This document shows, piece after piece, positions 1-64,000 of a DNA stretch of 64,000 bases (positions are counted from its first letter, which is position 1; each line of letters begins with the position of its first letter). The DNA is from Glandiceps talaboti (Eukaryota > Hemichordata > Enteropneusta > Spengelidae): the NCBI RefSeq assembly GCF_964340395.1, contig NC_135563.1, positions 3,232,922 through 3,296,921 of the forward strand, given 5' to 3'. The notes beneath the pieces were generated by a model. It was not told where the DNA came from and did not search any database. It saw nothing but the letters and a program-made list of their open reading frames with translations. A program made the translations under genes and the position numbers.

Positions 1-526
1 AAATCCAGTCCAATTTTGTATGTTATAGCATATTTTTTGTGTAAAACCATCATAAGATGTTTATGAAAGTCAGACACACTTTTAATTAATCTTGAGAACT
101 GCATGACGTGTTCCATCAATAACTAAAGTCTATGAAAACTGTACCTTTACAGAAGTAAGTTTATATTTAGCACACTTTTGCAGAATAGTTACAAAAGATT
201 ATTTTGGACACATTCTACATTTGGTGGAATGTGAGTTTTTAGTTTGGATAACTTTGTACATATCCTAGTTTCTGACATTTGACAATCCATCTTATTTTCT
301 TCTGGTTTAAGAGTTAAGATGATCTTTGAATTATCGCCATATGAAAATCTGTAATATGTACAAGATGTTTTGTGATTTTCACATCCAAATTGACATATCA
401 AAATCATGTAATAATAATAGTAATAACTGTATTGTAACTTTATTCATATTAACAGACATCAGCATAGAATAAAGTAAAGGATAAAGAATTAAAGTAATGG
501 TCACAACAGATTATTTCTACACTTAC

Positions 527-838
527 ATCCTTCATAAATTCTTCTTTTTTGAATTTCTGGACCGAGTCTACTGCACTCTTTTCCAGTTTCTCCTTGTACA
601 TGTTACTCAGTTCTCTCTCTGCAGCCCCTGAGCTTTTGCCAGCAACAAGGGTGTAAGAGCTATCCTCAGCACGAGCTCTTCCACGGGCTTGTACCATTGC
701 TATCTCATTGGTGACAAGATTGTATCGGATCACAATGTTACATTCTGGGATGTCAAGTCCTTCTTCTGCTACAGTTGTTGCTATCAGACAATTCAGTTCA
801 CCATCTCGAAACTTACGAATGATATCTTGTTGTTCTTT
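527..838 (-). CDS. IFIH1-like: RLR exon 10: helicase motifs V and VI
   Basis: Residues 765–868, 104 codons, phase 0 at both ends; acceptor AATTTAG, donor GTAAGT. It carries [20 protein letters not shown], motif [16 protein letters not shown] (784–798) and motif [14 protein letters not shown] (813–824) with the arginines that contact ATP. The start of the bridging helices follows ([20 protein letters not shown]). It is the last exon I can support; the C-terminal zinc-containing RNA-binding domain is expected left of position 1. Confidence 0.95.
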
Positions 839-1110
839 CTAAATTTGAAATTAAGAATAAAATTTGCAATGTTATACAATATAACTGAAAGTATCAAGCA
901 TACATTTTATTTCTTGAAACTCCAAAGAAAAACCCACACCAGTGTGAAACCCAACTGTTCAAAATGAGATCAACTTGGAAAAACATACTTGTACTACTTT
1001 TTAACTTTGCAGCAATCAAACTAGTATGTAGAGTACAAATCCTAAAATATAACAGACAAATTGGCTATGATTTTTTTACCATAATTTGACACACACAGAC
1101 ATACATACAT

Positions 1111-1208
<98 letters not shown>

Positions 1209-1296
1209 AATGTTTATGAGCTTCAATTAAAGGAGGATTAGGGGATTACAATTTTACATGTACAAGTGGTCAACTTTGGTCCCCCCCCCCCCCCAA

Positions 1297-1380
<84 letters not shown>

Positions 1381-4300
1381 CTGTCAATTTTCATGACAGT
1401 GGACATGTCACAAAGAATGACACAATAAATACAAATAAGGAGTCACTGAGTTATATTAATTCTTACTCCATAGATACCACCTAGCTATATGAGCCAGCAC
1501 TCACTACAATCAAACTAATGAGGGCAGTATGATAGGTCAAGGTACTTCTGTGGAAATATTCATTTACCTGTGTCATTGCAGCACTTTTACTACTACTTGT
1601 TGTACCAGTTCCTGTCAATCTCTCAACTTTCAGAATCTTCTTCAATTTTGGTGTGTCTTGAATCCATGAAACGAGTGCTTTGGTTGACTGACGAGTACGT
1701 GTAAAAATAATACAGCGAGCATTTATCTTGTCTGTGTACTCTTCCAAGATTTGATTCTTTAACTTCAACAACTTTGGGTTTTCAAATTCCTTCTTCTTGC
1801 TCAGTTTCATCAGTTTCACAAGACGTCCTACAAACAGAAAACAATAGAGTTGTCATCTGTACTCCAACATCAAAGTCACCTGTAAGTTTAGTTATCTAAT
1901 TTCCCACAACTGGCTATACATCTACATGACTGTATATATCATGTATGATCTGGTGTATTTCATTTTTGACATGACTTTCAGAGTCAAAATACAATAACTT
2001 TGCTCTTCGTTACCAAAAACATACATAATGTATCATTATTAAGCATTTGCCTTACCGAGTAATTGGAAATAGGGAAGTCATTCAATTTTTTCTTGTGCTC
2101 CAGCAAAAGTAGGATATTTATGTGTAATGAATCAGATAATATGAGAATATTAGTCTGTATGTGCATTTTTTGTTTCATTGTAAGCCTATCCCTCTACAGT
2201 GTAAATGTTTATATCATTCCCTGTAGAAGTCAAAATATGAGATTAAATAGGTCACAGTACACATGTATGTTTGTTAATTCATTTGTTATGCAGACATGCC
2301 CATTACTATGGTTACAGGAGGGGGGGGGGGGTGTGCGTGCACCATTATAACCTTTTCCATATGTATGGAAATTCAATTCATAGTATCCTTGTATAGCTTA
2401 TATCTAGTTAGTAAACAGTGTTTGTCATTTTATTTCTATAACACATATCTAGTTAGTAAACAGTGTTTGTCATTTTATTTCTATAACACATATCTATTTA
2501 GTAAACAGTGTTTGTCATTTTATTTCTATAACACATATCTATTTAGTAAACAGTGTTTGTCATTTTATTTCTATAACACATATCTAGTTAGTAAACAGTG
2601 TTTGTCATTTTATTTTTATAACACATATCTAGTTAGTAAACAGTGTTTGTCATTTTATTTTTATAACACATATCTATTTAGTAAACAGTGTTTGTCATTT
2701 TATTTTTATAACACATATCTATTTAGTAAACAGTGTTTGTCATTTTATTTCTATAACACATATCTATTTAGTAAACAGTGTTTGTCATTTTATTTTTATA
2801 ACATATCTACATTGTATTTAGTAAACAGTGTTTGTCATTTTATTTTCAATCCTTGTCACCTTCAAACAAGTCCATCAAAGCTTCATCTGTTGCATCAAAT
2901 CCCTGTCTGCGTTCTTCTTCGCTGTCATAGAATTCCTCTAGATATTTGATGGCGTCTACCATACGAACACTGTCATTAATCAACAAGGCATCATTGTACT
3001 TTCTAAGGTGTTCTGATACAGTCATCATGGAGCGGTTTTCTTTTTGGACAGCTGTAACCAAACCAAAGAAATCAAATTGAATGTATCAAAGATTACTTGT
3101 ACTGCTGCATGTGCATACTTGTGGTTTTTACATTGCAGTGTAATACACAAAACATTATTGCATACCTACATACAAATGATGGTGCACTCATTTCTTGTAC
3201 ACTAAAGTGTGATCATACAATGATTTTTGTAGAAATTTGCTGTTTCAGATATACATGTACATAGTATGCATTATGTAATAACAACAAAACCCCATGCCAC
3301 ATGAGTTCCAAAGTGGGTACTCAGGGGTAGTTTGACTCATGCTTGCAATGTTTTCTGCTGCACTTTCACTGACTATATATGCTTATGAAAGTATGACAAC
3401 AGAGAACACTGCAGGCAGTGAGGGGTGAATGTATATACTACCATTGATAATTACAGGCAGTGAGGGGTGACTGTATATACTGCCATTGATAATTACAGGC
3501 AGTGAGGGGTGACTGTATATACTGCCATTGATAATTACAGGCAGTGAGGGGTAACTGTATATACTGCCATTGATAATTACAGGCAGTGAGGGGTGATTGT
3601 ATGTACTACCATTGATAATTACAGGCAGGGAGGGGTGATTGTATGTACTACCATTGATAATTACAGGCAGTGAGGGGTGATTGTATATACTACCATTGAT
3701 AATTACAGGCAGTGAGGGGTGACTGTATATACTACCATTGATAATTACAGCCAGTGAGGGGTGACTGTATATACTGCCATTGGTAATAACAGGCAGTGAG
3801 GGGTGACTGTATATACTACTATTGATAATTACAGGCAGTGAGGGGTGACTGTATATACTACCATTGATAATTACAGGCAGTGAGGGGTGATTGTATATAC
3901 TGCCATTGATAATTACAGGCAGTGAGGGGTGATTGTATGTACTACCATTGATAATTACAGGCAGTGAGGGGTGACTGTATGTACTACCATTGATAATTAC
4001 AGGCAGTGAGGGGTGACTGTATGTACTACCATTGATAATTACAGGCAGTGAGGGGTGACTGTATGTACTACCATTGATAATTACAGGCAGTGAGGGGTGA
4101 CTGTATATACTACCATTGATAATTACAGGCAGTGAAGGGTGACTGTATATACTGCCATTGATAATTACAGGCAGTGAGGGGTGATTGTATGTACTACCAT
4201 TGATAATTACAGGCAGTGAGGGGTGACTGTATGTACTACCATTGATAATTACAGGCAGTGAGGGGTGACTGTATATACTGCCATTGATAATTACAGGCAG

Positions 4301-7300
4301 TGAGGGGTGACTGTATATACTGCCATTGATAATTACAGGCAGTGAGGGGTGACTGTATGTACTACCATTGATAATTACAGGCAGTGAGGGGTGATCGTAT
4401 ATACTACCATTGATAATTACAGGCAGTGAGGGATGATTGTATGTACTACCATTGATAATTACAGGCAGTGAGGGGTGATTGTATGTACTACCATTGATAA
4501 TTACAGGCAGTGAGGGGTGATTGTATGTACTACCATTGATAATTACAGGCAGTGAGGGGTGACTGTATGTACTACCATTGATAATTACAGGCAGTGAGGG
4601 GTGATCGTATATACTACCATTGATAATTACAGGCAGTGAGGGGTGATTGTATGTACTACCATTGATAATTACAGCCAGTGAGGGGTGACTGTATGTACTA
4701 CCATTGATAATTACAGGCAGTGAGGGGTGACTATATATACTGCCATTGATAATTACAGGCAGTGAGGGGTGACTGTATATACTACCATTGATAATTACAG
4801 GCAGTGAGGGGTGATTGTATATACTGCCATTGATAATTACAGGCAGTGAGGGGTGATTGTATGTACTACCATTGATAATTACAGGCAGTGAGGGGTGACT
4901 GTATGTACTACCATTGATAATTACAGGCAGTGAGGGATGACTGTATGTACTACCATTGATAATTACAGGCAGTGAGGGGTGACTGTATGTACTACCATTG
5001 ATAATTACAGGCAGTGAGGGGTGACTGTATATACTACCATTGATAATTACAGGCAGTGAGGGGTGATTGTATATACTACCATTGATAATAACAGGCAGTG
5101 AGGGGTGACTGTATATACTACTATTGATAATTACAGGCAGTGAGGGGTGACTGTATATACTACCATTGATAATTACAGGCAGTGAGGGGTGATTGTATAT
5201 ACTGCCATTGATAATTACAGGCAGTGAGGGGTGATTGTATGTACTACCATTGATAATTACAGGCAGTGAGGGGTGACTGTATGTACTACCATTGATAATT
5301 ACAGGCAGTGAGGGGTGACTGTATGTACTACCATTGATAATTACAGGCAGTGAGGGGTGACTGTATGTACTACCATTGATAATTACAGGCAGTGAGGGGT
5401 GACTGTATATACTACCATTGATAATTACAGGCAGTGAAGGGTGACTGTATATACTGCCATTGATAATTACAGGCAGTGAGGGGTGATTGTATGTACTACC
5501 ATTGATAATTACAGGCAGTGAGGGGTGACTGTATGTACTACCATTGATAATTACAGGCAGTGAGGGGTGACTGTATATACTGCCATTGATAATTACAGGC
5601 AGTGAGGGGTGACTGTATATACTGCCATTGATAATTACAGGCAGTGAGGGGTGATTGTATGTACTACCATTGATAATTACAGGCAGTGAGGGGTGACTGT
5701 ATGTACTACCATTGATAATTACAGGCAGTGAGGGATGACTGTATGTACTACCATTGATAATTACAGGCAGTGAGGGGTGACTGTATGTACTACCATTGAT
5801 AATTACAGGCAGTGAGGGGTGACTGTATATACTACCATTGATAATTACAGGCAGTGAGGGGTGATTGTATATACTACCATTGATAATAACAGGCAGTGAG
5901 GGGTGACTGTATATACTACTATTGATAATTACAGGCAGTGAGGGGTGACTGTATATACTACCATTGATAATTACAGGCAGTGAGGGGTGATTGTATATAC
6001 TGCCATTGATAATTACAGGCAGTGAGGGGTGATTGTATGTACTACCATTGATAATTACAGGCAGTGAGGGGTGACTGTATGTACTACCATTGATAATTAC
6101 AGGCAGTGAGGGGTGACTGTATGTACTACCATTGATAATTACAGGCAGTGAGGGGTGACTGTATGTACTACCATTGATAATTACAGGCAGTGAGGGGTGA
6201 CTGTATATACTACCATTGATAATTACAGGCAGTGAAGGGTGACTGTATATACTGCCATTGATAATTACAGGCAGTGAGGGGTGATTGTATGTACTACCAT
6301 TGATAATTACAGGCAGTGAGGGGTGACTGTATGTACTACCATTGATAATTACAGGCAGTGAGGGGTGACTGTATATACTGCCATTGATAATTACAGGCAG
6401 TGAGGGGTGACTGTATATACTGCCATTGATAATTACAGGCAGTGAGGGGTGACTGTATGTACTACCATTGATAATTACAGGCAGTGAGGGGTGATCGTAT
6501 ATACTACCATTGATAATTACAGGCAGTGAGGGATGATTGTATGTACTACCATTGATAATTACAGGCAGTGAGGGGTGATTGTATGTACTACCATTGATAA
6601 TTACAGGCAGTGAGGGGTGATTGTATGTACTACCATTGATAATTACAGGCAGTGAGGGGTGACTGTATGTACTACCATTGATAATTACAGGCAGTGAGGG
6701 GTGATCGTATATACTACCATTGATAATTACAGGCAGTGAGGGGTGATTGTATGTACTACCATTGATAATTACAGCCAGTGAGGGGTGACTGTATGTACTA
6801 CCATTGATAATTACAGGCAGTGAGGGGTGACTATATATACTGCCATTGATAATTACAGGCAGTGAGGGGTGATTGTATGTACTGCCATTGATAATTACAG
6901 GCAGTGAGGGGTGATTGTATATACTACCATTGATAATTACAGGCAGGGAGGGGTGATTGTATGTACTACCATTGATAATTACAGGCAGTGAGGGGTGACT
7001 GTATGTACTACCATTGATAATTACAGGCAGTGAGGGGTGATTGTATATACTGCCATTGATAATTACAGGCAGTGAGGGGTGACTGTATATACTGCCATTG
7101 ATAATTACAGGCAGTGAGGGGTGACTGTATATACTACCATTGATAATTACAGGCAGTGAGGGGTGACTGTATATACTGCCATTGATAATTACAGGCAGTG
7201 AGGGGTGATTGTATATACTACCATTGATAATTACAGGCAGTGAGGGGTGACTGTATATACTACCATTGATAATTACAGGCAGGGAGGGGTGATTGTATGT

Positions 7301-10300
7301 ACTGCCATTGATAATTACAGGCAGTGAGGGGTGACTGTATATACTGCCATTGATAATTACAGGCAGTGAGGGGTGACTGTATGTACTACCATTGATAATT
7401 ACAGGCAGTGAGGGGTGATCGTATATACTACCATTGATAATTACAGGCAGTGAGGGGTGATTGTATGTACTACCATTGATAATTACAGGCAGTGAGGGGT
7501 GATTGTATGTACTACCATTGATAATTACAGGCAGTGAGGGGTGATTGTATGTACTACCATTGATAATTACAGGCAGTGAGGGGTGACTGTATGTACTACC
7601 ATTGATAATTACAGGCAGTGAGGGGTGATCGTATATACTACCATTGATAATTACAGGCAGTGAGGGGTGACTGTATATACTACCATTGATAATTACAGGC
7701 AGTGAGGGGTGACTGTATGTACTACCATTGATAATTACAGGCAGTGAGGGGTGACTATATATACTGCCATTGATAATTACAGGCAGTGAGGGGTGATTGT
7801 ATGTACTGCCATTGATAATTACAGGCAGTGAGGGGTGATTGTATATACTACCATTGATAATTACAGGCAGGGAGGGGTGATTGTATGTACTACCATTGAT
7901 AATTACAGGCAGTGAGGGGTGATTGTATGTACTACTATTGATAATTACAGGCAGTGAGGGGTGATTGTATATACTGCCATTGATAATTACAGGCAGTGAG
8001 GGGTGACTGTATATACTGCCATTGATAATTACAGGCAGTGAGGGGTGATTGTATATACTGCCATTGATAATTACAGGCAGTGAGGGGTGACTGTATATAC
8101 TACCATTGATAATTACAGGCAGTGAGGGGTGATTGTATATACTGCCATTGATAATTACAGGCAGTGAGGGGTGATTGTATTTACTACCATTGATAATTAC
8201 AGGCAGTGAGGGGTGACTTTATGTACTACCATTGATAATTACAGGCAGTGAGGGGTGATTGTATGTACTACCATTGATAATTACAGGCAGTGAGGGGTGA
8301 TTGTATATACTACCATTGATAATTACAGGCAGTGAGGGGTGACTGTATATACTACCATTGATAATTACAGGCAGTGAGGGGTGATTTTATATACTACCAT
8401 TGATAATTACAGGCAGTGAGGGGTGATTGTATGTACTACCATTGATAATTACAGGCAGTGAGGGGTGATTGTATATACTACCATTGATAATTACAGGCAG
8501 TGAGGGGTGATTGTATATACTGCCATTGATAATTACAGGCAGTGAGGGGTGACTGTATATACTACCATTGATAATTACAGGCAGTGAGGGGTGATTGTAT
8601 ATACTGCCATTGATAATTACAGGCAGTGAGGGGTGATTGTATATACTACCATTGATAATTACAGGCAGTGAGGGGTGACTGTATATACTACTATTGATAA
8701 TTACAGGCAGTGAGGGGTGATTGTATATACTACCATTGATAATTACAGGCAGTGAGGGGTGACTGTATATACTACCATTGATAATTACAGGCAGTGAGGG
8801 GTGACTGTATATACTACCATTGATAATTACAGGCAGTGAGGGGTGATTGTATATACTGCCATTGATAATTACAGGCAGTGAGGGGTGACTGTATATACTA
8901 CCATTGATAATTACAGGCAGTGAGGGGTGACTGTATATACTACCATTGATAATTACAGGCAGTGAGGGGTGATTGTATATACTGCCATTGATAATTACAG
9001 GCAGTGAGGGGTGACTGTATATACTACCATTGATAATTACAGGCAGTGAGGGGTGACTGTATATACTACCATTGATAATTACAGGCAGTGAGGGGTGACT
9101 GTATATACTACCATTGATAATTACAGGCAGGGAGGGGTACTGTATATACTACCATTGATAATTACAGGCAGTGAGGGGTGACTGTATATACTACTATTGA
9201 TAATTACAGGCAGTGAGGGGTGACTGTATATACTGCCATTGATAATTACAGGCAGGGAGGGGTGATTGTATATACTGCCATTGATAATTACAGGCAGGGA
9301 GGGGTACTGTATATACTACCATTGATAATTACAGGCAGGGAGGGGTGATTGTATATACTGCCATTGATAATTACAGGCAGGGAGGGGTACTGTATATACT
9401 ACCATTGATAATTACAGGCAGTGAGGGGTGACTGTATATACTACTATTGATAATTACAGGCAGTGAGGGGTGATTGTATATACTACCATTGATAATTACA
9501 GGCAGTGAGGGGTGACTATATACTGCCATTGATAATTACAGGCAGTGAGGGGTGACTGTATATACTGCCATTGATAATTACAGGCAGTGAGGGGTGACTG
9601 TATATACTGCCATTGATAATTACAGGCAGTGAGGGGTGACTATATATACTGCCATTGATAATTACAGGCAGTGAGGGGTGATTGTATGTACTACCATTGA
9701 TAATTACAGGCAGGGAGGGGTGATTGTATGTACTGCCATTGATAATTACATGTAGGGAGGGGTGATTGTATGTACTACCATTGATAATTACAGGCAGTGA
9801 GGGGTGACTGTATATACTGCCATTGATAATTACAGGCAGTGAGGGGTGATTGTATATACTACCATTGATAATTACAGGCAGTGAGGGGTGATTGTATATA
9901 CTGCCATTGATAATTACAGGCAGTGAGGGGTGACTGTATGTACTACCATTGATAATTACAGGCAGTGAGGGGTGACTGTATGTACTACCATTGATAATTA
10001 CAGGCAGTGAGGGGTGACTGTATATACTACCATTGATAATTACAGGCAGTGAGGGGTGACTGTATGTACTACCATTGATAATTACAGGCAGTGAGGGGTG
10101 ACTGTATGTACTACCATTGATAATTACAGGCAGTGAGGGGTGATTGTATATACTACCATTGATAATTACAGGCAGTGAGGGGTGATTGTATGTACTACCA
10201 TTGATAATTACAGGCAGTGAGGGGTGATTGTATATACTACCATTGATAATTACAGGCAGTGAGGGGTGATTGTATATACTACCATTGATAATTACAGGCA

Positions 10301-13300
10301 GTGAGGGGTGACTGTATGTACTACCATTGATAATTACAGGCAGTGAGGGGTGATTGTATGTACTACCATTGATAATTACAGGCAGTGAGGGGTGACTGTA
10401 TGTACTACCATTGATAATTACAGGCAGTGAGGGGTGACTGTATATACTACCATTGATAATTACAGGCAGTGAGGGGTGATTGTATGTACTACCATTGATA
10501 ATTACAGGCAGTGAGGGGTGACTGTATATACTACCATTGATAATTACAGGCAGTGAGGGGTGATTGTATGTACTACCATTGATAATTACAGGCAGTGAGG
10601 GGTGATTGTATATACTACCATTGATAATTACAGGCAGTGAGGGGTGATTGTATATACTACCATTGATAATTACAGGCAGTGAGGGGTGACTGTATGTACT
10701 ACCATTGATAATTACAGGCAGTGAGGGGTGATTGTATGTACTACCATTGATAATTACAGGCAGTGAGGGGTGACTGTATGTACTACCATTGATAATTACA
10801 GGCAGTGAGGGGTGATTGTATATACTACCATTGATAATTACAGGCAGTGAGGGGTGATTGTATATACTACCATTGATAATTACAGGCAGTGAGGGGTGAT
10901 TGTATATACTACCATTGATAATTACAGGCAGTGAGGGGTGATTGTATATACTACCATTGATAATTACAGGCAGTGAGGGGTGACTGTATATACTACCATT
11001 GATAATTACAGGCAGTGAGGGGTGATTGTATATACTGCCATTGATAATTACAGGCAGTGAGGGGTGATTGTATATACTACCATTGATAATTACAGGCAGT
11101 GAGGGGTGACTGTATGTACTACCATTGATAATTACAGGCAGTGAGGGGTGACTGTATGTACTACCATTGATAATTACAGGCAGTGAGGGGTGACTGTATG
11201 TACTACCATTGATAATTACAGGCAGTGAGGGGTGACTGTATGTACTACCATTGATAATTACAGGCAGTGAGGGGTGACTGTATATACTACCATTGATAAT
11301 TACAGGCAGTGAGGGGTGATTGTATGTACTACCATTGATAATTACAGGCAGTGAGGGGTGATTGTATATACTACCATTGATAATTACAGGCAGTGAGGGG
11401 TGACTGCATGTACTACCATTGATAATTACAGGCAGTGAGGGGTGATTGTATGTACTACCATTGATAATTACAGGCAGTGAGGGGTGACTGTATGTACTAC
11501 CATTGATAATTACAGGCAGTGAGGGGTGATTGTATATACTACCATTGATAATTACAGGCAGTGAGGGGTGATTGTATGTACTACCATTGATAATTACAGG
11601 CAGTGAGGGGTGACTGTATGTACTACCATTGATAATTACAGGCAGTGAGGGGTGACTGTATATACTACCATTGATAATTACAGGCAGTGAGGGGTGACTG
11701 TATATACTGCCATTGATAATTACAGGCAGGGAGGGGTGACTGTATGTGAATGTATAGCATTGTCAAGGGTTAAATATAAGGTGAGCTGTGATCTAATCAT
11801 CACCACTGAACTAAATGACATCTCTTGTCTTTTTTTCATAACCTAGCACCACTTTGTAGTATGTGTGTTTAATGGCAAGACTGTAATTTTCTTTTTGCAA
11901 TTATTTAACATTAGAATTTAAAAATGTACTTTTGTAAAGTGATAAAATGATATGACCTCCATCCCTATTCATATCAAGTCAGTGAGCTCTGTTAAATTGA
12001 GTTGATGAACAAATGTTAGGATTTAGCCTTACAATTCAAACACTGACAGTGTCACACATGTTTACCTCACATACTATGAGTTGAGATATTTTCAACATCT
12101 GTATGATTTGATATTTCTATTCACAAAATGATACTACTGGTTTAGTAGTAACTAGATACTTACCAATACTGTTCAGACTAGTAATATACTGCTCATACAT
12201 CTGAGTACCAAAATCAGATCTGTTTTTGTATTCATCTGGCAACTTTTGTTGAATCTCTTTCATGATCTTCTTCAAGTCGTCACCAAAGGGATCCGTATCT
12301 CTGTCAGCAACTACTGCTACACATTTCTTAGGTTCATTGTTGTGTTGCTCTAGTTCCTCCTCCTGACGTGTGACAGTTTTCAGAACTGATGTATCCATGT
12401 TTGCACACAACTGTTAGATAAAAAAGCAACAATTTGAATTGTATCATGGTACATTGTATGTACATCAATGAAAAACAGGCTAGACAAATTGGTAGCTAAG
12501 TATGTATACAGTTTGAATGTCATATCTTTCCTTGTGGCCATAACATTATTAAGTATATTTATTGGTATTACTCATTTATATCTTTTCCACCAACTGTATA
12601 AACCCAGGGACTTGTCTTGATGTTACCATCTCAAGAAGATCTCTACACCACCAAGCCAACTTGCAGCCATTTGAATTCAAATACCCTTGGAAACACAGAA
12701 ATGTGTTTTGAAATTGACATTACCACCAACAACTACAATGTACGTTAAAAATCTAAAACAATATCTTATATTAATTGACTGTCCTACTAATTAAAGTCAT
12801 GTAGGGTCATGATTACCATCAGAGGTTTACATATAAGATCCACTTAATATAAACGAGTAGAAAATGGCTTGGATGTCTTGGGTGTTTGACTAATTTTGCA
12901 CCTCATTGAATTTTTTCAAGAGATGGCTTGATTACCAAAACCATAAAAATTCTAGTGATAGGTTTCCTCACCTGTAGAATGTGTTGAATAGCTTTGTACT
13001 TGTCTTTAGCACCACCAACACCAAGAGATGCTGTAAGACCTAAGATCTGTGGCAAACCTGTCACTCCTTGCTCTATCTTCAATGTTAGATACTGACTCAT
13101 TATGTTGTTATAAACTTCACCTTTCTGTGTATGGTGGCATTCATCAAAGATCAGAAGACTGAAATCTGTAGTACAAGGAATAGAATATATCATGTCATGA
13201 CTAAACCTGCACTAGCTGCAACTGGCATATTTTGAATTGAATTGAATTGAAATTTATTTCCCACAAGAAATAAACATACAGAAAAGAAATAAATGATAAC

Positions 13301-16300
13301 ATCCAAAAGGAAAATGATTTCAAGTTGTGGGTGAGAGACTAGAAAATAGTTTTCGGAAAACTAATCGAGTCTAGCCACTCAATTTCAAAAGCATCGACTT
13401 GCATATCATAAAAAAATGTTGTGACTGTAGTTACTCAAATTAACACTGATTACACAGTCAGAAAACAATAAGAAAACAATTTTGTTTATCAAATAACCAA
13501 AGATATATCTTAATACTAGAAATTGATCAATTACTTATAAGAAAAGACATTACATCTGTTAATTAGTGTCAATAAAGTATAAATCTTGATGGAAAGATTG
13601 GTTTTGTATCTATCACTATGGGAGGGAGGGGGTCTGGCATCAATGTGATTGCTGTCTGCACGTCTAACCACATTTTGAAAACTTTCATGCCTTCAACGAC
13701 AACAGGTTCTGTATTTACTACTGATATGTTGATAAGTTGATTAAAATTTACTATTATTACCAATAGTGCTAATGTGATATACATGTAAAGTGATGGCTTT
13801 CTAGTCAATATTTTAACATGACTTTGTTTATCATTTTTACATAATTCTATTGATCATAGTGGTGTGACTGTTGTGATTTTCACCATGGTTTACACCATAT
13901 AATATGTATATAAACATGTCGATGTTGCACCTGTGAATGTTCAATTTAGGGGGAGGGGGAGGGCTTTTGGCCTAAATGAATTAAGTCACTCTGTTTATTG
14001 AGCTTGTGTGACATTATGCAATTGTCCTTATATATAATGATACATGTATGTGATAACAAATGTGCCTACCAGTAAGGTTGACTTTGTCATCATTCTCCTC
14101 AGCACCTTTCAGAGCATTCTCTAAAATCTGAGCTGTAAGTATGACAACATCGTTATCTTCTATCAACTGTTTGAAGGATAACTTTGCAGCTGTTTCTCCA
14201 CACACTCTATTGACTCTATACTTGCACTGTAACTGACTGAACTCTTTCTTGTAGTGTTGTTCCACCAATGGTACTTTGTTGACAAGAAGTAAAACTTTAC
14301 CACCAGGGTGACATTTCAGATGTTCATAGGTAACGAAGGCTGCTATTCTTGTTTTACCACTACCTGTTGGTGCACACACTATGGTGTTTTTACCACTTAA
14401 TGCTGGTTCAGCTAATTCAGCCTGGTAGTCTCGCAATGAGATATCTGGTTCAACTCCTGTAGTATCACCTCTCTCTTTTTCAGAATCTGTAACAGACAAA
14501 AATATATACTGAAATCAGTGCTTGGAATGCAGTTATTAAAAGTAGATATCAAACAAGTCATTGAGAATGACATAGTCCCCGCTATGACTGGGTTTTAAGG
14601 AACTGGCAGTTTATGTTGTCAACTGCGCCAACAAAATGGCTGCAAGGCAGCCATATTGGATCGTACCACAACGAAAATGGATATGCACATATATTTCATA
14701 GAACACTGTCCTAATACCAACTTTGAATGAAATCTGTTCAAGCATGTCTGAGTTATGGCTTTGGACAAGGAAAATTCGCAAACAAAATGGCTGCTAGGCG
14801 GCCATATTTTATCGTATCATGAAACAAATTGACGTGCATATATATGTCATAGTATGTTGCCCCTGTACCAAATTTGAAAAAGATCGGTCCAGGCATCTCC
14901 AAGAAACGGCTCTAGACGGACGAACCGATGCACGGACGGACGGAACATAATCCATAAGTCCCTGTCCCGGACTTCGTCCGACAGGGACTAACAATCAATG
15001 TAGGGTAAACCTTTAGTTGGGGGGGGGGGGGTTGCTGAGGGAGGGGTCAACCAAAATAAGCTATATCTAATAAAAACTTCTAAAGTTATCAAAGCCAAAA
15101 TTTTCCAAGGTTGTACATGAATGTTTTCAACAAGAGGTACTTTTACTATCATTGAAATAGTAGCCTGTGTTTTCATCAGAACTTGTGCAACATAAATTTG
15201 AAAGTAAATTGTTGTAGATTAAGTTAAAAAAAATATTGATTTTAGCCAGCTTAAGTGAGGGATGTCACCCATAATTCTATTACTATTATTACACAATTAT
15301 TGTTATACAAAGGGTCAGCTGTTGGATCACCTGGAACAAAACAACATGATGGAAATAGAGGTAAATAAAGACATCTAGCCACTTTCACAACATCAGATTT
15401 TAATCAGATTTAGCATGCCACTGACTTGTTCCTGAAATATTCAGTCTAATGTGCACTTATTCGACCTAGAACTCTTGGCAGTAGTTGTGTTGTCGGCTAT
15501 GCATGGGATCCAGAATTTACTGGAAAGTCTTGGCAGTATAGTTGTGTTGTCGGCTATGCATGGGATCCAGAATTTACTGGAAAGTCTTGGCAGTATAGTT
15601 GTGTTGTCGGCTATGCATGGGATCCAGAATTTACTGGAAAGTCTTGGCAGTAGTTGTGTTGTCGGCTATGCATGGGATCCAGAATTTACTGGAAAGTCTT
15701 GGCAGTAGTTGTGTTGTCGGCTATGCATGGGATCCAGAATTTACTGGAAAGTCTTGGCAGTATAGTTGTGTTGTTGGCTATGCATGGGATCCAGAATTTA
15801 CTGGAAAGGCTACAATCCATGATTATCTCACCAAAACCAAAGAACCTGATTTCTAACGTCTAGTGTTCCCAGGGGTGCTCAACTCAGGAATATATCACAA
15901 CTATATGTAACCCTAATCTTGACTCCCTAGTTCGATTACAAATGTGTATCTAATGGGCTGGCACTCCTTTATTCTATATCAATTGTATGTAATAATATTT
16001 CATAATTGTCCTACAAGTTCAATTTGACTGACCCAAAATTATCATCCCAACCCTCTTACATATTATTTGATACCAGATGGCTTTTTTTTGTATTTATTTG
16101 CCATGGTGTGTGGCTGATACAGAAATTATTGTCTGTCTTTGCCTGCCATCGGGTAATTATAATTCATAGCAGCTGCTATCAAATGATTCAGAATTTTCAG
16201 CTTTATTAGTGCATTACAGATACAATGTTCACTTCCTCTTTCCACTTTTTTTTTTAATTCTCCAGGGGGTAATATAATCCTAGCATGTAGTACAGGAAGT

Positions 16301-19300
16301 ATAAGGTTTCATGAATTATGACAAATAGTCCAAAGTCATCATCTGTACAACACACCATAGGAGGTCAAAACTTAAAGCTTTCTGGTGGTCTACCATAATC
16401 TGCACATTCTATTTGCAGACTGTAAATACAAATGTACAATGTATATAGCATTAGGAAGCCTAGCAGGGAAATACACAGTACATGTATGTAGGGTCTGAGT
16501 AGACAGTTTATTCTTACTAGCATGGCTCAATATACAACACAAACTGAAAAGAAAGCTGTATAATTAGATTTTTTTCAACTTTTAGTGACCATCCAGCCCC
16601 AATTTCCCACTTTATGATGCCATTTTTTATTACACATCTTTTTCTTTTAAAATGTAATTATAATAAATATTATGACAATTATTAAAATCAACTTCTAATT
16701 TTAAGCTGCTCTCGGTCTTATGATCTACAGTATTTGTATTAGTTATAACTCATGCTCAATTTGCTTCGTATGCATTTTTTTCTCTTTTAGAATTGTTAAA
16801 TTTGAATCATTCTCTTTTGAGTATTTGAGAAAACCCATTGAGGTGCAAAACTCATTGTGGCCTTTTATATAATATAGTTGTTGACTCAACTTAGCACAAG
16901 GAAAGATACATTATCAGGGATGTAGATAAGGGTTGGTACCTAGCTAAAACAACCTGCTACTTTGTAATTTTTTTGAAAGCTACTTTTTCAAGAATTTTCT
17001 AAAAGATTCTTTGTTTCAGGCATTAAATTTTCATTGTTGGGCAAGATTCTTGTTCACAGCCTTTGTGTACAACAATAATGTAGGTATGATCCCTTTAGTA
17101 ACAGTTTGAAATGCTTACATCTTCAAAACTCCAGCAGTGGGACTGGGTAAGCCCTTCTTCTATACCTCCTCTCCCCTTCTACTCGGCCACTCCACTTCTA
17201 CATATTACCACCATTTTTCCTGCTACTTTTAATTTAGCTAAATCCTTGATCATACACAACATTATGCACTATCACCTTTGAACTATGACCTCTCTTTTAC
17301 AAATTGAAATTATTTAGCATACAGGCACTACATCATATTCCTTTGTGAATCCTGCTTTCTTTATATTCAACATTATAATAGTATGACAAATATATTAAAT
17401 ATCACAACTTGGTCATTCTCAATTCTTTATCTTGTTGCTATACACATATAGCTTACAGTACAGTACAGTACAGTACAGTACAGTACAGTACAGTACAGTA
17501 CAGTACAATACAGTACAGTACAGTACAGTACAGTACAGTATTTCTAAACACTCCACCAACCTTCTTTTTGTTTTTCTTCAGGTTCCATTGATTTTTGTGT
17601 TTCATCTTCAGGACTATTTTCCTCTACAACATTGGCCATACCAATATTCATAGACACATTCTTTTCTTCAGAGACAGACTTGACTTTGGTCTCATCATTT
17701 TCACCATCAATGTTATCATCAAGTTCAACTACAAGTTCACATCCTTTATTGTATGCAGGCTTGGTCAGGTCATTGGAGACTGGGGAGTCACATCTCTGGG
17801 TGTTGTCACAAACTGTATCTTCCTCACGATTGTCTTCATTAAATGTGTCTGTAAAAGGAAACATGAAACATTGATCTCAAATTACACTTGCCATGAAATG
17901 TATCAAGTTTGGGAGTTGGACATGGCTAATAAATAGAAACAACTGTTACATTATTGTATTCATGAACACCATATAATAGCTAGTCTGTAAGGTGTGCCAT
18001 GATGGGTGCCCTGAACACCATACATGTATAATAGCTAGTCTGGAAGGTGTGTCATGATGGGTGCCCTGAACACCATATAATAGCTAGTCTGTAAGGTGTG
18101 CCATGATGGGTGCCCTGAACACCATACATGTATAATAGCTAGTCTGGAAGGTGTGTCATGATGGGTGCCCTGAACACCATACATGTATAATAGCTAGTCT
18201 GGAAGGTGTGTCATGATGGGTGCCCTGAACACCATATAACAGCTAGTCTGTAAGGTGTGCCATGATGGGTGTATAGTGATAAAAGTCAATGACACAGTAT
18301 AACAGTATAGTCAGTCAATGACACAGTATAGCAGTATAGTCAGTCAACGACACAGTATAACAGTATAGTCAGTCAATGACACAGTATAACAGTATAGTCA
18401 GTCAATGACACAGTATAACAGTATAGTCAGTCAATGACACAGTATAACAGTATAGTCAATGACACAGTATAACAGTATAGTCAATGACACAGTATAACAG
18501 TATAGTCAATGACACAGTATAACAGTATAGTCAGTCAATGACACAGTATAACAGTATAGTCAATGATACAGTATAACAGTATAGTCAGTCAATGACACAG
18601 TATAACAGTATAGTCAATGATACAGTATAACAGTATAGTCAGTCAATGACACAGTATAACAGTATAGTCAATGACACAGTATAACAGTATAGTCAATGAC
18701 ACAGTATAACAGTATAGTCAATGACACAGTATAACAGTATAGTCAATGACACAGTATAACAGTATAGTCAGTCAATGACACAGTATAACAGTATAGTCAA
18801 TGACACAGTATAACAGTATAGTCAATGACACAGTATAACAGTGTAGTCAATGACACAGTATAACAGTATAGTCAATGACACAGTATAACAGTATAGTCAA
18901 TGACACAGTATAACAGTTTAGTCAATGACACAGTATAACAGTATAGTCAATGACACAGTATAACAGTTTAGTCAATGACACAGTATAACAGTATAGTCAA
19001 TGACACAGTATAACAGTGTAGTCAATGACACAGTATAACAGTATAGTCAATGACACAGTATAACAGTATAGTCAATGACACAGTATAACAGTTCAGTCAA
19101 TGACACAGTATAACACTTAACAGTATAGTCAATGACACAGTATAACAGTTTAGTCAATGACACAGTATAACAGTATAGTTAATGACACAGTACAAATATC
19201 AATATAGTCAATGACACCACTGACTCGACAAATATAATGGGTAAATATAAATTTACATAAACTTTATAACTGAATTATATCTCTACTAGACTAGTTGCAT

Positions 19301-22300
19301 GTATACAGATTGCATTACTATGATCTAAGTTTATACAATGTGACAGCTCTATGGAAGTATACAATGTGACAGCTCTATACAATGTGACAGCTCTATGGAA
19401 GTATACAACGTGACAGCTCTATGGAAGTATACAATGTGACAGCTCTATGGAAGTATACAATGTGACAGCTCTATGGAAGTATACACTGTGACATCTCTAT
19501 GGAAGTATACAATGTGACAGCTCTATGGAAGTATACAATGTGACAGCTCTATGGAAGTATACAATGTGACAGTTCTATGGAAGTATACACTGTGACAGCT
19601 CTATGGAAGTATACACTGTGACAGCTCTATACAATGTGACAGCTCTATGGAAGTATACAATGTGACAGCTCTATGGAAGTATACAACGTGACAGCTCTAT
19701 GGAAGTATACAATGTGACAGTTCTATGGAAGTATACACTGTGACAGCTCTATACAATGTGACAGCTCTATGGAAGTATACAATGTGACAGCTCTATGGAA
19801 GTATACAACGTGACAGCTCTATGGAAGTATACAATGTGACAGTTCTATGGAAGTATACAATGTGACAGTTCTATGGAAGTATACAATGTGACAGCTCTAT
19901 GGAAGTATACAATGTGACAGCTCTATGGAAGTATACAATGTGACAGCTCTATGGAAGTATACAATGTGACAGCTCTATGGAAGTATACAATGTGACAGTT
20001 CTATGGAAGTATACAATGTGACAGTTCTATGGAAGTATACAATGTGACAGCTCTATGGAAGTATACAATGTGACAGCTCTATGGAAGTATACAATGTGAC
20101 GTCTGTGACAGCTCTATGGAAGTATACAATTATAGTATAGTACAACAATAACTGTACATAATGTACAAATGATGAATCAATCAAATCTCTGACATCTATG
20201 AAAATATGGAGTATTTTATTTTGTTAGAGATGTTAGCTGTTCAATGTGTATCTCATTCAAGGAAGGATAATTACAACGGACACACATTACTAAATAAAGA
20301 AATAACAGTCTGTCATGGCCGGGCATTTCATTTAAATTACAGAAATCAACCAAAATAAAACATAGATAGACATGACCATTTGTGCCAAACTATTAGCCAA
20401 CACTCAATGGTTACGATGCCTGATAGGGCTGAACAACACAACATACTAGTATCTTACAGTCTAGGTTTGCACAATCCAAAACTAAACCAGGGTTGCCCCA
20501 CCTACATTTTGTAAAAACTAAACTATGCAGCTAAACACATATTTGCCCCACCTAAAACTAAACCAGCTAAACACATATTTGCCCCACCTAAAACTAAACC
20601 AGCTAAACACATACAGGTACATTGTATGTATTAGATAGTTAATGAGTTCGAGAGGGTTATGTGCACGTAACCTTACCAAACGAGTAGTCTATCTTACTTA
20701 TACTACGGCGTGATAGGCTCAAATGGATATATAGATCACACCCCTAAGAAGAGTGGGTTATGGCTCCATATAACCAACCGAAATCAAGGCCTCTGATTGG
20801 CCAAGTTGGTCTAGCTGTAGTATAAACAGATTTACCCCACCTAAAACTAAACTAGCTTGTATACACATACAGGTACATAGATTTGCCCGTGCACCTAAAA
20901 CTAAACCAGCTATACACATACACATATTTGCCCCACCTACATTTTGTAAAACTAAACACACTACATGTATACACGTGCACTATAGATAAATTTGTCCCAC
21001 CTAAAACTAAACAAGTTACAATGTATACAGTAATACACATACAGGTACAGGTACACGTACACGTACACAGATTTGTCCCACCTACACTTTGTAAAACTAG
21101 ACAAGCTACATTTGTACATACAATGTATACACATACACTGTACATAGATTTGTGTCACCTAAAACTAAACCAGCTATACACATACACAGATTTGTCCCAC
21201 CTACACTTTGTAAAACTAGACAAGCTACATTTGTACATACAATGTATACACAGGGCATACACTGTACATAGATTTGTGTCACCTAAAACTAAACCAGCTA
21301 TACACATACACAGATTTGTCCCACCTACACTTTATAAAACTAGACAAGCTACATTTGCACATACTGTAGCGTGTACACTTGAGAGAATGGTTCGTCAGAG
21401 AAAGGGAGAGAGGACGAGTGGCCCAAGTAAGAGACGAGATGCGTTGAGTTCAGTGTCTAAATCACATCTGAAGTTTATTACAAACTGTACAAGTTAAAAG
21501 CTCTAATCTACAAGTTCTCATAAAGAAGTGAATTACCTGTTACATCTGTTTAATCAATCTAGATACATCCGTTGTAAGGATGTTTGAGGTTGTATACACG
21601 GCGTCAATCAAAGGAACTACGTGTATGTATAGACTACAGATTATAGTTAATAAAGGAAATGCCATTTCTATCATCAGCTCTTCATAATAAACCGAAGATG
21701 ATGTCATGTGCAAACTATACTGTCGGGAGTGGCATGATTAGTAATGAATATGACGTTAAACTAGTAATTAACATAATTGACAATTGATGGGAGGAGTTAA
21801 ACTACACGTGGTTTCCAACATCCTCCCGCCCGCGAAGATTAAGCTACATCAGTCAAAGAATACAATACAAAAAACTCTCAAAATTGTAGAAACTGTTACA
21901 TGCACAGTTATAACCAAAGCAGCAAATGGTAATGGAAATGAAAATATCTCGTAATAACAATAAACATACATTACAGATTGAAATAGAAATTTAAATCGTG
22001 AGATAGAAATTGATGACTGTTCATTAAATGTTCATAGAGTTCATGATGACAGAATTGTCGACCAATCTTGGAGACGTTGACGGGCTTTAACAGCCGCTGC
22101 ACGGACTGGTCTCGTTGTAGCATTGTCGTTAGTACGTGTAGTATCACAATCTGTATCGCTCGTAGTTGCGGTACATTCATTGTTCTCAGATTCAACATTT
22201 ATTTCTAGTGGATATAACTTTACTATTGGTCTACTAGTCTTGCCTGTGCGTGTTCTAATAACAGCAGATCGTACTAAACCATCATTTCCTACATTAAGCT

Positions 22301-25300
22301 TTTCAACTAAGGCAAGTGGCCATCTCAACCGTGGTACAGACTTGTCTTCCACAAGAACAACGTCGCCCACCCGAATTTGATTTTGTAAGGCCCCCTTCCC
22401 AGAAATTCTATCTTTTTCACGTAATGTATTAAGATAATCTTGAGACCATCTCTTCCAAAAATGGCTGTGAATTTTCGCCAAATGCTCAGTCCTCCGTTGG
22501 AGGTTTTCATGATTACCAAATGTTGGGTCATTAAGTTCGTCTTCATCACTTGTGTAATAAGGTAAAGGTGTGATGAGACGGCCATGTAGCAAGTGTGAAG
22601 GGGTTAAGGGTTGTAAGTCGTTAGGGTCGGCGGAAAGATAAGTAAGCGGTCGGTCATTTAAAGTCGCTTCAATTTCAGTCAGAACAGTCTGTAATTCGTC
22701 AACTGACACAAAGGTGCGACCGAGAACTTTTCTGAGGGAAGTTTTCGTCAAACCGATAAGTCTCTCCCAGAATCCTCCAAACCAGGGAGCACGTTTGGGT
22801 ATGAAGGACCATTCAATGCGATGATTTGCTAAGTAATTTTGAACGGGTGTTGAATTCAATAACTTTCCGATTTGATCAGCAGCTGACAAATATGTGGACC
22901 CATTGTCTGACATAATTTTGCGTGGTAGAGAACGTCGAGCTGCGAACCTTCTGAAGGCGCGAAGGAAAGTTTCAGTTGTTAAATCCATGACTAATTCTAA
23001 GTGTATCGCCCGGGTTACGGCGCACGTAAATAGGCAAATGTATGCCTTTCGTTCTGATTTCTCAACCGAGACATAAACTGCGCCGGTGAAATCCACTCCA
23101 GTAACCGTGAAAGGTGGAGCGTTACGTAGTCTACTACTCTGCAATGGTGCGGGAATGGGTTTTTTGTACGATTTACCACATACTAATTTACAGACAACAC
23201 ATTTTCTCAACAAAGATCTCAAAAACGGTCGAATTTGTGTAATCCAAAATCTCTGGCGGATATGTGTGATTGTTGTCTGTGATCCAGAATGCTTTACTTG
23301 TAAATGAGCGGCGATCACCACAAGTTTTGTGAAGTGATTTTCTCGTGGGAGAAGTATTGGAAATTTAGCATCGCAACTCAAAGGGGCGTTATGAAGCCTG
23401 CCACCAACACGGATAAACCCTTCCTCGTCTAGAAATAAGCGAAGTTGATTGGCTAACGGACCTGCGAATTTCTGTTTCTTACTCAACGCCGTAATTTCGG
23501 CAGTATATGCGCGATTTTGAACGTCATGTATCCATAGTTTTTCTGCGGCGTCGATCTCTTGAGCAGTCAGGCAGTCGCCATGACGACGGTCATGTCCTGT
23601 GACCTTCAAATTGTTTATGAAACGTAAGACATACGCACTTATGCGTAGAAGTTTTGATAAGGAACTATATTTGCGCGAGTCGATAACGTTAGCTATACCG
23701 GGGTATGTAGAAACCTTGTGTGTAATTTGGTTGTCGTTTGTCGAAACGACTTCATCAGCGATGTGTAACACTTGACTATCGAAAGTATCACAAACAGGCC
23801 AGTCACCGAATTTTAGCCATTCCGGACCATACCACCACAGACTGTTGTCTGTGAGTTGGGTTGAGTGAATTCCGCGAGATAGTAAATCAGCTGGATTATC
23901 AGCTGTAGGACAATATTTGTACTCACTAATAATTTCGTTTGCTTTGATTTCGGTGACTCTATTGTTTACAAAACAAGGTAGTTTCTTGTTGCCTTGTAAC
24001 CAGTGTAGAACAATTTGGCTGTCAGACCATAGAAAACACTTGTTGATATTGATTTGTTCGCTGAGACTGGAATGAACAAATTTCAATAAGCGTGATCCTA
24101 TCAATGCTCCCATAAGTTCGGCACGTGGGATTGTTAACGATTTGATTGGAGTCACTCTACTCTTAGACATTACAAGTGCAGTTTCGTTTGACTTTACACA
24201 GCGTAAATATGCTACAGCGCCGTAAGCCTTTACACTGGCATCTGAAAATACATGTAACTCAAATGATCCTTCCTCTGTAGGTGAATCAAATAGTTGACGT
24301 GGAATTTGGGTATGAGTAACGTTGTGTAGTTCGCGGTAAAGCTTGACCCATTCGTCACGGAGATTGTCGGGTAGTGGTTCATCCCACTGAAGTTGAACCT
24401 TCCATAATTTCTGAACAAAGATTTTCGCATTAATATGTACGGGTTGAATAAATCCTAGGGGGTCGTACAAACTTGCAGTTGCGCTAACGACTTCTCGTTT
24501 TGTAACGTATGGCAGACAATCAGATTGTGCTAAATCTTTCTTCGGGAAACCAAGTAAATCAGAATTTGTATCCCATCGCAAACCAAAAACGTTAGTAATC
24601 GACTCTGAACAAGAAATATTTGCCTTCGTGGCTATTTCTTTTAGTTTTGTGCTATTCGTGGCCCATTCTCTTAGGTTAAATCCGCTTGATTTCATGAGAT
24701 TTAAAGCCGTAGTGTAGTAATTTATGAGTTTCCGTTCTGTGTTTTGTCCGCTCAAAACATTATCTACATAGATATTCTTGCTCAAATCTGAGGCAATTTC
24801 GGAACCATCATTTTCTAAGTGAAACTTTAAAGTGGAGTTCAGAATGAATGGTGAACAGGCTGCGCCAAAAAGTATTACCTTGAAGCGGTAAATATCAAAT
24901 GAACTGTGTGGGTCGTGTGGATCCGATATCCACATGAATTTAGTGAAATCGCGATCGGATTCATCGAGACCGACGTGAAGAAATGCTTTCTCGATATCAG
25001 CGGAAACGCCAAATTTATGTAAACGAAAACGCATGATGATTGAAGCGAGATCATTTAGAAGCGATGGACCCGCATCTAAACAATCGTTCAGGCTAGGATG
25101 ATTCCCGACTTTACAGCTACAATCGTAAACTATTCTAATAGGCGTTGTCTCGGAATTTTTCTTCACGGGATGATGTGGTAAATAATGACCTAAAGTCACA
25201 TCATCATGAGGTACTCTTTCAATGAAATGGCGTGTTAACTGTTCTTTGATCAGTCTATCGTACACCTGTCTAGTCTCCGGAGTCAGTCGTGTGGTCATAG

Positions 25301-28300
25301 CGCGCGTTCTCTTTTCACATATATTTCTGTTTGTAAGTAGTTGGGGGTGATCGTCGCGCCAGGGAAGTTTCGCTACGTAGCGATCGTTTTCTAAACGGAG
25401 GTGCGTTCGAGTAAAATTGTCGTAGGTAATTTCGCGTTGCTGCGAATCATCAGTTATGCCAATACTTTCAACATCCCAAAAACTTTGAAGTAAAGAATCC
25501 TCGTTCGCTGTGTGTGTGGCGACATGCATCACAGTTGAAGTGGGAGAGGGTTTGGAATTTGGTGATTGGAGGGGCCCGGATAACAAATAGCCTAATTTGG
25601 AAGACACTGCTGTGGGTCCCTCACCACGGATGACATGGTCACCAACAAATGAATAATAGTAATCAGCACCGATCAAGATTGAAATTGCAAAGTTTTGCTC
25701 ACTAGATACTGGATGTGCTAATTCTAATCCCTGCAAATATGGTAATCTGGCAATGCTAGCACTTGATCTTAAATAATTTCTAAGTGGTGTTGTAATCTGA
25801 GGAACAATTAATGCACGTATAATGACATTAAAACCATTAGGTGTAATTACCGTAATATCTGTGATCTTCATTGATCTCAGCCCTGTAGATTTTGCTCCGA
25901 GTGTAGAAACGTTTATTGTCTCTGAGTCACAATTGTCAATGTCTATTCCGATCGATTTTGCCGTTCCTTCGGTCACGAAGCTTCTTTGCGATCCATCGTC
26001 GAATAGTAGTGTTGCCGATGTAGACGTTGTAGGTCCCTTGGTAGCGATGTCTGCAACGGCGGTCTTCAGTAGTACTGGTGAATTGCGGCTGATATCCGAT
26101 GATACACATGCGTGGACGTCATTCGTTGGCGGGGATTGGTTTGCCGTTGTCTCCCTGCAAATCGCTGTATGGTGTTTGCGTTTGCAAATCTGACATGTGA
26201 ATTTCGATTTGCAGTCCGAAACGCGGTGTTTACCGAGACAATTGTAGCACAACCTTTCTCTTTTCACTATTTCCAGTCGTTTGGTTTTGTCTGTGACAAT
26301 TTTGCAGTCCGCTGGTTTGTGTCCTCCTTTCGAACAGAAAACACATTGCAGCAGTCGGGGGTTGGTTCTCTGGTGGGTTGTTGTCAGGAATGAGGCGGTT
26401 GCTGGTGGTTGCCCGGCGTGGTCGATGACGAAGTCGTCGATTGACTCACCAGCTCTGTCTGCGTTGATTTCGAGTAGGATTGCCGCCCGTAAACTTTTCA
26501 GTGTCCATTCTTCTTCTCCTTTGTCGCGTGATATCTGCTTTCTCATCATGGCCGGTAACTTCTCTAGAATCATGGGGACCAGCAAATCTCCATAAGTCTC
26601 TTCCGATTTGCCGAGTGCATTCAAACCACGGATGTAACCTTCAAGTGTATCGTGAAAGGTTACGAGACTGTTAAGTGTTCCAGTAGGCTTTTCCAGTTGC
26701 CATAAGGCCTTCATGTAGGCGCTGATTATTTTCTGTGGTTGTCCGTATCGTTTTGTTAAGAGTTCTATAGCGTTAGCGTAGTTAGCGTTTGAAAGTTGTA
26801 ATCCTTGGATTGTTCTTGCTGCTTCTCCCTCTAAATGGGCCCTCAAATATTGGAATTTTTGGACGTCATCTAGGCTAGTATCGTTGTGTATAGCAGCGTC
26901 GAACCCATCCTTGAACGACGGCCAGGAAAGAATGTCACCACTGAAAGGAGTGAGCGTCAGTTTCGGCAGGTTGACTTTTCGAACTGTTGCTCGTGGGGTA
27001 GAAACCGAAGAGATACTTGCGGTTTCGTTTGTGAGTACGGGTGTCGTCGGAGTTGATTTCCGCTCCAGAAAACTTTCGAATCGCACCAAGTTTTCCGTCA
27101 TCTCGATGTCGTAGTCATCTGCCTCTTCGAATGCTCGATCGTATTCGGCTGCGTCCAAGTGGTCGAGTATCTTGTCGTCCAAAGTCTTGATCTGGTCTAG
27201 TCTCGTAGTCATATTTCTGATCGTTGCTCTGAGTGCGTCGATCTGGGGTTGTTGGATCTCCTCCGTTGAGATAATTCCTTGTGCTTTGTTGATGAGTTTG
27301 GTCATCTGACCGCGGTGGCCCTTTCTGCTTTGCTTGTCCTTCTCCATTTCTGAGATCCTGGTCTCGGCACCAACAAATGTAGCGTGTACACTTGAGAGAA
27401 TGGTTCGTCAGAGAAAGGGAGAGAGGACGAGTGGCCCAAGTAAGAGACGAGATGCGTTGAGTTCAGTGTCTAAATCACATCTGAAGTTTATTACAAACTG
27501 TACAAGTTAAAAGCTCTAATCTACAAGTTCTCATAAAGAAGTGAATTACCTGTTACATCTGTTTAATCAATCTAGATACATCCGTTGTAAGGATGTTTGA
27601 GGTTGTATACACGGCGTCAATCAAAGGAACTACGTGTATGTATAGACTACAGATTATAGTTAATAAAGGAAATGCCATTTCTATCATCAGCTCTTCATAA
27701 TAAACCGAAGATGATGTCATGTGCAAACTATACTGTCGGGAGTGGCATGATTAGTAATGAATATGACGTTAAACTAGTAATTAACATAATTGACAATTGA
27801 TGGGAGGAGTTAAACTACACGTGGTTTCCAACACATACATGTATACACATACACTGTACATAGATTTGTGTCACCTAAAACTAAACCAGCTATACACATA
27901 CACAGATGTAGCAGTGTTCAAACAAATAGTTTTTGTACCAGGTTGGTCAATTTGGTGTACAGTTCACTCCACCCAGCAGTTAACTTTAATATGTTACTGT
28001 TTTAAATGATTTTAAGGATGACGCACATGATAACAGAATACAGTATGATAATAGTCCAACCATAGAATTATGGGGAAAGCAAGCTTCCTCATTATACATG
28101 ACCTTTAGTCTTACATTGATTATTATCATGTAATGTTTGAGAAATGTTATTTTAATTTGTACATTAGCATGAAGGAACTGTCAACAACATACATGTACCA
28201 ATGTAGAAATGGCCTTCAGATAAACTCACCTCAATGTTGTCAATAGAATGTTTTTATATGGTTTATTGGTTTGATTGTTGAAAATTCAATGTAACATGTC

Positions 28301-31300
28301 CTTCACATAAACTCATGTGAGTGTCGCTCACACATATTTATAGAATGCTTTGGTTTGATTTATTTGGTCAGTTTGATTGTTAAGATGTTATGCAGCCTTC
28401 ATATACACTCACCCCCACAATGGCATGTATTTATACATGTAGGTATGTTTTGGTGTGGTGTATTTGTTTACTTTGGATTGCCCCTGTTAATAAGGTTTAA
28501 TAGTGATATTCCATGGATGTATCAATACAATAACTGCTTGGGGTTTACAATATTTAGTATACTGAAATTTAAACAATTTAAGAAACTGTGAAATCACAAA
28601 TGAGATTTTGAAATGTTTTTAAATCTATGGACATGGATGGATGTGCATTGTCATAGGTATGCTGACCTAGGGTCATGACCTTTAGTTTTAAGGTCATATT
28701 ATGTCACAGCTAACAAAACAACTTGTTACTCATTGTCCAACTGGATGGTGTTGACACAGGGACAAATTTATAAACTATTTATTTCAGTCTATTTACACGA
28801 CTATGTTATGAACAATTCTAAAGGCAAATATTACATTTGTACAAGGATGTTACTGTATATAGTAATTAGTAGAGTGTATACAACCAGACTACATGAACAC
28901 TCACTGGGTCTGACACTAGTCCAAGATTCAAGCTGTGACGGTGAATTACTGGTTCTACTGAAAACTGGGTCCAATCCAATAAGTGTTCTAAACTCATTAA
29001 CTTAAATGAACACAGATTCAAAGAGACTCTGACATTGCAAGGCTGTTTAATACAGTCCATATATATTGTCAATGTAACTATCATTGTCCAATGTAAAATA
29101 GTTATCACTTAGTTCAGTATCCTTGACTCTTTAAGATAGTTGTTTTGGATGTCAAGGTACCATATTTTGTGAAGTTAGTGTCTGAAGTTCAAGTACACCC
29201 ATATTACCTACTAACTAGTCACTTTAGTTGAGGACACTACATTATGGTATAAAAGGTAAAACCTTGTGAGTGCTGTCACCATTAGCTCAAAATATTTCAG
29301 TTCAAGGTGGTTTTTTCAAGTAAAGGAGAAGGGTATTGTTCAAGATTTTAAATGACATCCATAGAAGTGATGTCTTGCTAACTAACAAACCCGGTATTGT
29401 TTAGTTAACACAAAGACATTTGACAAAGTTAAATGAATATACCAAATTCAATTTGTGTAATGAATTTCTCTTTTCTGATGACATATTTTAGTCATATACA
29501 ACTTAACATTCAGTTATTTCAAGATTGTTTTGCTTTGTGGGGGTGAGGGTGGGTGAGGGGGGTTCTGATGGATGTAATAATCAACATATTTCAATAAATC
29601 ATAATTAGTCATGTTTCAAAGAATTCAATATTCTCCTTTCCAAATATATTCATTCATATTTTTTATTTAATCTATTCATACAAAAGTTTTTTAGCATTGC
29701 CATCAACAAAGCAAAACATTGTCCACCTGTTTATCCTAGTTCCCTTCTAATACATGTTTTGTGATTATGGAAAGGAATACACAGTAAATTGGTATAAATC
29801 AATAATGATATATATTATCATAATGAAATCCATGACTTCACTTGTCACAGAATTCATTTGTTTTTTTTTAACAATCCTATATCATGCAAAGCATCACCAT
29901 AAAATTGGTGTATGTATACAGTATAGTCTAGACACTATCCATTGGGTTTGAATCTGAAGATCAGGCTTAGAAGTTAGAGACAATTCATTACCATGTTGGC
30001 ATCCAATCTAGTACATGTACATGTATATATGTATATGTATGGATTTATACTAATTGCATACCTTTACATCTATCTCTACCAACAACAATGTACCTTTGAG
30101 GCAAATTTTACACACCACTGATGTTTCCAAATGCTTCCAGCTACACATGTACCGGTATGTACATCTATATAATTATATGGTGACTCAGAAGACAACTTAG
30201 CCTTTATAGATTTTACCAAAATAAAAAGTTTGTCTGAGGCTATATATACATGTTTTTTTTTGGACTGACAAACATGTCATAAATTTACACATTTATTGAT
30301 TTCAACGACACTTTTGATATCCCTGGGACTGGTTAGAGAGAAAATAATACTATTGATTGTTTTTGTGGACATTTATGTTACTATTATGACATCAATCATT
30401 AGCATACTCTGGGTTAAGTATTTAGAGTTGTGTGGAAATTTGTCATTCAATATTTGAACAAAATGATAGTTTATGGATTTTGATTCAAAGTCTGACTATA
30501 ACATTATGATAGACATAAGTACATGTAGTTACTGTTTGTTTGCAGGCTGGGGTACAGCAAGTAAATTTGAACAATTTGACAATGGACTCAGTCAACTGGA
30601 ACAGGTTAAAATGTAAATCAATGCTATGCTTGTAATTGTAATCATATTAGTAGTCATGTCCTGTTAATACAATATTTGTATTATAGACACTACACAAACT
30701 TTATGATTGTAATTACACTGACCAAATAAAATGAATGAAATTGCCTTGCTTTTCCCATATATGTGCCCCTTCCGACGTTTATGATTTTCCATAATTCTTG
30801 CAACCCCGGCAGACATAAAATGGAATGAAAAATAACACCTTTTTGTGGTACACCTCAGACAGTAACATAAACAAGGCCTGGTCATTTTACAACATTCAAT
30901 GAGAATACCCTTAAGGTATGCTTTTGCCTTATTTCACATCTTAACATTGAATTTGCTTGATTTTCCACTGACTTGTTTAGGTTTGATATAATATTAAAGC
31001 CAATAAGCAACTTATCTACCTAATCTAGATAGCTTTCTTTACTGTGATCATGAGCACTATGATGCCAGTGATCAATCAATCAATCATACAGATTGGCCAT
31101 ACTGTACTAGGAGATAGCACTTAGTATGCAGGTCAATGTCTGTCTCTAAATTACCACTATGACACACTAGTCTTGTGAATAACAATATGGGGTGGGTAAC
31201 CTATGTGGAATTTCCTCTTTGTTATAACAAAGGAATGATCTGTTCACAGCAGTATAAAAGGGTTCTGTGTCCTGTCTCTGCATAGTGTTCTTCCTTTATT

Positions 31301-34300
31301 AAACTATGAAATAGATTTGCATATTCATAAGGGCTCTGAGAGACAAGCTGTTCAGCACTGTTTTTCAGATCTTTGATTTTTTGTGTTTCACCTTTAAACC
31401 AACAAAACTAATCGCATACTATTTTTCTTTCCAAACTACTACACACCTAATGTAATTAAATAAAATGTTATTTTGTGACCAAATTAAGTCAGTTTTGATA
31501 AATTCATTGACTGTGACTGTGAAAAATATATGATGCATATTATTGAGATTAAAATCTGCAAACCATAGTTTCAATCTATGCATGGGTGTCTGATAACAGA
31601 AATATTTGTCTTCTACAATGTACCATTGATTAAATATGTACTGTATCAAGTATTAAAAATACTTCTATTTGTAGAAATATTTTAGGATTTTTGCAAACAA
31701 TACATCTTGGATCTGAAAATAAATGCGAGACTAAATGGATCAAAAGTATAAAATCACATAGATAGAACTATCAGATAAGTACAATTTATTTTTCAAGCAA
31801 GTACCTGCATGTGTATCACTAATATATCTCTATATCCACTAGGTTTGCAGTAAAGGACTATTTGAAGATTTTACTGTTATTTTGTGAACTGAGGCCTAGA
31901 AAAGATTGTTTGGTTCTGGATACCTAACCCCATCTAGTTTTTTCACGCCGACCCTAAACTTTTTTAGCATATTCAAGAGAGAGAAAATAAAATTGTGAAA
32001 ATTGTGAAGTCTCGCAAGAAATAGTGGATGCAGAAACTGACATCAACTTAAAAAGATAATATAAAACTGTTCTTCCAATCTGTAATGGCTGTATATTTGA
32101 TGAGAAGAAACCAATAACACAGAGACCATATGAAAACAATGGAAAACATAACAAGCTGAAGTAGACAATCACATATGAAAAAAAATATACATATGAAAAA
32201 TAAAAAATCTACCTACCCCACCTGTTCTAAATTTGAGCATAATCGGAACTACACATTTTTTTTCATTAGGCATATGTACATGTATGCATGGTCACAGAAT
32301 TGGGCTGGGTCCTTCAAAGGCTTTCTACACAGATTTCATACTTGATGCAGAATATCACAAATTCTTACATCTAAAATAACTGTGAGATTGTGAATCACTA
32401 TTTGTAACTTTAACAATTCCCCCATGTCTATATATAAAAAATACTTGTGATCAGTTATAGCGTGTGACAAATTGACAAGTCAGTTGGGGGAAAATTTACT
32501 GTATGTAATGTTTATATATGGATGCTAAGAAAGTACAGTTTCATTTTGACTTTGGGGAAATCCCTCCTAGTAATCTATTTCACAATCCAGACATTTCTCT
32601 TTACAAAACATGTTTTTAAGAAAGCGAAAGAGGTTCTCAGATTTGTCACACTTCTATATATAATATTTTGGAATTTGCAAGATTTCAAATGTTGTATGTT
32701 TCTTTCATTTTGTGCAGACAGGTGACAAAGTTGGAAAACACATATGAGAACATTTGATATACATGTACCTGTCTATCTGCCACTTAGTATAATGCCTCTC
32801 ATAGATTAGACAACTGCATACCTAGTAAGTTTTGAAAGGAAATTATATCATTTTACATTTTGTAAGTTTACTACACGATTGGCTGGTAAACAATCATATG
32901 GTGTAGGAGGAGGGGGTGCGGGGAGTGGGTGAGTGAATGCCAAAATTAAACAAGTTTATGGGAATAGTCATATGATAAATTTTAAATTTTTTAGTCATCT
33001 GGATTGTCTAAGAGGAGAGAATTATGTAGACTATCTAGATTTAACTCAAGAGTCAAGTACAGTTTAATTTCTAACAATTATCACTTTAGTGGTATGAGTT
33101 CACCTTCGTATCATCTCCTGTGGTGACTAAAGGAAAGTCTAGGGGAATTAAATTGTATATGTCAAGTCTATACATTTCATAATGTACAATGTCATTTTTG
33201 CTAAGATATGATCATCATCACATGATCACATGCAATGTTTGGATAATGTTGGTTGACCTCAATTTCTACAATACACAAAAATGTAGAATATTTCATGTAA
33301 AAGATTTCAATCCATGTAAAGAGTTGTATTTTTGTAATAAGCCCAATAAAAATGTTATTAAATACAAAAAAAATACAGACACGATATGATTACTTGTAAT
33401 ATGTGGGTAGGGGTTAACTTGTCTTCCTACAGTACATTGTACAGTACAATACATAATTTCATTTGTGCTAAAATAAACACATGATCAATTGTGATGTCAT
33501 GTGAATAGTGTTGGCCTACATTTCTACAATATTTTACCCAAAAAAAATCTCATTTTTGCTAAAATATGTACATAATCACTTGCAATATTTGGTTAGTGGT
33601 GGCCTACATTTCTAGTATAGTATGTTAATATACTATTTCATTTTTGCTACTATATATGACCACTTGTGATATTTGGTTAGTGTTGTCTTGCATTTCTACA
33701 GTATAGAACAATAAAAATTTTCATTTGTATTAAATTACACACATGATTATTTGTGAGATTTTTAAGCATTATTGAATCATTAATGCTGGCTTTGAGTCCA
33801 AGGTTTTATACCAGTGTGATATTTTAACTGGAATGTTACAATTCACATATTTTCCCCTTTCACGGCTACCACATCCTAGCTTTAAACAGAATAATATCAA
33901 ACTCCAGCTTGATAAACAACATAATACAATGCATCATTAGATACTACTTAGTCATTGAGCAATTAATAATGTAAGAACAGAAGATATTATTGAAAATTAT
34001 AAACACCAAATTTCACCCTAATGACATGGTATTCTTATTTCATGAAAATAATTATGTTATACAATATTACAGAGTTAGTGGTATGAGTCACAGCATTTAA
34101 TAGATTACACCTACATTTATAATACTACATGCAAACCCAGTCTATGGACACATATGACCTAGTAGTTTCCTATATATAGATATACAAACCCAGTCTATGG
34201 ACACATATGACCTAGTAGTTTCCTATATATAGGTATACAAACCCAGTCTATGGACACATATGACCTAGTAGTTTCCTATATATAGGTATACAAACCCAGT

Positions 34301-37300
34301 CTATGGACACATATGACCTAGTAGTTTCCTATATATAGGTATACAAACCCAGTCTATGGACACATATGACCTAGTAGTTTCCTATATATAGGTATACAAA
34401 CCCAGTCTATGGACACATATGACCTAGTAGTTTCCTATATATAGGTATACAAACCCAGTCTATGGACACATATGGCCTAGTAGTTTCCTATATATAGGTA
34501 TACAAACCCAGTCTATGGACACATATGACCTAGTAGTTTCCTATATATAGGTATACAAACCCAGTCTATGGACACATATGACCTAGTAGTTTCCTATATA
34601 TAGGTATACAAACCCAGTCTATGGACACATATGACCTAGTAGTTGCCTATATATAGGTATACAAACCCAGTCTATGGACACATATGACCTAGTAGTTTCC
34701 TATATATAGGTATACAAACCCAGTCTATGGACACATATGACCTAGTAGTTTCCTATTATAGGTATACAGACTGCAGTATATTGTATGTTGTACTTTGCTG
34801 CCACAAGAATAATAATTTGAATGTTTTTATTAAAGTCTGGTCTCAAAACTCATCTTTTCTAGAAAGTTCATATTGTGCAAAGCAGCTACTCATTTTTTTT
34901 TAACATGATATTTTGAGTAAATAATTTTTAGCATTTTTAAATTGGTACAGTCCTGTTCATTTTTAAATTGGTACAGTCCTGTTCATTTTTAAATTGGTAC
35001 AGTCCTGTTCATTTTTAAATTGGTACAGTCCTGTTCATTTTTAAATTGGTACAGTCCTGTTCATTTTTAAATTGGTACAGTCCTGTTCATTTTTAAATTG
35101 GTACAGTCCTGTTCATTTTTTCTCACATTTTTGGGTTCTGATTTTAGTGATTTTTACTGTACTCCTTTTTTTTTTTACATATGATTTATGATTGGGTTAT
35201 ACACCACCTTGAGATGTCTTTTTACATGGAAGGTGTTTTTTTAAGAAATAAATATTACAATTATTATGTAATATTATTCAATTATTATTACTTTTTCATG
35301 AATACAAAACAGTCAAAAATATGTACAACTGATGTATTGGTTTTCTATTCATGTCTTCAGTTATATAACTTGCACTATAATTCAGAATCATTAGTTTTGC
35401 TCTAACCTAGGATCAAATCATGTTATAAAATTCACATCCTAGTCTGTGACCGTTGACTTACAGAAAACTATACACAGAACTAGGATAAGGGTAAACTAGT
35501 TAATAAATTTAAACTGGCCATATGGGTGACAAATGGGGCATTTATTTTGGAGTTTTAATTCATAAAACAACTCTACTTTGTTTATGTACTTAGAAACAAT
35601 GTGAAACAACATATACAAAATCTATTGTTTGTAACACAATAAATTGTAAAAAAAAAAATTTAAAATATGTAAAATGTTTGTTGTTGTACATACAATAACA
35701 AAAATTTCTACACACTTTTTTTTTATCTTTTTATAATTGTATGAAGTTACAAACAAGGACATGGCCATATGCTGTTTCACATTGTTTAGGAAAATACACC
35801 AGAATTAAAAATCCAAAATAAATACCCCATTTGTCAACAATATGGTCACTTTAACGGTTGATAAAAACTGCCATACCCTAAATTTTAACTTATAATATAA
35901 CATATAATTTTTTTAAATATTCAAGTTACCGGGTATATTAACATGCAAGATGTTCACTTTTCGTAATCAAGTTTGTAACATTATATTGTAAGCTTTGCAT
36001 ACATGTAAGTATTAAGGAAATTCTAATCATCCAAATGGGTACACTATGACCACATTGCAACTGCCTGTCCAACATAAACACACATATACAATGGTATATA
36101 TACACACATACAACGAACTTGAAAATAATGAAGTCTAACATTGTCCCCTGCTATTACTGGGAGTTCAAAGTTACTATAACAGTTCACAAATTGATGCAAA
36201 TCCAAAATTTGAAACACCGGTACACCCCTAATAATGGTGATGAGACATCAGCAAAACATCAGCCAAAATTTGGGATTCGTTTCCAAGAAATCATTTGACT
36301 TAGTCAGACTATGTGAGTAGAAATCATTTGACTTAGTCAGACTATGTGAGTAGAAATCATTTGACTTAGTCAGGCTATGTGAGTAGAAATCATTTGACTT
36401 AGTCAGGCTATGTGAGTAGAAATCATTTGACTTAGTCAGACTATGTGAGTAGAAATCATTTGACTTAGTCAGACTATGTGAGTAGAAATCATTTGACTTA
36501 GTCAGACTATGTGAGTAGAAATCATTTGACTTAGTCAGACTATGTGAGTAGAAATCATTTGACTTAGTCAGACTATGTGAGTAGAAATCATTTGACTTAG
36601 TCAGACTATGTGAGTAGAAATCATTTGACTTAGTCAGACTATGTGAGTAGAAATCATTTGACTTAGTCAGACTATGTGAGTAGAAATCATTTGACTTAGT
36701 CAGACTATGTGAGTAGAAATCATTTGACTTAGTCAGACTATGTGAGTAGAAATCATTTGACTTAGTCAGACTATGTGAGTAGAAATCATTTGACTTAGTC
36801 AGACTATGTGAGTAGAAATCATTTGACTTAGTCAGACTATGTGAGTAGAAATCATTTGACTTAGTCAGACTATGTGAGTAGAAATCATTTGACTTAGTCA
36901 GACTATGTGAGTAGAAATCATTTGACTTAGTCAGACTGTGAGTAGAAATCATTTGACTTAGTCAGACTATGTGAGTAGAAATCATTTGACTTAGTCAGAC
37001 TATGTGAGTAGAAATCATTTGACTTAGTCAGACTATGTGAGTAGAAATCATTTGACTTAGTCAGACTATGTGAGTAGAAATTTTGATTATAAAGTAAAGA
37101 ACCAAGTTGTTTGTACTAAAATATGGTCCTACAATGAAAGATCACACTGTTACTGTGACAACATTGTACCTAAATTAAAGTAAAATTCACTAACTAGTAG
37201 TGAGAATAAGTGGATAGAATACATGTAAGTGCAACATCACACTGTTTTTTCCCTAGTTCTTAATGATACATTTCCTCAGACCACACCCAGACACCTGGCA

Positions 37301-38693
37301 GGTTGCTTTCCTTGTACGAATATTATTCACTGCTGCCTTCAGTAGGTAAAGCTGGCAAGATCCTTATGCTGGATAAATAATTGTTACATTAAAGTCCAAT
37401 AAATGACCGTGCATGTTATTAATTAAAACAAAACTAATATCAAGTTCTCATTTTCTGTTCTACAAATTCAGAAAAGCATCGATATGATATGATACTACAT
37501 TACATAATTAGCATAACTGACAGACATACACATGTATATATAGCAGTACAATCAACTACTGAATCATGACTCATTGCATCTCTACTAAGCTCACACATAA
37601 TACCTGTGCCTTCCGTACACTGCACAGGTGGAGTGTATTAAATGCATGACTTGTGTAACCTTAAAAGTGAAAGCAACACCTGCATGACTCAGTGATAAGT
37701 ATTTCTTAAAGGGGGCAGAGTATGGTGGAGTGAGGTGTATTTCTTTATCAGGGGCAGAGTACGGTGGAATGAGGTGTATTTCTTTATCAGGGGCAGAGTA
37801 TGGTGGAGTGATATGTATTTCTTAATCCAGGGCACAGTATGGTGGAGTGATGTGTATTTCTTTATCAGGGATGGGGCAGAGGTGTAAGGGGGTTAAGGAT
37901 AATATACCAGTAATACGCTATATACCATTTCATGAAATGTCTGCAGCATAGTGGGCAACTGATGTTGGACAATGGAAATCAAACATACGTTAGTCAAATC
38001 ATGTCCACATACCTGACTAATCATTACCCCTGTCTACTTAACATAGTAATAGATGTACTATTCTCTAATTAATGTACTTTTTCTTCTTTCAACAGGAAAA
38101 TACTAGTGACATAAGGGGTTTTTGTAACTACTTGTCATTAACTCAGACAGACAAGACCTCTTATGTCACTCATATTTTTCTGATCTGCACCACAAAAGTG
38201 GAATCAATGTTCCTAATTAGTGCAAGACTCACCCGATGTATTCTGAGATGAACTTGAATCCCCATTGACAGGAATAGCAGCAAAGCCAGCATTTAGTTCT
38301 TTCTCTGAATTAGAAAGTAATATACTGATTAAACAACAAACAGTCTTGATAGAGAATGAGTTATCTTGCAGGGGTCAAATTTTTTACTTTGAATACAGTT
38401 TTGCCTAATTGCATTGTGACATATTTAGCTAAAACGTGTAGGTCATTAGTCTTATGAGAGTTCTTTACCTACTTTCCTTTACTAGAATGAAGCATGCATA
38501 AAACAAGTAAACCATATCTGTCTGCTAAAGTCTAATAGGGTAAGGCCCTTACACAATTCTATACTAAATCTTTGATGTAACACATGTCAACCACTATATA
38601 AGTTGAATGTGCTGTAATATTATCAGCCATCAGTAAGTAAGCTCTATAGCCCTAGGCTGGTGTATTTCTGTGTACGTTGTGTAAGTGTTTGTT

Positions 38694-38736
<43 letters not shown>

Positions 38737-38836
38737 CTGTGTCTGTACGTACAATGTATGTATGTATGTATGTATGTATGTATGTATGTATGTATGTATG
38801 TATCATATGTATGTATATGTATGTATGTGTGTGTGG

Positions 38837-38881
<45 letters not shown>

Positions 38882-41800
38882 TTAACAGAGAGAAGAATGA
38901 CTACCTTCCTTTTCTGTGTACCATTCAAGCACACAAATTTGTTAAATTTCAGTGTTGTATGGCTTTCAGGAAGGATATACAGATAGTTTTATACATGTAT
39001 AGATTATGATTGTGTGAATGTGAACAACAGATCATTGTGTGCTTTTTTGGTACATAGAGATATGTAAAATGTACCCTAGTTCCTTTGACATTTTACATGT
39101 ACCTGTGTTCACACAAGCACTACATCTAACATATAGGAAATTATAAATTCAAGTATTACAAGAATTCCACCTCTTTGTGTCAAGAGTTTTAAAACTTTTG
39201 GTCTCGGAAAACATTGAATTGTCAATATTTCATTCAGATAAACTCCGTACCTGCAGTTATCTCATCTTTACTATCAATATCATTACCATCACTTTCAAGA
39301 CCAATAATCTGATGATAAAGATGTGGTGAGTCTTCCTTCAAAGCTTTCAATAATTCAGAAAACCATGTTGGTCCACGTTTTACAAGTCTGCACAGCAATG
39401 TGTTTGCTCCTCTTTTGGGCCCATCATTCCTTTCACAATCATTGCGAATTGTGTGTCTGTCTTCGTCTGTCAAACAGGTTATCTTCTGACAGAGAGTCTT
39501 AGCATCCATATCATTGCCTAAGTCGGGTGCTAGGACAATAAGTAGCTGCTTCTGTGGCAGCAATTCTTCAACATTTTCATCACCACGTAATAACCTGGCT
39601 AAATGGTCACAACCTGTAAGAACAACCATGTGATTAAAAGTGATTGCAAAGTCCTGGAAAAAAACCAAAATTGAACAAAAATTCTGAGACTTTGTGTGTC
39701 CCTAAAAAAAGTTTTCAATGATATGCACCTGAAAATTTGTTGCAATATTACAATCTTCAACTCGTTCCCAAAGACTACGGGGCCTAGAGCAATGCATTAT
39801 ATTATACCAATTACCATAACCACAAAACGGACACTTTAGTCACAACTTTAACTTAGCTTTGGGGTCCTTTTTTCAGAGAAATTAGACTAATATTGGACTT
39901 TAGTGAGAATTTCTGTCAATAGTTTGTTAGAAACCCTTAGAAAGTGGCTCTGCTACAACCATTTTCACATGTCTGTTGTTGAAATTTAAAAAATGTTTCG
40001 CTGTGGATTACGCTCACCATGGAGGTAGAAACACAGTCCTTCCCTAGGCCCTCTATGCATTTAGTAAGCATCATAGTGGCAAGTTTGTATTTCTTCAAAT
40101 CTATTTCAAAATTATTTCTTTCAGCAAATACGCCGCCAGACACCGGGTGTATATTAGTCATTGTGGTGATGTACCACAGACACACTGTCACAAGGAAGTT
40201 CAACCCTGTACCATAGTTTTACATCCAATCGTAAATGTTACGTGCCACATTCGATTTGCCAAATCGTACACATGGATGTGTGTACTCCGTACATGTAGTC
40301 TGTGGGAACACACACACCAGTCTGTATTTTGTAAATGGAAAGAAAAACCTACATCTGCTATACATTAATGACCTGCCACAATTGATTAATTCCAAAATTC
40401 GTTTATTTGCAGATGATTATTTGATATATCACACTATTCATAGCCAAAATGATCATAAAATTCTCCAGGATGACTTACGTCAACTCGAAAGTTGGCAAAG
40501 ACTAAATGGCTAATGCAATTTAATCCATCCAAATGCTCAGTTATCAGAATGACCAGTCCAAGACTCAAACCAAAGACTTTCGATTACATGTTATGTAACC
40601 AGAAATTACACCTGTTGATTCAAACCCATTCCTTTGCGTAGAGCTTTCTTAATATCGACAACACAGTGAAGAAAGCAAATTCTGTCATGGGCCTTGTGAA
40701 AAGAAATCTCCACTTTGCGCCAAAGAAACCAAAGTTCTTGCTTATCAATCAATTGTAGGTACGACCAACACTTGAATATGCTGCTTCAATATGGGATCCA
40801 TACATACAAAAGAACATAACAAAGATGGAGAAAGTACAACGGTCTGCAGCCAGATTCGTTTGTGGTGATTATAATCGACATAGCAGTGTAACAACTATGC
40901 TTGAAAATCATACATTACAAACCCGTAGAAAAGCGGCTAGACTTACGATTCTATACAAAATCAGAAAAGATGATCTGTACGCGTGTCAAAAGTCAATGCA
41001 CAAACGTCTCTCACCACTCTCAGTGAGAAACGTTTGTCTACACGACTCCATCCAGCTAGATATAAACACCTTGATTCAAAAACTGAAATTGTCAAGAACT
41101 CATTTTTTTACCAGAACAATTGGAATGCACTACCCTCTTCTGTCATCGAATCGCCTTCGACATCACCATTCAAGACAAGACTTAGAGATATCTTAACCTT
41201 TGCCCCCCCCCCCCTCCAGCTAGATATAAACACCTTGATTCAAAAACTGAAATTGTCAAGAACTCATTTTTTTACCAGAACAATTGGAATGCACTACCCT
41301 CTTCTGTCATCGAATCGCCTTCGACATCACCATTCAAGACAAGACTTAGAGATATCTTAACCTTTGCCCCCCCCCCCCCCCCCCCCCCCCCCCGGCGTGT
41401 TACTCGTAAAAGGAGGCGGTGTGTCAATTATTTATCCAAAACCTACCGTCAGAATGTTCCAACACTTTTAGAAATTCAGCAAACATTCCCGGTACTTCGC
41501 TTTCGATGACCATACGCACCAGTAATTCTGCAGCCTTTTCCTGTGACTCCCGGTCTTCTACCTTTCGAATGTGTTCTTTTTCACTCCCTGTTATTCCCAC
41601 AGTGAATCGATCGAGAATTTGAGATGGTGTCAAGTCGCGTACAAGTCGTTCAGCGAAAAGTTCAAGTAACCCCTTCTGTTGATCCGTATCGCTTTGTACA
41701 ACCATCCTGATAGCGGTTATGAGTTCGTGTGAGTGGTATCGTTGCAATTCTTCAACATTTTCATCACCACGTAATAACCTGGCTAAATGGTCACAACCTG

Positions 41801-43547
41801 TAAGAACAACCATGTGATTAAAAGTGATTGCAAAGTCCTGGAAAAAAACCAAAATTGAACAAAAATTCTGAGACTTTGTGTGTCCCTAAAAAAAGTTTTC
41901 AATGATATGCACCTGAAAATTTGTTGCAATATTACAATCTTCAACTCGTTCCCAAAGACTACGGGGCCTAGAGCAATGCATTATATTATACCAATTACCA
42001 TAACCACAAAACGGACACTTTAGTCACAACTTTAACTTAGCTTTGGGGTCCTTTTTTCAGAGAAATTAGACTAATATTGGACTTTAGTGAGAATTTCTGT
42101 CAATAGTTTGTTAGAAACCCTTAGAAAGTGGCTCTGCTACAACCATTTTCACATGTCTGTTGTTGAAATTTAAAAAATGTTTCGCTGTGGATTACGCTCA
42201 CCATGGAGGTAGAAACACAGTCCTTCCCTAGGCCCTCTATGCATTTAGTAAGCATCATAGTGGCAAGTTTGTATTTCTTCAAATCTATTTCAAAATTATT
42301 TCTTTCAGCAAATACGCCGCCAGACACCGGGTGTATATTAGTCATTGTGGTGATGTACCACAGACACACTGTCACAAGGAAGTTCAACCCTGTACCATAG
42401 TTTTACATCCAATCGTAAATGTTACGTGCCACATTCGATTTGCCAAATCGTACACATGGATGTGTGTACTCCGTACATGTAGTCTGTGGGAACACACACA
42501 CCAGTCTGTATTTTGTAAATGGAAAGAAAAACCTACATCTGCTATACATTAATGACCTGCCACAATTGATTAATTCCAAAATTCGTTTATTTGCAGATGA
42601 TTATTTGATATATCACACTATTCATAGCCAAAATGATCATAAAATTCTCCAGGATGACTTACGTCAACTCGAAAGTTGGCAAAGACTAAATGGCTAATGC
42701 AATTTAATCCATCCAAATGCTCAGTTATCAGAATGACCAGTCCAAGACTCAAACCAAAGACTTTCGATTACATGTTATGTAACCAGAAATTACACCTGTT
42801 GATTCAAACCCATTCCTTTGCGTAGAGCTTTCTTAATATCGACAACACAGTGAAGAAAGCAAATTCTGTCATGGGCCTTGTGAAAAGAAATCTCCACTTT
42901 GCGCCAAAGAAACCAAAGTTCTTGCTTATCAATCAATTGTAGGTACGACCAACACTTGAATATGCTGCTTCAATATGGGATCCATACATACAAAAGAACA
43001 TAACAAAGATGGAGAAAGTACAACGGTCTGCAGCCAGATTCGTTTGTGGTGATTATAATCGACATAGCAGTGTAACAACTATGCTTGAAAATCATACATT
43101 ACAAACCCGTAGAAAAGCGGCTAGACTTACGATTCTATACAAAATCAGAAAAGATGATCTGTACGCGTGTCAAAAGTCAATGCACAAACGTCTCTCACCA
43201 CTCTCAGTGAGAAACGTTTGTCTACACGACTCCATCCAGCTAGATATAAACACCTTGATTCAAAAACTGAAATTGTCAAGAACTCATTTTTTTACCAGAA
43301 CAATTGGAATGCACTACCCTCTTCTGTCATCGAATCGCCTTCGACATCACCATTCAAGACAAGACTTAGAGATATCTTAACCTTTGCCCCCCCCCCCTCC
43401 AGCTAGATATAAACACCTTGATTCAAAAACTGAAATTGTCAAGAACTCATTTTTTTACCAGAACAATTGGAATGCACTACCCTCTTCTGTCATCGAATCG
43501 CCTTCGACATCACCATTCAAGACAAGACTTAGAGATATCTTAACCTT

Positions 43548-43586
<39 letters not shown>

Positions 43587-43950
43587 CGTGTTACTCGTAA
43601 AAGGAGGCGGTGTGTCAATTATTTATCCAAAACCTACCGTCAGAATGTTCCAACACTTTTAGAAATTCAGCAAACATTCCCGGTACTTCGCTTTCGATGA
43701 CCATACGCACCAGTAATTCTGCAGCCTTTTCCTGTGACTCCCGGTCTTCTACCTTTCGAATGTGTTCTTTTTCACTCCCTGTTATTCCCACAGTGAATCG
43801 ATCGAGAATTTGAGATGGTGTCAAGTCGCGTACAAGTCGTTCAGCGAAAAGTTCAAGTAACCCCTTCTGTTGATCCGTATCGCTTTGTACAACCATCCTG
43901 ATAGCGGTTATGAGTTCGTGTGAGTGGTATCGTTGCTCTCAAACTGAATG
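527..43950 (-). CDS. IFIH1-like: MDA5-like RIG-I-like receptor gene, partial (C-terminus off the left edge)
   Basis: This is the gene-level entry; exons are listed separately. Known role of the family: cytosolic sensing of viral double-stranded RNA by a DExD/H helicase, with signalling through CARDs to MAVS. Ten exons were found whose GT–AG borders and phases fit throughout: 43638–43896, 39251–39613, 38233–38304, 17561–17848, 14070–14486, 12972–13165, 12164–12410, 2860–3051, 1568–1827 and 527–838. They total 2604 coding bases, 868 codons. Order: CARD1 (about residues 1–104), CARD2 (105–200), acidic linker (208–340), Hel1 (345–540), helical insert (540–690), Hel2 (690–868). Human MDA5 is 1025 residues, so only the roughly 150-residue C-terminal RNA-binding domain is missing. 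Motifs V and VI ([18 protein letters not shown]) and the RxxDPF and [12 protein letters not shown] segments resemble MDA5 more than RIG-I. Intron 3 is 20.4 kb and intron 7 is 9.1 kb. An extra in-frame CARD1 exon lies in intron 1. Confidence 0.93.
1089..1378. repeat. ACAG/AC microsatellites and a poly-C run
   Basis: In RLR intron 9, an (ACAG)n tract passes into (AC)n up to about 1206. After a short unique stretch come a C14 run (1281–1294) and a further (AC)n tract (1300–1378). Confidence 0.95.
1568..1827 (-). CDS. IFIH1-like: RLR exon 9: pincer and helicase motif IV
   Basis: Residues 678–764, entering in phase 1 and leaving in phase 0; acceptor TTTGTAG, donor GTAAAT. It contains [19 protein letters not shown] (pincer/Hel2 entry), motif IV as [18 protein letters not shown], and the [17 protein letters not shown] loop that precedes motif IVa. 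The order and spacing match RIG-I and MDA5 Hel2. Confidence 0.94.
2401..2846. repeat. 45-bp minisatellite, about 10 copies
   Basis: The unit begins TATCTAGTTAGTAAACAGTG and is 45 bp. It lies in RLR intron 8 and ends about 14 bp from the exon 8 donor. Because 45 is a multiple of three it gives a long plus-strand open frame that has no sign of being a gene. A G-run (2317–2331) sits to its left. Confidence 0.95.
2860..3051 (-). CDS. IFIH1-like: RLR exon 8: second half of the helical insert
   Basis: Residues 614–677, 64 codons, phase 1 at both ends; acceptor GGTTACAG, donor GTGACA, which departs from the usual GTRAGT. The segment [17 protein letters not shown] is highly conserved in RLRs. It is followed by [16 protein letters not shown] and [15 protein letters not shown] 45-bp minisatellite begins within about 14 bp of the donor, so repeat-length changes happen right next to this splice site. 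Confidence 0.92.
3410..11741. repeat. 42-bp minisatellite, about 198 copies (8.3 kb)
   Basis: The unit begins GGCAGTGAGGGGTGACTGTA and continues through ATACTACCATTGATAATTACA. It fills most of RLR intron 7. Variable sites are mainly C/T in GAYTGTAT, A/G in TATRTACT and A/G in CTRCC. Higher-order structure is visible: about 955 bp at 3785–4740 recurs almost unchanged at 5885–6840 (offset 2100 bp, 50 units), and rare variants such as GTGAAGGGT recur at offsets of 1302 and 798 bp (31 and 19 units). Several units near 9130–9510 are shorter by 1–2 bases. There are stops in every frame. Confidence 0.98.
12164..12410 (-). CDS. IFIH1-like: RLR exon 7: start of the helical insert domain
   Basis: Residues 532–613, phase 0 in and phase 1 out; acceptor CTAACAG, donor GTAAGT. 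It starts [14 protein letters not shown], matching the LCANLD segment of MDA5. It then has [19 protein letters not shown] and [12 protein letters not shown], which match the MDA5 pattern of DPF, IM..IQ and DFGTQ.YEQW. This insert between the two RecA folds is specific to the RLR/Dicer helicase group. The following intron is 9.1 kb, mostly the 42-bp minisatellite. Confidence 0.94.
12972..13165 (-). CDS. IFIH1-like: RLR exon 6: DECH box and motif III
   Basis: Residues 467–531, entering in phase 1 and leaving in phase 0; acceptor ACTACAG, donor GTGAGG. It contains [14 protein letters not shown] with the DECH box (474–477, Walker B and ATP hydrolysis), [10 protein letters not shown], and motif III as [12 protein letters not shown]. 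Most RLRs I know have Pro where this one has Leu after TAS (residue 514). The exon ends QHILQ and joins directly to LCANMD in exon 7, as in MDA5. Confidence 0.95.
13225..13420 (-). mobile_element. LINE/SINE 3'-end-like fragment
   Basis: On the minus strand this segment ends with AAATAAATTTCAATTCAATT, a short A/T-rich tail closing in (CAATT)n, as CR1/L2-like elements and their SINE partners do. No coding sequence is visible, so the family is uncertain. It lies in RLR intron 5. Confidence 0.45.
13421..14069. other. Rest of RLR intron 5
   Basis: Plain A/T-rich intron sequence. I see no gene or element, apart from a short purine-rich stretch near 13950. Confidence 0.6.
14070..14486 (-). CDS. IFIH1-like: RLR exon 5: helicase motifs Q, I, Ia and Ib
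   Basis: Residues 328–466, phase 1 at both ends; acceptor TGTTACAG, donor GTAGGC. It contains the Q-motif-like LRDYQ (345–349) and Walker A APTGSGKT (366–373, with K372 the expected nucleotide-binding lysine). Next come the motif Ia region [18 protein letters not shown] and the Ib-like segment [13 protein letters not shown]. The match to MDA5 and LGP2 Hel1 is clear and without gaps. A short leader ([15 protein letters not shown]) completes the linker. Confidence 0.95.
14573..14991. mobile_element. MITE-like repeat with TAGTCCC ends and two internal units
   Basis: The element begins TAGTCCCCGC and ends CAGGGACTA, so its ends are short inverted repeats (TAGTCCC). Inside are two related units of about 130–140 bp, each starting AACAAAATGGCTGC and GGCAGCCATATTGG-like, continuing through a TATATGTCATAG-like stretch and a TACCAA(C/A)TTTGAA(T/A)(G/A)A stretch. 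The last part has ACGGACGGACGGA repeats. ACA flanks both ends, a possible 3-bp target duplication. It is in RLR intron 4. No protein is encoded, so the superfamily is not assigned. Confidence 0.7.
15475..15810. repeat. 54/57-bp minisatellite, 6 copies
   Basis: The unit contains GTCGGCTATGCATGGGATCC and AGAATTTACTGGAAAGTCTT. Copies differ by a 3-bp TAT indel, so the plus-strand frame stays open ([14 protein letters not shown] per unit). I see no start context, splice support or known family for it. RLR intron 4. Confidence 0.95.
15860..17455. other. RLR intron 4, non-repetitive part
   Basis: A/T-rich intron sequence of 1.6 kb. I see no coding signal or recognisable repeat here on either strand. 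Confidence 0.6.
17456..17540. repeat. (ACAGT)n microsatellite
   Basis: About 17 copies of a pentanucleotide, with one T/A-changed copy. It begins roughly 20 bp from the RLR exon 4 donor. Confidence 0.95.
17561..17848 (-). CDS. IFIH1-like: RLR exon 4: acidic linker between CARDs and helicase
   Basis: This exon has 96 codons, phase 1 at both ends, with acceptor TTTTACAG and donor GTTGGT. The product is strongly acidic and hydrophilic (for example [16 protein letters not shown] and [14 protein letters not shown]), with no recognisable fold, as expected for the linker joining the tandem CARDs to the helicase core. A pentanucleotide ACAGT microsatellite lies about 20 bp beyond its donor. Exon 3 is 20.4 kb away. 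Confidence 0.75.
17965..18266. repeat. Minisatellite of about 53–60-bp units, 5–6 copies
   Basis: Units contain AATAGCTAGTCTGGAAGGTG and TCATGATGGGTGCCCTGAAC. Length variants carry or lack a CATGTATA block. It is the first of four arrays placed end to end in RLR intron 3. Confidence 0.9.
18277..19205. repeat. 25/29-bp minisatellite, about 35 copies
   Basis: The unit is AGTCAATGACACAGTATAAC plus AGTAT. Some copies have an extra AGTC (29 bp). It directly follows the 17965 array. Variants (AGTTTAG, AGTGTAG) cluster on the right side. Confidence 0.95.
19333..20125. repeat. 26-bp minisatellite, about 30 copies
   Basis: The unit is TATACAATGTGACAGCTCTA plus TGGAAG. Some copies lack the GGAAG part. 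RLR intron 3. Confidence 0.95.
20463..21364. repeat. Degenerate tandem repeat, left part, split by the LTR element
   Basis: Imperfect units contain CACCTAAAACTAAACCAGCT, ATACACATACA and GATTTGTCCCACCTACA(T/C)TTTG. The same sequence resumes after the BEL/Pao element at 27834–27905, so this array was the insertion target. Confidence 0.85.
21365..21820 (-). repeat. BEL/Pao 3' LTR (in element orientation)
   Basis: 456 bp. Just inside it, at about 21821–21835, the element strand is purine-rich (GGGCGGGAGGA), as expected for a polypurine tract. Confidence 0.95.
27378..27833 (-). repeat. BEL/Pao 5' LTR (in element orientation)
   Basis: 456 bp, apparently identical to 21365–21820. The interior begins at 27377 with a short segment (TTGGTGCCGAGACC on the minus strand) in the position of a primer binding site. 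The reading frame starts about 30 bp inside. Confidence 0.95.
27834..27905. repeat. Degenerate tandem repeat, right part
   Basis: This continues the 20463–21364 array (CACCTAAAACTAAACCAGCT, ATACACATACACAGAT) on the far side of the LTR element. Confidence 0.85.
27910..30545. other. RLR intron 3, unannotated stretch
   Basis: A/T-rich sequence of 2.6 kb with short direct near-repeats around 28130–28420 (ACATAAACTCA-like phrases). No coding sequence that I can support on either strand. Confidence 0.55.
30546..30612 (+). CDS. Possible terminal exon of a nested plus-strand gene
   Basis: A good acceptor (TACTGTTTGTTTGCAG) is followed by an open segment reading [20 protein letters not shown] then KM and a TAA stop, and an AATAAA signal lies about 110 bp further on (near 30724). 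This is the layout of a last coding exon with a 3' UTR. I recognise no family and found no upstream exon, so it may be chance or the remnant of a processed fragment. Confidence 0.3.
30750..31890. other. RLR intron 3, unannotated stretch
   Basis: A/T-rich intron sequence. No gene or recognisable element seen. Confidence 0.55.
31893..32273. mobile_element. MITE, copy 1 (about 380 bp)
   Basis: This matches 46003–46376 over its whole length with many point changes. The ends are imperfect inverted repeats of about 30 bp: the left end is GCCTAGAAAAGATTGTTTGG then TTC, and the complement of the right end is GCCTAATGAAAAAAAATGTG then TAGTTC. Shared internal phrases include GCCGACCCTAAACTTTTTT, AATAACACAGAGACCAT and AATCTACCTACCCCACCT. 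It is a non-autonomous DNA element by structure; the superfamily is not assigned. Confidence 0.75.
32274..33188. other. RLR intron 3, unannotated stretch
   Basis: A/T-rich sequence with no gene or element that I can support. Confidence 0.55.
33190..33770. repeat. Degenerate tandem repeat of about 110–130 bp, 5 copies
   Basis: Diverged units each run TTTCATTTTTGCTAAAATAT, a GATCA(C/T)(T/A)TG-like stretch, ATTTGGTTAGTGTTGGCCTA and CATTTCTACA. The strong divergence marks it as much older than the other arrays in this gene. Confidence 0.75.
34130..34765. repeat. 53-bp minisatellite, 12 copies
   Basis: The unit begins TATACAAACCCAGTCTATGG and continues ACACATATGACCTAGTAGTT. Copies are almost identical. 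RLR intron 3. Confidence 0.96.
34932..35118. repeat. 26-bp minisatellite, 7 copies
   Basis: The unit is ATTTTTAAATTGGTACAGTC plus CTGTTC, with essentially no variation between copies. Confidence 0.96.
35130..36280. other. RLR intron 3, unannotated stretch
   Basis: A/T-rich sequence of 1.15 kb without a gene or element that I can support. Confidence 0.55.
36285..37082. repeat. 33-bp minisatellite, about 24 copies
   Basis: The unit is GTAGAAATCATTTGACTTAG plus TCAGACTATGTGA. Copies are almost identical, one being 2 bp short near 36933. A 33-bp unit keeps a minus-strand frame open for about 230 codons ([11 protein letters not shown] repeated) in the sense direction of the RLR gene, but nothing indicates it is an exon. 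Confidence 0.97.
37083..38232. other. RLR intron 3, end next to exon 3
   Basis: Contains a degenerate tandem repeat of about 40 bp in four copies (37710–37870, GGGGCAGAGTATGGTGGAGT then GAGGTGTATTTCTTTATCA). The rest shows nothing that I can support. Confidence 0.7.
38233..38304 (-). CDS. IFIH1-like: RLR exon 3: short linker exon
   Basis: This 24-codon exon, too short to appear as a long reading frame, was found by splice phase. The acceptor is TTCAG at 38305–38309 and the donor GTGAGT at 38232, phase 1 at both ends. It encodes [16 protein letters not shown] followed by a serine-rich tail (SSSSQNTSG). It joins exon 2 and exon 4 in frame. It belongs to the flexible linker between the CARDs and the helicase, which is poorly conserved in the family, so support is from splice sites and phase rather than homology. 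Confidence 0.65.
38696..38880. repeat. GT and TATG microsatellites
   Basis: In RLR intron 2, a (GT)n tract, a (TATG)n tract (about 38755–38830) and a second (GT)n tract (about 38840–38880). Confidence 0.97.
39251..39613 (-). CDS. IFIH1-like: RLR exon 2: end of CARD1 and CARD2
   Basis: Residues 87–207, 121 codons, phase 1 at both ends. The acceptor is TTCTTACAG and the donor GTACGG. It begins with the last CARD1 helix ([17 protein letters not shown]). CARD2 follows, with [31 protein letters not shown] and [20 protein letters not shown] in the usual CARD helix spacing and the conserved RG–W–L–L–L pattern of helices 4 and 5. The exon closes with an acidic Ser/Asp stretch that opens the linker to the helicase. 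The 2.2 kb duplication breaks inside this exon at about 39561. Confidence 0.9.
40018..40203 (-). CDS. Possible signal-peptide exon inside RLR intron 1, copy 1
   Basis: This 62-codon open frame starts with ATG and a hydrophobic leader ([20 protein letters not shown]), continues [20 protein letters not shown] and [14 protein letters not shown], and ends at a good GTGAGC donor (40017), phase 0. This is what a first exon of a small secreted protein looks like. I do not recognise the family and find no second exon. It may be a chance open frame or a gene fragment carried into the intron. Confidence 0.25.
40345..41214 (+). mobile_element. LINE fragment (Jockey/CR1-like RT end), copy 1
   Basis: This is the 3' part of a non-LTR retrotransposon, antisense to the RLR gene. 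Frames in order read [20 protein letters not shown] (reverse transcriptase with the FADD catalytic box), then [14 protein letters not shown] and [16 protein letters not shown], and finally [14 protein letters not shown] near the C-terminus. All are typical of the Jockey/CR1-like superfamily. It is 5' truncated and interrupted by frameshifts and stops, so it is inactive. It ends at a poly-C tract. Confidence 0.85.
41051..41396 (+). repeat. Nested 164-bp direct repeat with poly-C tracts, copy 1
   Basis: The last part of the LINE fragment (from TCCAGCTAGATATAAACACC to TTAACCTTTG) is present twice in a row, at 41051 and 41215, each copy ending in poly-C (12 C, then 27 C). A repeat unit bounded by C runs suggests slippage or unequal exchange at the G/C tract. 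The same structure is at 43235–43585 in the second unit. Confidence 0.9.
41447..41797 (-). CDS. Duplicated chimeric CARD1 exon in RLR intron 1
   Basis: This 117-codon exon is open throughout. It has a TTACAG acceptor at its upper end and a GTAGGT donor at its lower end, both phase 1, matching exons 1 and 2. From the amino end it has three parts: residues [18 protein letters not shown], a copy of the start of exon 2; 13 residues [13 protein letters not shown], a translation of what is 5' UTR in the parent copy; and a full CARD1 copy beginning [10 protein letters not shown]. If included, the protein would be CARD1–CARD1–CARD2–helicase with 117 extra residues and no frame change. Whether it is spliced in cannot be seen from the sequence, and an assembly artefact is possible because the copies are almost identical. 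Confidence 0.6.
42202..42387 (-). CDS. Possible signal-peptide exon, copy 2
   Basis: This is the copy of the 40018–40203 open frame made by the 2.2 kb tandem duplication, identical in translation. The same doubts apply. Confidence 0.25.
42529..43398 (+). mobile_element. LINE fragment, copy 2 (from the tandem duplication)
   Basis: This is the same fragment as at 40345–41214, carried along in the 2.2 kb duplication and identical to it as far as I compared by eye, so it is not an independent insertion. It provides an internal clock: any difference from copy 1 postdates the duplication. Confidence 0.88.
43235..43585 (+). repeat. Nested direct repeat with poly-C tracts, copy 2
   Basis: This is the duplicate of the structure at 41051–41396, with C runs of 11 and 35. 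The run lengths differ between the two units while the surrounding sequence does not, showing that the C tracts are the fastest-changing part. Confidence 0.9.
43638..43896 (-). CDS. IFIH1-like: RLR exon 1: start codon and CARD1
   Basis: Residues 1–86 plus the first base of codon 87. The start is the ATG ending at 43896. It lies about 50 nt below the expected transcription start for the TATA box at 43973–43980, and the same frame upstream meets a stop at about 43940. The sequence is a CARD-like helical fold, with key stretches [31 protein letters not shown] and [13 protein letters not shown]. The exon ends in codon phase 1 at a GTAGGT donor (43637). The last CARD1 helix ([12 protein letters not shown]) is supplied by exon 2. 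A near-identical copy lies at 41447–41705. Confidence 0.88.
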
Positions 43951-44276
43951 TGAATTTCGTCAGCATCGTGGATATTTATACTAAATCGGTGTAGTATCGG
44001 TAAAGGTGCTCACAACAACATGTGCAGGGGAGGACCTGACAATCTGTTGTTCATGGGAATCCCAAAATGGCGGACTATCTGATTATGGAACAAGACTACA
44101 TCCGATTGGCTGATACCAATCAATGCCACTACTTTAAACCAATCAACAATGGCATACCTTACGACGGTCATCCTATATTCTAAATATAGGTTGTACAGGG
44201 TTGTCCCGGCAGCAGAGGTAATATTACATAATGACTCACAAACATAGCTGACTAGGGAATTTTCGTTAATCATCAT
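43940..44276 (-). promoter_or_regulatory. RLR core promoter and proximal elements
   Basis: Read on the minus strand. A TATA box (TATAAATA, 43973–43980) predicts initiation near 43945–43950, giving a 5' UTR of about 50 nt. Upstream are a YY1-like CCGCCATTTT (about 44064–44073), CCAAT/ATTGG boxes near 44104, 44114 and 44138, and GAAAATTCCC (44255–44264), one mismatch from the NF-kB consensus. Single motif matches of this kind arise by chance. The TATA placement relative to the CARD1 start codon is the strongest part. Confidence 0.55.
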
Positions 44277-44384
44277 AAAAGTCTGACAATTTTTACCGCT
44301 TTCGTTATAATTGTGTGAAACATGAAATTGAACGATATTAAAGTAGCCTTTAGTAATTATAATTCAGATTTAGTTTATTTGGCA

Positions 44385-44900
44385 ATAGTCAATCAATCAA
44401 TCAATCAATCTTTAATGCATAACAACATGCCATAGCAAGCTTAAGCATGGTAAAGCATACAAAAATAACACAGAAATAAAGTGAATAGTATGATTATAGT
44501 ATAAAAAATCAAAAGAAACGTACATCCGAGGATAACACAAGAAAGCAATCGACATTTGCTTTCATTGTGGTCCTCTATTTCAAAATGGCAGTAGGCCTTG
44601 AAATATACAAAGAAACATTAAAATAACTTCTAAAAACGATAATACAACTAAAAATATATAAGCTTACATCACGTATTTTCACTGTTGGTAAGCATTAGAT
44701 TTTAAACGATTTCTTGAATACATTTTTAGACCGAGACTATCTTATGTGACAGTTGGTAAACTGTTCCATTCTGCAGTACCAGTATAGTACCTAAAAGAAT
44801 CAAGAAGCTTGTTCGTTTCAAGATTTAAATTTCTGTACAATATACAGTCGGTTCTTGTGGGAATGGCCATCATTTAGGAAATATAAATAGGGGAGGGGCA
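44385..44900 (-). mobile_element. LINE 3' fragment
   Basis: On the minus strand, frames read RNLNLETNKLLDSFRYYTGT followed by AEWNSLP, the pattern found close to the C-terminus of many LINE ORF2 proteins. Next come a 3' UTR and a (GATT)n tail at about 44385–44410. It is broken by stops and frameshifts and strongly 5' truncated. A minus-strand open frame at 44927–45283 just upstream may be more of the same element, but I do not recognise it. Confidence 0.6.
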
Positions 44901-45289
44901 GATTTTACTTTGACTCATTGTCTTACTTAACTTAAAGTTTGTACTATTATTTTATGGTTTGTATCCAATCGCTGCCACCGATATAATACATTCCACTGCT
45001 GAAACATCCCATGTACTGTTATTAAGAACGTATCAGTCATGGTGTAGGGGGAAGAGTGGGTCTCACAGGAGTGTTCAGGGGAACACTTTGTTAAGATATT
45101 TGGGATAATGTGACGGTATGGGGATATGTTGACATAGCCTATAGGTCCCGACAGTGTCACGTTCATCGTCGTAAACCACAGCCTCTTTTTAAGACATCGT
45201 CCGAGACACCGCGGAAGAAATATTACATCTGGTTTGCGAGAATAGGCAACGTCAGGAGTTCTGGCCTTCAGCTCTAGATCCAAACACAG

Positions 45290-46000
45290 AAATTATTTAT
45301 GTAACGCACGTGTCTTTTACAATGTCACAGGCTGTGGTGGTTGTAGTTAGAAACGACCAATGCCTTCAATGTGGTGGCAGAGTTCGAGACTATACCATTG
45401 ATTCTGGGGCTTTCACATATAGGAAGAAATCAGAATCGGGGGGAGCTGGGATGTTCAATAAAACGGGCTTGTTGATTCAAGTTTCCCAAGGCCTCCAGGG
45501 GGATATTGCTTTGACCATAGCTGGCAAAAACATGCGTTTATTGTTTTATTTCATTGTTTGGTGACTGAACCAGTATACCAATTCAACTGTCACGTAAAGT
45601 AAATGTGTTATCCGTGATAATAAACTCATAAGCTCTTTATTCAAGTTCTATGATATTTCTCAACATTTTGCATGGCCGTTTCTTTTATACGTTTCTTTTC
45701 AAGTTTTGATTCACGTAGACCATATAAAGAGGCCATATTATACTTATCCTCGACAAGCCTAGGGGAGCTGGCACTGTTGTTCGTCTTCAATATGTTGTTC
45801 TTTTACCCTAAATTTTTGTTGATGGTTTGAGCACAGTGATAGAGAAACTGTGGTCTGAACTTTAAACAAGGTACTAGTCACTTATGAGCTAATATTCTAA
45901 AATAATGCTGGCGTTATTAGGTATTTACGAATATTCAAAAACATATCGTCAAAGGAGTTTGCACTGACACTTCACCGGTGACGGTATATTTTGGAAATAC
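45290..46000. other. Intergenic, unannotated
   Basis: Contains an 84-codon plus-strand open frame (45310–45564) that I do not recognise and that has no splice or promoter support. Otherwise nothing seen. Confidence 0.5.
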
Positions 46001-46002
46001 CT

Positions 46003-46376
46003 AAGGCCAAATAAAAAAAAGTTGTTTGGTTCCGGTTACCCGACCCCACCTAGTTTTCATGCCGACCCTAAACTTTTTTTACGTATTCGAGAAACATAAT
46101 AATAAAATCGCAAAAATCGTGAATTCTCGCAAGTAATAGTGTGTGTGGAAACTGGCGTCAATATAAAACTATTCTTCTAATCTGTAATGTCTGTAAGCTT
46201 ATATCTGATAGGAAGAAATAAATAACACAGAGACCATTTGGGAAAAAATGGAAAACTTGAACTAAACACTCACACACATAAAAAAAATATATAATAAAAT
46301 AAAATTTAAAAATCTACCTACCCCACCTATTTTAAAATTGAATGTAATCGGAACCACACATTTTTTACGCCTAATA
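46003..46376. mobile_element. MITE, copy 2
   Basis: Related to 31893–32273. The inverted ends are better preserved here: the left GTTTGGTTCCGGTTAC pairs with GTGTGGTTCCGATTAC from the complement of the right end, each preceded by an A-rich stretch. Confidence 0.75.
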
Positions 46377-46794
46377 ACGCCATTATTTTGCATTTAATAT
46401 GACCACCTCTAGAACATTAGTCTGGACCCCAACTACGGTCTGTGGTTAGACCACAGCTGGTATCCGGACTACTAGAATATTAGCTCACGACTGACCTTGA
46501 CTTTAACATACGAAATCACGATGCCGATATATCGTTCTGTAGACATATACACATTACATGTACCTGTATATTGGTTTCAATAACATACCACAGCTTTGAT
46601 CAAAGCGTGCGAGGGAAGGATTTCATGCATTTTGTATCACCCCAGAAAACGATATTTCCTCGACATTATTTTATTTCGATTGGTATTTCACAAATGTCCT
46701 GAAATATATTTTTTCTTCTACAAACTAAGATAAAAATATATATAGTCAGTTGTACAATTATAGCTTAAACTTTTTCGTTTTTGATCAACTGAGA

Positions 46795-46972
46795 CCCTTT
46801 GGTCTTCCTATCAATACGCCATACGTAATCTTACTCGTCTGACATGGCCGATCCCTTTGGTCTCGCTATCAATACGCTATACGTAATCTTACTCGTCTGA
46901 CATGGCCGATCCCTTTGGTCTCCCTATCAATACGCTATACGTAATCTTACTCGTCTGACATGACCGATCGCG
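46795..46972. repeat. 58-bp tandem repeat, 3 copies
   Basis: The unit contains CCCTTTGGTCTCCCTATCAA and TACGCTATACGTAATCTTAC, with few changes between copies. Confidence 0.93.
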
Positions 46973-47408
46973 CATTACTAGTAATTTCCCTGGCCAATAT
47001 AAGTTTCGACACGACCTTTTGCTCAGTAAATCTATTTTAATGTAATTACCCTGATACCACATTGGCCAAAATGGACCCTCGGCTATGAGTTATAACCTTT
47101 GTCAGGGTTTTATACTTATACATCACAGATGATTTACAAGCCAATGAACCCTCTGTTAATACACGATCGATCATCGTTGATTTTAACTTTACATTGAGGT
47201 TCTGTCTATAAATAATAGCGCGAACCATACAGTTCTCACCAAAATATTTCGAAGCGTCTGAGCTCCTTTTCAGAATTCAAGAATTCAAGTTCAAGAAATC
47301 AATCGGTATATATATAATTATATATACTAAATCCAAAGAATAACGATGTTATAAGTCGTTACTTGTAGCTTCAAGCTTCTTCGGCGATCATTGATTAGGC
47401 GAATGATA

Positions 47409-47484
<76 letters not shown>
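47409..47484. repeat. AT/GT microsatellite
   Basis: (AT)n passes directly into (GT)n, a compound dinucleotide repeat. Confidence 0.97.
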
Positions 47485-47486
<2 letters not shown>

Positions 47487-47489
47487 CCA

Positions 47490-50480
47490 TCCCAAATAAA
47501 TAGTAGATACAAAATCACATTCAACAACACAGTTACATTTGTGTGAACGCGTGTGTCTGTGTGTTGAAACATGTACAATCTCCTCGTATTTTGAACAAGG
47601 TACTTCTTTAGTATAGTATTCATATAGCTGTGCAATAAAGTCTTATTTTGGGAGTTGGGATAAACTTGAACTTTAATAACACAGAGCAAACTAAGTCATT
47701 ACTGGCAAAATTGTCTTATTAATTTCAGCTGATCTTGATCTCTCAATTCCTACATTTATGACTTATTTATTTCCTGTCTTCTACTTGACCATGATACTAG
47801 TGTATACCATCTAGTGTTAGTATATACCGTTTTATTTGTTATATGTATATAAAAGCGCAAGTCAGACAGGGGTTTGTTTTGATATGTGATAAACACCTGG
47901 CAAATGTATTCAAGTGATATAATCATTTCTTCACATGACGTCTGCTCTTTAATTACTACTCTATTGATACCGTCTATCGATGGAAACTAATAGGCTCCTC
48001 TTCGTATACTAACTTACACTGTAAATGTCCGACTGGATAGTCAACGCATATAATCATGCATGTGTGTAAGTGCCATGAACCTGCCCTCTGTGTTACCAAT
48101 GTGTACATCTTTATTTTCACTACTACATCAGCTTGGTATGATAGCAGTCCCACACACACCGACTATTCAAACCGTCCAAATCATTTTGAAATATTTTAGG
48201 CATGTTCAAGTCTCTCTTGGTATAAATAATTGAACGGATACTTATAGTAAACCTGTATGAGTATTGGTTTGGCTAGTATGGTTAGATATGTACCTGTATG
48301 TGTATTGGTTTGGCTAGTATGGCTAGATATGTACCTGTATGAGTATTGGTTTGGCTAGTATGGTTAGATATGTACCTGTATGAGTATTGGTTTGGCTAGT
48401 ATGGTTAGATATGTTTTACATTATTAAGAAGACAGGTAATTTCAATGTGTTATTTTGCTATAGTTGTCGCCCCATTCAAAACAGTGCGTTTCAATACATT
48501 ATCTTGCACCATAGACGTTGCAACGTCACGATTGTACTGTCACGGTCGATCTCTGGTACACCGTGATCATCAAGAACACAAGTCAAGATGAATCTAGAAT
48601 TTCACACAATACATGCACTTAAAACGTAAACAAAAGACTAGAAAAAGAAGACAAAAAGGTATTAAAGATGTGCGTAGCCAAAGAGTATATTGTAATAACG
48701 TAACTCTGACGTTATTGGATCACATTGTACTTCAGACAACTATGTAAATACAATGTACGTCAATAAGGTCACAACAGTCAGACTCATACCCTGTCTTCTG
48801 AGCGACTTAATTTGCATACATGTGTATGTATAATTAATATGGCTTGTAAACGAACCTCCTCCGAGGTTATGTGTGTCAAAATGTAATGTCGAACACGGTT
48901 TCATATGCGTGTGGCCTGATAGATGATTCATCAAAGTACGAGACAATAACAGTGTTATCAGATTATGTTCACACTTATTATTCTATACTGACAAGCAATA
49001 CGACACGACAGGAACGTATCACTTTTCGGGGTCATGCATTCCTGTCAGGCGGGTTCCCAGTCCAATTCACTGTCGTATTAACGTTCCATTGGCGGTTTTT
49101 TTTATGAATTGTAAGCTCTTCTTCTCTAATACTCAAATCGATCCGTGAAGGGTATTACCGACTATTATGTAATTTTCGTTTTCAGTCAGGTGAACTGCAT
49201 TGATAATTCAAAGAAATCAGGCGATTTAGTTGGTCTCTATATTTGATAGCAAGCTTATGGTGTATGTTCAATGTTTGGAACAGCTGCACAGGTCATGTCA
49301 TATGTTGTCAGTAGCCAATAATACGTAAGTTCAAACAATAATTATTGTGCGATGCGTGGATTACATCTCTTGTGAAACTATTCAAGCGACCTTCTACAGT
49401 AAAATTGTGTAGGGCAAAGTACAAATACACAATACATATTGCCAACGTACTATAGCAACGTGTAGAAATTTGTAAGCTTCATTGTGTTTGGGTGAACATA
49501 GGTACGCTATACTGCATCTAATACACATATTTTAAATTGTGCAAGTATTCGGCCATCTGTGACAATTGAAACGTTACACCTTCCTAGTATGGAAATACAT
49601 ATTAAAGCTCCCAAATCTGTTGTAATATGGAACGTCCACATTGTACTGTAGTTTTATTCAATGAAGGTTTACATGTACACAAGAAGCCTAAGATGGCAGC
49701 ATTTTGGAGAGCCATATAAAGTGACTCTTTTCCATATCACATATGTATGAAAACATACTAACAACTATATATTGAAAAGCACACAAAATAAAAAACCAAA
49801 TGGCACGATTGTCCCAGGTAAAGTGTCAGTTTCAAGTTAAATAACATTCATACTCGATTTGTTAGATATTAAGTTTTGTTTCGGCATGATATTTTACATG
49901 TTGCTGTGTTACCAACTTGCTAAAAAAAAAAAAAATTTGACAGGTACAAAAATTGCAATTGGCTATTTGAGTATTTGATTGAAGTTTTCCAAATCCTCGA
50001 CTAGCTTTTTTACATCTTGGCAGGTAAACCCCTTTAGTTATTAAATAAACAAAAAACTATGACGTCATCAATGAACAATGCAAAATTAGAAATAGAACAA
50101 GAATTAAACAAAACAAAACAAAACATTACAAAAGCATTGCTAAGGACGATATGGCGTTATTGTGACCATTATTTGCCACAAACCAACAGACGGATTTCTT
50201 TAACATAGTCAGACTAGACTGTATTACTTTCAAACGTTCATATCTTTCCCGGTGGTTGTCTATCCCGGGGTCAGTATTATCATGGCGGTACAATCCTTTA
50301 CCTCCATGGTATTATGTACATGGCAACCCCTTCCCCTTTCCCGTGGCAATAGACATGAAGGAAAAAATCGTTTGGAATATAATCCGTGGTAATCGCAGTC
50401 AAAAGTTCACAACACCTGCGGTAGTATGTGTAAATGTTTTCATGACACGAGGGGCATTTTGTCGCCCTCTGTCCTCATTC
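47490..50480. other. Intergenic, unannotated apart from a small repeat
   Basis: A 41-bp unit (GTATGAGTATTGGTTTGGCT then AGTATGGTTAGATATGTACCT) occurs about four times at 48250–48412. I see no gene in the remaining 3 kb on either strand. The 3' UTR of the kinase gene presumably occupies its right end. Confidence 0.6.
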
Positions 50481-50489
50481 ATGACCAGT

Positions 50490-51524
50490 TTATCGTTTGC
50501 TGCTTCTACCTGGGTTGCCAGAATGTCTGCGTGTTGTGGTGGCAGGGATGGGCGTTGCTGCTGCTACGTGTACGTGACTAAGACCTTTGTGTGTCGCTGA
50601 ATGGTGTGGTGTTTTCTGCCGTAGTACTGTCCAATCGAAAGAGTAGTCGTACTGGAAGTTCTGTGTGCGGAAGAGGATACGGAACAATTGACGTAGGTAC
50701 ATGTAATCCGGCGTCTCCTCAAATCTCAACCCACGGCAGTAATTCAAATAAATGGAGAACTCCTGAGGATGTCCTTTGCAAAGAACTTCAACGGGTGTAG
50801 ACATTTTCTTCTCCTTAATTTTCTCATACTTCTGTTTCTTGGTGGCTGCTTTCAATCCCTGCCATGGCAAACTAGTCCTGTTAAAATACATTAGTACGTA
50901 CCCCATCGATTCGAGGTCATCTCGGCGGCTCTGCTCAATTCCCAAGTGTGCATTGATACTGGCATACCTGGCTGTGCCTGTCAAATTTTTGTCATCGCGG
51001 TATGGAATGTGCTGTTTCGAACGACTGTCGCGATATTTTTTGGACAAACCAAAGTCTATCAAATACAGTTGATTACAATGCCTACCGATACCCATTAAAA
51101 AATTGTCCGGTTTGATGTCCCTATGTATCAAATTTCTGTTGTGGACGTACTCGATTCGGTTGATCATTTGATCAGCCAACATCAGTACTGTTTTTAGAGT
51201 TAATCTCCGCGAACAATAATTGAATAGGTCTTCTAAGCTTGGCCCAAGTAAATCCATCACGAGAACGTTGTGATCCTTCTCTTGACTGTACCATCGAATG
51301 TGTGGAACTCCGACACCGCCTTGGAGGATTTTATAGATTTTGCTCTCGTACAACAGCTGAGGATGTCTCGCTTTACGTGGTTCGAGCTTCACAGCAACCT
51401 CTTCGCCATTGTGGATATTCACCCCTAAATAGATATCTCCAAACGATCCCGAGCCGATTTTACGGATCAGTTTGTACTTTCCACCGATTACGAATTCGTC
51501 CTTGGCTGTTATTGTGCCTGACAT
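50490..51524 (-). CDS. CSNK1A1-like: Casein kinase 1 alpha-like Ser/Thr kinase, single exon
   Basis: Complete frame of 344 residues. CK1 alpha phosphorylates beta-catenin, Gli/Ci and many other substrates in the cytosol and nucleus; that is family knowledge. Seen in the sequence: glycine loop GSGSFG (24–29), ATP-anchoring lysine in VAVK (K46), catalytic loop HRDIKPDN (D136), DFG as IDFGLSKKY (D154), and CK1's SIN motif in place of APE ([20 protein letters not shown]). Identity to vertebrate CK1 alpha is high through about residue 300, without gaps. The C-terminal tail ([20 protein letters not shown] then [13 protein letters not shown]) is its own. Known animal CK1 alpha genes are split by introns, so a single-exon gene suggests a retrocopy. 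No poly-A tract was seen downstream. It is divergent from the TMEM45 gene. Confidence 0.95.
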
Positions 51525-51915
51525 GGTGAAATGGAAGACTCGGTAATGGAAATAACGGAAAGAACGGCGAAAATCTAGTCTATGAAATTAGATTGTGAAC
51601 CAGGAAGAACAATGTGAAACCTTACAAAACTAGCCCTTCTGCGCATTGGTTGTGCGCGGATAACCCACACGTTGTATTTGCATATATGAATATGTATATT
51701 TATTAGGCACCAGCTCGTTCGAGCACTGCTAGCATGCTGTACAGTAGTACTATACTACAGGCACGACAGGGGGAATCTGTCAGAGGCAGTGAACCGTGAC
51801 ACAGGGCTTGGATCAAACAGTGCACATCGAATTAACCAGTGCCACCAATGCTCTTTTAAATCCTCATTTCTACCTCCGTTTATCGACTTCATAAGTTAAC
51901 CGTGTAATACTAAAG
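51525..51915. promoter_or_regulatory. Shared divergent promoter region
   Basis: 391 bp separate the start codons of the two head-to-head single-exon genes, so both promoters and 5' UTRs must fit here unless distant non-coding exons exist. I see no strong TATA box for either gene. Confidence 0.5.
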
Positions 51916-52791
51916 ATGGGTACTTTCGAAGGACATGCCCTACCAGGCAGTTTTTTCTTTGTATTTGGGATTTGGTGGTTTATCAAGTTTTCATATCGAT
52001 TCATAAGAGATGCCAATAACAGGGGGAAAAACCTGGAAAAGACAAGTCACGGTAAATGGGCGAGGAGGATTGCAAGGCTTAATCTCTCACCCGAACTGAT
52101 AGAAGGCATAATAATATGTTTGATGACATTTACTGGCTTTATTGCTGAACAGTCATGGCCGTATAAGAAGTGGAAGATGTTTGAATACAATACCAACTTG
52201 AACCCACCAGGTAGCGGATTCGTCCATGGAGCCGAATGGCAACACTGCACCATGTATGTGTTTTTCGGCATTTATGGAGCCGTTCTTGTCATGGCACGTA
52301 CATGTGTAACAGGTCTGAAGGAATATGAAACATTTTTCCTTGCACTAGGTTTTTTTGTCGAGGGACTATTGTTTTATTTTCACGTGCATGGGCGAACCTT
52401 CCTCGATATTACTGTTCACTATATGCTGGTTATAGCTGTCGCCATGACCACATTGGTCACACTGGCAGAAGTTTGGCAGAAAAAGGACAAATTGTTACCC
52501 TTTCTTCGTAGCGGTTTGTCGATGGTACAGGGAACGTGGTTCTGGCATGTTGGGTTTATGCTTTACCCACCAAATAATGCCCAATGGGACGAAGATAGCC
52601 ATGCAAATGTGATGTTTGCCACGATGGCGTTCTGTTGGCACGTAGCTGCCAATATTTTCGTTATGGCCGGTATCTATGGAATCGTTTCAATATGCATGCG
52701 AACGAAGAGGGTGTATTCTGTCGAACAAGAGCTCGAAGTTGGTCTCATGAGCAGAGCAAGTGATGGCGATGTATCAAGTGATAATGAGTGA
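51916..52791 (+). CDS. TMEM45-like: TMEM45 family multipass membrane protein, single exon
   Basis: Complete frame of 291 residues; human TMEM45B is 275. The start is in a good context (AAAGATGG) and its MGTFEGHALPGSFFF matches the MANFKGHALPGSFF start of the human protein. Family-specific stretches follow: GFIAEQSWP, WQHCTMYVFFGIYG, FVEGLLFYFHVHGR, MVQGTWFWHVGFMLYPP, and HANVMFATMAFCWHVAA. About seven hydrophobic segments can be counted, consistent with DUF716/TMEM45 topology. The C-terminus is polar and acidic (SRASDGDVSSDNE). Molecular function in this family is poorly known. No intron is visible. Confidence 0.95.
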   Translation: MGTFEGHALPGSFFFVFGIWWFIKFSYRFIRDANNRGKNLEKTSHGKWARRIARLNLSPELIEGIIICLMTFTGFIAEQSWPYKKWKMFEYNTNLNPPGSGFVHGAEWQHCTMYVFFGIYGAVLVMARTCVTGLKEYETFFLALGFFVEGLLFYFHVHGRTFLDITVHYMLVIAVAMTTLVTLAEVWQKKDKLLPFLRSGLSMVQGTWFWHVGFMLYPPNNAQWDEDSHANVMFATMAFCWHVAANIFVMAGIYGIVSICMRTKRVYSVEQELEVGLMSRASDGDVSSDNE

Positions 52792-52799
52792 GCGGTGTT

Positions 52800-54800
52800 G
52801 GCCCGACTTTTCGTCTTCGTGATCTAACGTTTCATCGAGCTTCAGCCAGCATGCCTACGTGGTTACTTATTATCAGCGATAACCTGGTACGGTGATCTCA
52901 TCAATTCAAGTGCACTTTGTACCTTTGTAACGACTTCAGTACACACCCGTGACAGTTAATATGTAATATATTGAGAACATTGTTTTTATTTTTGGGAGAA
53001 TAGTCACCACTGCAGCTGATACACTTCGATTTATCATACGATTACATGCACGTCAACCTCGATCGAAATTGAAGCATCAATTCACAACTCCGTCGTCGAC
53101 TTTTCTAGTCATTGATAAAGAATTTGTTATATAAACTTTTCCCCCTGATTTTTAAAACTATCTAGAATCACTTCTGAACGTCTCTCCACCAAGAGAACGG
53201 TATATTGAACAACATATACACCATTATACATATTGCACGTAACGTGGCTATTACATATAAATCAATTCACAAGACTCGCCAAAATGAAAGAAAACTAATA
53301 TTCAAACGTATACATTTGTGTCACCGCAGATAGCGAACTGTGACGTAACAGCATGTTGTTAGAGTGGCATACCCTCCACATCAGTATAAACGGTTTAAAA
53401 TTCTGTTTTGATTTTGAATTCATGTCTATATATTTTATATCACTCTCCTCCCCCTCCCCCCCCCGGACACAATCATTTCCACACCTCGAAGTCGAAGTAG
53501 TAAGCTTATAGCTATGACCCTGATTATTTCTAAAGTGCATGATCAATGCCCAGGATCAAAGCCCGTTTTCCAGTTTGCGTGTTCGTGACGTATATAGGAA
53601 TTGACATGTTATAATATCTATTCAATCTTCCAGTCTAATTAATATATCTTTTCTACGTACACTCAATGTGTTATTAAGAATATATCAAACATATTGTATT
53701 AACTGCTGTTGAGCACAATACCCATAATTAGATTAGTTCCAGATTCACGTGTAGGCCGCCATATGTGCGATGAACATTTCACATGTACAATAAGCCTTAC
53801 TATGGCAGCCGTTATATAATTTAAATTGATATTTGCGATATCATAACATCAGATGACCCACATTTGTTATCTTTATGGAATATACATTGTATATATAAAT
53901 TATACATATTTGGAAATTTAAAATAATTATGAAATTATTATTGTAAACTTAAATCATACTATTTACAATTTTGTATTAAAATCGCCGACTAGATTCTATG
54001 GAATTGAAACTATTGATGATTTTGTTACATAATAATATGGAAATGAATAGGAATGTGTGTCTTTTTTGTATATTCATATATTGTGTATAGTTTAATGTTA
54101 CTTAAAAGGTCAAAGGTCAAAGCAGTAAATGAGTACCAAACATGATTTCAATCTTCGACTTGTTTCGCTTACTTGGAAGTTTAAACAACTTGAATACAAG
54201 TTGTAAATCAACACATTTTATTTGAATGACATAAATGTGACTTCTAGGAGTGTGTTTTATCTCAACAGACTTGAATTAAACTGGTGAATGGGGTATTTAC
54301 GTACCCTTTATTTGTACATGACAGGAATAGTCTCTAAGACTTATAAACGTTATTTTTGGGTAAAGATGAAAGGTCAGTGCAGATGATAAAATAAACCAAA
54401 CGTCAGAGTATCAGTATGGTAACGGGATAGGTGTGTCGATGGTTTCTTTGTAGCTGGAGAATCAGATCGCTAAGATCTCTCAAGTCTTGAAAGCAGACTG
54501 TAGTATTTATTTTATCCTGTGGAATTATTTTTCTTGAACTGCAGAATTATTTAATTTCTTGAAAGTTACAGTATTATTGTGATGCAACTGTTATACTAGT
54601 ACTTTGATATGGTGAACATACGGACAAACGTAGGGCGATATTTTCTGTTCTAGCTGTATTAGCTGAACATTTGCAAGCCTTGGATTGAAATTATGAAACT
54701 GCTAATACAATCATGTTAAATCTGTGAAGGGTAATATTATCAATAAATTGTTATATTTTCAAAAAAAAACCTTTCAAGTTGTATTTCGACTACATGCATT
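52800..54800. other. Intergenic, 3' of the TMEM45-like gene
   Basis: A/T-rich sequence with a short C run at 53454–53463. The first part is presumably 3' UTR. No further gene or element seen. Confidence 0.55.
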
Positions 54801-54989
54801 TATTCCGACGCATTCACAAATAATGGGACGGGCGGGTCGGAGGAATCATGACAAAATTAGATTTTTTTTTAAAGTCCCCCCCCCCTTATAACCCAAAAAA
54901 TTCAGACCCCCCCCCCTCCACATGGTCAGAAATTTTCAAGCCCCCCCCCCACCCACACACATTTATTTTTATAACATATATCTAGCCAC

Positions 54990-55084
54990 ACACATATACA
55001 TGTGTACACACACACACATACATACATACATACATACATACATACATACATACATACATACATACATACACATACATATGTATG

Positions 55085-55128
<44 letters not shown>
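54990..55128. repeat. CATA/CA microsatellites
   Basis: Compound (CA)n–(CATA)n–(CA)n tract inside the left part of the transposon-like element. Confidence 0.97.
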
Positions 55129-55130
<2 letters not shown>

Positions 55131-55175
55131 TGCAATTGCAACAATTCTTTTGTAATTGACTGTCTCTTTATACAA

Positions 55176-57524
55176 CTATTCATCAATTCTTCTGGTCTTC
55201 CATGTCGTTGCTCTCCGGCCTGATCTTGTATACATATAAATTTCACTCTCACTGACTTCAGGTGACCCAAACTCCCTTTCCACTATATCTGAGTCAGAAG
55301 AATCATTGTCACTGTCAGAATAACTGTCAGTATCAGAGCAGGGGCATGAGGCAACAATTCTGGTGAAACACAAAAATGATAATGATATCGAGGTAATAAA
55401 GGCCCAAATTAGCTATGAGTCACATTTACATACTTACTTCTTTATTTGTAGTTTATTTTAATAAACTCATTATACACGTCTACACATATTTGTTATTTTG
55501 GGTATGTATTTGTACACTTTCCGGTCTTTTAAAAAATGAAACATTTTTAATAATCGCAGGAAAAGTTTATATAAATATGGAAGACTCCAAAAAAGAATAA
55601 AGGAAAAGAAACTATATGGATAGATTTTGTCTGTAATGATTTACTGGAACATGATCATGGTGCATGCAAAATCGACGCTTAGTTCGCTCGCGACAGCTGA
55701 CGCTTCGATGCGTGACGCGCTGCTTGCATGCCGTGCTCGAGCTCGAGCTCAAACGCATTCCTTGCTTAAACTTGTAATACAGAGGGGTAGGACATGGCAT
55801 CGAATAAACCAATCAGGACGCTTCAATTCGAACATGTGACCCGTGAACTTGTGGTGAGGTATATATTTCGCATGTTTCAGTACATTGTGGCGTTTGCGGG
55901 ACAGTAAAACAGATTGCCGAAACAGCATATTATATGAACTGAAGCTCCGAAACGGCGCGTCTTTTGCGAGGGATATAAACAAAAACACAATTGATAATAT
56001 CTTGGTTTAATCAATATTTGATGCCGTTGAGTTACGGTTAGTCCTGCTTCCATGACGGTGCTCAATTCAGTCAATTTAGGTAAATCCTTACTTGAAACAT
56101 TAAACAGCTTTTTAAGCTGGGCTCTTGGCTGGAAGTCACCTGGTTCTCTTTCACTGCCATCTTCCTTGACAACTGGTGTTGAAAAAACACCCATATAATG
56201 CACAGGTCTTGTAGGATCAGGCATTGGACGTGGAATCCTTGACATTACAGGTCCAGACCATCCATCTGCACAGTAGTTACACCGTGACACATCTCCACTG
56301 ATAGATGCCTTTTCACATGAGCAAAGTGTGATGTAAAAAACTGCAGAGTTTTGGTGATGTAGTAAAACCCTGAAGTGGCTTGTTTTGTTGCATTTGAGGT
56401 GGCTTTAAAATAAGATTTAACAGCCATTTTGTTACAGAAGAATGCTTCTTCTGGATCCAGTGTTACCTTTCCTTCTATATATTCTTCTAATACAGGGGCT
56501 CCATTGATGCGGTCAACAACCTGTGCTGCAGTTTTCCATGCATTTTTTTCGGTACGCTTGATTTCATTATGTGTGTGTGCTGTTCTATGTTCAATGACTG
56601 GATTTCTTCATCTGATAGACCATAGAAGATAGGATAGTGTTCCCATTCCAATGTCCCTCCATCAACCATGGTATCACCAATGGCACTATTTGTCCTCTCT
56701 GCTTCATTCTGTCCTGAGTCTCCTCGAGAGCGATGTATCCTGACATAATAATCAAGACAAAACAACTTGCAAAGTTCTGCACACCAGAACTGCACCTCAT
56801 GATTGTTTACACCCACACCCACACCTGGACCAGCATCTGTGAAATCAGCCCATCTTGGTTTAATTTTTGGTAGATTCATGTATCCTATTTCACAAATGCT
56901 AGCACATCTTTGGAAAGCCGTGTCAATGTCTTGGTGTTTGCTGTGCATAGAACTGATAATGCTGATGCAGTTATCTGTTTCTATTTTCAGTTTCTCAATA
57001 CTGGGAAACAGTTTACCAAGTCCTTCTTGCTCTTCTTCTGGTATTGTTTCTGTCTTTAGTCATTCAAGTGCCATTGTTAATGAATTTTTAAGATGCTGAA
57101 GTCGATGTGACTCATATTTTGCATACGGACATTCTGGATCTCCAGGAACTACCATTGTGTAGCCATCTAGCATTGTCATATCATTGAATATGTGACAGAA
57201 GTCTCTGATTTTCCTCAGATAACATAGAGTGTCTCTTGTATACCTTGTTCCTGTATCAGCTACAGTAAACTCATCAGTGTGTTCATGAATCATGTGAACA
57301 GTTTCATTGGCCCAGGTAGTCCCTGATGAATCAACAACAAACTTTGGTCTTACATACACAAGGTGTCTATCACCACTGGAGATAAGTTTTTCACTGACAT
57401 CTACATCCACACCTTCTTTGTGTAGGACACGGTGAGTGCTTGGTGTAATATACATACTGTTTTCTGGAAAGTCATACTTTGGTAATTTTTTTGATTTTTT
57501 TGGATAGGAGAAAGTTTCACTCAA
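55176..57524 (-). pseudogene. Degraded transposase-like coding region
   Basis: Frames in order: MSETFSYPKKSKKLPKYDFP and a long first part (57524–57060); continuing in the same frame with CASICEIGYMNLPKIKPRWA, NNHEVQFWCAELCKLFCLDY and YVRIHRSRGDSGQNEAERTN; then a Cys-rich part (RCNYCADGWSGPVMSRIPRP); and a basic end YTRSGRRATTWKTR preceded by a Ser/Asp tract. The segment with D, G-G-P-like GPGVGVGVNN, HR and QNEAERTNSAIGD resembles the catalytic core of RNase-H-fold transposases in unnamed proteins of sponges, cnidarians and molluscs. The frame is interrupted at least twice. I infer an inactive DNA-transposon gene. Confidence 0.55.
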
Positions 57525-57979
57525 TAGTACTACACAATGAGCTCTGCATCTCTAGACATTTTAGATGAGTCTAATTTGCAAAGACTATTAGTCCGTGTGG
57601 TTATTAGCCCTATGATGGGTCTCAACAACAATCTTATTTGTAACTATTTGTATTAGTATCAAACCTGTTGATCCACCACCACCAACCAAATATCAGTGAC
57701 AGCCTGACAGGCTATTTATACTCATTTCACATTTATCAAAATGTGCCTTCAGATGCAGAGCTTGATGTCCTTTGCTCAAAACTTTCAATAATCAGTCAGG
57801 TACAAATGGATAACAAATAATTAAGGGATGGTGCAAATTTAACTTTTAAACAATTACACTATTTAATTTGTTCAAAATTTATTGATATTTATACATTTTT
57901 TATTTATCAGTTTACATTCATTTTACAAATATAAATTGTAAGAAATGTCACAAGTACTTTCTGCCTGAAATCATAAAAG

Positions 57980-57980
<1 letters not shown>

Positions 57981-58052
<72 letters not shown>
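57981..58052. repeat. (AT)n microsatellite
   Basis: About 36 AT units directly next to the (TAA)n tail of the SINE-like repeat at 58053–58210. Confidence 0.97.
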
Positions 58053-58056
<4 letters not shown>

Positions 58057-58210
58057 ATAATAATCTTTATTTGTCCAAATAAATTCGGAAATTTGTTGAA
58101 TGGTCGCCGCAGAGCAGCGCCCTAGTGCCCTAGTGTTGAAGAAGCAGGAGGAAACCGGAGTGCCCGGGGAAAACCTGCGTTGTTCGGCAGGGTCAAACTG
58201 AGCATCACCC
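58053..58210 (-). mobile_element. SINE or LINE-tail repeat ending in (TTA)n
   Basis: On the minus strand this reads from GCCGAACAACGCAGGTTTTC through CCGGGCACTCCGGTTTCCTC to AAATAAAGATTATTATTATT. The CCGGGCACTCCGGTTTCCTCC phrase recurs in dispersed repeats of many marine invertebrates and fish, from memory. The trinucleotide tail marks the 3' end. The family is not assigned. Confidence 0.6.
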
Positions 58211-58256
<46 letters not shown>

Positions 58257-58759
58257 TTTGGAAGAGTTTTATTTATCTTTGTTATTTATTTATTTATTTA
58301 TCTATTTATTTATGTAGTTCAAGATAGTTCAAAACGTTTATTTAAAAGATTAAAATTCACTTCAGGACAGTTCAACATGCCACCAGCTGATGTCGAGTAT
58401 GATAAATAGTGCAATGCTTTGAAATTGTCCATAGACTATGTCATACTCATTTTGCAATGATTTTGGGCTATCTATATTGTGCAGTCTCTTCCTGTGCTCA
58501 TTTTACAGTTGGTTTAATAGTTGTGATCAACAATTGGCGAGATAAGCAACTCAACACACACTTAAGTTATTAAAAAGACATTGGGTATCTCAAAATGTAT
58601 TTTCATCATTATTATATGTGAAAAATATTTTTAGGTCCCCCCCTAAAAAAAAAACTACCAAAGATTTTCAAGTTCCCCCCACCCCCTCCACCATCCTCCA
58701 AATTTTCAAGCCCCCCCCCCCATTCCTCCGAACCCCCCTCCCATTATTTGTGAATGCAG

Positions 58760-60064
58760 CCTTACTCCATACATAGATAGAAGATGATAACCTTGAAAGC
58801 CAAAATTGGCATGCTATAAGCTTTTCACCAAAGCAAGATACCTACAATCTTACACAACCAGTTTATCTTTAGAGTAATACCTACATTTTAACAACGATTT
58901 CTTAGGAAGAGCACTTTGCGAACTGCGAATTTCTGACTACACAATCTCTACCTTATCGAAAGAGGGCGCAATTCAAGTCACTCGAACCGAAGTTTTCAAC
59001 TTTAATAGCCACGTCCCTGGCCGTAGCCTTGTATAGAGACTTGTATTGGTTATCAGGACCACACTGTCAAACCAGGTAGCAAATTGTAAGTCTCTCGACT
59101 AACTTTGTAGCGTCACTTCTTGGAGACGTAATTCCATTGTTTATAAATTTGTGCAATTCTTAATAATATAGAATATCAAATCATTGTCATCCATCTCGGT
59201 GACACCTAGAAAGTGTGCAATTCTGAAACTCTGATATCTGTCGCGTATATTCGTGTGTGTGTGTGTGGGGCGGGGGTTATAAGTCATTGAATAAACTGTA
59301 CTTGAAATGACTTCTGAAATATCATTAGACTATGAATATCCTACAGTGTATTTCAATTAACTATGTATCACAATGGTGTTGAACTTGAATGCTTACTGTG
59401 ACGTATTAAAGAGAAATTTTGCATCAAAATATGAAAACACCAATGAAAACTGGATGTCTCAACATTTACGTAGCGCAGATTACACATCGAGGTGTCATCC
59501 CACCGTAAAAACTAGTATTGATTATCCCAAAACGTCACAAATGACATTCGAAAAAGTAGCTTTGTCCGTTTGAGGGCAGTAGACGAGTACGATCGAGTTG
59601 GTGAATCGCGGCTCTTGCCACATTTGCAAGTTTTAGATTGCAGAGGCAAGTTGACCTTTTGTTCGTTTGTGATATCAAATCAATTTTGAGAATTGGAAAA
59701 TTACGCTATGATCAGAAGAAATCATGACACCATGAAATGTCCTTGACCTTGCTCTAACCTGAACATTGCTGAGGGTCATGGCTGCCAAAACCGAAAGAGA
59801 GCTTTATGAAGAGCTAGAACGAGTGAATATTAATCTGGTTGGATGCAGATAGGAGAGAGACAACACAAAAAATTAAGTTCAAAATCATAGGAGATATTTT
59901 GACGAACAATGGCTGAAAATATCTACTAAACTACCTGATCTTCGAGGAAGAGTTGGCAAGCATATTTCCCAAGTCTACCCACTTAGGGAAAACTTCTAAA
60001 TACAAATCTAACACTCATCACATATGTACCAAAATACCAAAACACTCTCCGCGATTTACTCCGT

Positions 60065-60128
<64 letters not shown>

Positions 60129-60620
60129 GTGAAAATTCAAGACATCGCCCATTCCTAGCTTTTTACTGTATAAGATGTCAAACAACTGCATTTATCATAA
60201 TTACTAATAAATGCAAGATATAATGTCAACTTCTATATGCCTAACAATGGAACTTTCCATCGGTTATATCACTTGATTAATGAAATAAAGAACATATAGT
60301 GCAAATCAAGATAAAATCACAAATTCCAAATTCAAATGATTCCATTCACACATATTATGATAAAGCTTTCATGCGAAAGTGGCACAAGCTGAGTTTTTTT
60401 TACTCAAGTGAAAATACTTACATAATAACCTCATATAAACTATTTCAAAATGTTTTGATGTCAATCCATACCTTCTATAACATTACAATTGTCTTCTTCA
60501 ATTGCTAAAACAGTTGATTGCATTATAGTAGGGATTCCCTGAATATTTGTTATACGTATGATAAATTACGTCATCGGATCGTTTATAAATTATATTTTGA
60601 TACTAGGTTTGATTTCAGTT
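58760..60620. other. Intergenic, unannotated
   Basis: A (GT)n tract lies at 60069–60123. A short coding-like stretch at about 59779–59998 (MAAKTERELYEELERVNINL, then after stops FDEQWLKISTKLPDLRGRVG) looks like the remains of an unknown protein. The 66-codon open frame at 59373–59573 has no recognisable content. Confidence 0.5.
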
Positions 60621-60624
60621 AATT

Positions 60625-62443
60625 ATCCCAATGATAGACACTGCTGGTTGTCCCAATGATAGACACTGCTGGTTGTCCCAATGATAGACATTGCTGGTTG
60701 TCCCAATGATAGACACTGTTGGTTGTCCCAATGATAGACACTGCTGGTTGTCCTAATGATAGACACTGCTGGTTGTCCCAATGATAGACATTGCTGGTTG
60801 TCCCAATGATAGACACTGTGGGTTCTCCCAATGATAGGCACTGCTGGTTGTCCTAATGATAGACACTGCTGGTTGTCCTAATGATAGACACTGCTGGTTG
60901 TCCCAATGATAGACACTGCTGGTTGTCCCAATGATAGACATTGCTGGTTGTCCCAATGATAGACACTGTGGGTTGTCCCAATGATAGGCACTGCTGGTTG
61001 TCCTAATGATAGACACTGCTGGTTGTCCTATTGATAGGCACTGCTGGTTGTCCTAATGATAGACACTGCTGGTTGTCCCAATGATAGGCACTGATGGTTG
61101 TCCTATTGATATGCACTGCTGGTTGTCCTAATGATAGACACTGCTGGTTGTCCCAATGATAGACACTGCTGGTTGTCCCAATGATAGACACTGCTGGTTG
61201 TCCTAATGATAGACACTGCTGGTTGTCCTATTGATAGGCACTGCTGGTTGTCCTAATGATAGACACTGCTGGTTGTCCCAATGATAGGCACTGCTGGTTG
61301 TCCTATTGATATGCACTGCTGGTTGTCCCAATGATAGACATTGCTGGTTGTCCCAATGATAGACACTGTGGGTTGTCCCAATGATAGGCACTGCTGGTTG
61401 TCCTAATGATAGACACTGCTGGTTGTCCTATTGATAGGCACTGCTGGTTGTCCCAATGATAGGCACTGCTGGTTGTCCTAATGATAGGCACTGCTGGTTG
61501 TCCTATTGGTAGGCACTGCTGGTTATCCCAATGATAGACACTGCTGGTTGTCCCAATGATAGACACTGCTGGTTGTCCCAATGATAGACATTGCTGGTTG
61601 TCCCAATGATAGACACTGTTGGTTGTCCCAATGATAGACACTGCTGGTTGTCCTAATGATAGACACTGCTGGTTGTCCCAATGATAGACACTGCTGGTTG
61701 TCCCAATGATAGACATTGCTGGTTGTCCCAATGATAGACACTGTGGGTTCTCCCAATAATAGGCACTGCTGGTTGTCCTAATGATAGACACTGCTGGTTG
61801 TCCTAATGATAGACACTGCTGGTTGTCCCAATGATAGACACTGCTGGTTGTCCCAATGATAGACATTGCTGGTTGTCCCACTGATAGACACTGTGGGTTG
61901 TCCCAATGATAGGCACTGCTGGTTGTCCTAATGATAGACACTGCTGGTTGTCCTATTGATAGGCACTGCTGGTTGTCCTAATGATAGACACTGCTGGTTG
62001 TCCCAATGATAGGCACTGCTGGTTGTCCTATTGATATGCACTGCTGGTTGTCCCAATGATGGGCACTGCTGGTTGTCCTAATGATAGACACTGGTGGTTG
62101 TCCCAATGATAGACACTGCTGGTTGTCCTAATGATAGACACTGCTGGTTGTCCTATTGATAGGCACTGCTGGTTGTCCTAATGATATACACTGCTGGTTG
62201 TCCCAATGATAGGCACTGCTGGTTGTCCTATTGATATGCACTGCTGGTTGTCCCAATGATGGGCACTGCTGGTTGTCCTAATGATAGACACTGGTGGTTG
62301 TCCTAATGATAGACACTGCTGGTTGTCCCAATGATAGACACTGCTGGTTGTCCCAATGATAGACACTGTGGGTTGTCCCAATGATAGACACTGCTGGTTG
62401 TCCTAATGATAGACACTGCTGGTTGTCCCAATGATAGACACTC
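60625..62443. repeat. 25-bp minisatellite, about 72 copies
   Basis: The unit is TTGTCCCAATGATAGACACT plus GCTGG, with C/T, A/T and A/G variants. Higher-order structure shows as a rare GGTTCTCCCA variant at 60821 and 61746, 925 bp (37 units) apart, in matching surroundings. Frames stay open on the minus strand only because of the repeat. Confidence 0.97.
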
Positions 62444-62570
62444 AATGTATGGATAAGATATATGCAATATTTATATACAGAAGAAGACAAAACAAAATAG
62501 GAAATACATGTATTACAAATAATAGCAAAAATTTACAAGTCAGTTAATTCTGTTAAAACACTTTTTAAAG

Positions 62571-62741
62571 TAGTCTCGCTGCCAGACTCGTGACTATAGT
62601 TCCTCAGCTTTGTATGCCGGGAGGCTCAGTCACGAGAAGAGAGCGACGTGTCCCGACAAGTCCCTTTCTTCTCGCGGCTAAGCCGCTCGGCATACATAAA
62701 AAAGATTAGGGACGATAGTCACGAGTCTGGCAGCAAGACTA
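62571..62741. mobile_element. 171-bp MITE with 27-bp inverted ends and 9-bp target duplication
   Basis: The element begins TAGTCTCGCTGCCAGACTCG and its far end is the inverted repeat with one change over 27 bp. TTTTTAAAG flanks it on both sides (62562–62570 and 62742–62750), a 9-bp target duplication that would suit a Mutator-like element. The middle is G/C-rich with a second internal inverted region (CGGCATAC / GTATGCCG). There is no coding capacity. Confidence 0.85.
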
Positions 62742-62759
62742 TTTTTAAAGGTACTCAGA

Positions 62760-64000
62760 CGAGGAAATAGATCAACATCTTGCGAGGAATTAATAAAGTC
62801 AAAAGTCAAACTTTTATTAATTGAGTTTAAAAGGACACTTAGGTATTTATTTATAAAGACTCCATCCACAAATTTCCTGAAGATTATATTTGAATTTTAA
62901 AATCTGACAGAGAGAACTGTGTACTCGATACCACCTCTTTGATCAGAAGATGATTTGCAGAAATAAAGAAATTTGTGTTGAATGCTCTCTATTCTATTGA
63001 TTAACAATTAAAGTATTCTAATTGACTTGGCACCAACGATATATACAAAAGCTATATCATGAAAATAGTTGCAGATACACTTACAAATATCCCAATTTAA
63101 ATTTCAATAAATTCCATTTTCACTAACGACACGATTAAAGTGATTAATGACATGATTAAAACAGTTTCAATTTGTCCATGTCAATTTATTAATTCTATTT
63201 TGAAACTATGCCTGGATATACACTGGTGACAATTGGTTTATCTATGGTCGCTTCGTTCAGGTCAGAAGTATTATGATTGTTTATTTTAGCTATAGTATTT
63301 TATATTTTTCGGATTTACAAATTAATTTTAACCGTTTTTGTGTTGTTTTTCGATGAATCCACACTTTTATTCCATGTTAACATTATTTTAATTCAAACAA
63401 GTCTTCATTTGAGATTACTATTTTATTTTTCATCAAACCAGATTTTTTTAATAAGGATTATATATAATTGATATTTTTTGAAAGTATTTTATAAGGGGTT
63501 CTTTTGGTGTGTTTTTTGTAAGTTTTCTACAAATTTTCGAAAATAATGAATATCGGATCGTAGTAAAAAAATGTATATCTTCGAACCACTCGATTTTCTT
63601 AGCAGTAACTCAAATGACTGACTTCAGGTAGGCCTAACACGTTGATCGCTGTACACTCGTGTGGACGTTTGATTTGAATACATGCTGTGTTGCACGTTGT
63701 AAGTGCTCTTCATCCAACCCAAAGGTCTAACCGCTCAACTAATTGCCCAGGTAATTGTAAGATTAGGACTGTTTTAATTTAGATAAGAGGAGAAGAATGG
63801 ACAAGCTTAAGGTGTCTTGTTTAGTCAATAAACAGAGAATTATATACACAGCTGAAAGCGATAACCAGCCAGGGAAGGAAGAAGAAAAAATTTATACCAC
63901 CACAAAAATTAATCAGTCAATTGATCAATATCACACAAAATGTAAGTTTTATTTAACCACAAAAATTGATTACTTAATTAATCAATCAATCAACCAGCCA
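62760..64000. other. Intergenic, right end of the window
   Basis: A/T-rich. A frame from 63797 (MDKLKVSCLVNKQRIIYTAE) stays open to the window end with a GTAAGT-like site near 63941; too short to judge. The last 110 bp contain a near-direct repeat of CCACAAAAATTAAT and (AATC)n. Confidence 0.5.

Follow-up and report, generated by a model that had tools for sequence, protein, structure and literature searches.

A probable, very recent tandem duplication and a predicted third CARD exon in an MDA5/LGP2-type receptor gene of Glandiceps talaboti

The window analysed here, a 64-kb stretch of DNA (C16:3232922-3296921), carries on its minus strand the exons of a RIG-I-like receptor (RLR) gene, whose C-terminal exon lies beyond the window. 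Apart from the duplicated region, which is described below, the gene comprises the following features.

43971 to 43980, minus strand: TATA-like sequence upstream of exon 1, read by eye and located outside the duplication
43638 to 43896, minus strand: coding part of exon 1, from ATG to donor, encoding CARD1 (CARD_2 E 1.4e-12)
39251 to 39613, minus strand: exon 2, 363 nt, encoding CARD2 (CARD_2 E 4.1e-14), with a donor at 39250
38233 to 38304, minus strand: candidate linker exon, phase 1 on both sides, from frame-consistent splice enumeration
17561 to 17848, minus strand: candidate acidic linker exon, phase 1 on both sides, from splice enumeration, with the donor after 17561 or 17642
14070 to 14486, minus strand: helicase exon with LRDYQ and PTGSGKT, from motifs, Pfam and splice joins
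12972 to 13165, minus strand: helicase exon with DECHH and LTAS, from motifs, Pfam and splice joins
12164 to 12410, minus strand: probable helicase/insert exon, assigned from its position and by eye
2860 to 3051, minus strand: RIG-I_C (helicase insert) exon, Pfam PF18119 with E 5.2e-18 for the open frame
1568 to 1827, minus strand: helicase exon with IIFTRTRQS, aligned to MDA5 within the joined query
527 to 838, minus strand: helicase exon with TTVAEEG and QARGRAR, from motifs, Pfam and splice joins
C16:3231694-3232029, beyond the window, minus strand: CTD exon following the last helicase exon (PF11648, E 7.3e-29)

Between 14.4 kb and 0.7 kb, the helicase motifs follow each other in the expected order on the minus strand. 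A 402-residue query of helicase and CTD matched solved MDA5 structures best (E 4e-94, 319 bits), then LGP2 (9e-80, 272 bits) and RIG-I (1e-57, 199 bits), as judged from the best 60 of 125 matches. The gene had been described as MDA5-like in the initial annotation, which agrees with this result, and on these matches it is nearer to MDA5/LGP2 than to RIG-I. Like members of the MDA5 (IFIH1)/LGP2 clade, it has CARD_2 domains, DExD/H helicase motifs, a RIG-I_C insert and a C-terminal RD, whereas in this assembly a third CARD exon, with a second CARD1 placed ahead of CARD2, sets it apart from that clade. Hemichordate RLRs have been reported (PMC10210618), and in PMC5101713 the Saccoglossus and Branchiostoma MDA5/LGP2 proteins group in the MDA5/LGP2 clade. 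The mitochondrial sequence of the assembly suggests an enteropneust hemichordate as its source: ATA stands at conserved isoleucines, ND2, COX1 and COX2 show no AAA codon (their translations under codes 5 and 9 give the same K and N), and the genes run ND2-tRNAs-COX1-COX2-ATP.

Frame-keeping GT-AG joins were found for six of the six neighbouring open-exon pairs from the helicase to the final stop of the CTD; the exons for this test were hand-picked, frame-keeping joins arise easily by chance, and at the 1568/838 join the best acceptor has a negative score (-1.2). Pfam gave no match for the helicase exon at 1568..1827 on its own, nor for the open frame of the candidate acidic linker exon. Introns of phase 1 connect CARD2, by way of the two candidate linker exons, to the first helicase exon, and what joins the CARDs to the helicase over 25 kb, as a candidate link, is frame, order and orientation. 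A profile search of the genome gave at least 10 CARD_2 matches, three of which belong to this gene, and at least five RD matches; the remaining RLR loci, whose open frames of 75 codons or more were read by eye, have the appearance of genes with one or two CARDs. Two CARD_2 matches at C14:12744390-12745429 lie on opposite strands, head to head and separated by less than 1 kb, which suggests a pair of divergent CARD genes.

Between exons 1 and 2 lie the features of the duplication.

41746 to 43936, minus strand: tandem copy A, 2191 bp, with part of the leader, exon 1, intron 1 and the first bases of exon 2
39562 to 41745, minus strand: tandem copy B, 2184 bp, with 0 substitutions relative to copy A
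41744 to 41745, minus strand: duplication junction with a 2-bp GC microhomology, the sole point that separates the chimeric exon from exons 1 and 2 in reads
41447 to 41797, minus strand: chimeric exon, 351 nt or 117 codons without a stop, phase 1 at both ends

The two copies are arranged head to tail on the minus strand (copy A at 43936-41746, copy B at 41745-39562). Their BLAST alignment has 2,194 columns, of which 9 are gaps and 0 are mismatches, and the differences are confined to two poly-G runs (35 versus 27 and 11 versus 12). The initial annotation had proposed that a 2.2 kb tandem duplication puts a second CARD1 between CARD1 and CARD2; its coordinates check, and the copies are free of substitutions. 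The 95% upper bound of divergence is 0.14% (2,172 sites), and by this measure the duplication is very recent. Selection on the copy cannot be inferred because there are zero substitutions; the duplication is too young to show it.

A 4,370-base query over the duplication found one full-length place among the matches listed for the 590 Mb, 47-contig assembly. At least 41 other matches, scored in 40 of the 67 candidates, are all partial with 70-88% identity, and by query position all 41 of those listed fall within the two intron copies. The duplicated arrangement goes far beyond chance. Parts of intron 1 (40348-41438 and 42540-43543) match many chromosomes at 70-88% identity and look LINE-like by eye. 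Both intron copies also carry a 100% matched tandem repeat of 163/164 bp with poly-G (41051-41378 and 43235-43560), adjoined by poly-G runs of up to 35. Because it is present in both copies, this repeat presumably predates the large duplication; it is apparently young as well.

Copies without substitutions would also be left by a homotype false duplication, in which the assembly writes a single genomic copy twice. Such duplications are common in assemblies and can be misread as exon duplications (PMC8081667). The mitochondrial contig of the same assembly (C40) carries COX1 three times at 15,435-base spacing, a repeat that is presumably an assembly concatemer, and no alternate or unduplicated haplotype copy with which the locus could be compared was found among the matches listed for this assembly. 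However, the count of N is 0 across the whole window, junction included, and a junction running from mid-exon to mid-exon with microhomology would normally need a supporting read. Moreover, a 2.2 kb unit is shorter than typical long reads. Self-comparison of 147,006 non-N bases, a small and non-random sample made of the window and 10 stretches around RLR loci, gave no other large-unit tandem pair (at least 400 bp, at least 97%); besides the duplication, the filter passed short-unit arrays and one LTR pair. With these observations set against each other, we regard an assembly artefact as unlikely.

Taking the duplication as real, the exon it creates reads, in order, 54 nt of exon 2 (an 18-residue inter-CARD linker), 13 leader codons and the whole of CARD1, bordered by a copied exon 2 acceptor at its start and a copied exon 1 donor at its end. 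The description that had been given of this exon holds in the following respects: the 351 nt at 41797-41447 are open over 117 codons, the acceptor repeats that of exon 2 and the donor that of exon 1 without a sequence difference, and inclusion keeps the frame, with phase 1 on both sides. The exon also codes for a full CARD. Pfam CARD_2 (PF16739) matches it with E 1.8e-12 over the same model positions as it does exon 1 (2-81 of 93), and exon 1, the chimeric exon and exon 2 all exceed the cut-off, giving three CARD exons in the DNA. Among solved chains, the extra CARD was best matched by the first CARD of RIG-I (whole-sequence E 2.5e-5, best single stretch 0.064), with a weaker match to an MDA5 chain (0.09); both comparisons use the sequence alone. 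Through exon 2, there are 324 full codons with the chimeric exon and 207 when it is skipped, and the peptide between the two CARD1 copies has 31 residues, 18 of them natural linker. The exon 1 ATG is preceded by an in-frame stop (43941-43939), which fits its role as the start. The copied exon was also considered as an alternate first exon, which is unlikely since the TATA-like sequence at 43980-43971 falls outside the duplication.

How much luck the open frame required is a separate matter, and here the initial annotation claimed too much. Equal phases on both sides had been taken as a striking sign; however, they are guaranteed because acceptor and donor belong to copies of the same phase 1 intron, and are therefore ruled out as evidence of function. 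What is left to chance is that the length be a multiple of three and that no stop intervene. When leader breaks from 43950, a limit guessed as the transcript start from the TATA-like sequence, were combined with all exon 2 breaks, 5,180 of 19,602 simulated breakpoint pairs were open and in frame (26.4%, about 1 in 4), so that the open frame is not striking either. With leader breaks from 44450, the same 5,180 are found among 201,102 pairs (2.6%), a drop that originates from the in-frame stop at 43941-43939. The real leader break misses this stop by a few bases. The in-frame outcome is mildly lucky and gives no evidence of selection.

Both introns that flank the chimeric exon (1,840 and 1,833 nt) are full copies of intron 1, and its splice sites are the same sequences that any two-CARD transcript must use. 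Since the splice sites are identical and both introns are full copies, inclusion is the default prediction. On a home-made consensus scale, these sites are equalled or exceeded by 4 of the region's 276 AG and 11 of its 328 GT, a count that includes the sites themselves and their copies. Reads of ordinary length are of little help at this locus: the chimeric exon shares its first 54 nt with exon 2 and its end with exon 1, and since the two copies do not differ at their exon edges, short reads at 43638/41797, 41447/39613 and 43638/39613 are indistinguishable. We consider it probable that a very young microhomology duplication has arisen in an intact-looking two-CARD RLR, with a default transcript that would include the predicted third-CARD exon.

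The proposed course of events is short. A tandem duplication with a 2-bp microhomology would have arisen inside a two-CARD RLR gene of MDA5/LGP2 type, with one breakpoint in the leader, a few bases beyond the in-frame stop, and the other at the end of the linker preceding CARD2. The resulting exon would begin with the exon 2 acceptor and linker and end with CARD1 and the exon 1 donor, and default splicing would run from exon 1 to the chimeric exon and then to exon 2. The predicted product is CARD1, a linker of 31 residues (18 natural, 13 from the old leader), CARD1, the natural linker, CARD2, helicase and CTD, a gain of 117 residues. RLR CARDs nucleate MAVS CARD filaments. The extra CARD would perhaps raise the local number of CARDs on dsRNA filaments, and, placed on a longer linker, it could either aid or impede MAVS CARD nucleation. 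A one-step birth of the predicted three-CARD RLR is plausible; the presence of the duplication in the animal, the inclusion of the exon and a protein that works with the extra CARD are inferred.

A duplication that is real may nevertheless leave the protein with two CARDs, if splicing leaves out the chimeric exon, or if the allele is rare and non-functional. The divergence limit of 0.14% (95% upper bound) fits a segregating allele, and the window is repeat-dynamic, with 19 tandem-array rows (some of them overlapping) and a retroelement with identical LTRs. Moreover, an exon derived from a first exon could be without internal-exon enhancers. However, the acceptor and donor and the introns on either side were copied from intron 1 at full length, and skipping would need a 4,024-nt intron that crosses an identical acceptor and an identical donor. 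A two-CARD protein from a duplicated gene has, in our estimate, a low probability. Returning to the reading with default inclusion, the duplication may well be a recent, possibly polymorphic and near-neutral allele. The further step, to an expressed and functional three-CARD RLR in which more CARDs per filament subunit would lower the adaptor-nucleation threshold, with two- and three-CARD alleles in the population as a natural experiment, we hold to be very unlikely.

Tandem exon duplication by intragenic rearrangement is a known process. The present case resembles it in that the duplicate lies in tandem, the intron was carried along and the product is phase-symmetric, whereas here the new exon is a two-exon chimera with leader made coding and not a clean single-exon copy. 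RLR architectures have been sorted into 11 types, among them forms with one or two CARDs and forms with other domains; most cnidarian RLRs have one CARD, and lophotrochozoan RLRs carry death, DED, IG, SAM or CASc domains at the N terminus (PMC8998645). The N-terminal signalling module thus varies here as it does in these invertebrate RLRs with domain grafting; in contrast to them, CARD1 was duplicated within the same gene and nothing was grafted. RIG-I and MDA5 are described with two CARDs, with single-CARD exceptions, in PMC2686710. The CARD counts described for RLRs are thus zero, one and two. That the order CARD1-CARD1-CARD2 departs from known layouts, as had been suggested, is supported by its absence from the RLR layouts in the passages compared from PMC8998645 and PMC2686710, the details of the single-species types X1-X4 aside.

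The wording 'three card' has 0 occurrences in PMC8998645, and no three-CARD RLR was found among the open-access papers searched, a scope outside which most subscription papers lie. In three of the six listed papers with the same wording, it refers to residues (PMC9557057), to a reference title (PMC6194174) or, at the 12 of 13 places covered in PMC3932521, to MAVS layers, and not to a three-CARD RLR. In PMC3932521 it is argued that MAVS initiation needs at least two molecules poising three CARDs for the first layer, and the tandem CARDs of RIG-I are described as held back by a short helix.

If it is expressed, a naturally arisen CARD1-CARD1-CARD2 allele would open the relation between adaptor nucleation and CARD number to tests in the living animal and would capture a step in domain-number evolution before selection or decay left marks. 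If the duplication is false, the locus would be a clear example of assembly errors imitating new protein architectures.

Several other features of the window were seen alongside the gene. An LTR retroelement (21365-27833, minus strand), which we take to be BEL/Pao-like, sits in the intron that separates the CARD2 exon from the helicase exons. It has a single polyprotein frame free of interruptions, and since its two 456-bp LTRs are identical, it is a recent insertion. A minisatellite of 8.3 kb at 3412-11745, with about 198 copies of a 42-bp unit, lies within a helicase intron and is open in one frame over long stretches. In addition, long uninterrupted frames at 50490-51587 (minus strand) and 51895-52791 (plus strand) are possibly single-exon genes, presumably for a casein-kinase-1-like protein and a TMEM45-like membrane protein, respectively.
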